This document shows positions 1-61,107 of a stretch of 61,107 nt of DNA, one piece after another. The position numbers and the translations under genes are program-made. The notes beneath the pieces are model-generated. The model ran no database searches. It was not told where the DNA came from and saw only the letters and a list, made by a program, of their open reading frames with translations. The first letter of the stretch is position 1, and every line of letters starts with the position of its first letter. The stretch is from contig JANYDF010000088.1 in assembly GCA_025359905.1 (NCBI GenBank), positions 1 to 61,107 of the forward strand, written 5' to 3'. This DNA is from Rhodospirillales bacterium. Lineage in GTDB: Bacteria; Pseudomonadota; Alphaproteobacteria; Acetobacterales; Acetobacteraceae.

Positions 1-1025
1 TTGGTCAGGCTGTGCATCGCCATCTGCAATAGCCCGGCAAAATTGCCCAGCGGACCGGCCATGCCGATCGAGAACACGATGATGCCCATGTGCTCGATCG
101 AGGAATATGCGAACAGCCGTTTGATGTCGCGCCGCCGGTACAACATGAACGCGGCGAACAGCACCGACAGCAAGCCGAGCATCACCATCAGCGGCCCTGG
201 CGCGATGGCGCCGGCGTTCGCCGCCAGCAGCATCTTGAAGCGCAGCAGCGCATACAGCGCCACATTCAGCAGCAAGCCGGACAGCACGGCCGAAATCGGC
301 GTTGGGCCCTCAGCATGTGCGTCGGGCAACCACGCATGCAACGGCACCAAGCCGACTTTGGTGCCGTAGCCCAGCAGTAAGAACACGAACGCGACATTTA
401 GCAGTGCTGGGTCGAATTCCGCGACCCGGGTGATGAGCACCGTCCAGACCATGGAATTCATCCCGTCACCGACCACCGGGCGGGCGGCGAGATAGACCAG
501 AATAGTGCCAAACAGCGCCAGCGCGATGCCAACGCTGCCGAGGATGAAATATTTCCAGGCCGCCTCAATCGCAGCCTCGGTGCGATAGATGCCCACCATC
601 ACCACCGTGGTCAGCGTCGCAAGCTCCACCGCCACCCACATCAGGCCAATGTTGTTGGCCACCAGTGCGAGGTTCATGGCGAACATCATCAACTGGTACA
701 TGGCGTGATAGAACCGCACGTATCCCGGCGCCAGATGGCCCGACTCAAGCTCGTGGCCGATGTAGCTGGCACTGAACCAGCTTGTCGTGCAGCCAACGAA
801 GGTGTTCAGCACAATGAACACCACATTGAGGTCGTCGATTGCCAAGTACTGGCTCGCGGCTGGCCGGACGAACAGCAACGATCCTGCGATCAGCAACGAA
901 ATCAGGCTGGCCAGGACGTTCAGCGCCGCCGACCAGCGGTAGTTCGCAATGGCCGCCAGTACCGCAGCACTGGCCAGCGGCGCGATCAGCACGGCGGCGA
1001 CAGGATCGATGCCGGTGATGTTCAT
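1..1025 (-). CDS. hyfF: Hydrogenase-4 subunit F-like membrane protein, partial (C-terminus beyond left edge)
   Basis: The frame runs open from an ATG at 1025 to the window edge, giving about 341 codons, so the 3' end is missing. It belongs to the NuoN/NuoL/MrpD antiporter-like family. Visible motifs are KVGLVPLHAWLPDAHAEGP, with the lysine expected in the proton path, and RRDIKRLFAYSSIEHMG, both typical of HyfF/HycC-type subunits. Many hydrophobic segments span the protein. In the family it forms part of the proton-translocating membrane arm of a group 4 hydrogenase or Mrp-like oxidoreductase. The ATG overlaps the hyfE stop as ATGA, so translation is probably coupled. Catalytic subunits (hyfG, hyfI) would be expected further left, outside the window; that is inference from the family. 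Confidence 0.88.
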   Translation of the reverse strand, partial: MNITGIDPVAAVLIAPLASAAVLAAIANYRWSAALNVLASLISLLIAGSLLFVRPAASQYLAIDDLNVVFIVLNTFVGCTTSWFSASYIGHELESGHLAPGYVRFYHAMYQLMMFAMNLALVANNIGLMWVAVELATLTTVVMVGIYRTEAAIEAAWKYFILGSVGIALALFGTILVYLAARPVVGDGMNSMVWTVLITRVAEFDPALLNVAFVFLLLGYGTKVGLVPLHAWLPDAHAEGPTPISAVLSGLLLNVALYALLRFKMLLAANAGAIAPGPLMVMLGLLSVLFAAFMLYRRRDIKRLFAYSSIEHMGIIVFSIGMAGPLGNFAGLLQMAMHSLT

Positions 1026-1684
1026 CAATGCTCGCCCCGGAATCGGTCCAGCGCGCGGTCGTCCACCGTGTCGAAGCGCTCGCGGATGCGGAACAGGAAG
1101 ATGCCGATGACGATGAATGCGATCAGAATGGAAAACGCCACGCTGATCTCCACCACCAGCGGCATGCCCTGTGCGCCAGTCGCGGCCAGCACGATGCCGT
1201 TTTCCAATGACATGAAACCGGCGATCTGGCTGACGGCATTGCGCCGGGTGACCATCATCAGCAGTCCGATCAGCAACACCGACAACGCCAACGCGATGTC
1301 CTCGCGCGCCACCGGGTCCGAACCGCTGGTGACCGGCAGCATGACCTCCAGCGACACCGCCACCATGGCGATACCGGCCAGCATGGTCAGCCCGGTGCCG
1401 ACCACGGTCTCGACTTCGCGATGAATGCCCATCTGGAACACCATGCGCTTCAGCGCGATGGGGATGACGATGGCCTTGAAGCCAAGCGCGATTGCGGCTG
1501 TGATATACAAATGCGGTGCATGTTGAATATAGGCTTGCCAAGCGACCGACAGCGCCAGTACCAGCGCATGCACCGCCAGCATGTTCAGCAGCGAATACAG
1601 CCTGTTCTGATACAGCATCGCGAAACTGACCAGCACCAAGCTGCCTGCCAGCATATGCGCGATGTCGAACGGGAGGTGCCCCAT
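1025..1684 (-). CDS. hyfE: Hydrogenase-4 subunit E-like membrane protein
   Basis: This 219-residue protein is almost entirely hydrophobic, with about six or seven membrane segments, and matches the HyfE family (a NuoK-like core with an N-terminal extension). The ATG at 1684 overlaps the hyfC stop as TAATG and has a GAGGAG ribosome site about 6 nt upstream. A longer upstream open frame lies inside hyfC and is not credible. The C-terminus, IRERFDTVDDRALDRFRGEH, is charged and cytoplasmic in type. It lies between hyfC and hyfF, so the separate NuoN-like hyfD found between hyfC and hyfE in E. coli is absent here. Confidence 0.88.
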   Translation of the reverse strand: MGHLPFDIAHMLAGSLVLVSFAMLYQNRLYSLLNMLAVHALVLALSVAWQAYIQHAPHLYITAAIALGFKAIVIPIALKRMVFQMGIHREVETVVGTGLTMLAGIAMVAVSLEVMLPVTSGSDPVAREDIALALSVLLIGLLMMVTRRNAVSQIAGFMSLENGIVLAATGAQGMPLVVEISVAFSILIAFIVIGIFLFRIRERFDTVDDRALDRFRGEH

Positions 1685-2646
1685 TACAAGCTCCTCGATA
1701 CGAACAGCAGCAGCGTGCCGAGCAGACCGAGCATCAGCGCCACGCCGATGAAATCGGGCACCCTGAAAACCCGCATCTTGGCAATGGATGTCTCGAACAG
1801 CGCCAGCGCCAGACCGGCGAACGCAAGTTTGGCGGCATAGCACGCGAGGCCAATGCCGCACGCCAGAATGCGCGGCAATAGTAGCGCCTGTTCGTCCTGC
1901 GCCATGCCAAATGGGAAGAAGATGCAGCCGATCAACGAGACATACAGCAGCAGTTTGATCATGGCGGCGAATTCGATCATCGCCAGATGCCGCCCGGAAT
2001 ATTCCAGCACCATGGCTTCATGCACCATGGTCAATTCCAGATGCGTCGCCGGATTATCCACCGGGATGCGCGCGTTTTCGGCGATGGCGACAATAATGAA
2101 GCCAAACAATGCCAGTGCCAGCGACACGCGCAGTCCAGCGCCGAACATCACGTTGGCGATGGTGGAAAGCTGCGTCGAACGCGCCACCAGTGCCAGCGTG
2201 AACACCAGCATATTCATCGCTGGTTCAGCAAGCGAGGCGAACATCATCTCGCGGCTCGATCCTATCCCGCCGAAACTGGTCCCGATGTCCAATGCTGCCA
2301 GCGCCTGCAGGAACCGCACGCTGCCCAGCAGCGCGATGATGGCGATCAAGTCGCCGGACCAACTGAACATCAGGCCGGTGCTGAAGGTCGGCACCAGCGC
2401 GGCAGCAACCCAGGTCAGGGCAAAAATCACATAGGGGGCAACGCGGAACAGCCAGGAGGCATTGTCCGCCAGCACCACGTCCTTGCCCAGCAAGCGGCGC
2501 AGGTCGCGGTAGGGCTGTAACAATGGCGCCCCCCGGCGGCGCAGCAATCGCGCCTTCGCCTTGCGCACCAGCCCGGTCAGCAGCGGCGCCAGCGCCAGCG
2601 CCAGCATCATCTGAATGCCCTGCCAGATCAGGGCCTCAAAGGTCAT
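1684..2646 (-). CDS. hyfC: Hydrogenase-4 subunit C-like, NuoH/HycD-type membrane anchor
   Basis: This 320-residue membrane protein of the NuoH/HyfC/HycD family docks the soluble hydrogenase module to the membrane arm. Typical features are an early RRGAPLLQPYRDLRRLLGK segment, the loop FGGIGSSREMMFASLAEPA, and the acidic ENARIPVDNPATHLELTMVHE motif that lines the quinone-like cavity in NuoH relatives. Two start codons are possible: ATG at 2646, which overlaps the hyfB stop as ATGA, and ATG at 2652 two codons earlier. I chose 2646 for the coupling overlap, but the ribosome site is weak for both. The gene sits second in the hyfB-C-E-F order. Confidence 0.9.
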   Translation of the reverse strand: MTFEALIWQGIQMMLALALAPLLTGLVRKAKARLLRRRGAPLLQPYRDLRRLLGKDVVLADNASWLFRVAPYVIFALTWVAAALVPTFSTGLMFSWSGDLIAIIALLGSVRFLQALAALDIGTSFGGIGSSREMMFASLAEPAMNMLVFTLALVARSTQLSTIANVMFGAGLRVSLALALFGFIIVAIAENARIPVDNPATHLELTMVHEAMVLEYSGRHLAMIEFAAMIKLLLYVSLIGCIFFPFGMAQDEQALLLPRILACGIGLACYAAKLAFAGLALALFETSIAKMRVFRVPDFIGVALMLGLLGTLLLFVSRSL

Positions 2647-4637
2647 TGCCATAGCGCCAACGCCAACAACAAACCGACCAACGCGGCAAACACGAAGCTG
2701 AGATAGCGGCGGATCGACAGGAATTGCATGTGATCGAGCAAGCCGGAGACCCAGTTCACTGCGGCAGTGACGGGCACATACAGACTTTCCCACGCCAGAT
2801 CATGCGACTGCTTGCGAATGCGCGCTGGCCCGATTTCGCCCGGCGGCGGCATCGTCACCACTTCGCTCGAACGAAACACGTAGCTACCGAACACCCGCCG
2901 GATTGGCTGGGACAGGCTGGCGGCAGAATATTGCGACGCTTGTCCCAGGCCCGGATAGCCGCAATCCCACAAGGCGGCCCGCCGCACCCCGCGCGCCGCC
3001 AGCCGGTGAACCGCAAAGGCCACCAGCATCGCCGAGATGAGGGTGAACACGAAAATCATCAGGCCGTTGTAGGAACTGCGGCCGTTGTCGATTGGCACAA
3101 TCGACAGCCACGGCAGGCTGAGTTGCGCCGGCATTCGCGCCCCAACAACGCCCTGCACCGCACGCGCCAGCGCGTCGATCGCCAATCCGGGCAGCAAACC
3201 AATCACCACGCACAGCGCCGCGAAAATCAGCATGGCGGCCAGCGAGAACCGATCAGCCTCTGTCGCGTGTTCGCCTGCGGCGGAGCGTTGGCGGCCGAGA
3301 TAAGTAATGCCGAAGCCGCGCACGAAACACGCCGCAGCAAATGCCGCCGCCAGTGCCAGTAATGTGCCAGCGGTCGGCACCAGCAGCTTCAGCCCCCATT
3401 GCGGCAAGTCGGGGCTAACCAGAACGCTTTGGAACAGTAGCCATTCGGAGGCAAAGCCGTTCAACGGCGGCAGTGCGGAAGCAGCCAGACAGGCGGTCAG
3501 CACGGCCGCCGAGGAGACCGGCATGCGATGGATCAGTCCACCCAGCCGTTCGATGTTCAACTCGCCCGTGGCCACCTGCACTGTACCGGCGCCGAAGAAC
3601 AATACGCTCTTGAACAGCATATGGTTGAAGGCGTGGAACAGTGCTGCGGTCAACGCCAGGGCCTCGGCGGTGAGCATCGCGTTGGCGCGAAACGCCAGCG
3701 CCAAGCCAAGCCCGGCAAACACGACGCCGATGTTCTCGATGGTGCTGTACGCCAGAAGCCGTTTCAGGTCGCGTTCCATCAGCGCGTACAGCACGCCAAC
3801 TGCGGCGGTGGTGCCGCCCAGACTCAGCACCGGCACGCTCCACCACCAGTCCGGCGGTCCCATCAGGTCGAAGACAATCCGGATGAAGGCATAGATGGCG
3901 ACCTTGGTCATCACGCCCGACATCAGCGCCGAGACGTGGCTCGGCGCCGCAGGATGCGCCAGTGGCAGCCAGACATGCAGCGGAACCAGCCCGGCCTTCG
4001 ATCCGGCGCCCAGCAAGGTGAGCGCCAGCACCAAAGCTGCTGTGGGATGTGCGGCCCCGCGCATCGCCGCGAAGCCATAGTTGCTGGCCGCACCAGCGAG
4101 CAGACCGAACGCCAGCAGCAGCGCCAGACTGCCCATTGTCGCCATCAGCAAATAAATGAATCCGGCCCGCACGTTGCTCGGGCCGCGATGGTGGGCCATC
4201 ACCAGAGCCCAAGACGTCAGCGACATCACTTCCCAGGCGAACAGAAAACTGAATGCGTCGTCGGCCACGATGACCAGCGACATGCCGCCAAGAAACGCGG
4301 GGTAGAACGGCAGCACCCGCTGCTGTTCGTGTTCGTGGCGGCCGTAGCCCAGCGCATAAAGCGAGGCGCCGGTGCCGCCGACGTACACGATGCCAAGAAA
4401 GCAGGCGCTCAGCGCATCAAGCCGGAAATGCGCACCAAGCCACGGCAGGCCGATCGGCAGAACCACGTTTCCCGGGCCCCGGAACAGCGACAGGCCCGCC
4501 ACGATAGCGCCGGCGGCGCAGAGTGCGAGGCTGGTGCCATATACGGTGCGGCGCCCCACCCTGGCAGTCCCGGCCAAGGCGGCGAACAGCCCGAGCAGGA
4601 ACAGGGCGGCGGCGGCGGCAAGCACCAGCGCAATCAT
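2643..4637 (-). CDS. hyfB: Hydrogenase-4 subunit B-like proton-pumping antiporter subunit
   Basis: This 664-residue NuoL/MrpA-like protein has an N-terminal antiporter core and a long C-terminal extension ending in a last membrane helix, the usual length for HyfB/HycC. Diagnostic stretches are KAGLVPLHVWLPLAHPAAP and ERDLKRLLAYSTIENIG. It also carries FAWEVMSLTSWALV, where the glutamate is the conserved transmembrane acid. It is the first gene of the leftward hyf operon. No catalytic, iron-sulfur or nickel subunit is in the window, so whether this is a true hydrogenase or a repurposed proton-pumping module cannot be decided here. Confidence 0.92.
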   Translation of the reverse strand: MIALVLAAAAALFLLGLFAALAGTARVGRRTVYGTSLALCAAGAIVAGLSLFRGPGNVVLPIGLPWLGAHFRLDALSACFLGIVYVGGTGASLYALGYGRHEHEQQRVLPFYPAFLGGMSLVIVADDAFSFLFAWEVMSLTSWALVMAHHRGPSNVRAGFIYLLMATMGSLALLLAFGLLAGAASNYGFAAMRGAAHPTAALVLALTLLGAGSKAGLVPLHVWLPLAHPAAPSHVSALMSGVMTKVAIYAFIRIVFDLMGPPDWWWSVPVLSLGGTTAAVGVLYALMERDLKRLLAYSTIENIGVVFAGLGLALAFRANAMLTAEALALTAALFHAFNHMLFKSVLFFGAGTVQVATGELNIERLGGLIHRMPVSSAAVLTACLAASALPPLNGFASEWLLFQSVLVSPDLPQWGLKLLVPTAGTLLALAAAFAAACFVRGFGITYLGRQRSAAGEHATEADRFSLAAMLIFAALCVVIGLLPGLAIDALARAVQGVVGARMPAQLSLPWLSIVPIDNGRSSYNGLMIFVFTLISAMLVAFAVHRLAARGVRRAALWDCGYPGLGQASQYSAASLSQPIRRVFGSYVFRSSEVVTMPPPGEIGPARIRKQSHDLAWESLYVPVTAAVNWVSGLLDHMQFLSIRRYLSFVFAALVGLLLALALWQ

Positions 4638-5028
4638 AACGCCGGCCGCCGCAATTCCGGCGCGGAGTTCGGATTCAACCGCATATCAACAACCATTGCA
4701 GGTGCATGAATGTGTGTTGCCTTTGCTCAGGCCGTACAATGACCATCCTTCTGATCAATCCTCCCTGAACAGAGCGGCGTCAGCGCAGATACGTTCAAAA
4801 TGACGTTGGCGGGCAGCATGGACCCGCGCCTTGCGGTTTCAGTCCACACGAGATTGCGCGGCACCCGCGATTGTGGCGCATGGCGGCTGGGCTGCGGTTT
4901 TCGAATTTATATCGCCGGCAACTAGACGATTGCCGTCTGGCGAGACGCTGCGCGCGGCAATCCGCCGCAACCCGGCCCCATCCCGCAGCGGGAGGGGGCC
5001 GCTCGAACGCGATCGATTGGCCTGCGGC
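4638..5028. other. 391-bp intergenic region upstream of hyfB
   Basis: No convincing gene lies here. A long plus-strand frame starting at 4831 has no family resemblance and runs antisense into the DUF3830 and nucleoside hydrolase genes. The part near hyfB (about 4680-4800) is locally more AT-rich and must hold the hyf promoter, but I could not pick a clear sigma-70 or sigma-54 element. The part near 5000 holds a strong hairpin described separately. Confidence 0.6.
4974..5000 (-). terminator. GC-rich hairpin after the DUF3830 gene
   Basis: GGCCCCATCCCGC is followed directly by its near-perfect complement, giving a 12-bp stem with one A/G mismatch and a three-base loop. It lies 29 nt downstream of the stop codon of the leftward DUF3830 gene. 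There is no T-run on either side, so it may be a processing or attenuation hairpin or an interspersed repeat rather than a classical intrinsic terminator. Confidence 0.5.
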
Positions 5029-5505
5029 TTAGCTGCCGCGCGAAATCTCGACTGTTTTGATACCCTCGACGCGAATATTGCGGCAGGCTGCCGCAAAAGC
5101 GTCCAGGCCCTCGACCATGCAGCCGAAGATGTTGCACGGCGTCCAGCCCAGCGGGCCAAAGATGCGGCCGCCGTCGCCGTAGAACATGCCGATTTCCCAC
5201 AACTCGTCCGTCAGTCCCTTCATCATGCCGGGGGCCTGATAAAACCACAGACAATCGCCCGCGACCGGGAAGCAGGTTTGGTTCTCCACCGGAATGCCGC
5301 GCGGGTCGAAGGTTTGCGCTTCCGGCGGCAGGCCGAGCATGATCTCAGGGCCGGCAAACATCGCGTGCATCGCCGGGATCAGCAGTGGCTTGGCCAGCGC
5401 CTGCCAGATGGCAGCGCAGGTCTGCGGCGCATGAGTTTCGTACAATTTGACAGTGCCGCTGGCGCCGCCCTCGACGAATTTGAACTTCAATGTCCGACCG
5501 CTCAT
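5029..5505 (-). CDS. DUF3830 family protein (cyclophilin-like fold expected)
   Basis: This 158-residue soluble protein has no signal peptide. The order KFKFVEGGASGTVKLYETHAP, then GPEIMLGLPPE, then ENQTCFPVAGDCLWFY matches the DUF3830 family. As I recall, the family has a small cyclophilin-like barrel and often sits beside amidase, hydantoin or nucleobase catabolism genes. Its biochemical role is not known to me. It is followed on the same strand, 61 nt upstream, by the nucleoside hydrolase start side of the pair, so the two are likely co-transcribed with the hydrolase first. The neighbourhood suggests a role in nucleoside or nucleobase use, which is inference. Confidence 0.75.
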   Translation of the reverse strand: MSGRTLKFKFVEGGASGTVKLYETHAPQTCAAIWQALAKPLLIPAMHAMFAGPEIMLGLPPEAQTFDPRGIPVENQTCFPVAGDCLWFYQAPGMMKGLTDELWEIGMFYGDGGRIFGPLGWTPCNIFGCMVEGLDAFAAACRNIRVEGIKTVEISRGS

Positions 5506-5566
5506 CCGAGGCTCCCGTTACCTGACCCCCCAAGCCTGCGGGGCCCGCCAGCCAGTGTCAATTTTC

Positions 5567-6511
5567 TCACGGCAAGCGCGCCAGCCGTTCCAGCATCAAT
5601 TCGTAGAACGCCGGGCTGTCCAAATCGCGCAACACGCGGCAATTGGGCGGGCGTTTGGTCACGCCCCACCAATCCACCACCGTCATGCCCAGCGTCTCGG
5701 GCGACGTGGTTTCAATTGCAACGTAACAGTCGCGCCCACCAAACAACTGTGGCGCCAGCAAATAGCCGATCACGCACGGGTCGTGCAGCGGGTAGTCGGC
5801 GGTGGCGAATTTGGTGTTGCCGTAACGCTGATAGAATTCGCCCATGCCCGCTGCCTGCAAGCCGGTGCGGTTGCCCAGTCCGCGCAGGCGCGCAATCCAT
5901 TGCCGGGTCATTCGCGCCTTATAGGTGCAGTCGATCGGCACCATGGTCAACTTCACGCCGGAGCCGAACACCACGTGCGCCGCGTGCGGATCGACGAAGA
6001 TGTTGAATTCGGCAGCCGCGGTGATGTTGCCGCCCTCGAAGAAGCCGCCGCCCATCAGCACCACTTCGCGGATGCGCGGCACGATGCGTGGTTCCATGAC
6101 CATCGCCATCGCCAGATTGGTCATCGGGCCGAGCGTGCAGACGGTGATCTCGCCCTCCGGCGCGTCCATCAGCGTGCGTATCAGGAATGGCACCGCGTGC
6201 TCCGCCTGCACCGCGATGCGGGGCGGCGGCAGGTCGCAGCCGTCCAGCCCGGTCTCGCCGTGCACGTATTCCGCCGTAATCAGCGGCCGGACCATCGGGC
6301 GCGGGCAGCCGGCGAACAGCGGAATGTCCGGCCGCCCGGCGAGTTCCAGCAATTGCCGCGCGTTGCGCGCCGTCACCGCCAGTGGCGTATTCCCCGCTGA
6401 GGCGGTCAGCGCCAGCACCTCCAGGTCCTCCGGAGAACCGAGGGCAAACAGGATCGCGAAGGCATCGTCCTGGCCCGGATCGGTGTCGATAATGATCTTG
6501 CGCGGGGCCAT
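5567..6511 (-). CDS. Nucleoside hydrolase (inosine-uridine preferring family)
   Basis: This 314-residue enzyme cleaves the N-glycosidic bond of ribonucleosides to free base and ribose. The N-terminal calcium-binding signature DTDPGQDDA is at residues 9-17. A second conserved asparagine/aspartate region, ECGAAAEFNIFVDPHAA-like, appears mid-protein (AAAEFNIFVDPHAA), and the C-terminal LHDPCVIGYLLAP supplies the last metal-binding aspartate. The length fits the IU-NH family. It diverges from the binding-protein gene of a Liv-type importer across an 89-bp gap, which suggests the importer brings in nucleosides. Base specificity cannot be read from the sequence. Confidence 0.9.
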   Translation of the reverse strand: MAPRKIIIDTDPGQDDAFAILFALGSPEDLEVLALTASAGNTPLAVTARNARQLLELAGRPDIPLFAGCPRPMVRPLITAEYVHGETGLDGCDLPPPRIAVQAEHAVPFLIRTLMDAPEGEITVCTLGPMTNLAMAMVMEPRIVPRIREVVLMGGGFFEGGNITAAAEFNIFVDPHAAHVVFGSGVKLTMVPIDCTYKARMTRQWIARLRGLGNRTGLQAAGMGEFYQRYGNTKFATADYPLHDPCVIGYLLAPQLFGGRDCYVAIETTSPETLGMTVVDWWGVTKRPPNCRVLRDLDSPAFYELMLERLARLP

Positions 6512-6600
6512 TTTCCCCTCCGATGATAGGCGGTTTCCGAGTTGACACCCTATCGCCGGTGCCGAACAGTAACTTCTCCCAGCCGGAAGGGTTGTCTCCC

Positions 6601-7719
6601 ATGAAGCTTGGTTTCTCCGTGCTTGCCGCTGTTTGTGCCATGGTGGCCTTCAGCGCACTCTCGCCCGGTGCGGTCCGGGCCGACGAACCGCCAGTCTCGG
6701 TGGGCGTGATCGCCAACCTGACCGGCAGCGATCCGAAGTCGAGCGTGGACATGGTCCACGGCGTCGAAATGGCCGCCGATGCGCTGAATGCCGCCGGTGG
6801 CGTCAAGGGCCGCAAGATCGCGCTGATCGTCGAGGACTCGGAATACCGTCCGCAGGCTGGTATCGAAGCCGCGACAAAGCTGTTCGATGTGAACAAGGTC
6901 GATGCCGCCATCGTGTTCGGCGGCAGCAGCGTTTCCATTCCGATTGCCGAACTTGCCGCGCCCAAGGGCAAGATTTTGATGAACACCTCGGCCAGTTCGG
7001 CCAAGCTGGGGAATTATGGCGGCACGCTGTTCAGCACGCTGCCGCTCGATGACATCGTGGGCCAGCAGGTCGGCTTCTACGCCGCCTCCAAAGGCGCCAA
7101 GACCGCCGCCTTCATTGTGCCCAACAACACCTTCGGCACCGGGCTGATGGAATCGGCCGCCAAGGCGTTCGAGGAAAAAGGCGGCAAGGTGCTGCGTAAG
7201 ATCGCCTACACCGAGGGTCAGCCGGACTACCGCGCCGACTTGCAGGCGCTGGTGGCGCTGAAGCCCGACGCCATCATCAGCGCCGGTTACGGCGACGATA
7301 CCCGCACCGCGTTCAAGGCGGCGCGCGAACTCGGCATCGATGCGCCGTGGTATGTCGGTTATCCGTCGATCTTCTCGGTGGAGAACGACGCCTGGATGAA
7401 CGGTAAACTGTCAGGCGTGGACAACGGCGGCTTGGATTCGCCGATGGGCCAGAAGCTGAAGGCCGCCGCCGTGGCCAAGTACAGCGCCGAACCCCGGCCG
7501 CATTTCTACTATGGCTACGACGCCATGATGCTGCTTGGGCTGGCGATGCAGAAGGCTGGCACCGGCGTCGCGGCGATCAAGGCGGCGTTGCCGGACGTGG
7601 CGAAAAGCTATGACGGCGCCACCGGCAAGATCGAGTGGGACGCGCGCGGCCAGCGCATCAACCCGCCGATGGACAAGTTCATGTTCAAGGATGGCAAGCT
7701 GCAAGCCATCGCCAACTGA
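6601..7719 (+). CDS. Liv-type ABC transporter substrate-binding protein
   Basis: This 372-residue periplasmic binding protein of the leucine/isoleucine/valine receptor family (type I fold) has a signal peptide over residues 1-27 ending AVRA before DEPPVSVGVIANLTG. The ATG at 6601 is preferred over an upstream open frame because the signal sequence begins there and the frame before it lacks family similarity. Two alpha/beta lobes are apparent, for example KGRKIALIVEDSEY and GAKTAAFIVPNNTFG. It starts a five-gene importer operon. The ligand is probably a nucleoside, nucleobase or related compound, judged only from the divergent nucleoside hydrolase. Confidence 0.88.
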   Translation: MKLGFSVLAAVCAMVAFSALSPGAVRADEPPVSVGVIANLTGSDPKSSVDMVHGVEMAADALNAAGGVKGRKIALIVEDSEYRPQAGIEAATKLFDVNKVDAAIVFGGSSVSIPIAELAAPKGKILMNTSASSAKLGNYGGTLFSTLPLDDIVGQQVGFYAASKGAKTAAFIVPNNTFGTGLMESAAKAFEEKGGKVLRKIAYTEGQPDYRADLQALVALKPDAIISAGYGDDTRTAFKAARELGIDAPWYVGYPSIFSVENDAWMNGKLSGVDNGGLDSPMGQKLKAAAVAKYSAEPRPHFYYGYDAMMLLGLAMQKAGTGVAAIKAALPDVAKSYDGATGKIEWDARGQRINPPMDKFMFKDGKLQAIAN

Positions 7720-7767
7720 TCAGCAGTTGATCGGGCGCTGGCCGGGCGGCTGCTCGGCCAGCGTATC

Positions 7768-8664
7768 GTGTGCCGCGTGATCCAGATCCTTTTCAATACG
7801 CTGATCTACGGCAGCGAAATCGCTATCATCGCGGTCGGCGTGGCGCTGTCGTATTCCATCCTGCGGTTCGCCAACTTTGCCCATGTGCAATTTGCCGTGG
7901 TCGGCGCGTACACCGCGTTTTCGCTGCACCAATATGCTGGCGCGCCAATCGCACTCGCCGCCGTGCTGGCGGCGCTGCTGACCGGATTGTTCGCCGTGCT
8001 GGTGGACTGGCTGGTATTTGCGCGGCTGCGCAACATCACCCCGGAAGGCAAAATGATCGTCTCGTGGGGCGTCGCACTTTTCATCCGCTCCATCGTCGCG
8101 GCCATGTTCGGCGGCTCGGCGCGGGTGTTCGACGTCAGTTCGGACACGCTCAGCATCGGCGGCGCGTTCTTCACCTTGCAGGACGTGATTGTGGTAGCGG
8201 CCACGGCGCTGGCGATGCTGGCGCTGCACGCTCTGCTTTACCGCACCCTAGCGGGCACCGCGCTGCGCGCCTTGGCCAGCAACCGCGATTTGGCCGAGAC
8301 GCGCGGCATCCCGGCGGCGCGCATGATCGGGCTGATGTGGTTCATTTGCGGCACCACCGCTGCCCTCGGCGGCACGCTGTTCGCGCTGCAAACCCGGCTG
8401 CAACCCAACATGGACCTCGTGATGCTGCTGCCGGTGTTCTCCGCCGTCACCATCGGCGGGCTGGATCGGGTGTTTGGCGCGGCTTTGGGTGCCGTGGTGC
8501 TGTCGCTGGCGCAGAACCTGCTCATTTCGGTGGATTTCGGCACGCTGTTCTCGGGCGAGTCATGGTCGGTGCCGACGCAGTTCCGCGACTTCATCGCGGT
8601 GGGCGCCATGGTGCTGATCCTGTTGCTACGCCCGCGCCGCATCGCGGCCAGGGCGGCGGGATGA
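7768..8664 (+). CDS. livH: Liv-type ABC transporter permease (LivH family)
   Basis: This 298-residue inner-membrane permease has about eight hydrophobic segments. The family signature runs SYSILRFANFAHVQFAVVGA near the N-terminus and ASNRDLAETRGIPAARMIG, the EAA-like loop that contacts the ATPase, near the middle. No ATG is available; GTG codons at 7768 and 7777 are both possible, and the second gives the more usual VIQILFNTLIYG start. The 48-nt gap to the binding-protein gene and the ATGA overlap with the next permease point to one transcript. Confidence 0.87.
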   Translation: MCRVIQILFNTLIYGSEIAIIAVGVALSYSILRFANFAHVQFAVVGAYTAFSLHQYAGAPIALAAVLAALLTGLFAVLVDWLVFARLRNITPEGKMIVSWGVALFIRSIVAAMFGGSARVFDVSSDTLSIGGAFFTLQDVIVVAATALAMLALHALLYRTLAGTALRALASNRDLAETRGIPAARMIGLMWFICGTTAALGGTLFALQTRLQPNMDLVMLLPVFSAVTIGGLDRVFGAALGAVVLSLAQNLLISVDFGTLFSGESWSVPTQFRDFIAVGAMVLILLLRPRRIAARAAG

Positions 8665-9536
8665 CCGATTTCATCATCTTTTCCGTCACCACCATCGCCA
8701 TCTGGTCGGTGCTGGGCATCAGCCTGCATCTGCAATTCGGCCTGACCGGCTTGGTGAATTTCGGTCAGGTGCTGCCATTCGCGGTCGGCGCGTACGGGGC
8801 CGGGTTCGCCGCCGTGCACGGCTTGCCGATCTGGGCCGGCGCGCTGATTGGCTGCGGGCTGGCGCCGCTGATTGGCGTGCTGGTGATCCTGCCCGCCGGG
8901 CGGCTGACGCAGGACTATTGGGCGCTGGTGACACTCGGCGCCGGCGAGATTTTCCGCCTCGCCATGCTGAACATTTCCGGCATCGCCGGGGGCGTGGAGG
9001 GCGCTTCCGTTGTCCGCCTCGGTGACCGCACGCTGGCGATGGTGCTGGCGCTGGTGTTGCTGACCGGCACAGCGCTGTTCGCGTTCCGCATGGACCGCAG
9101 CCCGCTTGGCCGCCTGTTGCGGGTGCTGCGGGAAGATGAAACCCTGGCCGCCACGCTCGGCCGCAATCCGCTGCGATTTCAACTGGTTGTAACCGCCGTA
9201 TCCTGGGTGATGGCCGGGCTCGCGGGCGTGCTGTACGCACACGTCACCGGCTACGTGTCGCCATCTTCGTTCATGGTCATTGAAACGTTCGTGATCTGGA
9301 CTGCGGTTGTGCTCGGCGGCCCCAACACCATCGCGGGCGTCGTGCTGGGCACGGCGGTGGTGCAACTAACCGGCGTGTCGACCCGATTCATCGCGCAATG
9401 GAGCCATTTACCGTCCGAGCTGGTCGCCAATTTGCGGCTGGCGGCGTTTGGCGCGGTGCTGGTGCTGGTGTTCCTGTTCCGCCCGCAAGGCGTCATCCCC
9501 GAACCCAAGCGGCGCTACAATGCTGATAGCCGCTGA
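8661..9536 (+). CDS. livM: Liv-type ABC transporter permease (LivM family)
   Basis: This 291-residue second permease of the importer begins MTDFIIFSVTTIAIW and has the LivM-type segment LQFGLTGLVNFGQVLPFAVGAYG followed by further membrane helices. LLRVLREDETLAATLGRNPL forms the cytoplasmic coupling loop. The ATG at 8661 overlaps the livH stop as ATGA; a longer open frame running back through livH is an out-of-frame shadow. The protein ends with a short basic tail, and its last codons overlap the start of the next ATPase gene by 17 nt. Confidence 0.88.
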   Translation: MTDFIIFSVTTIAIWSVLGISLHLQFGLTGLVNFGQVLPFAVGAYGAGFAAVHGLPIWAGALIGCGLAPLIGVLVILPAGRLTQDYWALVTLGAGEIFRLAMLNISGIAGGVEGASVVRLGDRTLAMVLALVLLTGTALFAFRMDRSPLGRLLRVLREDETLAATLGRNPLRFQLVVTAVSWVMAGLAGVLYAHVTGYVSPSSFMVIETFVIWTAVVLGGPNTIAGVVLGTAVVQLTGVSTRFIAQWSHLPSELVANLRLAAFGAVLVLVFLFRPQGVIPEPKRRYNADSR

Positions 9537-10275
9537 TATTTCGGTCGCCTTCGGCGGCTTCCAGGCCCTGCGCTCCGTGTCGGTGCAGGCAGCACCCGGC
9601 AGCATCGTCGGGCTGGTCGGCCCGAACGGCTCGGGCAAATCCACGTTGCTCGACGTCATCGCCGGGCTGCGCCAGCCGGACGGCGGCAAGGTGCAACTCG
9701 ACGGTGCAACCGTCCCGCTCGGGCGGCCCGACGTGGTGGCGGGCTTCGGCATCGGCCGGGCGTTTCAGGTGCCGCGCCTCGCCCGCCGCCTGACGGTGTT
9801 TCAAAACGTCATGGTCGGCGCGCGCGGCCAGTCTGGCGAGAAATTGTCCGACTTATTCCTGCGTCCCGGCCGGGTGGCGCGGCGGGAGCGGGAGGTGGAG
9901 GCGGCAGCGCGCGACATTTTGCGCCGCCTCGATCTATCGCACAAAGCCAATGATTATGCGTCAGACCTATCCGGCGGCCAGCAGAAACTGCTGTCGATGG
10001 GCATCCTGCTGATGGCCCACCCGCGCGTGCTGCTGCTCGACGAACCGGCGGCGGGCGTCAACCCGGTGCTGATCGAACGGCAAATCCGTTTCCTGCGTGA
10101 ACTGCGCGATGAGGGCCGCATCATTGTGCTGGTCGAACACAACATGGAAATGGTCGCTAACGTCTGCGATCACATCTTCGTGCTCGACGCTGGCGAGGTG
10201 ATCGCCGCGGGCACGCCGATGCAAATTCGCGCCGACGCCCGGGTGATGCGCTCGTATCTGGGCCAGCCGGCATGA
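9520..10275 (+). CDS. livG: Liv-type ABC transporter ATP-binding protein (LivG family)
   Basis: This 251-residue ATPase has Walker A GPNGSGKST, ABC signature LSGGQQKLLSMG and Walker B VLLLDEPAAGVNP. The next loop, IIVLVEHNMEMVANVCD, holds the switch histidine. The LivG-type insertion after the Walker A domain is present (RAFQVPRLARRLTVFQNVM). I chose the ATG at 9520, giving MLIAADISVAFGG; the longer frame from 9448 has a low-complexity, cysteine-rich N-terminus that is livM read out of frame. The start lies inside the 3' end of livM. Confidence 0.88.
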   Translation: MLIAADISVAFGGFQALRSVSVQAAPGSIVGLVGPNGSGKSTLLDVIAGLRQPDGGKVQLDGATVPLGRPDVVAGFGIGRAFQVPRLARRLTVFQNVMVGARGQSGEKLSDLFLRPGRVARREREVEAAARDILRRLDLSHKANDYASDLSGGQQKLLSMGILLMAHPRVLLLDEPAAGVNPVLIERQIRFLRELRDEGRIIVLVEHNMEMVANVCDHIFVLDAGEVIAAGTPMQIRADARVMRSYLGQPA

Positions 10276-10985
10276 CGGCGCTGGCGCTGTCCGGTGTGGT
10301 GGCGGGCTACGGCGCCATCACGGTGCTGAACGGCGTGTCGTTGCAAGTCGGCGACGGCGAGGTGCTGGCGGTACTGGGGGCCAACGGTTCCGGCAAATCG
10401 ACAGTGCTGAAAACCGCCATCGGCCTGACTCGCATGACGGCCGGGCGGATCGATTTCGCCGGACAAGACATCTCCACATTGCCCGCGCACCGGCGCGCCG
10501 CCCTCGGCATGGGTTACGTACCGCAAACGCGCAACGTGTTCGGCGAACTCAGCGTCGCCGACAATTTGCGCATGGGTGGCTATTTACGCCGCGACGCGCT
10601 GGGGCCGGACCTCGACCGCGTGTTCACGCTGTTCCCCCGCCTGCGCGAGCGCAAACGCGAACTGGCCGGCAACCTCAGCGGCGGTGAGCGGCGTATGCTG
10701 GCCATTGGCCAAACCTTGTTATTGCGCCCCAAACTGCTGCTGCTGGACGAGCCGAGCAGCGACCTGTCGCCGGTGATGGTGGGACTGGTGTTCGACGCCA
10801 TCCGCCGCATCCGCGCCGAAACCGGCATTCCGGTGCTGCTGGTCGAGCAAAACGTGACGATGGCGCTGTCGCTGGCGGATCGCGTGTGCGTGCTGGTGCG
10901 CGGGCGGGAGGCGCTGGATGTGGCGGCCTCGGCGTTGGAGATGGCGGATTTGCAGGCGTTGTTTATGGATGGGGGGGTGCGGTAG
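10272..10985 (+). CDS. livF: Liv-type ABC transporter ATP-binding protein (LivF family)
   Basis: This 237-residue ATPase is the second energising subunit of the importer. It has Walker A GANGSGKST, signature LSGGERRMLAIG, and Walker B LLLLDEPSSDLSP followed by VLLVEQNVTMALSLAD. The usual LivF interface segment GMGYVPQTRNVFGELSV is present. The start overlaps the livG stop as ATGA. It is the last gene of the importer; a weak pair of hairpins follows about 80 nt downstream. Confidence 0.9.
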   Translation: MTALALSGVVAGYGAITVLNGVSLQVGDGEVLAVLGANGSGKSTVLKTAIGLTRMTAGRIDFAGQDISTLPAHRRAALGMGYVPQTRNVFGELSVADNLRMGGYLRRDALGPDLDRVFTLFPRLRERKRELAGNLSGGERRMLAIGQTLLLRPKLLLLDEPSSDLSPVMVGLVFDAIRRIRAETGIPVLLVEQNVTMALSLADRVCVLVRGREALDVAASALEMADLQALFMDGGVR

Positions 10986-11065
10986 GGGCGCATGCCCCGC
11001 TGGGTGCAGCGGTGATCTTGCATTGCAGCATTGTGCGGCTGTGCCGCGCGTGGTTGCATCTCGTA

Positions 11066-11111
11066 GGGCGATTGGTAGGGTCGGATCGCCCCGTTGCGCG
11101 TAACTCAACGG
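11066..11111. terminator. Two small hairpins between livF and the PqqD-like operon
   Basis: GGGCGAT (11066-11072) pairs with ATCGCCC (11085-11091) across 12 nt, and CCGTTG (11091-11096) pairs with CAACGG (11106-11111) across 9 nt. Neither has a T-run. They lie in the 148-bp gap between the importer and the next operon and could end the first transcript or shape the leader of the second. No precursor-peptide-sized frame with a convincing ribosome site lies in this gap. Confidence 0.35.
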
Positions 11112-11133
11112 TCAGACCGCACGGAGCGACACG

Positions 11134-11574
11134 ATGCCGGCCTCGCTGGATCAAGAGTTCTGTTTGCCCGGACCCCAGGTTATTTCTCGGGATTTCGGCG
11201 ACGAAATGGTTGTGGCCAATCTCGACACTGGCTTGTTTTACAGCCTTGGCGGTTCTGCCCCGGCGATTTGGAGCGGACTCCTGGCGGGCCATACCGGCCG
11301 GCAGATTGCCGCCGCGCTGTTCGGCAGCGATCCGGCCACCCACGTTACCGCCGTGGCACGTTGCGTCAGCGAATTGCTTGCCGAGCAATTGCTGATCCCT
11401 GCCGAAAGCACCGCCATTACGGCGGCTGCGGCCGCCCCTGCCGCCATCGCATTCGCCGAGCCTTCGTTGGAGCGTTTCGACGACTTGCAGGGGCTGTTGC
11501 TGGTGGACCCAATCCACGATGTCAGCGAGGCCGGGTGGCCCGTCTTGCCGCCTGCGGACGTGACTGCGGGATAG
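11134..11574 (+). CDS. PqqD-like (RiPP recognition element) protein with conserved-looking C-terminal tail
   Basis: This is a 146-residue soluble protein. Residues about 10-88 fit the PqqD family fold, a small winged helix that binds peptide substrates of modifying enzymes. The stretch runs VISRDFGDEMVVANLDTGLF, then APAIWSGLLAG, then CVSELLAEQLLIP. An Ala/Pro-rich linker follows, and then a distinct tail at residues about 109-139 containing LERFDDLQGLLLVDPIHD and AGWP. PqqD relatives next to HprK-like kinases are known, possibly the HPr-rel-A group of TIGRFAMs, but I could not check this. The gene begins a five-gene operon and its stop overlaps the kinase start. Its partner peptide is not evident. 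Confidence 0.78.
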   Translation: MPASLDQEFCLPGPQVISRDFGDEMVVANLDTGLFYSLGGSAPAIWSGLLAGHTGRQIAAALFGSDPATHVTAVARCVSELLAEQLLIPAESTAITAAAAAPAAIAFAEPSLERFDDLQGLLLVDPIHDVSEAGWPVLPPADVTAG

Positions 11575-12605
11575 TGGTGGTGCAAACGCCGGTCCAGCGT
11601 GCCGTGGATACCGCAGCGCTGCTGCAACCGGCCGCGATGCTGCGGTTGGCATTGCCGTGCGGCATTGTGCGGCTGCATTTCGCCACCCCGGCGCTGGGAA
11701 CGATGTTCGTGCCGGCGTTTCTGCCTGCGGAGCCGGGGGCGGAGACGGGGGCGGACCCTGGGGCGGAGACGGGGGATGTCTGGGATATCTTCGTTACTGC
11801 CGGCGATCAAGGCACGGCCGCGCCCGCGCTGGTGCCGCCTGATCCTGGCGGCGAGATGATCCTCAATGCGGATGCGGCGGCGTTCGGGCTGTGGATGGGG
11901 CGGCACACGCCTACTTTGTATGCGGTCGATCTCCTGCGCCGCCGCGCTTTATATTGGGTGGCGCGTTTGGCCAGCGTGCCCGCGTGGGAGCGTGCCCGCC
12001 CATTTCTGCCGATCTTTCAGGCGATGCTGGACGCAACGCCGTGGATTGCTGTGCATGCGGCGGCAATCGCGTGGCAGGGCAGGGCTGTGCTGCTCGCAGG
12101 CGCCGGGCACGCGGGCAAGACCAGCCTTGCACTCGCTGGCCTGTGCGCCGGCTGGCGCTTCGCGGGCGACGACTTCGTGTTGTTGCGCACCGGCACCGCA
12201 CCGGAGGTGGCCCCACTTTATGCCACGGCGCGATTGCGCGACGACATGCTGCCCCAGTTTCGCGCGCTGGAGGCGGCGCGGCGCGAGATTTCCGGCGACG
12301 ACGGCGAACGCCGCCACGAATTGTCGTTTGGCCGCATGGCGGACGCGGGCGAGATTGGTGGCGCTCCACTCGCGGCAGTGTTTTTGCTGGACCGGCGTGG
12401 CGCGGCGACGCCGCAATTCGCGCCGGTCAGCCGCACCGCCGTGTTGGCGGCATTGGCGGCCAGCACCGCCACCGCAGCGCCTGGCAACGGGGCGGCGCGC
12501 ACGGCGAAGCTTATGCAAGCATTGACCGGGCAGCGCCCGCAACGGTTTGATCCGGGCGGCGGGTTCGCTCAAGCGCTGGCTGCGTTGGCGGCAGCGGTGG
12601 CATGA
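11574..12605 (+). CDS. HprK-related P-loop kinase
   Basis: This protein is about 343 residues long. A P-loop, AGAGHAGKTS, is at about residues 173-182, preceded by WIAVHAAAIAWQGRAVLL and followed by WRFAGDDFVLLRTG. This is the arrangement of HPr-kinase-like domains, where the acidic pair follows the P-loop. The N-terminal half resembles nothing I can name and contains an acidic repeat, PGAETGADPGAETG, encoded by a 15-nt tandem duplication near 11730-11775. No ATG fits; GTG codons at 11574, 11577 and 11580 are candidates, the first overlapping the PqqD-like stop. The true substrate is unlikely to be HPr, since no PTS gene is near. Confidence 0.75.
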   Translation: MVVQTPVQRAVDTAALLQPAAMLRLALPCGIVRLHFATPALGTMFVPAFLPAEPGAETGADPGAETGDVWDIFVTAGDQGTAAPALVPPDPGGEMILNADAAAFGLWMGRHTPTLYAVDLLRRRALYWVARLASVPAWERARPFLPIFQAMLDATPWIAVHAAAIAWQGRAVLLAGAGHAGKTSLALAGLCAGWRFAGDDFVLLRTGTAPEVAPLYATARLRDDMLPQFRALEAARREISGDDGERRHELSFGRMADAGEIGGAPLAAVFLLDRRGAATPQFAPVSRTAVLAALAASTATAAPGNGAARTAKLMQALTGQRPQRFDPGGGFAQALAALAAAVA

Positions 12606-13276
12606 CCGGACCCACCGTCAGCGCGATCGTGCCGGTGCACAATGGCGCGCAGTATATCGCGGCGGCGATACGAAGCATCCGTTCGCAGACAAGGCCGGTG
12701 GATGAAGTCATTGTGGTCGACGATGGCTCGACCGATGCGACGGTGGAGATTGTGCGGCGGACTGACCCCCACGCTATCCTGATCTGCCAGCCGCAAGGTG
12801 GCCCGGCACGGGCGCGCAATGCCGGCGCGGCGCAGGCCAGCGGCACATGGCTGGCGTTTCTGGACCATGACGACTTATGGCCGGTAGAGCGCACCGCAGC
12901 CCTGCTTCGCGCGGCGGCGGCAAACCCACTGGCTGGGTTAGTGTGCGGCCGGACGCGGATTGAAGAAATGCCTGGTGCAGTAACCGATGCGCGGCTGCGG
13001 CGGGCCGACGGCACGCATGTGCCGTTCCTGTTTCACAGCCTGCTGGTGCGCCGCGACCTTTGGCTGGTGGCCGGCGGCATGAGCCCGGCGTTTAGCCATG
13101 GCGAGGATTTGGATCTGTACCTGCGCCTGATCGACGCGGGCGTCACGCTGGCCAAGGTGGATGCCGATGCGCTGGTTTACCGCCAGCACGCCGGCAATCG
13201 TTCGCGGCTGGTGGATGTGTCGCAAGCGGCACTGCTGACGGCGATGCGCGGCGCGATCCGGCGGCGGCGGGAATGA
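12602..13276 (+). CDS. Family 2 glycosyltransferase (GT-A fold)
   Basis: This is a 224-residue soluble GT-A transferase. It has the nucleotide-sugar-binding start VSAIVPVHNGAQYIAAAI, the EVIVVDDGSTD motif and the metal-binding AFLDHDDLW acid cluster. The C-terminal half is short, ending soon after the GEDLDLYLRLIDAG acceptor-side motif, and there is no membrane helix. The start overlaps the kinase stop as ATGA. A second, similar transferase follows immediately, so the pair may add two sugars in sequence. Donor and acceptor cannot be inferred. Confidence 0.88.
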   Translation: MTGPTVSAIVPVHNGAQYIAAAIRSIRSQTRPVDEVIVVDDGSTDATVEIVRRTDPHAILICQPQGGPARARNAGAAQASGTWLAFLDHDDLWPVERTAALLRAAAANPLAGLVCGRTRIEEMPGAVTDARLRRADGTHVPFLFHSLLVRRDLWLVAGGMSPAFSHGEDLDLYLRLIDAGVTLAKVDADALVYRQHAGNRSRLVDVSQAALLTAMRGAIRRRRE

Positions 13277-13983
13277 TGCACGACCAGCCTTTGACGATCT
13301 CGGTGCTGGTAGCGTGCTGGAATGGCGAACGCTACGTGGCGGAAGCGCTCGAATCGATCCTGCGGCAGGAACCGCCGCCTGGCGAAGTGATCGCGGTGGA
13401 CGATGGCTCGACAGACGCAAGTGCTGCCGTGATGGCCAGCTTCGCGCCGCGCGTGACGCTGCTACGGCAGTCCAACCAGGGCGTTGCCGCAGCGTTGGAC
13501 GCTGCTGCTGCGCGGGCCAGCGGCGAGGCCATTGCGTTTCTGGACGCCGACGATCTGTGGCTGCCGGGCAAGCTGGCGCGGCAGTCGGCGGCACTGGCAG
13601 CCGATCCAGCGCTGGATGGCGTGTTCGGCCATATGAGCTGCTTCGCCAGTCCCGACTTGCCGGAGGCGGAGCGCGCCACGCTTCGCATCGACGCGAGCGC
13701 TGTGCCTGGCTTGGTGAAAGGGGCCCTGCTGCTGCGCCGCGCGGCGTTCGACCGCATCGGCGGGTTCGGCCGTGGGCCGCGCGCGGCAGATTTCATCGCT
13801 TGGTATGCCCGCGCTGCTGCACTGGGCTTTCATTGGCGGATGCTGCCCGAGACAGTCTGCTTGCGGCGAATTCACCAGGCCAACATGAGCCGCAGCAACC
13901 GTCCGCAGCAACACGCCGATTATTTGCAGGTGATGCGCGACTCGCTGGTGCGGCGGCGCGCGGTGCAGGACCGCGGCGCATGA
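13273..13983 (+). CDS. Family 2 glycosyltransferase (GT-A fold), second copy
   Basis: This 236-residue soluble transferase resembles its upstream neighbour in length and plan: ISVLVACWNGERYVAEALESI, VIAVDDGSTDASA, then AIAFLDADDLWLPGKLA. The later acceptor-side region, RGPRAADFIAWYARAAALGF, differs from the GEDLDLYLRLIDAG of the first copy, suggesting a different acceptor. It starts at 13273 (two tandem ATGs close to the overlap) and overlaps both neighbours by 4 nt, so it lies within the same coupled operon. Confidence 0.87.
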   Translation: MMHDQPLTISVLVACWNGERYVAEALESILRQEPPPGEVIAVDDGSTDASAAVMASFAPRVTLLRQSNQGVAAALDAAAARASGEAIAFLDADDLWLPGKLARQSAALAADPALDGVFGHMSCFASPDLPEAERATLRIDASAVPGLVKGALLLRRAAFDRIGGFGRGPRAADFIAWYARAAALGFHWRMLPETVCLRRIHQANMSRSNRPQQHADYLQVMRDSLVRRRAVQDRGA

Positions 13984-15890
13984 CCGGCCCGCTATTGTCG
14001 GCGCGCGAGCGCTTCCTGCTACGTGCCTGCCTGTGCCAAGGCGCCGATGTTCGGGACGCCTTTGCCGCATGGCACCCGTTTGCCAATCCGGCTGCGATGC
14101 AAGGGCGCGAATTGCGGCTGATGCCGATGCTGCTGGCAAGCTTGCGGCGCGAGGGCATCGATGACCCGATCTTGCCGTGGCTGCGCGGCCACGCCAAGCA
14201 CATCTGGCTGGCTGGCGCGTTGCGAATGCGCACCCTGCGCGCCGGGCTCGACACATTGCAGGCCGAGGGTATGCCAGTGGTGCTGCTCAAGGGCGCCGCC
14301 TTGTTGGCCCGTTGGCGTGGCGAGGCGGAAACGCGCCCGATGGGCGATTTCGACCTGCTCGTGCCGCGCGAATTGGTACGAAACGCCCTGGCTGACTTGC
14401 ACACCGTAGGGTGGCACGGACCGGCGGCCGATCTGGTGACCGAGGACGATCTGCAACGCTTTCACGCGCTCGCGATGTTGGATAAGGCTGGCAACGCGCT
14501 GGATATTCATTGGCGGCCCGCCGAGGCGATCCTAGATTCCGCGCATGCCGACGGCGTGTTCGCCCGCAGCGTGGAAGCGAGCATCGACGGGCGGCGCTGC
14601 CGGGTGGCGGGGCTGACCGACCATCTGTTCGTGTTGCTGGCTCACGCGTTGCACAATCAGGTCGCGCAGCGCTGCGATTGGGTTGCCGAAGCGGAGATGG
14701 TGCTGCGGTGCGCGGCGCCGGACGACTGGGATTGGCCGCTGTTTCTGGTGCTGTGCCGCCAATACCGGCTTGAGGCCTGGGCGCGGCGGTCACTGTCGCT
14801 GGTGAGCGCGGTGTCCGGACGCGTACTGCCGTCCGGTGCGCCGCATGCCGGCTCGACCAGCGCGCGTTGGGCGGGTGCCACGCGGCGGCGGACAATTCCG
14901 GCACGTTCAGCGCGCCCCGCGCCGGAGACGCCCATGGCCGCCGTCGAGGACCCGGAGGCGGCCTTGTATGCGGCGCTGGCACGATATGCATCGTCGCGTC
15001 AGTTCGCCATAGCAAGCCCGGACGGCCTGGATTTCGGCTTGCAGTCCGGCGGCGCGTCGTTCCTCGGTGGTTGGTCGGTGCCGGAGCAGGGCGGTCGTTG
15101 GAGCGATGGCGATATCGCTTTGATGGCCCTGCGCGTGCCCGGCGGCCAAAGCGGCGACCCGGTGTGGCTGCGCCTGCACGCGCGCCCGTATTTGCCGGAT
15201 GCCGACTCGCAACTCGACATCACCGTCTGGGCCGGGGATGGCATGATGCGCTGGCACTATGCGCACGGCGACGCTGGCAGCCAGGTGGTGGCTGGGCGGC
15301 TGCTGCCCTGGCGTGACAGCGCAGTGTTGCCGCTATGGCTGCGTTTCGACGGGCTGATGCCAGCGTGGGACCGGGTGCGTTTGGACCGTGATCCGCGCAA
15401 ACTTGGGATCTTCCTGCGCAGCATCGTGGCGCCCCACGCCATCCCGCGCCTCGCCGGACCGTTGCATCTGAGCGAGCCGGCAGCGGATCTGGTGGCCGTT
15501 AGCGGTTGGAGCGGTGCCGAGCCGACGGGGCGCTGGAGCCTCGCGGCCGAGGCGCAATTGCTATTTCGTCTCGCCGACACACCCCCCGCAGCCGTCGAAT
15601 TGCTGTTAAGCCGCTGTTACTCGGCGGATGCGCGCGGACAGCGGGTGCACGTGCTGGTGAATGGCAAAATTCGTCTGCGCACGCTGATCCCCGGCGACGA
15701 AGATGCGGCCCCCCTCGGCACGGATCTTGGCCACCTGCTGACGGTCTCGCTGCCGGACGGCTTATGCGCGGGCGCCGTAATCGATCTGCGGCTGCGCATC
15801 GCGGCCCCGGTTTCGCCACTCTCGCTCGGCCGCTCCCGCGATGGCCGCAGGCTGGGCATTCAGCTACGCGAGGTTCGCCCCGCAGCGTGA
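13980..15890 (+). CDS. Nucleotidyltransferase-family protein fused to two repeated beta-type modules
   Basis: This protein is 636 residues long. Residues about 1-280 match the uncharacterised nucleotidyltransferase family often found in polysaccharide or RiPP loci: VVLLKGAALL, then RPMGDFDLLVPRE with the DxD metal pair, then LDIHWRP. An Arg/Pro-rich linker lies at about 285-320. After it, two segments carry the same signature at about 361-378 (GGWSVPEQGGRWSDGD) and 505-522 (SGWSGAEPTGRWSLAA), some 145 residues apart. This suggests duplicated beta-sandwich modules, perhaps carbohydrate-binding. A separate start at 14934 is possible but has no ribosome site. It ends the operon and overlaps the second glycosyltransferase as ATGA. 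Confidence 0.72.
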   Translation: MTGPLLSARERFLLRACLCQGADVRDAFAAWHPFANPAAMQGRELRLMPMLLASLRREGIDDPILPWLRGHAKHIWLAGALRMRTLRAGLDTLQAEGMPVVLLKGAALLARWRGEAETRPMGDFDLLVPRELVRNALADLHTVGWHGPAADLVTEDDLQRFHALAMLDKAGNALDIHWRPAEAILDSAHADGVFARSVEASIDGRRCRVAGLTDHLFVLLAHALHNQVAQRCDWVAEAEMVLRCAAPDDWDWPLFLVLCRQYRLEAWARRSLSLVSAVSGRVLPSGAPHAGSTSARWAGATRRRTIPARSARPAPETPMAAVEDPEAALYAALARYASSRQFAIASPDGLDFGLQSGGASFLGGWSVPEQGGRWSDGDIALMALRVPGGQSGDPVWLRLHARPYLPDADSQLDITVWAGDGMMRWHYAHGDAGSQVVAGRLLPWRDSAVLPLWLRFDGLMPAWDRVRLDRDPRKLGIFLRSIVAPHAIPRLAGPLHLSEPAADLVAVSGWSGAEPTGRWSLAAEAQLLFRLADTPPAAVELLLSRCYSADARGQRVHVLVNGKIRLRTLIPGDEDAAPLGTDLGHLLTVSLPDGLCAGAVIDLRLRIAAPVSPLSLGRSRDGRRLGIQLREVRPAA

Positions 15891-16056
15891 CCGTCTCGCG
15901 AACGCACCTGCCCGCCCGGTTCAATTCAACCCAAGCCGCAATTCGTCCCAACGACGCGCTCGCACCAAACCGGATCTTGCAGCGAACAGGCCGAAACAGC
16001 CAGTTGACGCACCCGCCCGCGCAGCGAACACTTGTTTCCTATCAGGAGCGGTGCGC

Positions 16057-17433
16057 ATGAAAACCTTCATCCACGGCGGCTATCTGCTCACCATGGCGGG
16101 GCCGGAGATCGAACTGGTCAGCGATGGCGCGCTGGTGATCGAGGGTGACCGGATTTTGGCGGCGGGGCCGACGGCCAGCCTTGCCCAGCACCGCGACACT
16201 GCCGATCGCACGATCGATGCGCGCGGCCATGCCATTCTGCCGGGTTTCGTCAACACCCACACCCATCTGGCAGGGGCGTTGACCAAAGCCATCACCGAGG
16301 ATGTGCCGACCTTCGGCGGGCCGTTTCGCATCGCGCTCGGCATGCACGAGAATGTGATCCGTAAGGAAGACGTGCTGCTGCCCGGCATGGTGCATGGCGT
16401 GGAGATGCTGAAGACCGGCACCACGACCATCAACGAATGCTGGTGGCATCAGCCGCAATCGGCGCGGATTATCGAGCAGGTCGGGCTGCGCGGCATTGTG
16501 GCGGCGGAAATTCGTGAGGTGGATAGCTCGAAGATCGGGTTTGGCCGCATCGACCGCAACTGGGATTACCGGCTGGTCGAGGAGGGGCTGGAGGAGGCGC
16601 ACGAGCTATTCGAGAATTGGCACGGCCGCGCCAACGGCCGCATCACCGCGCGGGTGGCGCCGGACGGGCCGGACCGGCTGCGGCCGGAAACCATGGGCAT
16701 GTTGGGCGACCTGGCGCGCAAGCATGGCGTGGGGCTGCACACGCATTTGTGCTCGGTGCCCGGCGAGGCTGAGTTCATGACGCAGGCGTGGGGTAAGAAA
16801 TCCATCCCGCTGCTGCGCGATCTGGGCATGTTGGGGCCGAACTTTATCGGCGCGCACTGCGTGTTTGTCGATGACGAGGATATCGCGATTATGGCGCAAA
16901 CCGGTTCGTGCATGTCGCACACCGCGTTTCTGGTGGCCAAGCGCGGCTATTATCCGCCGATGGACAAGATTTATCCGTCCGGCATGAAGGTGTCGCTGGG
17001 CAGCGATTGGCTGTCCAACGATATGTATAAGGTCATGCGCTCGGCGATTGTGATTCCGCGCGCGGTGTTCCGCGACGTGTCGATCCGCAACGCCGCCGAC
17101 GTGCTGCGCATGGCCACCATCGGCGGCGCGCAGTGTCTGGGGTTAGACAGCGAGATCGGCACGCTGGAGGCGGGCAAGAAGGCCGACGTGCAGATTATCG
17201 ACATGCGCACCGCGTGGTGCCAGCCGCTGCGCACGCAGAATATCGTCGCCAATCTGGTGTACAACGCCAACGGCAGCGATGTGCGCTATGTCTTTGTCGA
17301 TGGCGAATTGCTGGTCGATGACCGCAAGTTGACGCGGTTCGACGAAAGCGACTTGCTGAATGAGGCGCAGGCGGTGGCGGAAAGCGTGTGGGGCAAATCG
17401 CAGCATTTGTTCGCGGCGGAGGGCATGCCGTGA
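16057..17433 (+). CDS. Amidohydrolase-superfamily deaminase (cytosine/8-oxoguanine/TRZ-ATZ type)
   Basis: This 458-residue metal-dependent hydrolase has the full metal set: H68 and H70 in NTHTHLAG, H228/H230 in LHTHLC, H267 in GAHCVF, and D317 in LGSDWLSNDM. The late KADVQIIDMRTAWCQPL returns to the small beta-domain. The ATG at 16057 follows a CAGGAG site at a normal distance; the longer frame before it is not family-like. The gene overlaps the next oxygenase gene, whose GTG start lies in its stop. It probably deaminates or dechlorinates a ring compound such as a purine or pyrimidine; the exact substrate is open. Confidence 0.87.
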   Translation: MKTFIHGGYLLTMAGPEIELVSDGALVIEGDRILAAGPTASLAQHRDTADRTIDARGHAILPGFVNTHTHLAGALTKAITEDVPTFGGPFRIALGMHENVIRKEDVLLPGMVHGVEMLKTGTTTINECWWHQPQSARIIEQVGLRGIVAAEIREVDSSKIGFGRIDRNWDYRLVEEGLEEAHELFENWHGRANGRITARVAPDGPDRLRPETMGMLGDLARKHGVGLHTHLCSVPGEAEFMTQAWGKKSIPLLRDLGMLGPNFIGAHCVFVDDEDIAIMAQTGSCMSHTAFLVAKRGYYPPMDKIYPSGMKVSLGSDWLSNDMYKVMRSAIVIPRAVFRDVSIRNAADVLRMATIGGAQCLGLDSEIGTLEAGKKADVQIIDMRTAWCQPLRTQNIVANLVYNANGSDVRYVFVDGELLVDDRKLTRFDESDLLNEAQAVAESVWGKSQHLFAAEGMP

Positions 17434-18401
17434 GCCAGTCGCTGCCGATTGTCGATCTGTCCGGCTTGGCGGCGGCAGCCGAGGCGGGCGATGCCGGGGC
17501 GCTGGCGCAACTCGGCGGTGCATTCGATACGGCGTGCCGCGAATTCGGCTTTTGCTACATCGTCAATCACGGTGTGCCAGCCGAGGTGCGGCAGGCCGCT
17601 TTCGCGCAGAGTGCGGCGTTTCATGCGCTGCCGCTGAAGGAGAAGCAGCGAATCCGCATCAACGCGGCGCATCGCGGCTATATGGGCATGGCATCGTCGG
17701 TGATCGTGACATCGTCGATTGAAAAGGCCACCAAGCCGAATTTGAGTGAGTCGTTCATGCTGATGCATGAGGTGGCGCCGGGGGCCGAAATGGGGCCGCT
17801 GGATGGGCCGAATCAGTGGCCGGCGCGCCCGGCGGAATTTCGCGCCGCGATCACCGCCTACGACACCGCACTGCGCGGGCTGGGGCAGCACATGACGCGC
17901 ATGATCGCGGTGGCGCTGGGGTTGCCGCCGGCGGGGCTCGACGCCTACTTCCAGCGCCCAACAACGTTCTTGCGCTTGCTGCACTATCCGCCGAGCCCGC
18001 CGGATGCCGACGCCAAGCAATACGGCTCTGCCCCGCACACCGACTACGGCTTCATCACCATCCTGGCGCAAGACAATCGCGGCGGTTTGCAGGTGCGCAG
18101 CCGTGGGCATAGCTGGATCGACGCGACGCCGATCGAGGGCGCGTTCGTGCTGAATATCGGCGATATGGGGTCGCGTTGGAGCAACGGGCGCTGGCGCTCG
18201 ACCCCGCACCGGGTGATCAACCGCTCGGGGGAAGACCGCTATTCGCTGCCGTATTTCTACGACATGGCCGCCGACGTGGCGGTGGCGCCGTTGCCGCCGT
18301 GCGTAACGGTGGAGACGCCGGCGCAGTTTCCGCCGGTGACGTATGGCGACTACTTGATGGAACGCATCGACGCCAACTACGCTTATCGCAAAGGCGAGTA
18401 G
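17430..18401 (+). CDS. 2-oxoglutarate/Fe(II)-dependent oxygenase, isopenicillin-N-synthase family
   Basis: This 323-residue non-heme iron oxygenase has an N-terminal DIOX-N-type region (EFGFCYIVNHGVP) and a 2OG-Fe(II) domain. The facial triad is H203-x-D205 (APHTDYG) and H260 (STPHRVIN). R270 and S272 in DRYSLPYFYD bind 2-oxoglutarate. The start is GTG at 17430, overlapping the deaminase stop. Coupling to a ring deaminase suggests oxidation of the same nucleobase-like or heterocyclic substrate; that is inference. It ends 4 nt before the convergent stop of the SRPBCC-quinone oxidoreductase gene. Confidence 0.88.
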   Translation: MSQSLPIVDLSGLAAAAEAGDAGALAQLGGAFDTACREFGFCYIVNHGVPAEVRQAAFAQSAAFHALPLKEKQRIRINAAHRGYMGMASSVIVTSSIEKATKPNLSESFMLMHEVAPGAEMGPLDGPNQWPARPAEFRAAITAYDTALRGLGQHMTRMIAVALGLPPAGLDAYFQRPTTFLRLLHYPPSPPDADAKQYGSAPHTDYGFITILAQDNRGGLQVRSRGHSWIDATPIEGAFVLNIGDMGSRWSNGRWRSTPHRVINRSGEDRYSLPYFYDMAADVAVAPLPPCVTVETPAQFPPVTYGDYLMERIDANYAYRKGE

Positions 18402-18405
18402 CGCG

Positions 18406-19863
18406 TCACGGCATCAGCACCAGCGCGCCGGTGGTGCGGCGGCTTTCCAGATCGGCGTGCGCCCGGCTGGCTTCCGCCAGCGGATACAGCGTGGGGCGCT
18501 CGGCCACCACGTGCCCGGCGCGCAGTGCCGCGAACAGGCGGGCGGTTTGGGTTTGCAGCCGGGCGGCGGTGTCGGTGTAGTGGCCGTAGTTTGGCCGCGA
18601 CAGCGTGACCGAACGGCTGGCCAATCTGTCGATCGACTGCGCGCCGACATCGCCGGAGGCTTGGCCGAAACTGACCAAATGGCCGCGCGGGGCGAGCGCG
18701 CGCAGTGAGCCTTCAAAACTGTCCTTGCCAACTGCGTCATACACCACATCGACGCCCCGTCCGGCGGTAATCCGCAGGGCAGCTTCAGCGAAGTCAGTTG
18801 TACCGGAAACGATGACGTGATCGCAGCCCACGGCGCGGGCGATGGCGGCCTTGGCGTCGCTGGAGGTAACACCGATGACGGCTGCCCCCAGCGCCTTGGC
18901 CCAGCGGCACAGAATTTGGCCGACGCCACCCGCTGCCGCATGGATCAGCACCGTCTCGCCGGGCTGCACGGCATGGACTTCATGCAGCAGGAAACTGGCG
19001 GTGACGCCTTTCAACAACAGCGCTGCGGCAGTGGTATCGTTGAGGAAATCCGGCAATTTCACGAGCAATTCGGCACGCATGGTGCGCAGCGCAGTATAGG
19101 CCCCGGGCGGCGCGCAGGCATAGGCGATGCGGTCGCCCGGTTGCACGTTAGCGACACCGGGGCCGATGCGCTCGACAATGCCCGCCGCCTCCATGCCCAG
19201 CACGCCGCCGGGGGCCACGAGGTTGAAGCTGCCGCGCCGGCAATAGACGTCGATGAAGTTCACGCCGATGGCGGTCTGCCGGATTCGCACCTCACCTGGT
19301 CCAGGCTCGGGTGCGCGGACGGATTGCAGTTGCAGCACGTCGGGCCCGCCGTGGCGGGTAAGGATGATGGCAGTGGTGTCCTGGCCGCCGGAGTTGCTGA
19401 TTGGCGCTGCGGTTTTTGCCGGTGCGGCGCCGCTGGCCACGCCGTGCAGCGCGCGCAGTCCGGCGTCGATGATCTCGTCTTGCACGAAGCGGATCAGCCG
19501 GTCTTTCTCGGCGCGCGGCGGGTCGAACGTGGCGCGCCATTCCACCATGCAGCCGCCGCTGCTGGTGACCGGGCGCACCCGCATGCTGGCGACGTAGTTG
19601 CGCAACGGGGCAGCGGCTTCGAGGATGCAGTAGCTAAACGCCATCTCGTGCGCTGCGTGCGATAGCAATTGCTCGCGGATGCGGGCGCCATCGGTCAGCC
19701 GGAATGCGCGCACTGCGCCGATTTGGTCGCCCACCGCACCATCTTCGAGCGTGCTGGACGCCACTGCCGGGTGCCAACTGGCGTGGCCGTTGAAGTCGCG
19801 CAGGATGGCCCAGACTGCGTCGGCGGGCGCGTCGATCACTGTCGAGCGGCGCAGGTCGACCAT
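18406..19863 (-). CDS. Fusion protein: SRPBCC domain plus quinone oxidoreductase (MDR family)
   Basis: This is a 485-residue protein. Residues 1-150 form an SRPBCC/START-like hydrophobic-pocket domain (IDAPADAVWAILRDFNG, later VEWRATFDPP) closely like the neighbouring stand-alone gene. Residues about 165-485 form a zeta-crystallin-type NADPH:quinone oxidoreductase with GVNFIDVYCRRG, GMEAAGIVERIGPGV and the nucleotide-binding HAAAGGVGQILCRWAKALGA. There is no internal start codon near the joint (about 150-165), so the fusion looks real. The ATG overlaps the stop of the SRPBCC gene as TAATG. It is the last gene of the long leftward operon. The pairing suggests ligand binding coupled to enone or quinone reduction, which is inference. 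Confidence 0.85.
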   Translation of the reverse strand: MVDLRRSTVIDAPADAVWAILRDFNGHASWHPAVASSTLEDGAVGDQIGAVRAFRLTDGARIREQLLSHAAHEMAFSYCILEAAAPLRNYVASMRVRPVTSSGGCMVEWRATFDPPRAEKDRLIRFVQDEIIDAGLRALHGVASGAAPAKTAAPISNSGGQDTTAIILTRHGGPDVLQLQSVRAPEPGPGEVRIRQTAIGVNFIDVYCRRGSFNLVAPGGVLGMEAAGIVERIGPGVANVQPGDRIAYACAPPGAYTALRTMRAELLVKLPDFLNDTTAAALLLKGVTASFLLHEVHAVQPGETVLIHAAAGGVGQILCRWAKALGAAVIGVTSSDAKAAIARAVGCDHVIVSGTTDFAEAALRITAGRGVDVVYDAVGKDSFEGSLRALAPRGHLVSFGQASGDVGAQSIDRLASRSVTLSRPNYGHYTDTAARLQTQTARLFAALRAGHVVAERPTLYPLAEASRAHADLESRRTTGALVLMP

Positions 19864-20306
19864 TAGCGCGCGCCAGCGAAACGCCGCTGCAACGCTGCCA
19901 GGGCGGCAGCAAACACATTGCGGCCAATGTTCGCCACCAACTGATCTTCGCGCTCTGGCGCTGCGTCGAACTCGGCCGACCATTCGGCAAAGGTCTGGTC
20001 ACCGTCGGTCACCGGGATCAGCCGCAGGGTGGCGACGTAGTTCTCCACCCCCATTGGGCTTTCCAAAATCGCGTAGGTGCAGGACATGTCATAGTCAGAC
20101 AGCGCCAGCAGCCGTTCGCGGATGCGTCCGCCGTCTTTCAGGGAGAAGTTGCGGATGCAGCCGATTTGATCGGCGGCGCGGTTGTGTTCGATGCGGCTCT
20201 CGGCGACGAAGCCGGTCCATTGCGGCAGCGCGTTGAAGTCGCGCACCAGCGCCCACACCGCGCTGGCCGGGGCTGCGATCACCGCCGAGTTGTAGACTTT
20301 TGCCAT
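19863..20306 (-). CDS. SRPBCC family protein (START/PYR-like ligand-binding fold)
   Basis: This 147-residue soluble protein has a single SRPBCC domain: VIAAPASAVWALVRDFNALPQW at the N-terminus, GGRIRERLLALSDYDMSCTY in the middle and EWSAEFDAAPE near the C-terminus, with a helical C-terminal cap. It lies 4 nt downstream of the flotillin gene and is a paralogue of the N-terminal domain of the following fusion gene, so a local duplication followed by fusion is likely. Possible roles are lipid or aromatic-ligand binding, or a small cyclase; no catalytic residues can be assigned. Confidence 0.82.
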   Translation of the reverse strand: MAKVYNSAVIAAPASAVWALVRDFNALPQWTGFVAESRIEHNRAADQIGCIRNFSLKDGGRIRERLLALSDYDMSCTYAILESPMGVENYVATLRLIPVTDGDQTFAEWSAEFDAAPEREDQLVANIGRNVFAAALAALQRRFAGAR

Positions 20307-20310
20307 CGCT

Positions 20311-22491
20311 TTAGCGGCGGTCGTCGTCGCGGTCGGTGGCCGAATCGCTTTTCGCCCTTTTGGCAGCCAGGCTCTCGATGTCCTTGGCGTCGCGCAGCAC
20401 GTCGGTCATGCGGCCCAGGCTGCCGCCTTCGATGCCGATTTCCTTCATCAGGCTGTCGATCATCGGCGCTTGCACACGGTAGCGCAGCGCCGAATCGATC
20501 ACCTCGTCGGTGACGTGGCGCTTGCCCGAACCGCTGCCATTGGCGCCGTCGATGTGCAGGATTTTGATGCCCTCGATCTTCTCCATCGGCCGCACGCTTT
20601 CGCGCACGATGCCTTCGATGCGCTCCAGCAGCTTGCCCTGGTAGCGCGAATGGCGCGCGGCTTCGGACAGCAAATTTTCCGCCTCGTTGAGTTGCGTGGC
20701 GCCCTTGGCGTCCACTTCGTATCGCGCGGCGGCAGCCAATGCCTTGATGCGTTCGGCATCGGCCTCGCCGGTGGCGGCAATGGTGGCGGCTTCGGCGAAG
20801 CTGACAGCGGCAGTCTTTTCCGCGTCGGCGCGCGCGGTCAGGCGCAGCGTTTCGCGTTCGGTTTCCCGTGCGGTGGCGATCAGATCGGTGGTGCGGCGGC
20901 GCTCGGCGATTTCGGTCTCGCGCACCGTGATCGCCTGTTCCTCGGCATGGATAGCCTGCGCGCGCGCCTGTTCAGCCTGTACGATGGCGGCCGAGCGTTC
21001 GGTGGATTTGTTGGCGATTTCGATGGCGCCTTGCATTTCGGCGATTTCCACCGATTTGTCGCGTTCCAGTTCCAGCTTGCGCAAATCGCCGTCGCGCGCC
21101 ACCCGCGCTTCGGCCAAGCCGTGTTCGGTGGCAATGCGGGCGCGTTCGATTTCTTCGCCGGCCGCGATCTCGGCTTCCTCGAACGCCTGCCGCTTGGCGA
21201 TGCTGAGCGAGTCGAGCAGACGCTCGCGTTCCAGGCGCAATTGATCCAGCGCCTGTTCCTGGGCGATGCGGGCCGTTTCGATGTCCTGATGTGCAGCGAC
21301 TTCGGTGCGCTTCTTGTCGGTCTCGGCCAGTGTCAATTCGGCCTGCTTGGCGGTCAGCGCGATCTGGCGGCTGAGTTCGGCCAATTCCAGCGCGCGGCGG
21401 CGCAACACTTCCAATTCGCTCTGTTCGCGGTCGCGTTCGATGCGGGCCTTTTCCAGTGCTAGTTCCAGCGCAATCTGCTCGCGCTCGATCTGTTCGCGCG
21501 AGCGAATTTCGGCCTCGTCGGTGCTGCGGCGGCGGCTGATTTCGCGCTGCTCGATCTCCTGCTGATTTTGAATTCGCGCTTCGGCCAGATTGCGTTCCTG
21601 TGCCAGCTTGGACTTTTCCACATCCTCGCGCGCGGCGATCTGCGCCTGCTCGCTTTCGCGGTCGCGGGTGGCACGGTCCTTGGCCAGTTCCATGCGCTGT
21701 GCGGTGCGGCGCAGTTCCACATCGTGTTCCTGTTGCAGCCGGGCGTATTCGCCCTCGCGGTCGATATCCAGCGCCTTGCGCTGGGCATCGAGATTCTGCG
21801 AGCGAATTTCGATTTGCGTGCGCTGCTCGATCTCGTTGCGCATCCGCCGGCGCGCTTCGATGGTTTCGGTCAGTTGTGTCAGACCCTCGGCGTCGAACGA
21901 GTTGGAGCTGTCGAAATACTCCAGGCTGGTTTGGTCGAGATCGACGATGGCGACACTTTCCAGTTCCAGACCGTTCTGCGCCAGCCCTTCAATGGCGGCG
22001 GCGCGCACGCGCTGGGCAAACGCCTGGCGCTGTTCGTGCAGTTCCTCCATCGTCATCTGGGCTGCGGCAGTGCGCAGGGCGGAGGAGAACCGGCCTTCCA
22101 ACAGGTCACGGGTGCCGTCCGGTTCCAGCGTGCGGCGGCCAAGCGTCTGTGCCGCGCGGCTGACCTCATCGCGCGACGAGCCGACCTTGACGAAGAACTC
22201 AGCGATCACATCGACGCGCATCCGGTTTTTGGTGATGATGGCTTGGTTTTGCCGCCGCATCACTTCGATGCGCATCACCGTCATGCCGACCGGCGTGATT
22301 TCGTGCAGCACCGGGATCACGAACGCGCCGCCGCTGATCACCACTTTCTCGCCGCCGAAGCCGGTGCGGACGAAAGCGATTTCCTTGGTCGAGCGGCGGT
22401 ACAGCCAGCGCAGCAGATACACCGCAATAGTGACGGCGACTGCCAGGACGATGAGCCACAGAATCACGGCTCCCAAGGTTTCGGCGCCCAT
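20311..22491 (-). CDS. Large flotillin/SPFH (YqiK-type) membrane scaffold protein
   Basis: This 726-residue protein has one N-terminal membrane helix (about 8-30) and an SPFH/band-7 domain (about 35-215; TGFGGEKVVISGGAF, DVIAEFFVKVG). A very long charged, Glu/Arg-rich coiled coil covers about 215-600. The C-terminal flotillin region (AAGEADAERIKALAAAARYE-like, then EKIEGIKILHIDG) carries a glycine-rich stretch, ANGSGSGKRH. It is longer than E. coli YqiK (about 550 residues) because of the coiled coil. It lies in the leftward operon between ABC-transporter genes and SRPBCC genes, an unusual place for a flotillin. No NfeD-type partner, which often accompanies flotillins, is adjacent. Confidence 0.85.
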   Translation of the reverse strand: MGAETLGAVILWLIVLAVAVTIAVYLLRWLYRRSTKEIAFVRTGFGGEKVVISGGAFVIPVLHEITPVGMTVMRIEVMRRQNQAIITKNRMRVDVIAEFFVKVGSSRDEVSRAAQTLGRRTLEPDGTRDLLEGRFSSALRTAAAQMTMEELHEQRQAFAQRVRAAAIEGLAQNGLELESVAIVDLDQTSLEYFDSSNSFDAEGLTQLTETIEARRRMRNEIEQRTQIEIRSQNLDAQRKALDIDREGEYARLQQEHDVELRRTAQRMELAKDRATRDRESEQAQIAAREDVEKSKLAQERNLAEARIQNQQEIEQREISRRRSTDEAEIRSREQIEREQIALELALEKARIERDREQSELEVLRRRALELAELSRQIALTAKQAELTLAETDKKRTEVAAHQDIETARIAQEQALDQLRLERERLLDSLSIAKRQAFEEAEIAAGEEIERARIATEHGLAEARVARDGDLRKLELERDKSVEIAEMQGAIEIANKSTERSAAIVQAEQARAQAIHAEEQAITVRETEIAERRRTTDLIATARETERETLRLTARADAEKTAAVSFAEAATIAATGEADAERIKALAAAARYEVDAKGATQLNEAENLLSEAARHSRYQGKLLERIEGIVRESVRPMEKIEGIKILHIDGANGSGSGKRHVTDEVIDSALRYRVQAPMIDSLMKEIGIEGGSLGRMTDVLRDAKDIESLAAKRAKSDSATDRDDDRR

Positions 22492-22563
22492 ACTTCGTCC
22501 TCCTTCAATCGGCTCGCTGCAAGCAGGCAGCCGGCGTCACGTGTTGTGTTGTTGCGCCCGGCA

Positions 22564-24759
22564 TCAGGCGCGGCGCTCGCGGCGCGGACTGACCGTCAGG
22601 AAAGCGGCCACCACGGCGGACACGAACGCATCATCGTTGATGTTGGCTTTCACCCGCTCGATCCGCCGCTGCGTGGTTTGCTGCACGGTGCGTTCTAGCG
22701 CCTCGAACAAAGCATTGTCGGCCTCCGGATCGTGGAACGGCTGGCCCGGCGCATCTAGCAGCGACACGCCGCCTTCCGGCAGCAGCAGCCGCACCGGGCC
22801 CTGCATCTGGTTCAGCCGTCCGCCCATCAATTCGCCGATGGCACGATTTTCATCGCGCGTGGTGCGCATCAGCGTCACATTCGGGTTGTGCACCACCAGA
22901 CGGCGACTGCGGAAACGCTCGGGAACTGTTTCGCGTGGGCCGAAATTGACCATATCCATCGCACCCACTGAGCCGACCCACGGCAACCCCGTGCGGATGG
23001 CGGCGCCGAAGCGGTCGGCATCGGCGGGGAACACGCCGCCCACCAGCATGTCGGCAATCTCAGTGGTGGTAAGGTCGATGAAGCCGGTGAGCAAACCGGA
23101 GTCAGCCAAGCTTTCCATCGAGCGGCCGCCGGTCCCGGTGGCGTGGAACACCAGACAATCGAAATCGCTTTGCAGGCGGCGGGTGATGGCCTGCACCGCG
23201 GGCGTGGTGACGCCGAACATGGTGATGCCGATGGCGGGCCGCGCCAGCCGCCGCCGCGCCTCGCGGGCTTCCGGCGTTGGCATGGCCGCAATCATGCCCG
23301 CCAGCGCGTGCGCTGCGTTGCCCAGCACTTGTTCGGTGATGAGGTTGACGCCCTGCACGTCGGCTACCGAGTGCAGCAGCATGATATCCGCCGCCCCGAC
23401 ATACTGGCCGACCTGCCCGGAGGCGACGATGGAGACCATCACCTTCGGCACGCCGAGCGGCAGGCGGCGCATCCCGGCGGTGGCCAGCGTGGTGCCGCCC
23501 GAGCCACCCGCCGAAATGATGCCGCCGATGCCGCGCTCGCGGTCGATCCAGTGCGCGAAAGCCTCGGACATGGCGCTTACGGCATCGCCGCGATCGCTGG
23601 AGAACACGGCGGACGAACCGCGCGGATGCATCGCCGCCACTTGGACCGGCGTCACATCGGCGCGCGAGATTTTGCCCGAGGTGGACAGATCGACGGTGCG
23701 CACCGGCACGTTGTACGCGCGCAGCCGGTCGCAGATGTAGCGTAACTCGGCACCCTTGGTGTCGAAGGTGCCCACCACCAGCGCGGTGCGGCCGATGCGC
23801 TCGGCGAATGGCACCGGTAGAATCGGCCTTGCCGGTTCGGCTTGCACCACCGCAACAGGCTTGCTGCGCAGGCCCCAGCGGTTTGGCAATTGTTCGGCGC
23901 GATAAGCGGCAGCGGCGTCGCCAGCTTCTGAGGCTCCATCGCGGGCGATGCGAAACAGCTTGGCCTCATCCCCGGCGGCTGCCTGCGGTGCTTCGGCGGC
24001 GTCGGTTTCCTCGTGGCCATGCCGCCCGACACCGAGCAACCGTTGTTGCAAGTCGCGGCCGGCGGCCAGCACGCTGGCTTGCATGATCCGGTTGACCCGG
24101 CCGTTGACCATGATGGCGACTTGATCGGACACTGAGGTCGCGACACCGATGTTCTGTTCGACGACAAACACCGAATGATCTTCTTCGTGCGCCAGCCGGA
24201 TCAGCAGGTCGCGCACTTGCGCAACGATGGCTGGCGCCAGACCTTCGGTGGGCTCATCCATGATCAGCAGACGCGGGTTGCTGAGCAGCGCGCGGGCGAT
24301 GGCCAGCATCTGCTGCTCGCCGCCGGATAGCTGGCCGCCGCCGTTGCCGCGCCGTTCGGCAAGGCGCGGGAAGGTGGCGTAGACCCGCTCCACGGTCCAT
24401 GAACTGCCGCCGGCACCGCTGCGCGAGCTTAGTCGCAAGGTTTCATCAACCGACAGGCTCGGCCACAGGCGGCGGCCCTGCGGCACGTAGCCGATGCCGA
24501 GGCGGGCGATCTCGTGCGGCTCCAGGCCAGTGATATCGCGCCCGTCGAAGCGGATGCTGCCGGAGCGCGGGCGCATCAAGCCGACGATGGCGTTGCACAG
24601 CGTGGTCTTGCCCATGCCGTTGCGGCCGACAACCGACAGCACGCCGCTTTGCAGCGTCAGCGACACGCCTTGCAGCGCGTGCGATTCGCCGTAATACACT
24701 TGCAAGTCCTGCACTTGCAGTATTGGCCTCGGCTGCGCGGCAGTGCGCGGCTTATCCAT
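22564..24759 (-). CDS. Fusion: LivF-type ABC ATPase plus Tm-1-like (UPF0261) domain
   Basis: This is a 731-residue protein. Residues about 14-245 form a complete LivF-type ATPase with Walker A GRNGMGKTT, signature LSGGEQQMLAIA and Walker B LLIMDEPTEGLAP. A linker rich in Ala and Glu follows. Residues about 330-720 match the Tm-1-like/UPF0261 family, with VVGTFDTKGAELRYICDRLR, SAGGSGGTTLATAGMR, VVFHATGTGGRSME-like (LVFHATGTGGRSME) and LPEGGVSLLDAPGQPFHDP. The Tm-1 domain is usually a separate ATP-binding protein beside a phosphoenolpyruvate-mutase-like partner. The ATG overlaps the LivG gene. The fused enzyme may act on the imported compound. Confidence 0.87.
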   Translation of the reverse strand: MDKPRTAAQPRPILQVQDLQVYYGESHALQGVSLTLQSGVLSVVGRNGMGKTTLCNAIVGLMRPRSGSIRFDGRDITGLEPHEIARLGIGYVPQGRRLWPSLSVDETLRLSSRSGAGGSSWTVERVYATFPRLAERRGNGGGQLSGGEQQMLAIARALLSNPRLLIMDEPTEGLAPAIVAQVRDLLIRLAHEEDHSVFVVEQNIGVATSVSDQVAIMVNGRVNRIMQASVLAAGRDLQQRLLGVGRHGHEETDAAEAPQAAAGDEAKLFRIARDGASEAGDAAAAYRAEQLPNRWGLRSKPVAVVQAEPARPILPVPFAERIGRTALVVGTFDTKGAELRYICDRLRAYNVPVRTVDLSTSGKISRADVTPVQVAAMHPRGSSAVFSSDRGDAVSAMSEAFAHWIDRERGIGGIISAGGSGGTTLATAGMRRLPLGVPKVMVSIVASGQVGQYVGAADIMLLHSVADVQGVNLITEQVLGNAAHALAGMIAAMPTPEAREARRRLARPAIGITMFGVTTPAVQAITRRLQSDFDCLVFHATGTGGRSMESLADSGLLTGFIDLTTTEIADMLVGGVFPADADRFGAAIRTGLPWVGSVGAMDMVNFGPRETVPERFRSRRLVVHNPNVTLMRTTRDENRAIGELMGGRLNQMQGPVRLLLPEGGVSLLDAPGQPFHDPEADNALFEALERTVQQTTQRRIERVKANINDDAFVSAVVAAFLTVSPRRERRA

Positions 24760-25537
24760 GGCCGGACCCCAGATAGATCGCCTGCACCTGCTCGTCGTCT
24801 TCGATTTCCTGCGGGGTGCCTTCCTTGAAGATGCGGCCGTTGTGCATCATCGTGACGTAGGTCGAGACACGCAGCGCCACATCCAGATCGTGTTCGATGA
24901 TGATGTAGCCGATATGCGATGGCAGCGCGTTCAGAATGGCCACCAGATCGCGCCGCTCGGACGGCGACAGGCCGGCCGCCGGTTCGTCGAACAGGATGAA
25001 GCGCGGGGCGCCGGACAAGGCGAGGGCGATTTCAAGCTGGCGCTGCTGGCCGTGGCTGAGCACCGCGACCGGGGTTTGCAGAATTTCGTCCAGATGAACC
25101 ATGTGCGCGATGCTGCGCGCCTGCGCCATCGTGGCGTCGGTCTCGGCCGGGCGCAGCAACGAAAAGCGGCGGCGCGAGACGCCACGGCAGGCGACAAAGA
25201 TGCTGTCCAGCACGCTCAACCCGCCGAACAACTGGCTGATTTGGTAGGTCCGGCGCAGGCCGCGCCGGATGCGCTCCTGCACCGGATAGCTGGTTACATC
25301 CTCGCCAAAGAACAGTATGCGGCCCGACGTCGGTGGGAAGTCGCCCGTCACGGCATTGAACAGCGTGGTTTTACCGGCCCCGTTGGAGCCGAGCACCGCC
25401 CGCCGTTCGCCGGCCGCGACCCGCAGATTGACACCTGCGAGTGCGACCAGCGCACCGAATTGCCGCCCAACATTCTCCAGCTCCAGGGCAAAGCCACTGC
25501 TGTTGGAGAGGCGCTCGGCGGCGCGGCTGGCGGACAT
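24752..25537 (-). CDS. Liv-type ABC transporter ATP-binding protein (LivG family)
   Basis: This 261-residue ATPase has Walker A GSNGAGKTT, a Walker B FILFDEPAAGLSP and the switch histidine in YIIIEHDLDVALR. The signature is LSHGQQRQLEIA, with histidine in place of the first glycine of LSGGQ, a variant seen in LivG relatives. The LivG-type segment RRTYQISQLFGGLSV is present. It sits directly between the binding-protein gene (17-nt gap) and the LivF-Tm-1 fusion (8-nt overlap), forming the ATPase pair of the second Liv importer. Confidence 0.9.
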   Translation of the reverse strand: MSASRAAERLSNSSGFALELENVGRQFGALVALAGVNLRVAAGERRAVLGSNGAGKTTLFNAVTGDFPPTSGRILFFGEDVTSYPVQERIRRGLRRTYQISQLFGGLSVLDSIFVACRGVSRRRFSLLRPAETDATMAQARSIAHMVHLDEILQTPVAVLSHGQQRQLEIALALSGAPRFILFDEPAAGLSPSERRDLVAILNALPSHIGYIIIEHDLDVALRVSTYVTMMHNGRIFKEGTPQEIEDDEQVQAIYLGSGHG

Positions 25538-25554
25538 GACGGGCTCCTGGCGGC

Positions 25555-26802
25555 TTACTTGCAGTCCGGATTGTCGCGGTTGGCGACACCGAGCTTCAGG
25601 AAGTCGGCTTCCGCAATCCCCAGCGTCTGGTTGACTGCCGGAACCACCTTGATGACCTTGTTGTACAGGTGGCCATCGGCCGCCTTGGCAACTTCGGTCA
25701 GGTAGTTGTCGGCAATCGCCTGCCGGTTCTTGTCCAGCTTGACCTTGCCAGTCGGCGTGTCGAATTCGAGCTTGCCCAGCGCGTCGCGGAACTTGGCTTC
25801 GCCGTTCGACAGATCGCCGCCGGCCTGATCGAGCGCCAGCAGCACCGCGTGGGTGTTGATGTAGTAGCCCTGCGCGAACAGCGACGGCGACGGGAAGCCG
25901 TCCTTGAACGCCGCCTTGTAGTCGGCGACGAACTTCTTCCAGGCGGGTTCTTCCGAGTTGTCGGCAATCGGCCCGGCGGACGGTGTGCCCACCACGTAGT
26001 CGCGCTGCTTGCCCTGAGTGCCCAGCACGGTCTGATCAACGGTGATCGAGCCGCCGATCAGCGGCGCGGTGCCGCCTGCCTGCTGATATTGGGTCAGGAA
26101 GTTGACACCGTCGGCGCCGCCGAGCGCGACGTAGATCGCATCGGCCTTGTCGGGGATTGCGGCGATCACGGACGAGAAGTCCTTGTTGCCGATCGGCACC
26201 CAGAACTTCTTCGGCACATGGCCACCGGCCTTGCAGAACGCCGCCATGAAGCCGAACACCTGCGTGTACGGGAACGAGTAGTCTTCCGCGATGGTGACGA
26301 CGGTTTTGTAGCCCTTCACGTCGTGCGCGTACTCGCCCAGGCCCGCCATCCACTGTGCGCCGTCGGTCGAGAAGCGATAGAAGTTCGGCGCGGCGTCGCG
26401 CAGCGTGGTGTCCTGTGCCGCCGACGTGCCGTTGACGAATGTCACGCCCGGCTGGGTTTTGGCGTAGTCGCGCACCGCCAGTCCTTCGTCGCCCGACAGC
26501 GGGCCGATCAGGATGGAAACGCCGTCCTGTTCGACCAGCTTGCGCGCCGCTTTCACGGCGCTGTCCGGCGAAGCGTCGGACGAGCCTTTGATGATTTCGA
26601 GCTTCTTGCCGCCCGCCATGTAGTGGGCTTCGTTCAGCGCCAGTTCGGCACCGCGCACGCCGTCCTGTCCCAGCACGGTGAACGGGCCTTCGAGCGTTGC
26701 CAACAGGCCGACCTTGATGGTTCCTTCGGCGTTTGCCGCACCGGTCAGCAGTGCTGCACTGGCGAGCAGCGCCAAGGCAAACGTGGACTTGTGTTGTTGC
26801 AT
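25555..26802 (-). CDS. Liv-type ABC transporter substrate-binding protein
   Basis: This 415-residue periplasmic binding protein has a clear signal peptide, MQQHKSTFALALLASAALL followed by TGAANA before EGTIKVGLLATLEGPF. The ATG follows a GGGAG site 8 nt away. Two-lobed type I folds are evident (VSILIGPLSGDEGLAVRDYA; YKTVVTIAEDYSFPYTQVFG). Near the C-terminus, LKLGVANRDNPDCK carries a lone cysteine. It lies between the fused permease and the ATPase genes. The ligand is likely an amide, acid or aromatic compound, because the operon also has an amidohydrolase and a FAH-type hydrolase. Confidence 0.9.
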   Translation of the reverse strand: MQQHKSTFALALLASAALLTGAANAEGTIKVGLLATLEGPFTVLGQDGVRGAELALNEAHYMAGGKKLEIIKGSSDASPDSAVKAARKLVEQDGVSILIGPLSGDEGLAVRDYAKTQPGVTFVNGTSAAQDTTLRDAAPNFYRFSTDGAQWMAGLGEYAHDVKGYKTVVTIAEDYSFPYTQVFGFMAAFCKAGGHVPKKFWVPIGNKDFSSVIAAIPDKADAIYVALGGADGVNFLTQYQQAGGTAPLIGGSITVDQTVLGTQGKQRDYVVGTPSAGPIADNSEEPAWKKFVADYKAAFKDGFPSPSLFAQGYYINTHAVLLALDQAGGDLSNGEAKFRDALGKLEFDTPTGKVKLDKNRQAIADNYLTEVAKAADGHLYNKVIKVVPAVNQTLGIAEADFLKLGVANRDNPDCK

Positions 26803-26829
26803 CCGTTTTCTCCCTTCGTGGCTTTTGCT

Positions 26830-28917
26830 TTAGGGTCGGCGTTGCGCTGTCAGGCTGGCTGCCTGTTGACGCAACGAATTGCCGGCCAGTTTCGGCGACA
26901 GCCGCCGCCACAGGCCGAGAATGCCATCCGGCGAGGTAAACACGATGGCCAGGAAAATTCCCCCGATCAGCGTGTTGAAGCGATCCGCGCCGACAACGTC
27001 GATGGCGAACGTCTTGAGCAGCACATACAGCGCCGCACCCAGAAACGGCCCAATCGGATGGCGCAACCCGCCGATGACCGCGATCACCAGAATGCCAATG
27101 GCCTCGCTGACGCTGATGGTGCCCGGCGATATGCGGCCGTTGAACCACACGTAGAGCACGCCCGCAGTGCCCGCGATCAACCCGGCGAAGAAATACGCGG
27201 CGATGCGCACATGCGTGACGTTGTAGCCGATGGCGCGCATGCGGCGCGGATTGTCGCGCGTGGCCATCAAGGCGCGGCCAAAGGTCGAGCGTGCGGCGTA
27301 AACCACGCCGCAATAGGCCAGCGCCGCCACGCCGAGCGTGAGGTAGTAGAACGGGATTTGGTGGCCCCATTCCACGCCGAACACGTTGGGTGGCGCCACG
27401 CCGCGAAATCCGGAATGGCCATTGAACAGCGAGTAATTCTGCTGGGCGAGATAGAAAAACGCCGTCGCCACCGCCAGCGTGATCATGATCGTGTAGATGC
27501 CCGCAGTGCGTACCGCGATAGCACCGATCAAGGCCGCGACAATGCCGGAGATCAAAATTGCCGCCGGGATGTAGATCTGCCATGGCCATCCGAAGCCCAG
27601 AATGCCGGTGCTATTGGCGCCTAGGATGGCCACCAGATAGCCCGACAACCCGGCTACGGTCAGTTGCGCCAGCGACACCATGCCGCCGTATCCGGCCAGC
27701 ACCATCAGCGACAGCGCGATCAGGCCCAGGATCAACGATTGTGCGCCCAACTGGAACACCAGGAACGGCGAGGCGACCAGCGGCAGCAACACCAGGGCCA
27801 CGCCCAGCACTGCGCTGGCTGGTGAAAGCGCGGCGTGGCGGATATCGCCAGGGCTGACGTTGCGCGGCGGATCGGCATTGCGGGTGCGCGCGTTGCCCAT
27901 CACCCCTTGCGGGCGCACTGCCAGCGTTACGACCATGATGACGAAGGTCAGCACCACGCCGTAGGTGGGGAAGTACACCAGCCCGATTTGCTCGGCGAGG
28001 CCGATCAGCAGCGCGCCGATGGCGGCCCCGGTGATCGATCCCATGCCGCCGACGATGACCACGACCAGCGAGGCCAGCAAATACCGCACGTCCTCGCCCG
28101 GTGCGACCGATAGCGCCGAGCCGCCGATCACGCCGGAAAATCCAGCCAGCATGCCGCCGATGGCGAACACGCCGACAAACAGCAGCCGCACATTGATGCC
28201 GGTCACCGCCAGCATGGCGCGATCATCGACGCCGGCGCGGATCATCATGCCGATTTTGGTTTTGTTCAGCCCCAGCCACAGCCCGACGCCGATCACCACT
28301 GCTGCGCCCAGCACCACCAGCCGGTAGAGCGGATAGCGCAAAGTGACAATCTGGCCGTTGGCCTTCACGGCGGTGATGATCGGCGTCACCACCGCGCCGT
28401 CCAGCCAATCGGGGATGCTGAACTGATCGGTCTTGCCGCCCCAAATGGCCAGCATCACATCGGCCAGCACGATGGAAATGCCAATCGTCACCAGCGTCTG
28501 ACGCAATTCGTCGCCCGCCAGCCGTTGGAACACCACGATTTGCAGCAGGGCGCCGGTGACGCCCAGCGCCAGCGTGCCCGCCAAAATGCCGAGGAACCAA
28601 TTACCGGTCCAGTTGGCAACATCGTAGCCAATATAAGCGCCAAGCAGGTACAGCGAGCCATGCGCCAGATTGACGTTGCGCATCAGCCCGAACACCAGCG
28701 TGAAGCCGCTGGCGACCAGGAAATACAGCCCAGCCAAGGTCACGCCATTCAGTATGGCGCTGACGAAAGCCTTTTTGCCGTCCAGCAGATTGTCCAGCCA
28801 GCCTGGCCAGATGCCCAGCACCATCCACGCGATGAGCGCCGCCGCAAGCAGGGCGACGCCGCGCCAGACTTGCCGCGCCGTCAAGCCGCCTGCCGAGGTG
28901 TTGGCGCTGAAGCTCAC
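26830..28917 (-). CDS. Fused LivH-LivM permease of a Liv-type ABC importer
   Basis: This 695-residue protein carries both permease halves on one chain. The N-terminal half (about 50-345) is LivH-like: ASGFTLVFGLMRNVNLAHGS and MMIRAGVDDRAMLAVTGIN. The C-terminal half (about 365-680) is LivM-like: GYGGMVSLAQLTVAGLSGYL and RALMATRDNPRRMRAIGYNV. Between them is a short hydrophilic linker, NARTRNADPPRNVSPGD. A normal system uses two genes of about 300 residues each, as in the first importer of this window. The ATG at 28917 overlaps the amidohydrolase stop as ATGA. Confidence 0.9.
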   Translation of the reverse strand: MSFSANTSAGGLTARQVWRGVALLAAALIAWMVLGIWPGWLDNLLDGKKAFVSAILNGVTLAGLYFLVASGFTLVFGLMRNVNLAHGSLYLLGAYIGYDVANWTGNWFLGILAGTLALGVTGALLQIVVFQRLAGDELRQTLVTIGISIVLADVMLAIWGGKTDQFSIPDWLDGAVVTPIITAVKANGQIVTLRYPLYRLVVLGAAVVIGVGLWLGLNKTKIGMMIRAGVDDRAMLAVTGINVRLLFVGVFAIGGMLAGFSGVIGGSALSVAPGEDVRYLLASLVVVIVGGMGSITGAAIGALLIGLAEQIGLVYFPTYGVVLTFVIMVVTLAVRPQGVMGNARTRNADPPRNVSPGDIRHAALSPASAVLGVALVLLPLVASPFLVFQLGAQSLILGLIALSLMVLAGYGGMVSLAQLTVAGLSGYLVAILGANSTGILGFGWPWQIYIPAAILISGIVAALIGAIAVRTAGIYTIMITLAVATAFFYLAQQNYSLFNGHSGFRGVAPPNVFGVEWGHQIPFYYLTLGVAALAYCGVVYAARSTFGRALMATRDNPRRMRAIGYNVTHVRIAAYFFAGLIAGTAGVLYVWFNGRISPGTISVSEAIGILVIAVIGGLRHPIGPFLGAALYVLLKTFAIDVVGADRFNTLIGGIFLAIVFTSPDGILGLWRRLSPKLAGNSLRQQAASLTAQRRP

Positions 28918-30233
28918 GCGGTCAACCGCCGGCGCTGTTCGTTCATCTTTGGCGCTTTGTGGAACTGGCCGTCTTTCATGATCGCCAGCAGCCGCGACTT
29001 GTCTTGCAGCACCTTCACGTTGGCAATCGGGTCGCCGTCCACTAGCAGCAGGTCGGCCAGATAGCCCGGCTTGATCATGCCGAGTTCGTCGCCCATGCCC
29101 ATGATCTGCCCGCCGAGCTTGGTGGCGGCCATGATCGCCTCCATCGGCGAGAAGCCGAGCATATCGACGAAATATTCCAAGTCTTTGGCGTTGGTGCCCT
29201 GCGGTGTCCAGGCAAAGCCGTAATCACCGCCGATCAAGACGCGAATGCCGCGCCGGTGCATCTTCTTGCAGGTTTCAATTGCGTGCTCCAACTCACGCTC
29301 ATACGCGATCGTCATCTTGGTGCCCGGCTTGATGCCCCATTCCCCGGCATTGCGTGCCACCCCAATCAGCCACGCCAAACCAGGGGCGACGAAGTGTTTG
29401 TCCTTGTTGGCCTCCAGCATATCGAGCGCTTCCTCGTCGGCAAACGAAGCGTGATAGATCACCGAGATGCCGTAATTGACGCATTGCTTGATCGAGCCGG
29501 ATGAGCGCGCATGCGCCGCCAACCCGCGATTGCGGATTTTCGCCTCACGCACGGCGACGGCAATCTCCTCGTCGGCCATCGGAGTTTCCTCGGCTTTCAT
29601 GCCGGCGATCTCTTCGCCCGAGAGATTGAGCTTGATAGTGTCCACGCCATACTTGATCAACTGGCGTACGGCGCGGCGCATTTCTTCCGGGCCGGACACA
29701 ACGATGCCAAGATTCAGGCCCTCGTGCGGAATATGCGATGGCGCGGAATCGCCCAGACCGCCGACCGTGGTGATTTCCGGTCCGGCGGCGAGGTACCGCG
29801 GCCCAGGGATCATGCCGCGATTGATCGCGTTGCGTACTACCACATCCAGGCGCGGCTTGGCTGCCGCAGCACCCCGCCCGCTGGTGAAGCCGGCATCCAA
29901 CACAATCTTCGCCATCTGTGCCGTCACCAGCGTGTGCTCTTCTGGCGGCATCATCTGGATCGGGTCGATGCCCGGTGCGTTGTTCCACGACAGATGCAGA
30001 TGCGCCTCGCACATGCCGGGCATCAGTGTTGCCCCCATGCCATCGATCACGGTCTGGCCACCCATGCCGGATTGGCTGCTGAGCCGTGAGGAACCGCGCG
30101 TGACCTGCTTGATGCGGTTGCCTTGCACGACAACTTCGCCGGTGAACGGATATTCGCCCGAACCGTCGAGCACGCGCACGTTGGTGAACACCACGCCGCC
30201 CGTGCCGCCGAACCTGCCGTCATCATCCGCCAT
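28914..30233 (-). CDS. Amidohydrolase-family protein (imidazolonepropionase-like)
   Basis: This 439-residue metal-dependent hydrolase has a small N-terminal beta-domain (VVFTNVRVLDGSGEYPFTGE). Metal ligands H78 and H80 lie in CEAHLHLSWN, a candidate metal lysine in DTIKLNLSGEE, histidines in GLAAHARSSG and YHASFADEE, and an aspartate in VLIGGDYGFAW. I chose the ATG at 30233, 8 nt after GGAGGA, over a GTG 15 nt upstream that would overlap that site. It is the third gene of the catabolic operon and is coupled to the permease. Substrate unknown; hydrolysis of a cyclic amide or a peptide-like bond is possible. Confidence 0.85.
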   Translation of the reverse strand: MADDDGRFGGTGGVVFTNVRVLDGSGEYPFTGEVVVQGNRIKQVTRGSSRLSSQSGMGGQTVIDGMGATLMPGMCEAHLHLSWNNAPGIDPIQMMPPEEHTLVTAQMAKIVLDAGFTSGRGAAAAKPRLDVVVRNAINRGMIPGPRYLAAGPEITTVGGLGDSAPSHIPHEGLNLGIVVSGPEEMRRAVRQLIKYGVDTIKLNLSGEEIAGMKAEETPMADEEIAVAVREAKIRNRGLAAHARSSGSIKQCVNYGISVIYHASFADEEALDMLEANKDKHFVAPGLAWLIGVARNAGEWGIKPGTKMTIAYERELEHAIETCKKMHRRGIRVLIGGDYGFAWTPQGTNAKDLEYFVDMLGFSPMEAIMAATKLGGQIMGMGDELGMIKPGYLADLLLVDGDPIANVKVLQDKSRLLAIMKDGQFHKAPKMNEQRRRLTA

Positions 30234-30290
30234 TGCGGGATCCTCCACATGTTGCGCCGCCTCGTTGACCGGGCAGCACTTGGAACGATG

Positions 30291-31076
30291 TCATTCGTCT
30301 GCCGCGTGCGCCCTGGCGTGATCCGACGCTAAGCGGGCGCAGTCCTTTGGCAACTCAATCGGCGTCCAGTGTCCGCAATGACTGAGGATCTTGACTCTAG
30401 CCCCGCGAATTTTCTCCGCAAGCGCCCGCGTGGCTTCCGGCGGCGCCACCGCATCCTCGTCACCGGTCACCAGCAAGGTGGGGCAGCGCAGCCGCCGCAA
30501 ATCAGCCGCCTGCGCGTTGGCCAGCGCCTCGCAGGTTTGCGCGAAGCCCTCAGGATCTTGCCGCATATGGCTCTCGCGCAGGAAGGGCCCGGCCAGCGGA
30601 TTGGCGGATTTGCTGGACGAGGACAGCCCGCCGGAGGCGGCTGCATCGGCCACGCCGAGCAGGCCGTGCTGGCGCACCATGCGCGCCCGTTCCCGCAACC
30701 GGTCGCGCGCCGCGTCGCCCGGCTCGAAAATCGGGCCGAACAGCGTCAGGCTGCGCACGCATGCGGGCGCGTTGACCGCGACATGCTGCGCCACCAGGGT
30801 GCCCAGGGAGTGCGCCACCAGATGCGCCGGCGCGCCGCCGACCGAGCGGATTACGGCTTCGATCACTTCAGCGAACAGCCCGATCGACAGTTGCAACCCC
30901 ACGCGCGGCGAGCGGCCGGAGCCGGGCAGGTCGGGGCGGATGCAGCGGAAGCCGCCGAACGCCGGGAGCATGGCGGTGAAGCTGTTGGAGGTGCCGCCGA
31001 GCCCGTGCACGAACACCACTGGCGATCCGTCGCCGTCGATCTCCAGCAGCGTGGCGCCCAGCATGGCACTGCTCAT
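30291..31076 (-). CDS. Alpha/beta hydrolase (enol-lactonase-like)
   Basis: This 261-residue cytosolic hydrolase has the oxyanion HGLGGTSNS loop, nucleophile S90 in VAHSLGTLVA, an acid in VTGDEDAVAPPEA and a histidine in LSHCGHWTPIE. It resembles 3-oxoadipate enol-lactonase and other C-C or ester hydrolases. The ATG at 31076 overlaps the stop of the upstream FAH-family gene as ATGA; the longer frame before it is the out-of-frame FAH gene. Together the two enzymes suggest a lower pathway that opens a lactone or cleaves a diketone. Confidence 0.85.
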   Translation of the reverse strand: MSSAMLGATLLEIDGDGSPVVFVHGLGGTSNSFTAMLPAFGGFRCIRPDLPGSGRSPRVGLQLSIGLFAEVIEAVIRSVGGAPAHLVAHSLGTLVAQHVAVNAPACVRSLTLFGPIFEPGDAARDRLRERARMVRQHGLLGVADAAASGGLSSSSKSANPLAGPFLRESHMRQDPEGFAQTCEALANAQAADLRRLRCPTLLVTGDEDAVAPPEATRALAEKIRGARVKILSHCGHWTPIELPKDCARLASDHARAHAADE

Positions 31077-31945
31077 GCACGCAACGCGCGGAAGTCGTTT
31101 TCCAGCACGCCAATTCCAGCAATTGCGATGCGCGCCACGTCGCCCGCCACCAGATATTTCGGCGGTTTGAAGCCGATGCCGACGCCAGCCGGGGTGCCGG
31201 TGGCGATCACGTCGCCGGGCATCAGTGTCACACCCGCCGAAATGGTGGCGATGATGGTGGGCACGTCGAAGATCAAATCGCGCGTGTTGGCGTTCTGGCG
31301 CAATTCGCCGTTGATCCAGCACTGCACCACGGTGTCATTCAGGTCGATCTCGTCGCGTGTCACCGCCCACGGCCCCATCGGGCAGAATGTGTCCTGCGAC
31401 TTGCCGATCAGCCACTGGCTGTACAGACCCTGCAAGTCGCGCGCGGTCACGTCGTTGATGATGGTGTAGCCCCACACATGATCCAACGCGTTGGCCGCAC
31501 TGATGCCGCGCCCCGATTTGCCGATGATCACGCCAAGTTCGGCTTCGTAGTCGATGGCGGCCGAGACCTGCGGGTCGATCAGCACGCTGTCACGGTGCGC
31601 GATGACGCTTTCCGGGACCTTGGAGAAGATGATCGGATGCTTGGGCACCACGCCGTTGGCGGCGCTGGAATCGAAGCCGCTGGAGGCGAATTCCTTGGCG
31701 TGTTCGTGATAGTTCTTACCGACGCAGAAGATGTTGCGGCGCGGGCGGGGCAGCGGGGCTTCCAGCGTCACCTCGCGCAGCGGCGCCGGCGACAGCAAAT
31801 GTGGCAGCGTGGCGCGGGTCAGCAGCGCCTGAATGCCCTCGGCGGCCTCGCTCAACGGCAGATCGAAGGCCGACACCGTCTGGCGGCGCTCGTCCACGAC
31901 GCCCACGCGCCGTTCGCCGCCAATGCGATACGCCGCCACCTTCAT
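31073..31945 (-). CDS. Fumarylacetoacetate hydrolase-family protein
   Basis: This 290-residue protein has the FAH catalytic core in its C-terminal two thirds: IFCVGKNYHEHAKE, metal-binding AIDYEAELGVIIGK, GYTIINDVTARDLQ and GDVIATGTPAGVG. The N-terminal 70 residues form the usual small lead domain (MKVAAYRIGGERRVGVVD). Family members hydrolyse C-C bonds of acylpyruvates or isomerise and decarboxylate ring-cleavage products. It is the first gene of the 13.5-kb leftward operon and diverges from the GntR-type regulator, with a 218-bp gap. Confidence 0.9.
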   Translation of the reverse strand: MKVAAYRIGGERRVGVVDERRQTVSAFDLPLSEAAEGIQALLTRATLPHLLSPAPLREVTLEAPLPRPRRNIFCVGKNYHEHAKEFASSGFDSSAANGVVPKHPIIFSKVPESVIAHRDSVLIDPQVSAAIDYEAELGVIIGKSGRGISAANALDHVWGYTIINDVTARDLQGLYSQWLIGKSQDTFCPMGPWAVTRDEIDLNDTVVQCWINGELRQNANTRDLIFDVPTIIATISAGVTLMPGDVIATGTPAGVGIGFKPPKYLVAGDVARIAIAGIGVLENDFRALRA

Positions 31946-32163
31946 CCGCCGCTCCTTCGCTTTTTTATTAAACCAAATTTGCGGGCCGCTGGTTCAGAAA
32001 GCAAGCGGATTTTCGTCGCCCGCTTTTGCTGCGCTGCCGCATAAATTGGGCGGTAGCGGCAGGAAAATTGCCAAAATTTTGTCCGGTAACCACACTCGAC
32101 TCTCTCGACAGCGGGGTTGGCGACCTGCTAGTTGGTTCAAATCCGGTCTATAATAGGCAAGCC
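31946..32163. promoter_or_regulatory. Divergent control region between the catabolic operon and its GntR-type regulator
   Basis: This is an AT-rich stretch in a high-GC region. TATAAT at 32149-32154 lies 10 nt before the regulator GTG and could be a -10 box, though no good -35 is visible 17 nt upstream and the transcript would have almost no leader. TTGGTTCAAAT (32132-32142) and, in the opposite orientation, AAACCAAATTT (31970-31980) share a TTGGTT core, about 160 bp apart, and could be operator half-sites. GntR/FadR-family regulators usually bind such short sites near divergent promoters; this assignment is weak. Confidence 0.35.
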
Positions 32164-32856
32164 GTGCCGAAATTGGTTTCATCCGATGTGGAAGCCTCGC
32201 TGCGCCAGCGTATCGCCGCCGGTGCGTGGCGCTTGGCTGGGCGCTTGCCTAATGAGCGCGAATTGGCCGCCGAGTATGGCGTGGCCCGCAACACCGTGCG
32301 GGCCGCCATCGACCGCATCGCGGCGGATGGTTCGCTGGTGCGCGAAGCCGGGCGCGGCACGTTCATCAAACCCGCCGCCGGGGCGGGGTTCGCGGAGGTG
32401 ATGCGGAAACTCATCGGCGTCAGCCCCATCGATATGATGTCGGTGCGGCAAATCCTTGAACCGCGCGCCGCCGCCCTGGCGGCCACCAACGCGAGCATCA
32501 GTGAGATCGATGCGATTGCCGCCGCGCATGCTGCCGCCGCCGCGGCGAGCGATATGGAGACCTTCGAGCGCTGGGACGGCGAATTTCATCACCGCATCTT
32601 TGTTGGATCGCGCATCGAGCTATTGAATTATTTGCACGAAATCCTGCTGCTGGTTCGCAATCAAGATTTATGGCTGCAAATCAAGCACCGTTCATTCAGC
32701 GAGCCACGGCGGCAGATTTACTGCACGGAACACGCCGCCATTGTGCAGGCCCTACAGCATCGCGATGCCATGGCAGCCGAGGCGGTCATGCGGGTCCATC
32801 TTGAATCGGTGGCGCGCAACCTGTTCAGCGGTGGTGCGCCGATGACCGAGCCCTAA
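32164..32856 (+). CDS. GntR/FadR-subfamily transcriptional regulator
   Basis: This 230-residue regulator has an N-terminal winged helix-turn-helix (about 8-75; LPNERELAAEYGVARNTVRA) and a C-terminal FCD-type ligand domain (VRQILEPRAAALAA; WDGEFHHRIFVGSR with candidate metal-binding residues; EHAAIVQALQHRDAMAAEA). The start is taken as GTG at 32164 (VPKLVSSDVEASLRQRIAAG); the open frame upstream has no DNA-binding similarity and overlaps the putative promoter. Its divergence from the FAH-first operon makes that operon the likely target, with a pathway acid as inducer. Confidence 0.85.
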   Translation: MPKLVSSDVEASLRQRIAAGAWRLAGRLPNERELAAEYGVARNTVRAAIDRIAADGSLVREAGRGTFIKPAAGAGFAEVMRKLIGVSPIDMMSVRQILEPRAAALAATNASISEIDAIAAAHAAAAAASDMETFERWDGEFHHRIFVGSRIELLNYLHEILLLVRNQDLWLQIKHRSFSEPRRQIYCTEHAAIVQALQHRDAMAAEAVMRVHLESVARNLFSGGAPMTEP

Positions 32857-32920
32857 GCCTCGCAGTTGTGCGGCGGTCTACTCCAGGCTCACCGCAATGA
32901 TGCCGGTCAGCGGCATGTGG

Positions 32921-34300
32921 CTAGGCGATGCCGCGCACGTAGGGTTGTGGCAGCCATGTGCCATCGCGCCGCACGCCCGCGCGCTCGAACAGGCCGTCGC
33001 AGGCCCGTTCTACGCGCTGACGCAGCGCCCGCACATCGGCGTGCAGCAGTTTGCCGTGCCGCTTCATGATCCGCCCGGCGACGACAACGGTATCGACGTT
33101 GCCCGGATGCGCGTCATTGACGACAGCACCCACCGGATTGTTGATCGGGAACATGTTCAACGCGCCAGCATCCAGCAGCACGATATCGGCTTGCTTGCCC
33201 GGCGTCAGCGATCCGGTCTTGCGCGCCAGTCCGCAGGCTTTGGCGCCCTGAACAGTGGCGAATTCCAGAATGTCGCGCGTGTTGACCGGCAGCGGATCGA
33301 TCAGGCGGCGTTGCTGCAACGCCTCGGCGTTGGCCACACCGCGCGTGGCGGCCAGCAGCAGGCGCATTTGGCCGAACATGTCGCCGCCCACCGAGCAGCA
33401 GACGTCAATCGAAATGCTCGGGCGGCAGCCGTATTTCAGCAGGCTCAAAGTGGCGGGATTGCCGTGCCCCATATTCAATTCAACCTCGGCGGCAATGGAG
33501 GCAGTGCCGCCCGTTTCGGCGATCAGCTGGAATTCGGAGTCCTGCAGCGTGCAGCAATGCACATAGGTCGTGTCATCGCGCAGCAATCCGCGTGATTGCA
33601 ACTGACCGATTGGGTTGGAGGTGCCCCATAAGCCGTCGCCGACATGCACGGTGATCCGCAGGCCCAAGCCGCGCACCGTACGGAATTCATGCTCGGTGAT
33701 GTCCAGCGAAGTGAATTGCGGGCCGCGCGCGGCGAACGCCATGGTCAGCAGGCTGTCATCGCTGTTGAAATGCTGCCGCCGCACCCGTGCCAGGTCATCG
33801 AGGTCGGTCGGCAAAGCGCTGGGTGGGAACCACTCGCGATTGGCGTTGCCATAACCGAACACGGCGCGAATACCGGCATCACGCAAGCCTTGCACGGCGG
33901 CGTCGGCGTGTTCCGGCGTGTTGTTGTTATGTGACCAATCGTACAGCGTGGTGATGCCGCTATCGAGCGCCTCCAATGCGCCCAGATAATTGGCCACATA
34001 CATATCATCAGCCGTGTATTGTGCGCCCATCACGCCACGAATGCCGGCGAAATACTGCGGCAGGCTCCAATCCGCCGCCGTGTTGCGCAGCAGCGATTGC
34101 CATGTATGGCGATGCGTATCGACAAAGCCAGGAACCGCAATCATGCCCTGTCCGTCGATTACCGTTGCTGCTTCCGCCGCGATATGCGGGCGCACGGCGG
34201 CAATCGCGCTGCCTTCGATAAGAATATCGGCGTCACGGAAATCGCCGGTCGCCGGGTCCATGCTCAGCACGGTGGCGTTGCGGATTAACATGCGCTGCAT
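32921..34300 (-). CDS. Amidohydrolase, TRZ/ATZ or cytosine-deaminase-like
   Basis: This 459-residue protein has metal ligands H63/H65 in FVDTHRHTWQSL, a later histidine in RITVHVGDGLWG, TYVHCCTLQDSE, and SIDVCCSVGGDMF, where an aspartate is expected. The cysteine pairs in the last two motifs are unusual. The C-terminal KQADIVLLDAGALNMFP closes the beta-domain. The start is ATG at 34300, or at 34291 (MLIRNATVL). It faces the GntR regulator gene tail-to-tail across 64 bp and is divergent from the CinA-like gene, so it is a single-gene unit. Likely a deaminase or chlorohydrolase of a ring compound. Confidence 0.85.
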   Translation of the reverse strand: MQRMLIRNATVLSMDPATGDFRDADILIEGSAIAAVRPHIAAEAATVIDGQGMIAVPGFVDTHRHTWQSLLRNTAADWSLPQYFAGIRGVMGAQYTADDMYVANYLGALEALDSGITTLYDWSHNNNTPEHADAAVQGLRDAGIRAVFGYGNANREWFPPSALPTDLDDLARVRRQHFNSDDSLLTMAFAARGPQFTSLDITEHEFRTVRGLGLRITVHVGDGLWGTSNPIGQLQSRGLLRDDTTYVHCCTLQDSEFQLIAETGGTASIAAEVELNMGHGNPATLSLLKYGCRPSISIDVCCSVGGDMFGQMRLLLAATRGVANAEALQQRRLIDPLPVNTRDILEFATVQGAKACGLARKTGSLTPGKQADIVLLDAGALNMFPINNPVGAVVNDAHPGNVDTVVVAGRIMKRHGKLLHADVRALRQRVERACDGLFERAGVRRDGTWLPQPYVRGIA

Positions 34301-34420
34301 CGCTTTGGTTCCTCCCCATTCGGGTGCGTGCCCGTCTGGCGCGGGCTTTGCGGCAGAGCGTGGCGCGATTGCCCGGCGCTTCGCAAGCGGTCATGCTTCG
34401 GCCGAACGGAGGATTGTTGC

Positions 34421-34897
34421 ATGGACAGCTTGCTGGCGGCGGCGGCCGAGGTGGCTGCACGGATGCGTGCGCGGGGGGAGACGATCGCGGTGGCGGAGTC
34501 TTCGTCGGGCGGACTGCTGGCGGCCGCGTTGCTGGCGCAGCCGGGCGCTTCGGCCTATTTCGTCTCCGGGGCCGTGGTCTATACCCAGCGGGCTCGCATG
34601 TCGCTGCTTGGCATCACGCCGGCGGATATGGCCGAGATGCGTCCGTCCACCGAAGCCTATGCGCTGCTGCTGGCCCGCCGGGTCCGCGAGCGGAGCGGCA
34701 CGGACTGGGGATTGGCGGAGACCGGGGCGGCCGGTCCCACAGGCAATCGCTACGGCGACGCCGCCGGGCATAGTTGCTTGGCCGCCGTTGGGCCGCACCA
34801 GCGCGCGTTGACGCTGGAAACCGGTTCGGCAGACCGTGCCGCCAACATGCGCGCCTTTGCAGCGGCGGCGCTGCGGCTGTTGAATGAAATGCTATAG
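34421..34897 (+). CDS. CinA C-terminal-domain protein (nicotinamide-nucleotide amidohydrolase type)
   Basis: This 158-residue protein consists of a CinA C-terminal domain alone, as in PncC. Signature stretches are IAVAESSSGGLLAAAL, SAYFVSGAVVYTQRARMSLLG and GLAETGAAGPTGNRYGDAAG. PncC relatives remove the amide from nicotinamide mononucleotide, recycling NAD breakdown products. The ATG at 34421 follows CGGAGG at a normal distance; the longer frame upstream is not supported. It is a stand-alone gene between divergent and downstream units. Confidence 0.85.
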   Translation: MDSLLAAAAEVAARMRARGETIAVAESSSGGLLAAALLAQPGASAYFVSGAVVYTQRARMSLLGITPADMAEMRPSTEAYALLLARRVRERSGTDWGLAETGAAGPTGNRYGDAAGHSCLAAVGPHQRALTLETGSADRAANMRAFAAAALRLLNEML

Positions 34898-34970
34898 CGT
34901 TCATGTGACAAACGGTGACGGAGCTGATAGGATGCATCCGTATATCAGTTGGCTTGAAAGGTGAAATGCG

Positions 34971-36059
34971 ATGGACGAAATCCCGGCGCTCAATACGATC
35001 GGACTGAAGCATGGCACGGATAAGGCTTCGTCGCTCCATAATTATTTAGAATTCTATGAGATATTCTTTGCTTCATTGCGCAAGGAGCCAATAACAATCT
35101 TGGAAATCGGTGTGCTGAAGGGGGCTTCGCTGAAGACCTGGGAGGAATATTTTCCGCGGGCAAAAATCATCGGCGCCGATATCGTTGCGGCTACCAAGCG
35201 CTTCGAGCATGGCAGGGTCACTATCGAGTTGCTCGACCAGTCGAATGTTGAGGAACTGGTGCGAATAGCTGTCAAGCATGGGCCGTTCGACATCATCGTC
35301 GAGGATGGTTCGCATTTTTGGGAACATCAAATTACGTCGCTGCGAACGCTGTTCCCTTTCGTCAAGCCGTCTGGCCTGTACATTGTCGAGGATTTGCAAA
35401 CCAACTACGGCTCGCTCGGCGAAAAATACAAAGGAATCGCCACCCGCACCTGCGTGGATTACCTCAAGGACTGGCTGGACTTGAAAGTCGCCGACGATCA
35501 GTTGCCGCTTCACGTGGTTGAAGATGCATTCCTGCGCACCTATGGCCGCGCTATCCAGCACATGTCGTTCTATCGCCGGGCCTGCCTGATCAAGAAAGCC
35601 TTCACCCCGGTGGTGCGTGAGATCAGCCCGGGTCAGCCGCTTGCCCGCGCTGTGCCGCCGGGGCCGGTCGTGACGCTCGGAATGCTCGCGCATGTGACGG
35701 GGCGCGGCGACGTGTTCGGTGCGGCGGGCTTTGTCAATCTGGAGTCCGACAAACACGGCTTCCAGGGCTTCCAGATCGATAGCGACGAACCGATCTTGGA
35801 ATACCGCGTGCGCCGCAACGACAGCGCGTGGTCCGAATGGACGGTCAACAACAACTTTGCCGGCTCGCGCGGGCAGTCGAAGCTGCTGACCGGTGCCGCC
35901 TTTCGGCTACGCCCCCACGCCAAAGAACGCTACCGCCTGCGCACGCTGTGCCGCTTCGAAGGCTCCGATGTGCCGCTTGAGGCTGCTGACGGGCAGGATT
36001 GCGTTGCACCGTCGGGGGCGGCGCTGTGCGGACTGCAGGTGCTGGTGACCAAACGCTAG
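34971..36059 (+). CDS. Class I SAM-dependent methyltransferase with a ChW-like C-terminal tail
   Basis: This protein is 362 residues long. Residues about 8-210 form a methyltransferase: KHGTDKASSLHNYLEFYE, the SAM site ILEIGVLKGASLKTW, then DIIVEDGSHFWEHQ and GLYIVEDLQTNYG. This is the plan of macrocin- and tetracenomycin-sugar O-methyltransferases and cephalosporin-hydroxylase-like proteins. Residues about 235-362 are a separate module with AWSEWTVNNNFAGSRGQSK, which resembles hydrophobic-W (ChW) repeats. The first 120 codons are AT-richer than the flanks (cataattatttagaattc near 35040), a sign of transfer. Likely a methylation step on a sugar or natural product. Confidence 0.78.
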   Translation: MDEIPALNTIGLKHGTDKASSLHNYLEFYEIFFASLRKEPITILEIGVLKGASLKTWEEYFPRAKIIGADIVAATKRFEHGRVTIELLDQSNVEELVRIAVKHGPFDIIVEDGSHFWEHQITSLRTLFPFVKPSGLYIVEDLQTNYGSLGEKYKGIATRTCVDYLKDWLDLKVADDQLPLHVVEDAFLRTYGRAIQHMSFYRRACLIKKAFTPVVREISPGQPLARAVPPGPVVTLGMLAHVTGRGDVFGAAGFVNLESDKHGFQGFQIDSDEPILEYRVRRNDSAWSEWTVNNNFAGSRGQSKLLTGAAFRLRPHAKERYRLRTLCRFEGSDVPLEAADGQDCVAPSGAALCGLQVLVTKR

Positions 36060-36123
36060 GTGCAATCGGACGCGATGCGCTAACAGGCGCCCGGATATGA
36101 TGGTGCATTCAGGAGACGCAGGC

Positions 36124-36339
36124 GTGGATGATGTGCGGGATAGCAATGGCGCGGTGCTCGCCGATGGCGATTCGGTTCAGGTGATCAAAGACCTGAAGGT
36201 GAAAGGCACCTCGGCGGCACTGAAGCGCGGCACCTTGATCAAGAACATTCGTTTGACCGGCGAACCCGGACAAATCGAGTGCAACGCTGAAAAGATCAAG
36301 GGTTTGGTGCTGAAGACCGAGTTCTTGAAAAAGGTGTAG
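36124..36339 (+). CDS. Short PhnA/YjdM-type protein
   Basis: This is a 71-residue protein equal to the C-terminal PhnA domain without the N-terminal zinc ribbon: VRDSNGAVLADGDSVQVIKD, KGTSAALKRGTLIKNIRL and VLKTEFLKKV. This short form is common in alphaproteobacteria. Despite the old name, a role in phosphonate use is not established. I chose the GTG at 36124 because AGGAGA lies 7 nt before it; an ATG at 36097 would place that site inside the gene. It is followed 4 nt later by the aldo/keto reductase gene. Confidence 0.8.
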   Translation: MDDVRDSNGAVLADGDSVQVIKDLKVKGTSAALKRGTLIKNIRLTGEPGQIECNAEKIKGLVLKTEFLKKV

Positions 36340-36343
36340 GGGC

Positions 36344-37372
36344 ATGAACCAGCCAATCGTGTATCGCCAGCTTGGCCGCGCTGGCCTTCGCGTCTCGCCG
36401 TTGTGCCTCGGGACCATGATGTTCGGCGGCGCTACCACCGAGGCAGATGCGGCGCGCATCATTGCCAAAGCCCGTGACGGCGGCGTCAACTTCATCGACA
36501 CGGCAGATGTCTACACCGGCGGGGAGAGCGAGCGGATCGTCGGCCGCGCCATCGCCGCCGCACGCGATTGGTGGGTGCTGGCGACCAAACTTGCCAACGT
36601 CACCGGCGAAGGCCCCAACGGCTACGGCCTGTCGCGCCGCTACGCCTTTGCCGCAGTGGATGCCAGCTTGCAGCGGCTCGGCGTGCAGACCATCGACATT
36701 CTGTATCTGCACAAGGAAGACCACAGCACGCCGCTGGACGAGACCGTGCGCGCCATCGCCGACCTGATCCGCGCTGGAAAAATCCGCTACTTCGGCGTGT
36801 CCAATCATCGCGGCTGGCGCATCGCCGAGATTTGCCGGCTGTGCGATCTGGCGGGCATCGACCGGCCGGTGATCTCGCAGCCCTATTACAACGCGCTGAA
36901 CCGGATGCCGGAAGTCGAACATCTGCCGGCCTGCGGGCATTTTGGCCTTGGCGTGTTCCCGTACAGCCCCCTGGCGCGCGGCGTGCTGACCGGCAAATAC
37001 CGGCCCGGCGCGCCGCCCGAGCCCGGCACCCGTGCCGGGCGGCAGGACAAGCGAATGCTGGAATCCGAATGGCGGCCGGAAAGTCTGCACATCGCGCAAA
37101 CCCTGGCCGAACACGCCCGCGCACACGGCATCACGCCGGGGCAGTTCGCCTTCGCCTGGGTGCTCAACAACCAACTCGTCACCGGCGCTATCGGTGGGCC
37201 GCGCACCATGGAGCAGTGGGACGAATATCGCAGCGCGCTCGATTACACATTTACGGCCGAGGACGAGGCGCTGGTGGACCGGCTGGTCACGCCGGGCCAC
37301 CCGTCTACGCCGGGTTACAACGATCCGGCTTACCCGCTGGAAGGCCGCGTCAGCCGGGCGGCAAACCGCTGA
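36344..37372 (+). CDS. Aldo/keto reductase
   Basis: This 342-residue NADPH-dependent TIM-barrel reductase has a complete tetrad: D52 and Y57 (FIDTADVY), K82 (LATKLANV) and H123 (YLHKED). The nucleotide-binding end shows VFPYSPLARGVLTGKY and GAIGGPRTMEQWDE. It resembles the YajO/PdxI-like and general aldo/keto reductases that act on sugar or small aldehydes. It starts 4 nt after the PhnA-like gene. Its 3' end overlaps the convergent SDR gene by 23 nt, so the last seven codons of both lie on opposite strands of the same DNA. Confidence 0.9.
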   Translation: MNQPIVYRQLGRAGLRVSPLCLGTMMFGGATTEADAARIIAKARDGGVNFIDTADVYTGGESERIVGRAIAAARDWWVLATKLANVTGEGPNGYGLSRRYAFAAVDASLQRLGVQTIDILYLHKEDHSTPLDETVRAIADLIRAGKIRYFGVSNHRGWRIAEICRLCDLAGIDRPVISQPYYNALNRMPEVEHLPACGHFGLGVFPYSPLARGVLTGKYRPGAPPEPGTRAGRQDKRMLESEWRPESLHIAQTLAEHARAHGITPGQFAFAWVLNNQLVTGAIGGPRTMEQWDEYRSALDYTFTAEDEALVDRLVTPGHPSTPGYNDPAYPLEGRVSRAANR

Positions 37373-38123
37373 TCAGCCCGCCATCCACCACCAGGGCCGA
37401 TCCGGTCACCCAGCTGGCATGGTCCGATGCGAGATACACAAACGCCTCGGCGATGTCGTCCGGGCGGCCGAGGCGGCCGAGCGGATGCATGTTGGCGGCG
37501 TGCTGGCGGGCGGCTTCCGGGTTGGGCTGGTCGTTGAAATAGCCCTGGATCATCGGCGTTTCGATGTAGCCGGGGCAGACGCAATTGACCCGGATCTTGT
37601 CGCGCGCGCCGTCGATGGCCATGCACTTGGTCAGCATCACCACGCCGGCCTTGCTGGTGCAGTAGGCGGCATCGGCCGGAATCGCCGTCAATCCGGCGAT
37701 GGAGGCGGTGTTGAGGATTACCCCGCCGCCTTGCGCCTGCATTTGCGCCCACACGGCTTTCGAGCAGCGGAACACGCTTTTCAGATTCACCTCCAACTGG
37801 CGGTCCCACTCCGCCTCGGTCAACTCGGCGACGCCGCCGACGATGGTGACGCCTGCGTTGTTGACCAGAATATCGAGCCGCCCGTGCCCGGCCACGATGC
37901 GCGCCACGGTGGCGGCGATGGAGTCGTTGTTCGTGACATCCAGCGTCATGCCCTGCGCCGTGCCGCCAGCCGCTACAATGGCCGCCGCCGTCGCGCCGGC
38001 CGCTGCCCCGCGAATGTCGCCGCACGCCACGATGGCGCCTTCGCCCGCCATCCGCCGTGCCGTTTCCGCGCCGATGCCCGAGCCCGCGCCGGTGACCAGC
38101 GCGATTTTTCCGTTGAGCCGCAT
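37350..38123 (-). CDS. Short-chain dehydrogenase/reductase
   Basis: This 257-residue classical SDR has the cofactor loop TGAGSGIG at 11-18, NNAG at 88-91 and a catalytic S141, Y154 and K158 (ASIAGL; AYCTSKAGV). The substrate loop CPGYIETPMIQGY follows. The acidic residue after the second strand (CGDIRG) suggests NAD preference. The ATG at 38123 follows GGGAGG at 9 nt. It converges with the aldo/keto reductase gene and overlaps its end by 23 nt. The substrate alcohol cannot be deduced. Confidence 0.9.
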   Translation of the reverse strand: MRLNGKIALVTGAGSGIGAETARRMAGEGAIVACGDIRGAAAGATAAAIVAAGGTAQGMTLDVTNNDSIAATVARIVAGHGRLDILVNNAGVTIVGGVAELTEAEWDRQLEVNLKSVFRCSKAVWAQMQAQGGGVILNTASIAGLTAIPADAAYCTSKAGVVMLTKCMAIDGARDKIRVNCVCPGYIETPMIQGYFNDQPNPEAARQHAANMHPLGRLGRPDDIAEAFVYLASDHASWVTGSALVVDGGLISGLPPG

Positions 38124-38197
38124 GACAGTGCCTCCCGCCGTGGTAATGTTCGCAGCATTGGCCGGGGGCGCGGCCACGGCAAGAGCGGGGGCGGGCA

Positions 38198-38836
38198 ATG
38201 ATCGGCCTTTACACATGGACCACGCCGAACGGGCGCAAGGTGTCGATTGCGCTGGAGGAACTGGGCCTGCCGTACACCGCGCACGCGGTCGATATCGGCA
38301 AGGGCGAGCAATTCGCCCCCGCGTTCCTGGCGATCAGCCCGAACAATCGCATTCCGGCGATTGCCGATCATGAGACCGGGACGGCGCTGATGGAGTCGGG
38401 CGCCATCCTGATGTATCTGGCGGACAAGACCGGCAAACTGCTGCCGCCGTCCGGCGAGCCGCGCGCGCGGGTGATCGAGTGGCTGATGTGGCAGATGGGC
38501 GGCTTCGGCCCGATGCTGGGGCAGGCGCATCATTTTCTGCGCAATAGCCCGACGGCCTCGGAATATGCGTCCAAGCGCTACGCGGACGAAGCCCAACGGC
38601 TGTATGGCGTGCTGGACCGGCGGCTTGCCGGGCGGGACTTTGTGGCGGGCGACTACTCGATTGCCGACATCGCCATCTGGCCGTGGGCCGCGCGGTTCGA
38701 ATGGCATCGGGCCGATTTGGCGCAATTTCCCAACGTGCGGCGCTGGTACATGCAAATCGCCCAGCGTCCGGCGGTGCAGCGCGGCTATCAGGTGCCAAAG
38801 GACGTCGGCGCGATTCCCCTGCCGGCAGCCGGTTAG
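38198..38836 (+). CDS. Glutathione S-transferase-like disulfide oxidoreductase (YfcG/YghU type)
   Basis: This 212-residue protein has an N-terminal thioredoxin-like domain (MIGLYTWTTPNGRKVSIALEE start, then ISPNNRIPAIADHE with the cis-proline, and MESGAILMYLAD for glutathione binding). A helical C-terminal domain contains VAGDYSIADIAIWPWAARFE. The TWTTPNGRK loop with threonine and asparagine instead of Tyr, Ser or Cys is typical of the Nu-class YfcG/YghU proteins, which reduce disulfides. It overlaps the convergent sugar kinase gene by 4 nt. Confidence 0.88.
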   Translation: MIGLYTWTTPNGRKVSIALEELGLPYTAHAVDIGKGEQFAPAFLAISPNNRIPAIADHETGTALMESGAILMYLADKTGKLLPPSGEPRARVIEWLMWQMGGFGPMLGQAHHFLRNSPTASEYASKRYADEAQRLYGVLDRRLAGRDFVAGDYSIADIAIWPWAARFEWHRADLAQFPNVRRWYMQIAQRPAVQRGYQVPKDVGAIPLPAAG

Positions 38837-39708
38837 GCTGGCGGCAACCCGGCCACGAAGCGCGCAGCGGCGCTGTTGGCGGCGCGGCAGGCGGCCAGCA
38901 GATCGCGGCCCGCCGCAAGTTTTGCCGCCAGCGTGCCGACGAAACAGTCCCCGGCGCCATGGGTGCTGACGACATCCACCTCCTCGGCGTCGATCATCGT
39001 CACGCCGCCACCCGGCTGCACCAGCACCAGCCCGGCGCCGCCAAGTGTCGCGACAACGGCGCGGCTATCGCCCGCCAGATGCAGCCCGGCAACGGCGGCG
39101 GATTCCATGCCGTCCACCGGCAGGCCGGACATCTGCGCCGCCTCGACCCGGTTGACGACCAGCACATCGACGCAATCGAGAAAATCCGCGCCAATCGGCC
39201 GCGCTGGGGCGGCGTTCAGCAGCACCCGGCCACCCCCTGCCCGAATTGCTTGCGCAGCAGCGAGATTGACCGCTTCCGGCACCTCGTTTTGCAGAATTAG
39301 CACCGGCGCGCCGCTGAGGCGCGCGACCGAGGCGGCGAGGCTGTCCGGATTGGTCGCCAGATTGGCGCCCGAGACGATCACCGCGCCGTAATCGCCCGCC
39401 GCATCGACGATGGCGACACTCATGCCCGACCCGGCGGCCTGCTCGGCGATCACTTCGCGCCGGTCCACCCCCGCCGCGTCAAGGCTGGCCAGCAACTGCT
39501 CGCCGAACGCATCGCGCCCGACCCGGCCGATCATCGCCACCCTGGCTCCGGCGGCGGCGGCTTGGGCGGCTTGGTTGCGGCCCTTGCCGCCGCAGACGAA
39601 GTGCCACGCACTGCCGACCGCAGTTTCGTCCAGCACCGGCAAACGCGGCGCGTTCACCACGATATCCAGATGCAGGCTGCCGCAGACAATGACGCCGAAC
39701 TCGCTCAT
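38833..39708 (-). CDS. PfkB-family sugar kinase (ribokinase-like)
   Basis: This 291-residue kinase has the N-terminal GGKGRNQAAQAAAAGA motif and VNAPRLPVLDETAVGSAWH, together with the C-terminal VSTHGAGDCFVGTLAAKLA, where the aspartate is the catalytic base. The length is slightly below E. coli RbsK (309). It is the last gene of the leftward sugar operon, with its ATG overlapping the RpiR-family stop. It probably phosphorylates the sugar delivered by the ABC importer after isomerisation. The sugar itself is undetermined. Confidence 0.88.
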   Translation of the reverse strand: MSEFGVIVCGSLHLDIVVNAPRLPVLDETAVGSAWHFVCGGKGRNQAAQAAAAGARVAMIGRVGRDAFGEQLLASLDAAGVDRREVIAEQAAGSGMSVAIVDAAGDYGAVIVSGANLATNPDSLAASVARLSGAPVLILQNEVPEAVNLAAAQAIRAGGGRVLLNAAPARPIGADFLDCVDVLVVNRVEAAQMSGLPVDGMESAAVAGLHLAGDSRAVVATLGGAGLVLVQPGGGVTMIDAEEVDVVSTHGAGDCFVGTLAAKLAAGRDLLAACRAANSAAARFVAGLPPA

Positions 39709-40562
39709 TTTCGTTTTGCCCTGACGGCATTCATGGTTCGCGCCAGATTGCGCTCGGCGTCCGTGTAGCTTTTCTGCGCCACCGCAACGAACACCGCGTC
39801 CATGATGTTAAGCTGGGCAATGCGCGCCGCCGCGTTCTCGCCGGTCAGCGGCGAGCCTTGCGCGGTGGAGCACAGGATCACATCGGCCAGATCGGCCAGC
39901 GGCCCGGTGTCGTAGTTGGTCACCGCGATCACCGCAGCGCCGCCCGCCTTGGCGAATTGCACCGCGTCGAGGATGCCCGCCGAGCGGCCGGAATGGGAGT
40001 AGGCCACCGCGATATCGCCCGGACCGAGCAGGCTGGCCGACATCGCCATCATGTGGGTGTCGTCGTACACGCTGGCGCGCACGCCGATGCGCAGGAACTT
40101 GTGCGCCACGTCGCGGGCGATCTGCGCCGAGCCGCCAAGCCCGTAAAAGTCACGTTGCTTGGCGCTATAGATCAGCTCGGCGGCGCGCACGAAAGCGTCC
40201 ATGTCCAGGATCGCCAGGGTTTCCTGCAATGCCTGGATCGAGGTGTGGAACACCTTCTGGACAATCATCTCGGCGCTGTCGTCCGGCTCCAGTTCGTGAT
40301 GCAGATTCACGGTCGGCTGGCGCTTGTATTCCACAATGGCGGCGCGCAGGTCGCGGAACCCCTCGAAGCCAAGCTTCTTTGCGGTCTTCACCACCATGGC
40401 CTCCGAGGTGCCGGTCTCCTCGGCCACCAGCTTGAGCGGCAGGGTGTCATCGAAGTCGCGGTTCATCAGGAAGCCGGTGATCCTGGCCTCAAGCGGCGAC
40501 ATTTCGGGGAGCATCATGCGCAAGCGCGGGCCGACGGCGCGGGGATCGGCGGGTGCGGTCAC
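39705..40562 (-). CDS. RpiR-family transcriptional regulator (HTH plus SIS domain)
   Basis: This 285-residue regulator has an N-terminal helix-turn-helix (about 20-95; LPLKLVAEETGTSEAMVVKT and KLGFEGFRDLRAAIVEYKR). A C-terminal SIS sugar-phosphate domain follows (FYGLGGSAQIARDVAHKFL; AVAYSHSGRSAGILDAVQFA). GTG at 40562 overlaps the permease stop as GTGA and is preceded by AGAGGA; a start at MMLPEMSPLEARI, 15 codons later, is also possible. It probably controls this operon in response to the sugar phosphate made by the kinase, perhaps through the TTACCGAAC inverted repeat upstream. Confidence 0.87.
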   Translation of the reverse strand: MTAPADPRAVGPRLRMMLPEMSPLEARITGFLMNRDFDDTLPLKLVAEETGTSEAMVVKTAKKLGFEGFRDLRAAIVEYKRQPTVNLHHELEPDDSAEMIVQKVFHTSIQALQETLAILDMDAFVRAAELIYSAKQRDFYGLGGSAQIARDVAHKFLRIGVRASVYDDTHMMAMSASLLGPGDIAVAYSHSGRSAGILDAVQFAKAGGAAVIAVTNYDTGPLADLADVILCSTAQGSPLTGENAAARIAQLNIMDAVFVAVAQKSYTDAERNLARTMNAVRAKRK

Positions 40563-41530
40563 TCTCGTCCTCTGGTCAGCCGGTCGATCAACATCGCGGC
40601 GATGATGATGATACCGGTGGCCAGCAATTGATAGAAAGCCTGCACATTGAGCAAGGTCAGTCCGTTGCGCATCGCGCCCAGCACGATGGCGCCCAGCACG
40701 GTGCCGACGATGGAGCCCTTGCCGCCCATCAGCGATGCGCCGCCGATGGCAGACGCGGCGATGGCCTCCAGTTCCCACAGATTGCCCAGCGTCGGCTCGG
40801 CCGCCCCCAGCCGGGCGACCAGGATCAGCGCGCCGAGGGCTGCGAGGCCGCCGGAGATGACGTAGGCGGAGATTTTGGTGCGCGCGATCGGCACGCCGCT
40901 GACGCGCGAGGCTTCCTCGTTGCCGCCGACCGCGAGGATGTATTCGCCGATCGGGGTCTTCGCCAGCAGCACCCAGGCCAGAATGCCCAGCACCGCCACA
41001 ACCACGATGGGCATCGGGAAAATCCACACCTGGGTTTGGAACAGCACGCGGAAACTGCTCGGCACGCCGAGAATCGGGTTGCCGCCGGTGTAGATCAGCG
41101 CCAGCGCGCGGTACAGGCTGAGTGTGCCGAGGGTGACGATGAACGGCTGCAATCCGCCATAGGCAACCAGCAATCCGTTGCCCAGACCGCACGCCATGCC
41201 GATGGCCAGCGCCACCACGATGGCTAGCGCCACCGGGTAGCCGCCGACGATCATGCTGGCCGAGACCACCGCCGTCAGCGCCGCCGTCGGCCCCACCGAC
41301 AAGTCGATGCCGCCCGAGATGATCACCAGGGTCATGCCGATGGCGACACAGGCGTTGATGCTGGACTGTTGCAGGATGTTGACCAGATTGCGTTCGGTCA
41401 GGAAGAAGTCCGACAGGCTGGCGAACACCACGCAAATCAACAGCAGGCCGAGCAGCGTGCCCATGTCGCGCAGGCCGATTTTCAGCCGGATGCGGCCGCT
41501 GCGCGCGGCGATGTCGCTGGCGCCGCTCAT
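40559..41530 (-). CDS. Ribose-type sugar ABC transporter permease (RbsC-like)
   Basis: This 323-residue inner-membrane protein has about nine or ten helices and the RbsC family marks TLVIISGGIDLSVGPTAAL and AIAASAIGGASLMGGKGSI. The EAA-like loop SRVSGVPIARTK contacts the ATPase. The ATG at 41530 overlaps the ATPase stop as ATGA; the open frame upstream is the ATPase gene out of frame. It forms the channel of the sugar importer with the two-domain ATPase next to it. Confidence 0.9.
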   Translation of the reverse strand: MSGASDIAARSGRIRLKIGLRDMGTLLGLLLICVVFASLSDFFLTERNLVNILQQSSINACVAIGMTLVIISGGIDLSVGPTAALTAVVSASMIVGGYPVALAIVVALAIGMACGLGNGLLVAYGGLQPFIVTLGTLSLYRALALIYTGGNPILGVPSSFRVLFQTQVWIFPMPIVVVAVLGILAWVLLAKTPIGEYILAVGGNEEASRVSGVPIARTKISAYVISGGLAALGALILVARLGAAEPTLGNLWELEAIAASAIGGASLMGGKGSIVGTVLGAIVLGAMRNGLTLLNVQAFYQLLATGIIIIAAMLIDRLTRGRE

Positions 41531-43062
41531 TGGGGGCGCCCGCCGGATACGGCCAGATGCATGATGGCTGATTCGTTCATGTCGGCACGCTCCAGAATTC
41601 CCGCCATTTCGCCGCGCCACATCACCAGCACGCGATCCGACAGACGCATGATCTCCGGCAGTTCGGAGGAGACGACGATCACCGACTTACCCTGCTGCAC
41701 GAGGTCTTCGATCAGCCGGTAGATGTCCGCCTTGGCGCCGACGTCGATGCCGCGCGTCGGCTCGTCGAACATCAGGATGCCCGCATCGGCCATCAGCCAG
41801 CGGCCGAGAATGGCCTTCTGCTGATTGCCGCCGGAGAACAGCCGGATCGGCCGGTCGATGTCGGGCGGGCGCAGGCCGACACGTTCGGTCATTTCGCGCA
41901 CCCGCTGCCGCAGCGCCTGGGTGCGCACCAGTCCGAACCGGCTCCAGCGTTGGAACGCGGGCAGCGCCATGTTGGAGACGATGCTGCGCAGCGGCACGAT
42001 GCCGTCGCGCTTGCGCTCCTCCGGCAGCAACGCGATGCCATGCCCGATGGCTTCACGCGGGCTGGCCGAGCGGATCGGCCGGCCGTGCAGGCTGACCGTG
42101 CCGCTGTCGGCCCGGTCGACCCCGGCGATCAGCCGCACCAGTTCCGTCCGCCCGGCGCCGACCAGGCCGGCGATGCCCAGCACTTCGCCCCGATGCAGCG
42201 CGAACGAGACGCCGCGCACCGCATGGCCCCGGCCGAGGCCCGAGATTTCCAGCACCCGCTCGGTGCCGGCATGGCCGTGATGGGCCCGCGCCTCGATGGT
42301 ACGGCCCACCATCATGCCGACCAGCATGTCTTCTGTGGTGTTGGCCAGATCGACCACGCCGACCAGCGCGCCGTCGCGCAGCACGGTGGCGCGTGTGCAG
42401 ACCCGGTAGACTTCCTCAAGCTTGTGCGAAACGTAAATCACACCGACTCCGCGCGCTGCCAGGGTGGCGATTACTTCGGTCAGCCGTTCGAACTCACGCG
42501 GCGTCAGGCTAGAGGTCGGTTCGTCCATGGCGATCACGCGGGCATCGCTCAACAACGCGCGGGCGATTTCGACGATTTGCCGCTGCGCCACGCGCAACGT
42601 GCGGATCGGCGCGGTGACGTCGATGGACGGGTCGAGCGAGGCCAGCGCCGTGCTGGCGCGGGCGCGCATCTGCGTCTTGTCGGTAAACACGCCGCCATGC
42701 GTCAACGGCATGCCGAGAAACATATTCTGCGCCACATCCAGATGCGGCACCTGCTGCAATTCCTGATGAATCAGCGCGATGCCCTGCATCCGGGCGGCTT
42801 TGGGCGAGGCTGCATCGACCAGCTTGCCATCGACGCGAATGTCGCCCGCGTCGGCGCGATACACGCCGGAGAGCACTTTCAGCAGCGAGGATTTGCCGGC
42901 GCCGTTTTCGCCGATCAGCGCATGAACTTCGCCGCGCGCCACGTTGAAGCTGACGTTGCGCAGCGCCTGCACGCCAGGGAAGGCCTTGCCGATGCCGCGC
43001 ATCGACAGCCGGGGGATCGCGCCCCCGGCTGTGCCAGCGTCGGTGTGGCCGGTGGGGCTCAA
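41527..43062 (-). CDS. Ribose-type sugar ABC transporter ATPase (two-domain, RbsA-like)
   Basis: This 511-residue protein has two ABC domains in tandem. Domain 1 has Walker A GENGAGKSS and Walker B VIAMDEPTSSLTP, with a degenerate signature LRVAQRQIVEIA. Domain 2 has a degenerate Walker A GLVGAGRTE and signature FSGGNQQKAILG with Walker B ILMFDEPTRGIDVGAK. This asymmetry is the family norm, not decay. The ATG lies in the stop of the binding-protein gene. It energises uptake by the adjacent permease. Confidence 0.92.
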   Translation of the reverse strand: MSPTGHTDAGTAGGAIPRLSMRGIGKAFPGVQALRNVSFNVARGEVHALIGENGAGKSSLLKVLSGVYRADAGDIRVDGKLVDAASPKAARMQGIALIHQELQQVPHLDVAQNMFLGMPLTHGGVFTDKTQMRARASTALASLDPSIDVTAPIRTLRVAQRQIVEIARALLSDARVIAMDEPTSSLTPREFERLTEVIATLAARGVGVIYVSHKLEEVYRVCTRATVLRDGALVGVVDLANTTEDMLVGMMVGRTIEARAHHGHAGTERVLEISGLGRGHAVRGVSFALHRGEVLGIAGLVGAGRTELVRLIAGVDRADSGTVSLHGRPIRSASPREAIGHGIALLPEERKRDGIVPLRSIVSNMALPAFQRWSRFGLVRTQALRQRVREMTERVGLRPPDIDRPIRLFSGGNQQKAILGRWLMADAGILMFDEPTRGIDVGAKADIYRLIEDLVQQGKSVIVVSSELPEIMRLSDRVLVMWRGEMAGILERADMNESAIMHLAVSGGRPQ

Positions 43063-44114
43063 TTGCCCGCCGCGTCGGCGATCAGGTTGGCGCGCACCGC
43101 AGCAGCGTCGCCGGTGTAGCGGGCGACGTTCTCCTTGGTGACCAGCGCCTGCGGGGTGGCCATCACGCGCGGCAGCTTCTGGCCAGCCTGCAACCGCAGC
43201 GCCACTTCCAGCGCCACTTCGCCGGTCAGCACCGGGAAGCTATCGACGGTGGCGGTCAGTTCGCCCGCCTGGATCGACTTGTAGGCGTCCGAAATGCCGT
43301 CGGTGCCGATCACCGCGACCTGCTTCAGCTTGCCGGCGGCCTTCACCGATTCAACCACGCCCAGCGCCATGCCATCGTTGTTGCAGTAAAAGCCGCTGAT
43401 GTCCGGGTGCTGCTGAATGATCGTGGTGGCGTCGTCGTACGAAAGCTGGCGATCCCAGTTGCCCGGTACGCTGCTGACCACAGTGAACTTGCCGGCACCT
43501 TCCTTGGCGATGGTTTCCTTGAAGCCAGCGGTGCGCTGCACGGCGGCATAGACGCCGGCCATGCCTTCGATCACCGCGAGCTTGCCGCCAGCCGGATTGT
43601 TCTTGATGAACCAGCGCGCCGCGCGCACCCCGTTGTCGCGCTGCACGTTGCCGATATAGTTCTTCGCGGTCGGGATGACGGCATCGTTGACGTTGACCAC
43701 CGGCACGTTCGACTTGGCGGCTTCTTCCACGGCCGGCACCAGGTTGGCGTCGGTCTGCGGCGAAACCAGCAGAATGTTGTAGCCCTTGGTCAGCATATTC
43801 TCGGCAATAGCGAGTTGGCCGAGCTGGTCGCCTTCGTTTTGCGCCGCTTGCAGATCAACCTGCACGCCCAAGCGGTCGCCCGCCTTCTTGTAGCCTTCGC
43901 CCAGGCTGCGCCAGTACTCGTTGATCAGGGTCTTGGCGACGGCGCCGACCTTGATGCCGGCGGCGGGCTTGGCCAGCTTGCCGTATTTGGCGTCGAGCTG
44001 CGACCAGTCGACGCGATCGGCCTCGCGGTCGGAGTCGAGTGGCTTGAGGGTTTGCGCCTGCGCGCCGAGTGTCATGGCCGTGGCCAGGACAGCCGTCATC
44101 AGCAGTGTCTTCAA
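43059..44114 (-). CDS. Periplasmic sugar-binding protein (ribose type, with possible TTG start)
   Basis: This protein is about 351 residues long, a type I periplasmic binding protein of the ribose/galactose group: VGAVAKTLINEYWRSLGEG, ILLVSPQTDANLVPAVEEA, GFYCNNDGMALGVVESVKAA. The N-terminal TLLMTAVLATAMTLGAQAQ is a signal peptide. No ATG fits a full signal: TTG at 44114 gives a normal signal with K2, but the only good site, GGGAG, is some 23 nt upstream; an ATG at 44096 would leave a signal with no positive charge. The start is therefore uncertain. The gene follows the isomerase gene in the operon. Confidence 0.85.
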   Translation of the reverse strand: MKTLLMTAVLATAMTLGAQAQTLKPLDSDREADRVDWSQLDAKYGKLAKPAAGIKVGAVAKTLINEYWRSLGEGYKKAGDRLGVQVDLQAAQNEGDQLGQLAIAENMLTKGYNILLVSPQTDANLVPAVEEAAKSNVPVVNVNDAVIPTAKNYIGNVQRDNGVRAARWFIKNNPAGGKLAVIEGMAGVYAAVQRTAGFKETIAKEGAGKFTVVSSVPGNWDRQLSYDDATTIIQQHPDISGFYCNNDGMALGVVESVKAAGKLKQVAVIGTDGISDAYKSIQAGELTATVDSFPVLTGEVALEVALRLQAGQKLPRVMATPQALVTKENVARYTGDAAAVRANLIADAAGN

Positions 44115-44158
44115 CGTTACGTTGGTCGCTTTCGTTTCTCCCAGAAATGTAGGCGTGG

Positions 44159-45172
44159 TTAGTCCTGCGCGGGTGGCATCCCGAACAGCGCAGCCTGCAC
44201 GATGCGTTGGCTGGCGATGGCGTCCTGACGGGCGATGGCCTGTTCGAGCTTGGCACCCTCGGCGGTGGCGGGGGCGAGGCGGTCCACGGCCGCCCACAGC
44301 GCCTGCATCGTCCGGATGTTGGCGCCGCACTCGTCGACCGGATCGAGGCCGACGATGTCAGGGAAGGTGTCGAAATAGATCGCGCGGTCGTAACCGCAGG
44401 CGTCCAGCGTGCGCATCAACTCGATGGTCTGCATCAGATGCACCGAGCCTGCCATCAGGCCGTCATCACGCTTGCCGTAGCCGTCGTTCAAATGCACGCC
44501 GAGCAGGCGGCTGTGCCGATGGATCAACGCTGCCGCATAAGCCGGCATTTCGTCGGCATACAGCACATGGGCGAAATCCAGCGTCACGCCGACATTGGGC
44601 CGCCCGACTGCGGCGGTGGCCAGCAGCGTGGTGCCGACATCCGGCAGCAGCGCGAATGAGCGCGGTTCGTTGGGCTTATACTCCAGACTTATTTCGATGT
44701 CCGGGTTATGGTCCGCCACTTCGCGGATGCCGTCGATTTCCTGGTCCCACACGCGGGCGTAGTCGGTCTGGAACGAGTAGTCGAACCCGTCCTGGCCGAG
44801 CCACAGTGTCATCAGCGTGCCGCCGCAGGCCGCCATGGTGTCGATGCCGCGCTTGGTCAGGTCGATGGCGGCGCGGCGCACCACGGGGTCGGGATTGGTG
44901 AAGGCGCCGAGTTTGAAACCGGGGTCGGTATAATAGCGCATGGCAAAGCCATTCAGCGCCAAGCCACGGCCGTCCAGCCGCGCGGTCATTTCAGCCACGT
45001 CGATGCCGCTCATGTGGTCCGGGTAGTTCAGGTCCACCGCGCCGAGGCCGCGCACTGTCGCCGCGCGATCGATCAGATCCAGCGTGGTGACTTTACCATT
45101 TTTGCCGGGCCAGTATTTTTCATGCCCAACGCGAAAGGCGTTCAGGCGCGCGGCATAGGCGACTTGGCGCAC
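44159..45172 (-). CDS. Xylose-isomerase-like TIM-barrel sugar isomerase/epimerase
   Basis: This 337-residue protein is of the AP-endonuclease-2/xylose-isomerase-like superfamily: MTLWLGQDGFDYSF, the metal-binding glutamate in EISLEYKPNEPR, GVTLDFAHVLYADEM with a further acid and histidine, and GVHLNDGYGKRDD. It resembles rhamnose/ketose isomerase-like proteins that interconvert aldoses and ketoses or epimerise at C3. First gene of the leftward sugar operon, 44 nt upstream of the binding-protein gene. It likely converts the imported sugar before the PfkB kinase acts. Confidence 0.83.
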   Translation of the reverse strand: MRQVAYAARLNAFRVGHEKYWPGKNGKVTTLDLIDRAATVRGLGAVDLNYPDHMSGIDVAEMTARLDGRGLALNGFAMRYYTDPGFKLGAFTNPDPVVRRAAIDLTKRGIDTMAACGGTLMTLWLGQDGFDYSFQTDYARVWDQEIDGIREVADHNPDIEISLEYKPNEPRSFALLPDVGTTLLATAAVGRPNVGVTLDFAHVLYADEMPAYAAALIHRHSRLLGVHLNDGYGKRDDGLMAGSVHLMQTIELMRTLDACGYDRAIYFDTFPDIVGLDPVDECGANIRTMQALWAAVDRLAPATAEGAKLEQAIARQDAIASQRIVQAALFGMPPAQD

Positions 45173-45220
45173 GTCATGCTCCCTAGATCCGGCGGTATCG
45201 CCGCTTTCCTGTGAAGCACT

Positions 45221-45284
45221 TTACCGAACATCGATTGATTTGTGAAGTAGCAATTTGCTCCCTGGCCGTCTAACCGTTCGGTAA
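45221..45284. promoter_or_regulatory. Inverted repeat TTACCGAAC in the divergent sugar/cytochrome control region
   Basis: TTACCGAAC at 45221-45229 is repeated inverted as GTTCGGTAA at 45276-45284, nine of nine bases, with 46 nt between. The right copy is also the core of a palindrome, ACCGTTCGGT (45273-45282). Two direct TGTGAAG copies lie at 45210-45216 and 45241-45247. The region lies 49-112 bp before the isomerase start and before the divergent cytochrome gene. It is a candidate operator for the RpiR-family regulator of this operon. Confidence 0.5.
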
Positions 45285-45395
45285 TGCGGCGGCAGCGTTC
45301 TTGTAGCGTGCCGCCGTGATACGGAATAAGCGATCAAGTCGGCGGGTAGTATAGGGCAACCCAGCCGGTTGATGGCGTCCGGCAAGGCGAGTGAT

Positions 45396-46502
45396 ATGCA
45401 GTTGCGACAGGTTCGCGTTTGGGACTTAGGCGTGCGTGGCTTCCATTGGGGCCTCGTGATCTGCGTGGCGATTGGCGCTGTCACAGGGTTCCTTGCCGGG
45501 CGCGATTGGCTCGGTATCCATGTTATTGCCGGATCGACGATTGCCGCACTGCTGATCTTCCGGCTAATTTGGGGCTGGCTCGGCTCCCGTTACGCTTTGT
45601 TCCAAAGCTTCCCGTTGTCGTTGCGCGCGGTGCGCCACCATCTCTCGCCCGCCGGGCGCGGCGAGCACCATTTGGGCCATAATCCGCTGGGCGCGGTGAT
45701 GGTGTATGCGCTGATCGGCGTGCTGGCGCTGATCCTGCTGACCGGCGCGGTGGCGCTGGGCGGCGTGGTCAAGCAGGGGCCGCTCGCCTTCCTGATGTCT
45801 TTTGCCACCGGCATACAGGCGCGCAGCCTGCACAACGCACTGGCCATTGGCTTGCTCGTCATGATTGCCGCCCACCTCGGCGGCGTGGTGCTGGAAAGCT
45901 GGCGCGGGCGGCAAAACTTGGCGCGCGCCATGGTGACCGGCCTGAAGGAGAGCGCCGAAGCACCGCAATCAGCCCCCGTTGCCGGCCATCCATGGATCGC
46001 TGGGCTGGCGGTGGCCGTTGCCGCCGCCGTGCTGGTCCCTGGCACGCTGGCGCTGAACGCCCTGCCCGGGCGCGGCGTGCCGCCACCGGCGCTCGACGCC
46101 GCTTATGTGCGCGAGTGCGGCGGCTGCCACTTTGCCTATCCGCCCAGTCTGGCGCCGGCGCAGACCTGGGTGGCGGTGATGGATGGGCTCGACGATCATT
46201 TCGGCGAAAACGCTACCATCGACTCGGCAACGGCGACGGTCCTGCGCGGCTGGCTGGCGGATAATTCTAGCGAACACTGGGATACGCGCCCGGCGGTGAC
46301 GCTGCGCACCACCGACCCCGCGCAACCCCAGCGCATCACCGCCGCACCGGCCTGGACGCGGTTTCACCGGCGCATAGCCGAAGCCGTATTCAAATCCCAG
46401 GCGGTCGGCGCCAAAGGCTCCTGCGGCGCCTGCCACCACGATGCATCGACCGGCCGGTTCGATCCGCAACAAATCGCCATTCCTGCCAAGGCATTCCAAT
46501 GA
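45396..46502 (+). CDS. Cytochrome b561 fused to a diheme cytochrome c domain
   Basis: This protein is 368 residues long. Residues about 1-190 form a four-helix cytochrome b561 (YdhU/CybB type), beginning VRVWDLGVRGFHWGLVICV and containing SLHNALAIGLLVMIAAHLG; the histidines in these helices would hold heme b. Another membrane helix follows near 205-228. Residues about 235-368 form a diheme c domain with C241-C244-H245 and C343-C346-H347, the same layout as the separate diheme gene two genes later. ATG at 45396 follows AAGGCGAG. In Rhodobacter sphaeroides the shp operon has separate b561 and diheme genes; here they are joined. Likely passes electrons from quinol to SHP. Confidence 0.85.
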   Translation: MQLRQVRVWDLGVRGFHWGLVICVAIGAVTGFLAGRDWLGIHVIAGSTIAALLIFRLIWGWLGSRYALFQSFPLSLRAVRHHLSPAGRGEHHLGHNPLGAVMVYALIGVLALILLTGAVALGGVVKQGPLAFLMSFATGIQARSLHNALAIGLLVMIAAHLGGVVLESWRGRQNLARAMVTGLKESAEAPQSAPVAGHPWIAGLAVAVAAAVLVPGTLALNALPGRGVPPPALDAAYVRECGGCHFAYPPSLAPAQTWVAVMDGLDDHFGENATIDSATATVLRGWLADNSSEHWDTRPAVTLRTTDPAQPQRITAAPAWTRFHRRIAEAVFKSQAVGAKGSCGACHHDASTGRFDPQQIAIPAKAFQ

Positions 46503-46924
46503 TCAAAATGATACCCGTCCTGAGTTTTGCCGTGCTTTGCGCGTCCGCCACGCTCGCAATTTCGGCGCCCGGCGCCGGGCAGCAAACGGTGCTGGACCGT
46601 TATGCGGCAGAGGCCAAAGCGGCCGCGCCCGCCTTCGCCGGTTTCTCGGCCGAGCGCGGCAAGGCGTTCTTTCTGGCGCACCCGGCCTCCGGCAAGCCCG
46701 ATACGCCGTCCTGCACCACATGCCACACCGCCGACGCGCGCCAAATTGGCCACAGCCGGGCGGGCAAGGAAATCGGGCCGCTCGCCGTGTCGGCCACGCC
46801 GGACCGCTTTACTGATATCGCCAAAACCGAAAAGTGGTTCACCCGCAATTGCGACAGTGTCCTCGGCCGTGCCTGCACCGCCGCCGAGAAGGGCGATTTC
46901 ATCACATTCATGGTCAGCCAGTGA
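46499..46924 (+). CDS. shp: SHP-type oxygen-binding monoheme cytochrome c (DUF1924)
   Basis: This is a 141-residue periplasmic cytochrome with a signal peptide (1-22, ending near AISA). One heme is bound by C72-C75-H76 (TPSCTTCHTAD). The C-terminal EKWFTRNCDSVLGRACTAAE resembles SHP, where an asparagine is a displaceable heme ligand and a disulfide lies nearby; here N117, C118 and C126 are the candidates. SHP binds O2 or NO and was described in Rhodobacter sphaeroides; its physiological role remains unsettled. It overlaps the b561 fusion gene as ATGA. Confidence 0.85.
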   Translation: MIKMIPVLSFAVLCASATLAISAPGAGQQTVLDRYAAEAKAAAPAFAGFSAERGKAFFLAHPASGKPDTPSCTTCHTADARQIGHSRAGKEIGPLAVSATPDRFTDIAKTEKWFTRNCDSVLGRACTAAEKGDFITFMVSQ

Positions 46925-46955
46925 GTGGCCGGACCGAACCTTGGAGAATCGGACA

Positions 46956-47432
46956 ATGACGTTTCGTAGCATGGCAATTCGCGGCGGCAGCGCCAGTTTG
47001 GCCGTCTTGCTGGCGCTGGCCGGACCAGCGGCGGCGGCCGTGGACAGCGCGCAGGCGGTGACGGCCAAGGAATGCGGCGCCTGCCATATGGTGTTCCCGG
47101 CGGACATGCTGCCCGCGCGCTCGTGGACCGCCATCATGGCCGGGCTGAGCGATCACTTCGGTGAGAACGCGGCGCTCGACCCGGCTGCCGCCATGCAGAT
47201 TGGCGGCTACCTGACCACGCACGCCGCCGATGCCAGCGGCATGAACAAGCATGCGCTGCGCGGCCTCGCGGCCAACATGACGCCGCTGCGCATCACCGAT
47301 ACGCCTGCCTGGATACGCGCGCACAAAGGGGAGGTCTCACCCGCTGCCTTCACCAGCCCGAAAGTGAAAAGCAAGTCGAACTGCGTCGCCTGCCACGCAG
47401 AAGCGGCGCGCGGCGTGTTTGGCGACGACTGA
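46956..47432 (+). CDS. Diheme cytochrome c (DHC)
   Basis: This 158-residue periplasmic cytochrome has a signal peptide (about 1-28) and two CxxCH sites: C40-C43-H44 (KECGACHMVF) and C143-C146-H147 (SNCVACHAEA). Between them, the segment MAGLSDHFGENAALD matches the same segment in the C-terminal domain of the b561 fusion gene (GLDDHFGENATID), showing the two are paralogues. DHC is the known electron donor of SHP in Rhodobacter. Start ATG 46956, with TGGAGA upstream; 31 nt after the SHP gene, so co-transcribed. Confidence 0.87.
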   Translation: MTFRSMAIRGGSASLAVLLALAGPAAAAVDSAQAVTAKECGACHMVFPADMLPARSWTAIMAGLSDHFGENAALDPAAAMQIGGYLTTHAADASGMNKHALRGLAANMTPLRITDTPAWIRAHKGEVSPAAFTSPKVKSKSNCVACHAEAARGVFGDD

Positions 47433-47479
47433 TCGGGCGGCAATTAATACCCAATCTCGCTGACCCAGACTCATCGTCG

Positions 47480-47500
47480 TTGCCGGGCTTGACCCGGCAA
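47480..47500. repeat. Short palindrome TTGCCGGG-CTTGA-CCCGGCAA
   Basis: A perfect 8-bp stem with a 5-nt loop, 48 nt after the diheme cytochrome stop. It is a variant of the palindrome in the 88-bp repeat just downstream and lies in opposite orientation to it, with TCCATGG and GGCATGG on their facing sides. The pair may act as a transcription end or as part of a REP-type compound element. Confidence 0.65.
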
Positions 47501-47530
47501 TCCATGGCGCCGCACAGAGCATCTCGCGTC

Positions 47531-47618
47531 TAACACCGAGTGTTGGCATGGATCGCCGGGTCAAGCCCGGCGATGACGATTGAATGGATCATGGGTTCTC
47601 GCCCAAGAGATTTGGTAT
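47531..47618 (+). repeat. 88-bp dispersed repeat, copy A (inverted relative to copy B)
   Basis: This stretch is nearly identical, about 4 mismatches in 88, to the reverse complement of 54258-54345. Both hold a perfect hairpin, ATCGCCGGG-TCAAG-CCCGGCGAT (47551-47573 here), and end in TTTGGTAT. Copy A sits in the 251-bp gap before the P-type ATPase gene, and copy B abuts the end of the ferredoxin reductase gene. GC-rich palindromes of this type are scattered in many alphaproteobacterial genomes. Confidence 0.8.
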
Positions 47619-47683
47619 AATTCATCGCAAGGCCCTGCTTGCCCCGGCTTGTTAGGGTTCGTTGGCCAGCCGGGGAGCACGTG

Positions 47684-50242
47684 ATGCAAGAGGCCAAGGG
47701 CGCTGCGAGCGCCGGATTGACGGCGGCGCAGGCAGCGGAACGCCTGAGCCGCGACGGGCCGAACGCGCTGCCGCAGGACCGGCAGCGCGGGCTCTGGCGC
47801 ATCGTGTTCGATGCGCTGCGCGAGCCGATGCTGCAACTGCTACTGGCCGCCGGGCTCATTTACTTGGTGGTCGGCGATCTGGCCGAAGCGCTGGTATTGC
47901 TGTTTTTCGCCATACTCAACGTGGCACTCGTCGTCATTCAGGAAAGCCGCACCGAAAGCGCGCTGGCTGCCCTGAAGGATCTCACTGCCCCGCAGGCGCT
48001 GGTCATCCGCGACGGCGTTCGCACGTCGATCTTGGGGGTGGAACTGGTCGCGGGCGACTTGATGGTGCTGTCCGAAGGCGGCCGGGTGCCTGCCGACGGT
48101 GTGCTGGCCGAAGCGTCCGGGCTGGAGGCCGACGAATCGCTGCTGACCGGCGAATCTGTGGCAGTCCGCAAGATCGCTGGATCGGCGGTGGCGGCGGTGC
48201 GGCCGGGCGGAGAGGACAGTGCGGCGGTTTGGTCCGGCAGCCTGATCGTTCGCGGCGCCGGCATCGCAATGGTGACGGCGACCGGCCCTCGCACGGAAAT
48301 TGGCCGTATTGGCAGTTCGCTGGCCACGCTGGAAAGCGCGGCGACCCCGCTACAACGGCAAACCAAACGCCTTATTCGGGTCTTTGCGATCCTCGGCATC
48401 GGGGCGTCGGCGGCGCTGGCGCTGGGCTATGGATTGCTGCACGGCGCATGGGTCGGCGGCTTGCTGGCCGGGATCACGCTGGCGATGGCGACGCTGCCGG
48501 AGGAATTCCCGTTGGTGCTGACGGTGTTCCTGGTGCTCGGTGCCCGGCGCATGTCGCAGCACAACGTGCTGACCCGCCGTTCGGCGGCAATCGAGGCACT
48601 CGGCTCGGCCACGGTGCTGTGCACCGATAAGACCGGCACGCTGACGCTCAACCGGATGAGCGTGGCAGCGCTTGCGGCGGATGGCGGCGTGGTGGCGGTG
48701 CCATCGGCTGGGGACGCCGCATTGCCGGAAAGCGTGCACCGGCTGGTCGAATTCTCCATTCTCGCCAGCCGCCCTGATCCATTCGATCCGATGGAGCGGG
48801 CGTTTCAATCGCTCGGCGAGCGGTTCCTGCGCCAAACTGAACACTTGCATGCCGATTGGACGCTGGCGCACGGCTATCCTCTTGCGCCGGACCTGCTGGC
48901 CATGTCGCAGGTCTGGCAGGCGCCGGGCGGCGCGGGTTACGTGGTGGCGGCCAAGGGCGCGCCGGAGGCGATTGCAGATCTTTGTCATCTGGCACCGGGT
49001 CGCATCGCCGCCATCCGGCAGGACGTCCTGGCGCTGGCAGCCCAGGGACTGCGCGTGCTTGCGGTGGCGGAGGCTGCTTGGCCTAGGCCCGACTGGCCGG
49101 GCGAACAGCACGATTTTGCGTTTCAATTTGTTGGCATGCTCGGCCTCGCTGACCCGCTGCGCCCCGAAGTGCCGGATGCCGTTGCAGCCTGCGCCGGTGG
49201 CGGTATCCGCGTGGTGATGATCACCGGCGACCATCCCGCCACGGCGCTGGCCATCGCGCGCCAAGCCGGTATTGCGTCGGACGCAGCATTGACCGGCGAG
49301 GAACTCGCCGGGTTGGATGACGCAGCGCTGCGCGCCCGGCTGCGTCACACCAGCGTGTTCGCTCGCATCATGCCCGAGCAAAAGCTGCGGCTGGTGCAGG
49401 TGCTTTCGGCCATGGGCGAAGTGGTGGCGATGACCGGCGACGGCGTGAACGACGCGCCATCGCTGAAAGCCGCCCAAATCGGCGTGGCGATGGGCGGGCG
49501 CGGCACCGATGTTGCCCGAGAAGCGGCATCGCTGGTGCTGCTGGACGACAATTTCGCCAGTTTGGTCACGGCCGTCCGGCTCGGCCGCCGCATTGGCGAC
49601 AATCTGCGTAAGGCGTTCGGCTATATTCTGGCGGTGCATGTGCCCATCGCCGGCATGTCGCTGCTGCCGTTGCTGCTGGGTTGGCCCTCGGTGCTGGGAC
49701 CGATCCACGTGGTCTGTTTGGAACTGATCATCGATCCGGTGTCCGCCATCGTGTTCGAAGCCGAGGAGGCCGAGGACGGCATCATGGCGCGCAAACCGCG
49801 CCACCCAGACGCGCCGTTGCTGGGTTTCGCGCTGATGCTGCGTGGCTTGTTACAGGGCGCCGTTGTGCTGGCCGCGGCCCTCGTGGTGTTTCGGCTTGGC
49901 ATTCATGACGAGCATGGCGAGCAGGTCGCCCGTGCGATGGCCTTCGCCACGCTGGTGCTGGGCAATCTGGGGCTGGTGCTGACCAACCGTTCGATGAGCG
50001 CCAGCGCGTTGCGCGTGCTGCTGCGTCCCAATCGGGCGCTGGCGGTGGTCGCGGCCACTGCCGGGCTGGCGTTGGCGTTGTCGCTCTCGGTGCCGTGGCT
50101 GCGCGGGTTGTTCGGCTTTGCCCCGCTGAGCTTGGTGCATCTGGGCGAAGCCGCTGTGGCGGCGTTGGCGTGCGTGCTGTTCAATGATCTCTGCGGGGTG
50201 TTCTGGCGGCGCATGGACGCGCGCGCCGCTCGCATGGCATAG
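47684..50242 (+). CDS. P-type cation-transporting ATPase
   Basis: This 852-residue P-type ATPase has the actuator motif TGES (155-158), phosphorylation D315 in [21 protein letters not shown] in the P-domain, and a membrane motif P272-E-E-F-P in place of the PEGL of calcium pumps. The N-terminal [15 protein letters not shown] start is the family cation-ATPase head; no metal-binding CxxC is present. Transport of Ca, H or Mg is possible; the PEEFP motif does not settle it. Start ATG 47684, after GGGGAG. It begins the region between the two repeat copies; phosphoglucomutase follows 34 nt later. Confidence 0.87.
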
Positions 50243-50276
50243 CGGCAGCAACGCGACCCATACGGAGGACACGGCG

Positions 50277-51920
50277 ATGGCACTTTCACCGCTGGCCGGC
50301 CAACCGGCCCCGGCCAGCCTGCTGATCGATCTCGCAGCCCTCGAAAACGCCTACTACACGCGCCGCCCGGACCTCAACGATCCGGCGCAACTGGTCAGTT
50401 TCGGCACCAGCGGCCATCGCGGCACGCCCGCTGCCGGGTCGTTCACCGAGAGCCATATTCTGGGCACCACCCAGGCCATTTGCGACTACCGCGCCGGGCA
50501 GGGCACCGATGGCCCGCTGTTCATGGGCCAGGACACCCATGCGCTGTCCGCCGCCGCCCAACGCACCGCGCTGGAAGTGCTGGCGGCCAATGGCGTGACG
50601 GTGATGATCCAGGCCAATGGCGGCTTTACGCCGACGCCAGTGATCTCGCGCGCCATCATCGTGCACAACCGGGGCCGCACCGAACACCTCGGCGACGGCA
50701 TCGTGATCACCCCGTCGCACAACCCGCCGGAAGATGGCGGTTTCAAGTATAACCCGCCGAACGGCGGCCCGGCCGACACCGATGTGACCCGCTGGGTGCA
50801 GAACCGCGCCAACGAATTGCTGCGCGGCGGCAATGCCGGGGTGAAGCGCGTCACACTGCAAGCCGCGATGCGGGCCGAAACCACGCATGAGCAGGACTAT
50901 ATTCAGCCGTATGTGGACGATCTGAAGCACGTCATCGACATGGAGGCGATTCGCGCCGCCGGTTTGCGGCTGGCGGCCGATCCGCTCGGCGGCGCCTCGG
51001 TGCATTACTGGCCGTGCATCAACGAGACCTATGGACTGAACATCACCGTGGTGAATCCGGCGGTGGATGCCACGTTCTCGTTCATGCGCGTCGACCATGA
51101 CGGCAAAATCCGCATGGACTGCTCCAGCGCCTACGCCATGGCCGGGCTGGTCGGGCTGAAGGATCAATACAGTCTGGCGTTCGCCAACGACCCGGACGCC
51201 GACCGGCACGGCATCGTGACCCCGTCGGTGGGGCTGATGAACCCGAACCACTATCTGGCGGTGGCGATCCGCTACTTGCTGACCCACCGGCCGGGCTGGT
51301 CCACCGAATCGTTTGTCGGCAAGACCCTGGTCAGCAGCAGCATGATCGACCGCGTGGTGGCGAGCCTGGGGCGGCGGATGTCCGAGGTGCCGGTGGGCTT
51401 CAAGTGGTTTGCCCCCGGCCTGTTCGACGGCACCTGCTGCTTCGGCGGCGAGGAGAGCGCCGGGGCCAGCTTCCTGCGCCGCGACGGCACGGTGTGGAGC
51501 ACCGACAAGGACGGCCCGATCATGGATCTGCTGGCCGCCGAAATCACCGCCGTCACCGGGCGCGACCCTGGCCAGCACTACCAGGAACTCACCGAAGCGT
51601 TCGGCGCGCCGCTGTACACCCGCATCGACGCCCCCGCGACCACTGAGCAAAAAGCCCGGCTCGGCAAACTTGCGCCTGAAGCGGTCAGCGAAAGCACGCT
51701 GGCCGGTGAGGCGATTACTGCCAAACTGAGCCACGCGCCCGGCAACGGAGCGGCGATCGGCGGCCTGAAGATCACCAGCGAAAACGGCTGGTTCGCCGCC
51801 CGCCCGTCGGGCACCGAGCAACTGTACAAGATCTACGCCGAAAGCTTCCGCGATCAGGCGCATCTGGAGCAGATCGTCGCGGAAGCCAAAGTGATTGTGA
51901 GCAACGCGCTGGGCGGCTAG
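50277..51920 (+). CDS. pgm: Phosphoglucomutase (alpha-D-glucose phosphate-specific)
   Basis: This 547-residue enzyme interconverts glucose 1-phosphate and glucose 6-phosphate. The early SFGTSGHRG, the catalytic S147 in [11 protein letters not shown], the metal loop NDPDADRHG, the sugar-binding [10 protein letters not shown] and the phosphate loop [12 protein letters not shown] are all present. The length fits E. coli Pgm. ATG at 50277 follows GGAGG. It follows the P-type ATPase with a 34-nt gap; a functional link is not evident. It supplies precursors for polysaccharide and nucleotide sugars. Confidence 0.95.
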
Positions 51921-51930
51921 CCCGCTCCGC

Positions 51931-52108
51931 ATGTCACGCGCCGCGCGCTTGCTGGATTTGCTGCAAGCACTGCGGCGCCATCGCCGGCCGGTGGCTGGGC
52001 GCGATCCGCCATGCCATCCGCGCCGGGCGCAAGGTAGGCATCGCCTATCGCGACGTGGGCGGGCAGGCGAGCGAGCGCACCATCTGGCCGTTCGCCCCCG
52101 TGGCCTAG
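51931..52108 (+). pseudogene. Remnant of a YafY-type HTH/WYL transcriptional regulator
   Basis: The first codons encode MSRAARLLDLLQALRRHRRP, the usual beginning of a YafY-family regulator. Near 51995 the frame changes and the next frame encodes AIRAGRKVGIAYRDVGGQAS and ERTIWPF, the start of a WYL domain, ending at a TAG at 52106. About 100 or more residues between these parts and the whole C-terminal part of a normal protein of about 230 residues are missing. The gene has thus lost its middle and its end. YafY genes often control an adjacent DinB-family or glyoxalase-like gene, and the DinB-family gene here lies convergent, overlapping the remnant end. Confidence 0.75.
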
Positions 52109-52608
52109 GCGTCGATCACCGCGAACAGATCGGTATCGCCGGTGCTTTCGCCTGCCGCCGTCAGCATGGCGTGCACTTGTCCGCGGTGGTGGGTCTGGTG
52201 ATTGAACATCTGGGTCACCAGCACCGCCACCGGGCGGGTCAGGTCGCGTTGCAGCGCGCCGCTGAACCACGACAATTCGCCCGCCAACCAAGCCGGGTCG
52301 ACCCGTTCGGCCCATGCCAGCAGCGCCACGTCGGTGGCCGCGCGCTGATCGGCCAGTTCGGCAAAATCCTCGATCAACGTTACGCTGCCCGCAATGCCCA
52401 CGGCAGGTTTGGGCCAGCCATCGAAGCGCGCCATCCAAATCCGGTCGGCCCACAGCAGATGGTTCAGCGTCGCGTGGATCGAACCGAAAAACGCGCCGCG
52501 ATCCTGGCGGCGCGCCGTATCGTCCAGCCGGGCGGCCGCCGCGTACAGCCGCCGGTTCATCTCGGCGTTGTACGCGGCCATCATGGCCACCCAGGCCGGG
52601 CTGATCAT
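52105..52608 (-). CDS. DinB-family protein (putative metal-dependent thiol transferase fold)
   Basis: This 167-residue four-helix-bundle protein has a histidine triad fit: H in SIHATLNHLLWAD and HH in NHQTHHRGQVH. The start ATG at 52608 gives MISPAWVAMMAAYNAEMNRR. Relatives are the DinB/YfiT-like enzymes, some of which use bacillithiol or mycothiol; no specific function is known here. The stop overlaps the YafY-type remnant. It follows the Rieske gene on the same strand with a 9-nt gap, so the two may share a transcript. Confidence 0.85.
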   Translation of the reverse strand: MISPAWVAMMAAYNAEMNRRLYAAAARLDDTARRQDRGAFFGSIHATLNHLLWADRIWMARFDGWPKPAVGIAGSVTLIEDFAELADQRAATDVALLAWAERVDPAWLAGELSWFSGALQRDLTRPVAVLVTQMFNHQTHHRGQVHAMLTAAGESTGDTDLFAVIDA

Positions 52609-52617
52609 GGCTTTGTC

Positions 52618-52944
52618 TCAGCCGGGAATGTTCACCAGCACATCGGCGCCGTCGATACGCACCGCGTAACTGTTCAAATCGGCGTCAATCGGCGCGCACA
52701 GACCCTTGCCGCTGCGCACGCTGAAGCGGCCGGCGTGCAGCGGGCATTCGATCTCGTCGCCTTCCAGGAAACCCTCGGTCAGCAGCGCGAAGGCGTGCGT
52801 GCAGACGTTATCGGTGGCGTGCCAGGAATCGTCTTCAAGGTGATAAATCGCGATCTTGCGCTTGCCGGCGCTGGCGGCGAACATCTCGCCCTTGCCGACC
52901 TGCTTGACGCCCGCGAGACGAACCCAGTTTGCTCCGTCAGTCAT
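52618..52944 (-). CDS. Rieske [2Fe-2S] ferredoxin
   Basis: This 108-residue small ferredoxin has the Rieske cluster ligands C48-x-H50 and C67-x2-H70 (NVCTHAFALL and ECPLHAGRF). It resembles NirD and the ferredoxins of ring-hydroxylating oxygenases, such as biphenyl- and benzene-type. The start ATG at 52944 follows GGGAGG. It diverges from a ferredoxin reductase gene across 105 bp; together they form an electron-transfer pair, but no terminal oxygenase is in the window. Confidence 0.9.
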   Translation of the reverse strand: MTDGANWVRLAGVKQVGKGEMFAASAGKRKIAIYHLEDDSWHATDNVCTHAFALLTEGFLEGDEIECPLHAGRFSVRSGKGLCAPIDADLNSYAVRIDGADVLVNIPG

Positions 52945-53049
52945 ACGCACACCTCCCGTTGCGGGGCCGTGCGCCCCGTGGCAAGCCATCATGCCGCAGC
53001 CGGAGCAGCCTGTCTTGCCCGGCCCGGCGACAATTTGAGGAGATGCGTC

Positions 53050-54258
53050 ATGTCGGCTGCGGTGCATGTGGTGGTGGGCGCGGGCCAGACCGGGGCGAAC
53101 GCGGCGGTGGCGATGCGCGAGGCGGGGTTCGTTGGCAGCATTCTGCTGATCGGCGAGGAAGCGCACAAACCGTACGAGCGTCCGCCGCTGTCCAAGGCGG
53201 CACTGACCGAGGACCCGGCCCCGCCGCCCGCCTGGGTGGTGCAGGACGCCCGGTTCGAAGCGCTGAATATCGAATTGCGCCTGTCCACCAAGGCTACTTC
53301 ATTGGATGTGGCGGGCAAGCGGCTGTCGCTGTCCGATGGCAGCGAACTGGCGTTCGACAAATTGCTGTTCGCCACCGGCGGCCGGCCGCGCAAGCTCGGG
53401 CTGCCGGGACATGAACGCATCCACTATGTCCGCACGCTGGAGGACGCCGCCGGGCTGCGCCCGCTGCTGGTGCCCGGTGCGCGCGTGGTGTGCATCGGCG
53501 CCGGAGTGATCGGTCTGGAAACCGCCGCCTCCGCCAAGCACCAGGGCTGCGACGTGACCGTTTTGGAAGCCGCCCCCACCGCGTTGGGGCGCGGCATGGC
53601 GCCGGAGATGGCGCGCTGGGTGGTGTGGCTGCACGAGCGCCACGGGGTGCCGGTGCATCTCGGCGTGCAACTCGCGGCGGTCGAGGCGGACAGGGTGACG
53701 CTGGCCAATGGCCGGGCATTTCCCGCCGACGTGGTGGTGGCGGGCGTCGGTATGATCCGCAATACCGAACTGGCACAGGCTGCCGGGCTGGAAGTGGACA
53801 ACGGCATCGTGGTCGATGAATTCGGCCGCACCGCGATGCCCGGCATTTTCGCGGCGGGCGATGTGGCGGCGTTCTGGCATCCGGTGTTGAACCGCCGCCT
53901 GCGGCTGGAGACCTGGAAACACGCGCAAAACCACGGCATCGCCGTTGGCCGCGCGATGGCTGGCCTGCCTGACGAATATCACGACGTGCCGTGGTTCTGG
54001 ACGGATCAGCACGGCGTCAGCATGCAGGTGGCGGGACTGGCCAGCGACGCCATCGACAGCGTGCTGCGCGGCGACGAAACCGCCGAGAGCTTCTCGGCGT
54101 GGCACTTCGACGGCGCCGGGCGCGTGGTGGCGGTGACCGGCGTCAACGCCGCGCGCGATGTGCGGGTTGGCATCGCGCTGATCGCGCGCGGTGCTGTGAT
54201 CGCGCCGAGCGTGCTGGTCGATCCGGCGACCAAGTTACAGGCGTTGATGAAGGGGTAA
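53050..54258 (+). CDS. FAD-dependent ferredoxin reductase (oxygenase-associated type)
   Basis: This 402-residue two-dinucleotide-fold flavoprotein has FAD-binding VVVGAGQTGANAAVAM at the start, KPYERPPLSKAAL, the NAD(P)-binding CIGAGVIGLETAASA and GIFAAGDVAAFWHP near the C-terminal third. It is of the BphA4/rubredoxin reductase type. The ATG at 53050 follows GAGGAG. It would pass electrons from NADH to the neighbouring Rieske ferredoxin. Its stop codon abuts copy B of the 88-bp repeat. Confidence 0.9.
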   Translation: MSAAVHVVVGAGQTGANAAVAMREAGFVGSILLIGEEAHKPYERPPLSKAALTEDPAPPPAWVVQDARFEALNIELRLSTKATSLDVAGKRLSLSDGSELAFDKLLFATGGRPRKLGLPGHERIHYVRTLEDAAGLRPLLVPGARVVCIGAGVIGLETAASAKHQGCDVTVLEAAPTALGRGMAPEMARWVVWLHERHGVPVHLGVQLAAVEADRVTLANGRAFPADVVVAGVGMIRNTELAQAAGLEVDNGIVVDEFGRTAMPGIFAAGDVAAFWHPVLNRRLRLETWKHAQNHGIAVGRAMAGLPDEYHDVPWFWTDQHGVSMQVAGLASDAIDSVLRGDETAESFSAWHFDGAGRVVAVTGVNAARDVRVGIALIARGAVIAPSVLVDPATKLQALMKG

Positions 54259-54345
54259 TACCAAATCTCGTGGGCGAGAACCCATGATCCATTCAATCGT
54301 CATCGCCGGGCTTGACCCGGCGATCCATGCCATCGCTCGGTGTTA
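54258..54345 (-). repeat. 88-bp dispersed repeat, copy B
   Basis: This is an inverted partner of 47531-47618, with the hairpin ATCGCCGGG-CTTGA-CCCGGCGAT in the same position. It begins at the last base of the ferredoxin reductase stop codon. Together with copy A it flanks 6.6 kb of DNA. The copies could pair during replication or recombination, so the segment between them may be invertible. Confidence 0.8.
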
Positions 54346-54560
54346 TACTAACAGTTACAATGCTCGACCATTGCCAGCACGCGAGTCATTCTTTTCGTCA
54401 TCTGGTGTTAGGCACAAAATGCTCTAGCCGGCGCGCGCTAACGCGGCTGCGCTTGCTGATTATACAGCCTCGGGCGGCATTCCCGGGGGCGAGGGTGTGC
54501 GCATGATCGGCTGGCACCCACCCTACATGACGGTCTGTAGGGTGGGTGCAACCCATTGAA
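54346..54560. other. Rest of the 302-bp gap between ferredoxin reductase and acoC
   Basis: After copy B of the repeat, the gap holds no credible gene. The only notable element is the 13-bp-stem hairpin at 54515-54548 near the acoC end, annotated separately. Stretches around 54390-54470 are not obviously repeated within the window. Confidence 0.6.
54515..54548 (-). terminator. Hairpin with 13-bp stem after acoC
   Basis: CACCCACCCTACA (54515-54527) pairs perfectly with TGTAGGGTGGGTG (54536-54548) across 8 nt. It lies 12 nt downstream of the acoC stop. The TGTAGGGTGGGTG arm resembles a repeat common in proteobacterial genomes. There is no T-run, so whether it ends transcription or is a REP-like element is open. 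Confidence 0.6.
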
Positions 54561-55670
54561 TTATGCGCCAGCGATGAACGCGCTGATCAGCCGGTTCACT
54601 TCGGCCGGTTGCTCGATATGCACCATGTGGCCTGCGCCGCTCAGCACATGCCGGTTTGCCACCGCTTCCGCGTGCGCCACCGGCACGATCTTGTCGCTCT
54701 CGCCCCAGATCGCCTGCACCGGCACGCCAAGGCCCGCCAGCTTGTCGGCCAAGATTGCCGCCTGTTTGCCGCCCGCGAAAACTGCGTCGGCAATGGTGCG
54801 CAGCGCGGGCAGTACACCGTCGATGCGCTTGTACTTCAGCAGGTCGTCGACCATGTCGCGGCTGACGAATGCCGGATCGAAGAACAGCGTCTCGACCGTC
54901 GATTTCATGTCCTTGCGGCGGTCGGAACGGATGAAGGCTTCGATGTAGTCGATATTGATCTCCGGGCCGAGGCCCGCCGCGCATACCAGCGTCACCGACG
55001 CCACGCGGGCCGGTTCGCTGACGGCCATTTGCAGCGCAATCGCACCGCCGAGCGAGTGGCCCGCGAGATGCGCGCGCTCAATGCCTAGCGCCGTCATCGC
55101 CGAGGCTACCGCCTGGGTGAGTGCGGCGACATCGCCGCCGGTCAACGCCTTGCTCGATCCGCCATGGCCGGGCAGGTCGATGGCATAAACCGCGCGGTCG
55201 GCCGCCAAGTCTGGCTGGTTGAACTGCCAGTTTTGCAGGTCGCCGCCGAAGCCGTGGATCATCAGCAACGGGGTCGCGGTGCTGTCATCGGGGCCGAGTT
55301 TCAGCACGCGCGCCTGCCAGCTAGCGGCATCCACCATCACCGGCTCGGGTGGCGGGACTGCGGCGGCTGCGGCGGCGGCGGCGAATTCGGCCACGAACGC
55401 ATCGAGTTCGGCGTCCGGCACGCTGGCGTCGGCCACCACGCCGAGCAGGCCACCGACCGGCAGCGTATCGCCCTCGTTGGCCACGCGGCGGCGCAGAATG
55501 CCGGTGTGCGGGCTTTCGAACACATTGGTGATCTTCGAGGTCTCGATCTCAAGAATTTCGTCGCCAGCGGCGATTTTCGCACCTTCCTGAACCAGCCAGG
55601 CATTCACTTTGCCTTCGGTCATGGCGAGGCCCCATTTGGGCATGCCAATCGGCTTGATCGCGTCGCTCAT
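54561..55670 (-). CDS. acoC: Acetoin dehydrogenase E2 component with alpha/beta-hydrolase domain
   Basis: This 369-residue protein has an N-terminal lipoyl domain (1-80) with the modified lysine K46 in EIETSKITN. An Ala-rich linker lies at about 95-112. A C-terminal alpha/beta-hydrolase domain (about 125-369) has S206 in AGHSLGGAI and H in SGAGHMVHIEQP. This domain order is the mark of AcoC, which differs from standard E2 acyltransferases. It would accept the acetyl unit after E1 cleaves acetoin. It lies downstream of acoB, with a 95-bp gap that carries a hairpin. Confidence 0.9.
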   Translation of the reverse strand: MSDAIKPIGMPKWGLAMTEGKVNAWLVQEGAKIAAGDEILEIETSKITNVFESPHTGILRRRVANEGDTLPVGGLLGVVADASVPDAELDAFVAEFAAAAAAAAVPPPEPVMVDAASWQARVLKLGPDDSTATPLLMIHGFGGDLQNWQFNQPDLAADRAVYAIDLPGHGGSSKALTGGDVAALTQAVASAMTALGIERAHLAGHSLGGAIALQMAVSEPARVASVTLVCAAGLGPEINIDYIEAFIRSDRRKDMKSTVETLFFDPAFVSRDMVDDLLKYKRIDGVLPALRTIADAVFAGGKQAAILADKLAGLGVPVQAIWGESDKIVPVAHAEAVANRHVLSGAGHMVHIEQPAEVNRLISAFIAGA

Positions 55671-55725
55671 CTTGTGGATTTCCTCAAGGTTCGCGCGGGG
55701 AGACCCTCACCCGGCGTCGTGCGCT

Positions 55726-55752
55726 CCCCTCTCCCGGAGTGCGGGAGAGGGG
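55726..55752. repeat. Hairpin CCCCTCTCCCG-GAGTG-CGGGAGAGGGG between acoB and acoC
   Basis: A perfect 11-bp stem with a 5-nt loop in the 95-bp gap between acoB and acoC. Similar GGAGAGGG palindromes are scattered in alphaproteobacterial genomes. It may trim the transcript or lower acoC expression relative to acoA and acoB. Confidence 0.65.
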
Positions 55753-55765
55753 GTATTCGCACCAA

Positions 55766-56770
55766 TCAGCGCATCGTCTTGCGCACCGCTTCGATGATCT
55801 TCGCGGTGTTGGGGATGTAGATGTCTTCCAGCGCCGGGCTGAACGGCACCGGGGTGTGCGGCGGTGTCACCATCTGGATGGCCGCCTTCAACGCGCCGAA
55901 CGCTTCCTGCGCGACCAGCGCCGAGATGTCGGTGGCGATGTTGCAACGCGGATGCGCCTCATCGACCACCACCAGCCGCCCAGTATCCTCGACGGATTCC
56001 AGAATGCTGTCGGTGTCCATCGGTGAGATGGTGCGCGGGTCGATCACGGTGCAGGACACGCCTTGCTTCTTGAGCAGGTCGGCGGCCTCGTTGGCCATTT
56101 TCACCATGCGGCCGAGGGCGACGATGGTAACGTCCTTGCCCTCGCGGGTCAGGTTCGCTTCACCGAACGGGATGGTGTACGACTCGTCGGGCACCTCATC
56201 CATGTCGTCGTACAGCATCTTGTGTTCGAAGAAGATCACGGGATCGTCGTCGCGAATGGCCTGGATCATCAGGCCCTTGGCGTCGTACGCGTTCGACGGC
56301 ACCACAACCTTCAGGCCGGGGATGTGGGTGAACAGCGGGTACAGGCACTGGCTGTGCTGGCTGGCGGCGCGGAAACCGGCGCCGAACATGGTACGGATCA
56401 CGACGGGGGTGACCGCCTTGCCGCCGAACATGTAGCGGAATTTCGCCGCCTGATTGAAGATCTGGTCGAAACAGACCCCCATGAAGTCGACGAACATCAG
56501 ATCGGCGATCGGGCGCAGCCCGGTCGCCGCCGCACCCACGGCGGCACCGATGAAGCCGCTTTCGGTGATCGGCGTATCCAGCACGCGGTCGCGGCCGAAT
56601 TCCGGTTGCAGACCCTTGGTGACGCCCATCGGTCCGCCCCAAGCGTCATCGTCGCCCGGTGCGCCCTGGCCGCCGGCGACGTCTTCGCCCATCACGATCA
56701 CGCGCGGATCGCGGCGCATTTCCTGCGCCATCGCTTCGTTGATGGCGGTGCGGAAGGATTTTTTGGACAT
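55766..56770 (-). CDS. acoB: Acetoin dehydrogenase E1 beta subunit
   Basis: This 334-residue thiamine-diphosphate transketolase-type subunit has ALNEAMAQEM-like start AINEAMAQEMRRDPRVIVMGE, DTPITESGFIGAAVGAA, RTMFGAGFRAASQHSQ and VIDPRTISPMDTDSI. These fit the pyrimidine-binding beta subunit of branched-chain or acetoin E1. The start ATG at 56770 is 15 nt after the acoA stop, so both are translated from one transcript. The beta subunit forms the second half of the E1 heterotetramer with acoA. Confidence 0.92.
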   Translation of the reverse strand: MSKKSFRTAINEAMAQEMRRDPRVIVMGEDVAGGQGAPGDDDAWGGPMGVTKGLQPEFGRDRVLDTPITESGFIGAAVGAAATGLRPIADLMFVDFMGVCFDQIFNQAAKFRYMFGGKAVTPVVIRTMFGAGFRAASQHSQCLYPLFTHIPGLKVVVPSNAYDAKGLMIQAIRDDDPVIFFEHKMLYDDMDEVPDESYTIPFGEANLTREGKDVTIVALGRMVKMANEAADLLKKQGVSCTVIDPRTISPMDTDSILESVEDTGRLVVVDEAHPRCNIATDISALVAQEAFGALKAAIQMVTPPHTPVPFSPALEDIYIPNTAKIIEAVRKTMR

Positions 56771-56785
56771 GTTGCTCGCTCCCGC

Positions 56786-57751
56786 TCAGTACGACACGTA
56801 GACGTCGGTCAGCAGCTTGGCTGCCAGCGGCATCGGCCCGGCCTTGGCCTTGACCACCGACTCATCGATTTCCGCCTTTACGGTGGTGTCGATTTCGTCG
56901 AGCTGGCTGTGTTCCAGCAACCCGGCTTCGGTGACGCGTTTGCGGAAGAACGTGAGCGGATCGGCCTCAACGCGCAGCCGCTCCACTTCGCCGGCGCCGC
57001 GATAGGTCATCGCGTCACCCTCGAAGTGGCCATAGTAACGGTTCAGCTTGGCATGGATCAGGCTCGGCCCGCCGCCATTGCGCGCGCGCGCCACCGCTTC
57101 CTTGCCGGCTTCGTACATCGCGAAGAAGTCCAGGCCATCGACCTGCACCGCCGGAATGCCGAAGCCTGCGGCGCGGCCAAGCTGGGTGCCGGACACCGAC
57201 CAGTTCGACGAGGTCGACTCGGCGTAACCGTTGTCTTCCACGACGAAGATGGCCGGCAGGTTCCACGCCTTGGCGAGATTAAGGCTCTCCATCGTGGTGC
57301 CCTGGTTGGACGCGCCATCGCCGTAGAACGCGACGGCGACGCCGCCGGTTTTCAATGTCTTGGCGGTCAGCGCCGCGCCGCAGATCAGCGGCGGCCCGCC
57401 GCCGACGATGCCGTTGGCGCCCATCATGCCCTTCTCAAGGTCGGCGATGTGCATCGAGCCGCCCTTGCCGCCGCACAGCCCGGCATCCTTGCCGAAAATC
57501 TCGGCCATCATGCCATCGACATCGCAGCCTTTGGCAATGCAGTGGCCGTGGCCGCGATGCGTGCTGGCGATCTTGTCGCGGTCATCAAGGTTCATGCACA
57601 CGCCGATGGCCGAGGCTTCCTCGCCAGCGTACAGATGCACGAAGCCGGGAATCCCACCGGCGGAGAACTCAATGTGAACTCGGTCCTCGAACTCCCGGAT
57701 GGTCCGCATTTTGCGGTACGCTTCCAGAAGCTGCTCGCGATTGAACTGCAT
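56786..57751 (-). CDS. acoA: Acetoin dehydrogenase E1 alpha subunit
   Basis: This 321-residue thiamine-diphosphate-dependent subunit has the cofactor motif FYGDGASNQGTTMESLNLA ending in FVVEDNGYAES, plus STHRGHGHCIAKG and GLCGGKGGSMHIAD. The ATG at 57751 (MQFNREQLLEAYRKM) follows GGGGAAA at a usual distance; the open frame upstream through 58348 lacks family similarity and overlaps the divergent toxin-antitoxin remnant. First gene of acoABC. A linked E3 (acoL) or AcoR regulator is not in the window. Confidence 0.92.
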   Translation of the reverse strand: MQFNREQLLEAYRKMRTIREFEDRVHIEFSAGGIPGFVHLYAGEEASAIGVCMNLDDRDKIASTHRGHGHCIAKGCDVDGMMAEIFGKDAGLCGGKGGSMHIADLEKGMMGANGIVGGGPPLICGAALTAKTLKTGGVAVAFYGDGASNQGTTMESLNLAKAWNLPAIFVVEDNGYAESTSSNWSVSGTQLGRAAGFGIPAVQVDGLDFFAMYEAGKEAVARARNGGGPSLIHAKLNRYYGHFEGDAMTYRGAGEVERLRVEADPLTFFRKRVTEAGLLEHSQLDEIDTTVKAEIDESVVKAKAGPMPLAAKLLTDVYVSY

Positions 57752-57887
57752 CGCTGCCGTTTCCCCTTGCTTTTGTTCGTCGTAAACATAGCCTAGGACA
57801 GCTTCGGCGGGAGCGGAAGCCTCCTCCGTGAATCGGTTTTCTGTGGCATCCATGACGGGCGGCTTGCAACCGGGGCGGGGCGGCTCC

Positions 57888-58148
57888 ATGATCGGGAGCA
57901 TGAACGCAATCCAGAAAGTTGCGCAGACCGGCGACAGCACTGCTGGCCATGCTCCGGGGAGCGGGGTAGCCGGTACGGTAGGGGCGGAGGTTGTCCGTAT
58001 CTTCGCACAGGCTGGCGAACAGGCGCGGCAGCGGGCGCACGCGTCCGGGCGTCCGTATTCAACCGCGATGAATGGCGGGGTGGTCTTTGTGCATCCGGAT
58101 GGCTCGGTGCGGTTTGGCCGAGATCCTGCTTCACCGTTGGCAACCTGA
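57888..58148 (+). CDS. Small putative antitoxin-like protein
   Basis: This frame is about 86 residues from ATG 57888 (another ATG at 57900). The C-terminal half, AGEQARQRAHASGRPYSTAM then GGVVFVHPDGSVRF, resembles the small proteins often encoded just before zeta-type toxin genes: an Ala/Arg helix, GxPxxxxxxG, then HPDG. The first 35 residues are low-complexity. It diverges from acoA across 136 bp and stops 21 bp before the toxin-like remnant. Recognition is by pattern recall only. Confidence 0.45.
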   Translation: MIGSMNAIQKVAQTGDSTAGHAPGSGVAGTVGAEVVRIFAQAGEQARQRAHASGRPYSTAMNGGVVFVHPDGSVRFGRDPASPLAT

Positions 58149-58169
58149 CAGACCATTGGTTCTGGTTGA

Positions 58170-58448
58170 TTGCCGGTCCGAATTGTCACTCTTGGCTGTG
58201 CTGCAATGAATGTATCGAGAGTCGGGGATCGTGTCGCAGATGGCGGACATGACGTTCCGGTTGATAGAATTCTGGCCCGGCGTTTGCGCTCCCATGCCGC
58301 ATTCGGTTGGTTCGCACGCGCCGCGCACGCCGGGCTGCTTATCGGCAACAGTGAGTTGGCACGGCTGATTGCGCAAAAGCATCCTGGATCGGCGGATTGG
58401 ACGGTCTATGATCAATCGTTGCATCCCGATCTGACAGGCCAGCTATGA
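58170..58448 (+). pseudogene. C-terminal remnant of a zeta-toxin-like P-loop kinase
   Basis: The frame opens just after a TGA at 58167 and encodes VRIVTLGCAAMNVSRVGDRV, then ADGGHDVPVDRILARR, later WTVYDQSLHPDLTGQL. The GGHDVPxxxIxxR pattern is typical of the middle of zeta-toxin/UDP-GlcNAc-kinase-like proteins. The N-terminal P-loop part (usually about 100 residues) is missing: only 21 bp separate the stop of the small upstream gene from this frame. The stop overlaps the aroE start as ATGA. It is thus probably a 5'-truncated toxin gene, which could not be an active kinase. Confidence 0.5.
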
Positions 58449-59284
58449 CCGTTCATACCTTCCGTTCCGCTGGCGTCATCGGCTGGCCGGTGGCGCATTC
58501 GCGCAGCCCGAAACTGCACGGCTACTGGCTGCGTCAGCACGGCATCGAAGGCGCTTATCTGCCGATGCCGGTACGCCCCGGCGACATTCCCGCCGCTCTG
58601 CGCGGGCTCGCTGCCCTCGGTTTCGCCGGTTGCAATGTGACCGTGCCGCATAAGGAAGTGGCGCTCGCCACCGTCGACACGCTGGACCCCATCGCGCGGC
58701 GCATCGGGGCGGTGAACCTTGTCGTGGTGCAGCCGGACCATTCGCTGCACGGCTCCAACACCGACGCGTTCGGCTTCCTGGAGAATTTGCGTGAGCGCGT
58801 GCCCGGCTGGCGTGCCGATGCGGGGCCTGCGGTGGTGCTGGGTGCCGGCGGCTCGGCCCGCGCGGTGGTGGCCGGATTGTGCGACGCCGGATGCCCGCAA
58901 GTGCGGCTGCTGAACCGGACCCGCGAGCGTGCCGAGGCATTGGCGGCCGAGCTTGGCGGGCCGGTGCAGGTGCTGGAGTGGGACACGCGCGCGACGGCAC
59001 TGGATGGGGCCGCGTTGCTGGTCAACAGCACCACGCAGGGGATGCACAGCCAGCCGGCGCTGGACATCGACCTCGCAGCACTGCCCGCCGCCGCCGTGGT
59101 GACCGATCTGGTCTATGTGCCGCTGCAAACCCCACTGCTCGCCGCAGCAAGGGCCCGCGGCAACGTGGCGGTGGATGGCCTGGGCATGCTGCTGCACCAA
59201 GCCCGGCCGAGCTTCGCCGCGTGGTTCGGGGTGATGCCGGAGGTCACCTCCGAATTGCGGGCGCTGATCGAGGCTACGCTGTAG
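58445..59284 (+). CDS. aroE: Shikimate dehydrogenase
   Basis: This 279-residue enzyme reduces 3-dehydroshikimate with NADPH in aromatic amino-acid synthesis. The substrate-site residues are S19/S21 region (GWPVAHSRSPKLH), K70 (NVTVPHKEVAL) and D107 (SNTDAFGFL). The cofactor fold shows VVLGAGGSARAVVAGL and LLNRTRERAEAL. The start overlaps the toxin-like remnant as ATGA, an odd junction for a housekeeping gene. The 3' end overlaps the convergent SHMT-like gene by 11 nt. Confidence 0.92.
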   Translation: MTVHTFRSAGVIGWPVAHSRSPKLHGYWLRQHGIEGAYLPMPVRPGDIPAALRGLAALGFAGCNVTVPHKEVALATVDTLDPIARRIGAVNLVVVQPDHSLHGSNTDAFGFLENLRERVPGWRADAGPAVVLGAGGSARAVVAGLCDAGCPQVRLLNRTRERAEALAAELGGPVQVLEWDTRATALDGAALLVNSTTQGMHSQPALDIDLAALPAAAVVTDLVYVPLQTPLLAAARARGNVAVDGLGMLLHQARPSFAAWFGVMPEVTSELRALIEATL

Positions 59285-60611
59285 CCGTCTGCCGCACGTA
59301 GTGCAGCGTCGTGAACCGCCCACGATACGCCGTCACCTCGGCGGCCACCGCCTCCGGCGTCTCGTTGCCCATCAGGCCGCGCGCGATCAGCCCGGCGAGG
59401 TCCGGCATGTCGTCCTCCGTCATGCCCCAGCGCACGATCTCGTTGGTGCCGAAGCGCAGGCCGTTCAGATCGCCGTCCACCCCGGCCACCGGCAGGCCGA
59501 TGCCGCAGGACAGGATATTGGCCCGCCGCAACCGCATCGCCGCCGTCTGTCCGCCGCCGAACGGCGCGGCCAGCACGGCCAACTGATGCGACTGCGTGCC
59601 GCCGCGATCCGCCGCGAACACCTTCACGCCCCGCGTTTCCAGCGCGGCCGCCAGCGCCCGGGCGGTGGCGGCCATTTTCGCGGCATAGGCGGTGCCGTAT
59701 TCGCGCCAGTCCAGCAGCGTGATCGCCAGCGCCGCCGTCTTGCCCGCGTCGAAATTCGCCGTCAGCCCCGGATAGGCGATGTGGTCGAGTTGCTCCGCCA
59801 GCGCCGCGTCGTTGGTCACAATCAGTCCGCTCGGCGGCCCGCCCAGGCTTTTGTAGGTGCTCATCGTCATCAGATGCGCGCCCTCGGCCAATGGCTGTTG
59901 CCAGCAACGCCCGGCGATCATGCCGGACAGATGCGCCGCGTCGAACAGCAGATGCGCGCCCGCCTCATCGGCGATGGCGCGCAGTTCGCGGATCGGGTGC
60001 GGGAACAGGTTCAGGCTGCCGCCGATGGTGATCAGCCTGGGCCGCACCTTGCGGGCCAGCGCCGCCACGCCCGCCACGTCAACCGTGTAACCATCCGCGT
60101 CCACCGGGGCGGCATGAATCTCCAGCCCGTACAGGCCCGCCGCCCCCGGCAGATGGTGCGTCACGTGCCCGCCCACACCCGGTGGTGGCGAAATGATCGC
60201 ATCGCCCGGCCGGCAGGTGGCCATGAACGCATACAGATTGGCGATGGCGCCCGACGGCACCCGCACTTCCACGTAGCGTGCGCCGAACACCTCGGCGGCA
60301 AGTTCCGCGCAGATCATCTCCACCTGCTCGGCCGCCTCGAGCCCCATCTCGTATTTGGCGCCGGGGTAGCCGAGCGACGGGCGCTGCCCAAGCCCCGCGC
60401 CCAGGGCGGCCTCGGCCGCCGGGTTCATGGTGTTGGTGCCCGGGTTGAGGTTGATGCAATCGCGCTCGTGAATGGCGCGGTTGCGGTCGATTTCCGCCGC
60501 AAGCAGCGCCGCCACGGCATCGTTGCTGCTGCCCGCCACCCCGGCGGCCACTTCGGCGAAAAGATCCTCTGAAGCAGCCGGCACCCAGGCGCGGCGGGCG
60601 AGCATTGTCAT
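59274..60611 (-). CDS. Serine hydroxymethyltransferase-like PLP enzyme
   Basis: This 445-residue fold-type I PLP enzyme of the GlyA family has LNPGTNTMNPAAEAALG, GARYVEVRVPSGAIANLYAF, the cofactor-holding LLFDAAHLSGMIAGR and K254 in MSTYKSLGGPPSGLIV. In standard SHMT the lysine motif is TTTTHKTLRGPRGG; here Tyr replaces His and SLGGPPSG replaces TLRGPRGG. The protein may therefore be an SHMT-like aldolase or alpha-methylserine-type enzyme and not the housekeeping GlyA. The start ATG is at 60611 (or 60605). It overlaps aroE by 11 nt. Confidence 0.83.
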   Translation of the reverse strand: MTMLARRAWVPAASEDLFAEVAAGVAGSSNDAVAALLAAEIDRNRAIHERDCINLNPGTNTMNPAAEAALGAGLGQRPSLGYPGAKYEMGLEAAEQVEMICAELAAEVFGARYVEVRVPSGAIANLYAFMATCRPGDAIISPPPGVGGHVTHHLPGAAGLYGLEIHAAPVDADGYTVDVAGVAALARKVRPRLITIGGSLNLFPHPIRELRAIADEAGAHLLFDAAHLSGMIAGRCWQQPLAEGAHLMTMSTYKSLGGPPSGLIVTNDAALAEQLDHIAYPGLTANFDAGKTAALAITLLDWREYGTAYAAKMAATARALAAALETRGVKVFAADRGGTQSHQLAVLAAPFGGGQTAAMRLRRANILSCGIGLPVAGVDGDLNGLRFGTNEIVRWGMTEDDMPDLAGLIARGLMGNETPEAVAAEVTAYRGRFTTLHYVRQTATA

Positions 60612-60615
60612 TGGT

Positions 60616-61107
60616 TCAGGCTGCCTTCTTCTTCTTCGGGGCCTTCACTGGCGCTTCCCCGGTCACCGATTTGGCGTGGGTGATCTCGGTGCCCAGCACC
60701 TTCAGGCAATCGCGCATGAACGCCGCCAGCCCCGGCCAGCCCTTGGCCGAGACCAGATTGCCGTGAATGTGCGACCCGGTGGGCGGCACGTCGATATAAA
60801 TTCCGCCAGCCAGCCGCACTTCCGGCTCGCAATAGCCCAGCGCCGCGCACTCGCGGCCCTTCAGCACGCCATCGACGGCCATCAGAATCTGCGCGCCGTG
60901 GCAGATGGTGAAGATCGGTTTGCCGCTCTCATGGAAGTCGCGCACCAGCTTCTGCACGCCCTTGTCGATGCGGATATATTCCGGCCCCCGGCCGCCGGCG
61001 CAGTAGACCGCGTCGTAATCATCCGCCCTGGCTTTGCTGAAGGTCATGTTGAGCTGATAATTATGGCCCAGTTTCTCGGTATAGGTCTGATCGCCCTCGA
61101 AGTCGTG
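60616..61107 (-). CDS. DJ-1/PfpI-family protein, partial (N-terminus beyond right edge)
   Basis: The frame is open to the right edge, with about 163 codons seen and the 5' end missing. DAVYCAGGRGPEYIRIDKGV and the nucleophile elbow PIFTICHGAQILMAVDG mark a DJ-1/PfpI domain; the cysteine and following histidine are the catalytic pair. The C-terminus is lysine-rich (KAPKKKKAA). PfpI-like proteins act as proteases, glyoxalases or deglycases. It lies 4 nt upstream of the SHMT-like gene on the same strand, so both are probably co-transcribed. Confidence 0.88.
   Translation of the reverse strand, partial: HDFEGDQTYTEKLGHNYQLNMTFSKARADDYDAVYCAGGRGPEYIRIDKGVQKLVRDFHESGKPIFTICHGAQILMAVDGVLKGRECAALGYCEPEVRLAGGIYIDVPPTGSHIHGNLVSAKGWPGLAAFMRDCLKVLGTEITHAKSVTGEAPVKAPKKKKAA

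Follow-up and report, generated by a model that had tools for sequence, protein, structure and literature searches.

What is the purpose of five tightly packed genes that encode a peptide-binding fold, a kinase, two glycosyltransferases and a nucleotidyltransferase, and where is the peptide? The genes lie in a 61,107-nucleotide stretch of DNA from a Rhodospirillales bacterium, which is called the window here. In the systems known so far, RRE domains hold peptides that are encoded elsewhere. A search for the precursor by short ORFs fails in this case; a leader-like and core-like peptide sits on the RRE protein itself.

Organization of the cassette

The cassette and its genes are located as follows.

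11134-15890, + strand: five-gene cassette (five same-strand ORFs)
11134..11574, + strand: predicted RRE (PqqD-like) protein with its own C-terminal tail, 146 aa (Pfam PqqD, AF2, VIA-align)
11574..12605, + strand: predicted HprK/PEPCK-fold kinase, GTG start (Pfam, NCBIfam, AF2, structure comparison)
12602..13276, + strand: glycosyltransferase family 2 (GT2), first copy with DDGS and DHDD (PF00535 9.5e-33; motifs)
13273..13983, + strand: glycosyltransferase family 2, second copy with DDGS and DADD (PF00535 7.5e-28; motifs)
13980..15890, + strand: NTP_transf_5 nucleotidyltransferase with C-terminal extension (PF14907; RPMGDFD and DIHW motifs)
About 15063-15425 and 15498-15875 (within 15063..15875), + strand: two DUF7024-like C-terminal regions (DUF7024 match below cut-off)

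An earlier note on this DNA had reported overlaps of 1–4 nt at each junction and an upstream flank of 148 bp. Both are correct: the overlaps are 1, 4, 4 and 4 nt in order (ORF coordinates), and the ABC gene upstream ends at 10985. The absence of membrane helices stated there also holds. The highest 19-residue hydropathy mean of the five proteins is 1.55, versus 2.76 in a neighbouring permease-like protein, and no segment of the five reaches membrane-helix hydropathy. According to Pfam, neither an MsbA-like exporter nor an SpI-like signal peptidase is among them. The codon-usage score per length, based on the usage of the window, is lower for the five genes than for their neighbours.

The DNA from 9600 to 17400 was compared with 20 relatives. 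The cassette is matched mainly in one of them (G006, 67% identity); a few more relatives match it over short lengths, and the remaining matches are scattered, mostly onto the ABC-gene part of the query. An insertion at a known site is not supported by this flank synteny. A second kinase-NTP locus is present in the same genome; among 150 genomes it has one further noteworthy relative, with which it shares no short peptide.

The first gene product carries a conserved tail

Four parts are distinguished in the first protein.

11158..11403, + strand: predicted RRE domain, residues 9-90 (range aligned to TbiB1, 5v1u_A)
11404..11451, + strand: variable linker, Ala/Pro-rich, residues 91-106 (top-residue frequency 0.22, 66-sequence alignment)
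11452..11469, + strand: leader-like motif FAEPSL (FxxPxL), residues 107-112 (same motif class at a fixed place in 70/73 scanned tails)
11506..11541, + strand: core-like conserved peptide DPIHDVSEAGWP, residues 125-136 (invariant residues in 15/15 tails)

The Pfam PqqD match (E 0.0042) is below the Pfam cut-off, which three tested relatives exceed. The AF2 model (pLDDT 86) aligns with the lasso RRE TbiB1 in complex with its leader (5v1u_A) with a VIA-align Z of 11.0 and an rmsd of 1.7 over 81 residues. Despite the sub-threshold score, the first gene product is, as modelled, a PqqD-fold RRE. The PqqD similarity on which the earlier note had staked its proposal is thus present in this fold (Z 11.0 to TbiB1).

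The loose linker is followed by a tail with the consensus FxxPxL...LLxDPIHDVxxxGWP. Asp125, His128, Gly134, Trp135 and Pro136 are invariant in 15 of 15 tails. With up to two mismatches allowed, DPIHDVSEAGWP has a single match in the window and none in 100 shuffles. Relatives were collected by a genome scan with the pattern LL[LT][LVI]DPIH[ED], and conservation at these positions is by selection. The leader-like motif is outside this pattern. Of 73 scanned tails, 70 have [FYW]xxPx[LIVFAM] at the same fixed place; elsewhere in these proteins it occurs at 3 of 7186 positions (L109 was excluded for its length, on reading a wrong start in GC-rich DNA). The motif is present in 11 of the 15 tails of the window's class and, by reading, in none of four further RRE-tail fusions (L212-L215). 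As far as these sequences indicate, it is not universal.

The RRE proteins of the window and 65 of 74 relatives were aligned (66 sequences), and the tails separately (window and 24 of 73 tails). The mean top-residue frequency is 0.64 for residues 107-120 and 0.78 for residues 130-136, compared with 0.48 for the RRE (residues 9-90) and 0.22 for the linker; the value of 0.95 for residues 121-129 is in part forced by the scan pattern. Judged by this alignment, the tail is more conserved than the RRE. AF2 predicts a confident extra strand at residues 111-115, for which the pairing strand was not identified. The pLDDT is 92 for block 101-110 and 84 for block 111-120, and residues 121-146 are less certain (56-68).

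No Ser or Thr is conserved as an acceptor in the tails of the 74 loci. Position -5 is Ser or Thr in 59/74 loci, but the window has Asp there. A terminal Ser occurs in just 6 of the 59 HprK-bearing loci, and two HprK-bearing tails are devoid of any Ser or Thr. Residue -2 is Ala in 11 loci, eight of which have no HprK; all eight are Chloroflexota. The tails of L091, L094 and L095 stop soon after LDPP and have no H...GWP, with GT2 and NTP-like genes still present.

A stand-alone tail was not found: the motif has a single copy in the window's own genome and is not repeated in any of the 74 loci. Elsewhere in 299 genomes of the phylum, four clear tail matches were obtained, all of them RRE-tail fusions. 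The tail is fused to an RRE in every case read.

The cassette enzymes

The kinase matches Hpr_kinase_C below the Pfam cut-off (E 0.025) and HprK_rel_A with E 3.7e-8 (32.8 bits, TIGR04352 cut-off 200). Its AF2 model (pLDDT 86.4) aligns with a PEPCK over 296 residues (Z 18.0), and the second gene product is, on the strength of the model, of the HprK/PEPCK-type fold despite its sub-threshold Pfam score. Together with the Pfam matches, the models (Z 11.0 to TbiB1, Z 18.0 to PEPCK) bear out the naming of all five products in the earlier note. The P-loop GAGHAGKTS (about 12099-12125) is followed by GDD. His160, Gly175 and Asp198 are invariant in 47 aligned sequences (window and 46 of 51 relatives), to which the window kinase has 17-30% identity. 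The residues kept in the cassette enzymes, which we take to be of catalytic type, are intact by motif reading and alignment.

The kinases of the related loci span 15 phyla. Mapping phyla onto the kinase tree requires 28 label changes, compared with a minimum of 14 and a mean of 36.3 after shuffling; none of 200 shuffles gave so low a value. Of 52 inner branches, 11 are starred, and the window forms a long branch. This pattern hints at partial clustering by phylum as well as at a degree of horizontal spread. HprK-GT2 gene fusions (L085, L102, L144 and L172) place kinase and GT2 in one pathway.

The best NCBIfam match of the first GT2 is MftF, with 75.5 bits versus a cut-off of 280. In the nucleotidyltransferase, the NTP_transf_5 domain (PF14907, 9.4e-25) covers residues 43-276 (about 14106-14807), and a DUF7024 match (E 1e-4, 22.6 bits versus a cut-off of 24.4) lies at about 15483-15668. 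The repeated tails once ascribed to this protein are weak. Its tail halves align with a score of 48, inside the range of 500 shuffles (mean 32.2, sd 5.8, maximum 56), though GWS..E..GRWS and R.LGI.LR recur in both halves.

Relatives and partner genes

The genome scan yielded 193 confirmed relatives, of which the best-scoring 80 were kept; these span at least 15 phyla. Six of the 80 loci, without a called RRE gene, were dropped and 74 were counted. Genes of the relatives were called with a codon-usage predictor, which in the window gives the first and the third gene a start that lies too far inside. HprK is nearby in 59/74 loci, glycosyltransferases in 66/74 and the NTP transferase in 48/74. 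In 15/74 loci, no HprK is found within 8 genes; of the 59 loci that extend 6 kb or more downstream, this applies to 10. What anchors the loci is the tailed RRE, around which the partners vary. The gene order of the cassette, which the earlier note had proposed to check, recurs in other genomes with differing flanks (by eye); carriers include Spirosoma panaciterrae DSM 21099 and Novosphingobium sediminis NBRC 106119.

Judged by length and hydropathy, an MsbA-like exporter is near the tailed RRE in 19/74 loci. Pfam was applied to five of these proteins: four have ABC_membrane and ABC_tran, that of L129 has ABC_tran alone and none has C39. A protein from an ABC-2-permease-like protein cluster is found in 5/74 loci, one checked with Pfam. 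With these counts (5/74 and 19/74), the homologues are not confined to polysaccharide loci with full transport genes. From the other operon proteins of the relatives, 114 of 116 were used and the 25 commonest families viewed. They include sulfotransferases, methyltransferases, epimerases and AMP-ligases (n=114). A releasing peptidase, an SpI-like signal peptidase, a macrolactam cyclase C (Asn synthase) and a radical SAM gene are absent from these 25 families.

Tail-less RREs accompany other gene sets. L182 has an RRE of 99 aa without tail and carries HPr-rel-A genes; in L106, a tail-less 101-aa RRE with a B2-type gene, HprK and NTP transferase adjoins the tailed cassette.

Search for a separate precursor

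A total of 1223 short intergenic ORFs around the 74 loci were compared, and none is widely shared. The groups obtained are one of low complexity spanning 4 loci, some that unite three cyanobacterial loci, and pairs of loci such as L137 and L149 (57-58 aa ORF after NTP). The comparison detects shared ORFs; a unique, unshared precursor would escape it. As far as this comparison reaches, the earlier note was right that no separate precursor gene is evident, and the check it proposed, for a short gene common to homologous neighbourhoods, gave nothing widely shared. It overlooked the leader-like and core-like peptide fused to the first gene product. Its proposal of phospho- or glyco-modification of a peptide stands as far as the RRE-kinase-sugar gene logic goes, but the peptide lies inside the PqqD protein.

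The B2 leader peptidase (Transglut_core3) has 0 matches in the window's genome, which is 97.56% complete, and a lasso cluster was rejected on this basis. B2 is above cut-off somewhere in 16 of 50 genomes bearing tailed cassettes (50 genomes, of 80 loci), and in L106 a B2-type gene is directly beside the cassette.

Proposed function and alternatives

Probably, similar gene sets in many bacterial phyla either attach phosphate and sugars to the tail peptide or are gathered by the tail. The reading placed first, tentatively, is that the RRE holds its own tail and presents the core-like peptide to the cassette enzymes, which modify it. The RRE of protein 1 would bind the leader-like FxxPxL strand in its own chain, and the core-like LLxDPIHDVxxxGWP would thereby be held out. 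The kinase would then transfer phosphate and the two GT2s sugars onto the held peptide, and the NTP_transf_5 protein might add a nucleotidyl group, or a phosphate-linked sugar as reported for the pseudomycoidin enzyme (PMC8498205). Some relatives have an MsbA-like exporter nearby. We infer the tail to be the chemical acceptor, and likewise the step order and the product; the folds and the extra strand are those of the models. What was observed is a tail that is conserved across phyla and, in every case read, fused to the RRE, together with the partner set and the kinase-GT2 gene fusions; the proposal builds on these.

Several observations count against a self-presented tail: the leader-like motif is in 11/15 tails of the class and in none of L212-L215, the tail has no conserved Ser/Thr acceptor, the 25 commonest families of the 114 other operon proteins include no releasing peptidase, tails without H...GWP (L091, L094, L095) keep GT2 and NTP-like genes, and 15/74 loci have no HprK within 8 genes. 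Furthermore, LPP precursors, whose C-termini vary (PMC13381572), are much less conserved than the core-like part. The lack of a conserved hydroxyl acceptor would suit a tail that is not itself modified, and the extreme conservation would suit a binding motif. It is also a serious possibility, placed second, that the tail only docks enzymes: its start would clip to the RRE and DPIHDV..GWP would recruit GT2s, kinase, NTP transferase or exporter, and the true substrate would be a glycan, a lipid or some other small molecule that the enzymes build once assembled. The sulfotransferases, methyltransferases, epimerases and AMP-ligases in the operons suit a glycan or small-molecule product, as do the ABC-2-type permease-like proteins (5/74 loci, one Pfam-checked). 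However, the tail persists where HprK or NTP transferase is not found nearby and is therefore not a dock for either alone, and an RRE normally holds a leader so that the residues after it enter enzyme active sites.

Tethered tails can autoinhibit, and the tail might be a pseudo-leader that shuts the RRE groove until a separate precursor encoded elsewhere competes with it. The RREs of lasso and LPP systems do bind separate leaders (PMC8498205 and PMC13381572). This gating in trans is improbable: apart from one low-complexity group of 4, no short-ORF group occurs in more than 3/74 loci, and the conserved part beyond FxxPxL is left unexplained. DUF7024-type regions are linked to polysaccharides, and similar regions are present in further large proteins of the same family; with the GT2s and the permease-like proteins of 5/74 loci, they might indicate a polysaccharide-control operon in which kinase and RRE regulate the GT2s. 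We regard this as very improbable, as no polymerase or flippase was noticed in the cassette or in partner clusters recurring in more than 20/80 loci. The least credible reading is the decay of a paeninodin-type lasso or LPP cluster after loss of its precursor, peptidase and cyclase. It would account for the kinase and NTP transferase common to those systems and for the low codon-usage score, as for acquired DNA, but the catalytic-type residues are intact, the tailed RREs occur in 15 named phyla and the kinases of these loci in 15, and the window kinase has 17-30% identity to the 46 aligned.

If the self-presented tail is nevertheless correct, a widespread family of RREs that supply a leader-like strand and a near-invariant peptide of their own would alter the search strategy for such systems and suggest a broadly conserved phospho/glyco-product yet to be found. 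PQQ and mycofactocin are conserved products, with which the invariant core may be compared. Its invariance over 15 or more phyla would speak for a product that is itself conserved, for instance a cofactor, a glycan primer or a carrier, rather than for a variable antibiotic. A pan-bacterial class of peptide modification, with a precursor fused to its own recognition element and decorated with phosphate and sugars, is a more doubtful extension. Small proteins, named strains with the cassette and a mass-shift readout make the system directly testable.

Comparison with known systems

The combination of RRE, HprK-like kinase and NTP transferase is known from LPP (linear polyphosphorylated peptides) and paeninodin-type lasso systems, so that the label "undescribed" is too broad for the gene set; for the tailed RRE family, no earlier description was found in the literature searched, which included PMC7491314 on mycofactocin and PMC8429565 on borosins. 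LPP systems likewise have a discrete RRE, an HprK-like kinase and an NTP transferase, with a related leader motif and no cyclase (PMC13381572); they also have an MsbA-like exporter, which by length and hydropathy is near 19/74 of the present relatives. Discrete lasso RREs bind the leader motif [Y/W]xxPx[L/V/I/F/A], which FxxPxL resembles (PMC13381572). The LPP kinase phosphorylates a Ser, the precursors have variable C-termini and the systems include an SpI peptidase; LppA is a separate gene with the motif YxxPxVLxHQxIxFETxxS (PMC13381572). In the cassette, by contrast, the RRE itself carries the leader-like and the core-like part, both conserved across phyla. The tail follows a different consensus, with a core-like part much less variable than LPP precursors (PMC13381572), and glycosyltransferases are near the tailed RRE in 66/74 loci.

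Paeninodin/pseudomycoidin-type lasso tailoring shares the HPr-kinase homologue, nucleotidyltransferase and B1-type RRE, with phosphorylated or phosphoglycosylated products; kinase and nucleotidyltransferase together yield the phosphoglycosylated peptide pseudomycoidin (PMC8498205). Nucleotidyltransferase, HPr kinase and GT2 genes have already been listed together in lasso clusters (PMC7533575). The present genome differs in having no B2 match and no precursor gene found, and the tail lacks a conserved C-terminal Ser, which paeninodin has.

The HPr-rel-A system (TIGR04352 kinase, TIGR04353 PqqD) also combines an RRE with an HprK-like kinase. Kinase and PqqD of L182 pass both cut-offs, and this locus has NTP_transf_5 as well; its RRE (99 aa) is tail-less, and the window kinase reaches 32.8 bits versus a cut-off of 200. 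The RRE of mycofactocin is MftB. As in the cassette, an RRE and a GT2 (MftF) are combined in that pathway, acting there on a conserved peptide, but the window GT2 is far below the MftF cut-off (75.5 versus 280 bits). In borosins, the fusion partner of the substrate peptide is the modifying methyltransferase, whereas here it is the recognition element. Fusion of a substrate peptide to a protein of its own pathway would be the common feature. The cassette is a new variant among the RRE-kinase-NTP systems, a member of neither the lasso nor the LPP group.

Gene content of the cassette

The cassette that bears the tailed RRE occupies one strand of the window:
11134-15890, plus strand, genes for a PqqD-like RRE protein with a C-terminal tail (146 aa), an HprK/PEPCK-fold kinase, two GT2s and an NTP_transf_5 nucleotidyltransferase (NTP).

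As the earlier note had claimed, the five genes overlap, by 1, 4, 4 and 4 nt; all lie on one strand, and a possible start of the second gene (GTG 11574) lies within the stop codon of the first. The absence of membrane helices from all five proteins also held, with no segment reaching membrane-helix hydropathy. The family matches are RRE/PqqD, HprK-like kinase, two GT2s and NTP_transf_5 with a DUF7024-like end, those to RRE/PqqD and HprK both being weak at the sequence level. Regions resembling the DUF7024-type end (15063-15875) are also present in other large proteins of the same family and may represent a common domain for binding carbohydrate or for docking. The flanks are presumably a branched-chain-type ABC transporter operon (5', end 10985) and an amidohydrolase-like gene (3', start ~16051), judged from a look at the sequence.

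Folds of the RRE protein and the kinase

The AF2 model of the first protein (66 sequences, pLDDT 86) has an RRE fold. Its best solved match is the lasso RRE TbiB1 with leader (5v1u_A, Z 11.0, r.m.s. deviation 1.7, 81 aligned), followed by 5v1v_A (also TbiB1 with leader) and the lasso B1 protein 6jx3_B (both Z 10.8). The commonest NCBIfam matches are lasso PqqD models, with lasso_PqqD_Bac found in 65 of 66 members (E <= 0.01); the window protein itself scores far under the cut-offs of both lasso models. The kinase model (47 sequences, pLDDT 86.4) is matched along almost its entire length by PEP carboxykinases (1j3b_A, Z 18.0, r.m.s. deviation 4.7, 296 aligned), whose fold is akin to that of HprK. 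His160, Gly175 and Asp198 are the three invariant columns of the 47-sequence alignment, and the P-loop Lys181 and Asp199 are almost invariant.

A conserved tail follows the RRE

Past residue 90 the RRE protein continues with a variable linker and then FAEPSLERFDDLQGLLLVDPIHDVSEAGWP. Among 15 proteins of the window's class, with identities to the window protein down to 25%, the tail residues Asp125, His128, Gly134, Trp135 and Pro136 are invariant, as are only Glu24, Gly33 and Trp46 in the RRE part. Two of these proteins (L086 and L089) recur as L097 and L154 in the set of loci found with the pattern LL[LT][LVI]DPIH[ED]. Counted outside this pattern in 73 tails, [FYW]xxPx[LIVFAM] sits at position -14 in 70, Asp at -4 and Met at -3 in 71 each, and GWP follows within 11 residues of the pattern in 69. 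Elsewhere in these proteins, 3 of 7186 positions carry this leader-like motif. It is present in 11 of the 15 class proteins (missing from L035, L036, L086 and L088); by reading, none of the four RRE-tail fusions L212-L215 has it. Residues 111-115 form an extra predicted strand in the AF2 model, where pLDDT is 92 for residues 101-110, 84 for 111-120 and 56-68 for 121-146.

In three further cassettes (L091, L094 and L095) the tail ends after LDPP, shortened to ...LALDPPLPAAPR or similar; GT2 and two NTP-like genes are retained and HprK was called in two of the three. These short tails are a natural variant that could show which tail residues matter. The tail of L096 is interrupted by a contig end. 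In L035 the RRE protein (7479-8036) has a second, degenerate tail start (LPLERFDQLW) ahead of the full tail.

Distribution and partner genes

The RRE-tail alignment matches 7 of 395 genomes of the order and, at E <= 0.001, 40 of 385 of the class; only 11 places, in 9 genomes, have a class match that reaches the model's tail region. The pattern scan of genome contigs gave 204 stretches, 193 of them confirmed; the best 80 of 193 were retained, and 74 of these have a called RRE gene. A phylum is named for 69 of the 74 loci, many from metagenome bins, and at least 15 phyla are represented among the best 80 of 193.

The tail is fused to an RRE in every case read. With the tail-only alignment, the window's own genome shows a single place. 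Six matches came from 299 genomes of the phylum; the window is one, four are RRE-tail fusions, and the last is weak (E 0.005) and not readable as a tail. Across the 74 loci neither a second copy of the tail motif nor a widely shared short ORF was found.

Conservation of the gene order, a check suggested in the earlier note, is borne out: RRE-kinase-GT2-GT2-NTP is present in the window, L034, L036, L082, L083, L086, L090 and L084, whose NTP is interrupted by a contig end. Judged by eye, their flanks are unlike one another. The order is contiguous in 5 of the 74 scan loci (L121, L128, L130, L158 and L097, the last on the same contig as L086), and 24 run from RRE-kinase via GTs or other genes to NTP. 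Within 8 genes of the RRE, HprK is found in 59, any GT in 66 and NTP in 48 of the 74. Fusions of HprK and GT2 into one protein of 580-612 aa (L085, L102, L144 and L172) suggest that kinase and GT2 act in one pathway.

ABC proteins of one sequence cluster lie nearby in 33 of the 74 loci, only 19 being MsbA-like by length and number of hydrophobic segments; the remaining members are lone ATPases or cut genes. Five MsbA-like proteins were tested: four have ABC_membrane and ABC_tran, that of L129 ABC_tran alone, and none has a C39 domain. An ABC-2-permease-like protein occurs in five loci (ABC2_membrane shown for L110). Other operon proteins (n = 114) include sulfotransferases (Sulfotransfer_3, 9 of 114), methyltransferases, epimerases and AMP-ligases.

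Tail-less RREs in the same genomes

Two sets with tail-less RREs or a second kinase-NTP pair are:
L106 (Bacillota bin), 2938-6210, tail-less 101-aa RRE, Transglut_core3 (B2-type leader peptidase), HprK and NTP genes, upstream of and adjoining the tailed cassette.
L033 (own genome, contig C25), 5825-8394, NTP_transf_5, RRE-HprK fusion and 63-aa ORF.

A 31-aa ORF lies ahead of the L106 set. The C25 fusion matches HprK_rel_A (114 bits) and PqqD_rel_X (20 bits), both under cut-off. The 63-aa ORF has no family match; it has a ERREFLARAAKIG-A-rich stretch that by eye resembles a Tat-type signal. The locus is possibly another small peptide system. L182, in a relative, has a complete HPr-rel-A pair above both cut-offs and an NTP_transf_5 gene, its RRE lacking a tail. 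Thus, tailed and tail-less RREs accompany the same kinds of enzymes. A B2-type gene above cut-off is present anywhere in the genome in 16 of 50 genomes with tailed cassettes. L138 (Oscillatoria sp. PCC 10802) has a pair of B2-type matches at a distance of ~10 kb from its tailed cassette, provided that both are on one contig, as the coordinates suggest.

Role of the tail

In the simplest reading, the RRE would hold its own leader-like strand and offer the segment after it to the enzymes. One report (PMC8498205) describes a precedent for kinase and nucleotidyltransferase, in which a peptide serine is phosphorylated and hexoses are then added to the phosphate. Two observations count against a direct copy of this chemistry: neither serine nor threonine is conserved anywhere in the tail, and Ser is the C-terminal residue in 6 of the 59 kinase-bearing loci. 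A conserved residue of another kind (Asp, His, Glu or Trp) would therefore be the acceptor, or else the tail would only dock the enzymes. The tail as acceptor is slightly favored; mere docking follows so closely that the two are nearly equal.

Comparison with known systems

The tail motif resembles one reported as recognized by discrete lasso RREs, and leaders of linear polyphosphorylated peptides (LPP) have part of it in common, according to PMC13381572. A literature search, thin on subscription journals and preprints, returned no published description of the tailed RRE family. LPP and paeninodin-type lasso clusters have parts in common with the tailed cassette, whereas their separate precursor and known peptidases are absent from it as far as tested. 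It is therefore placed with the RRE-kinase-NTP systems, as a variant.
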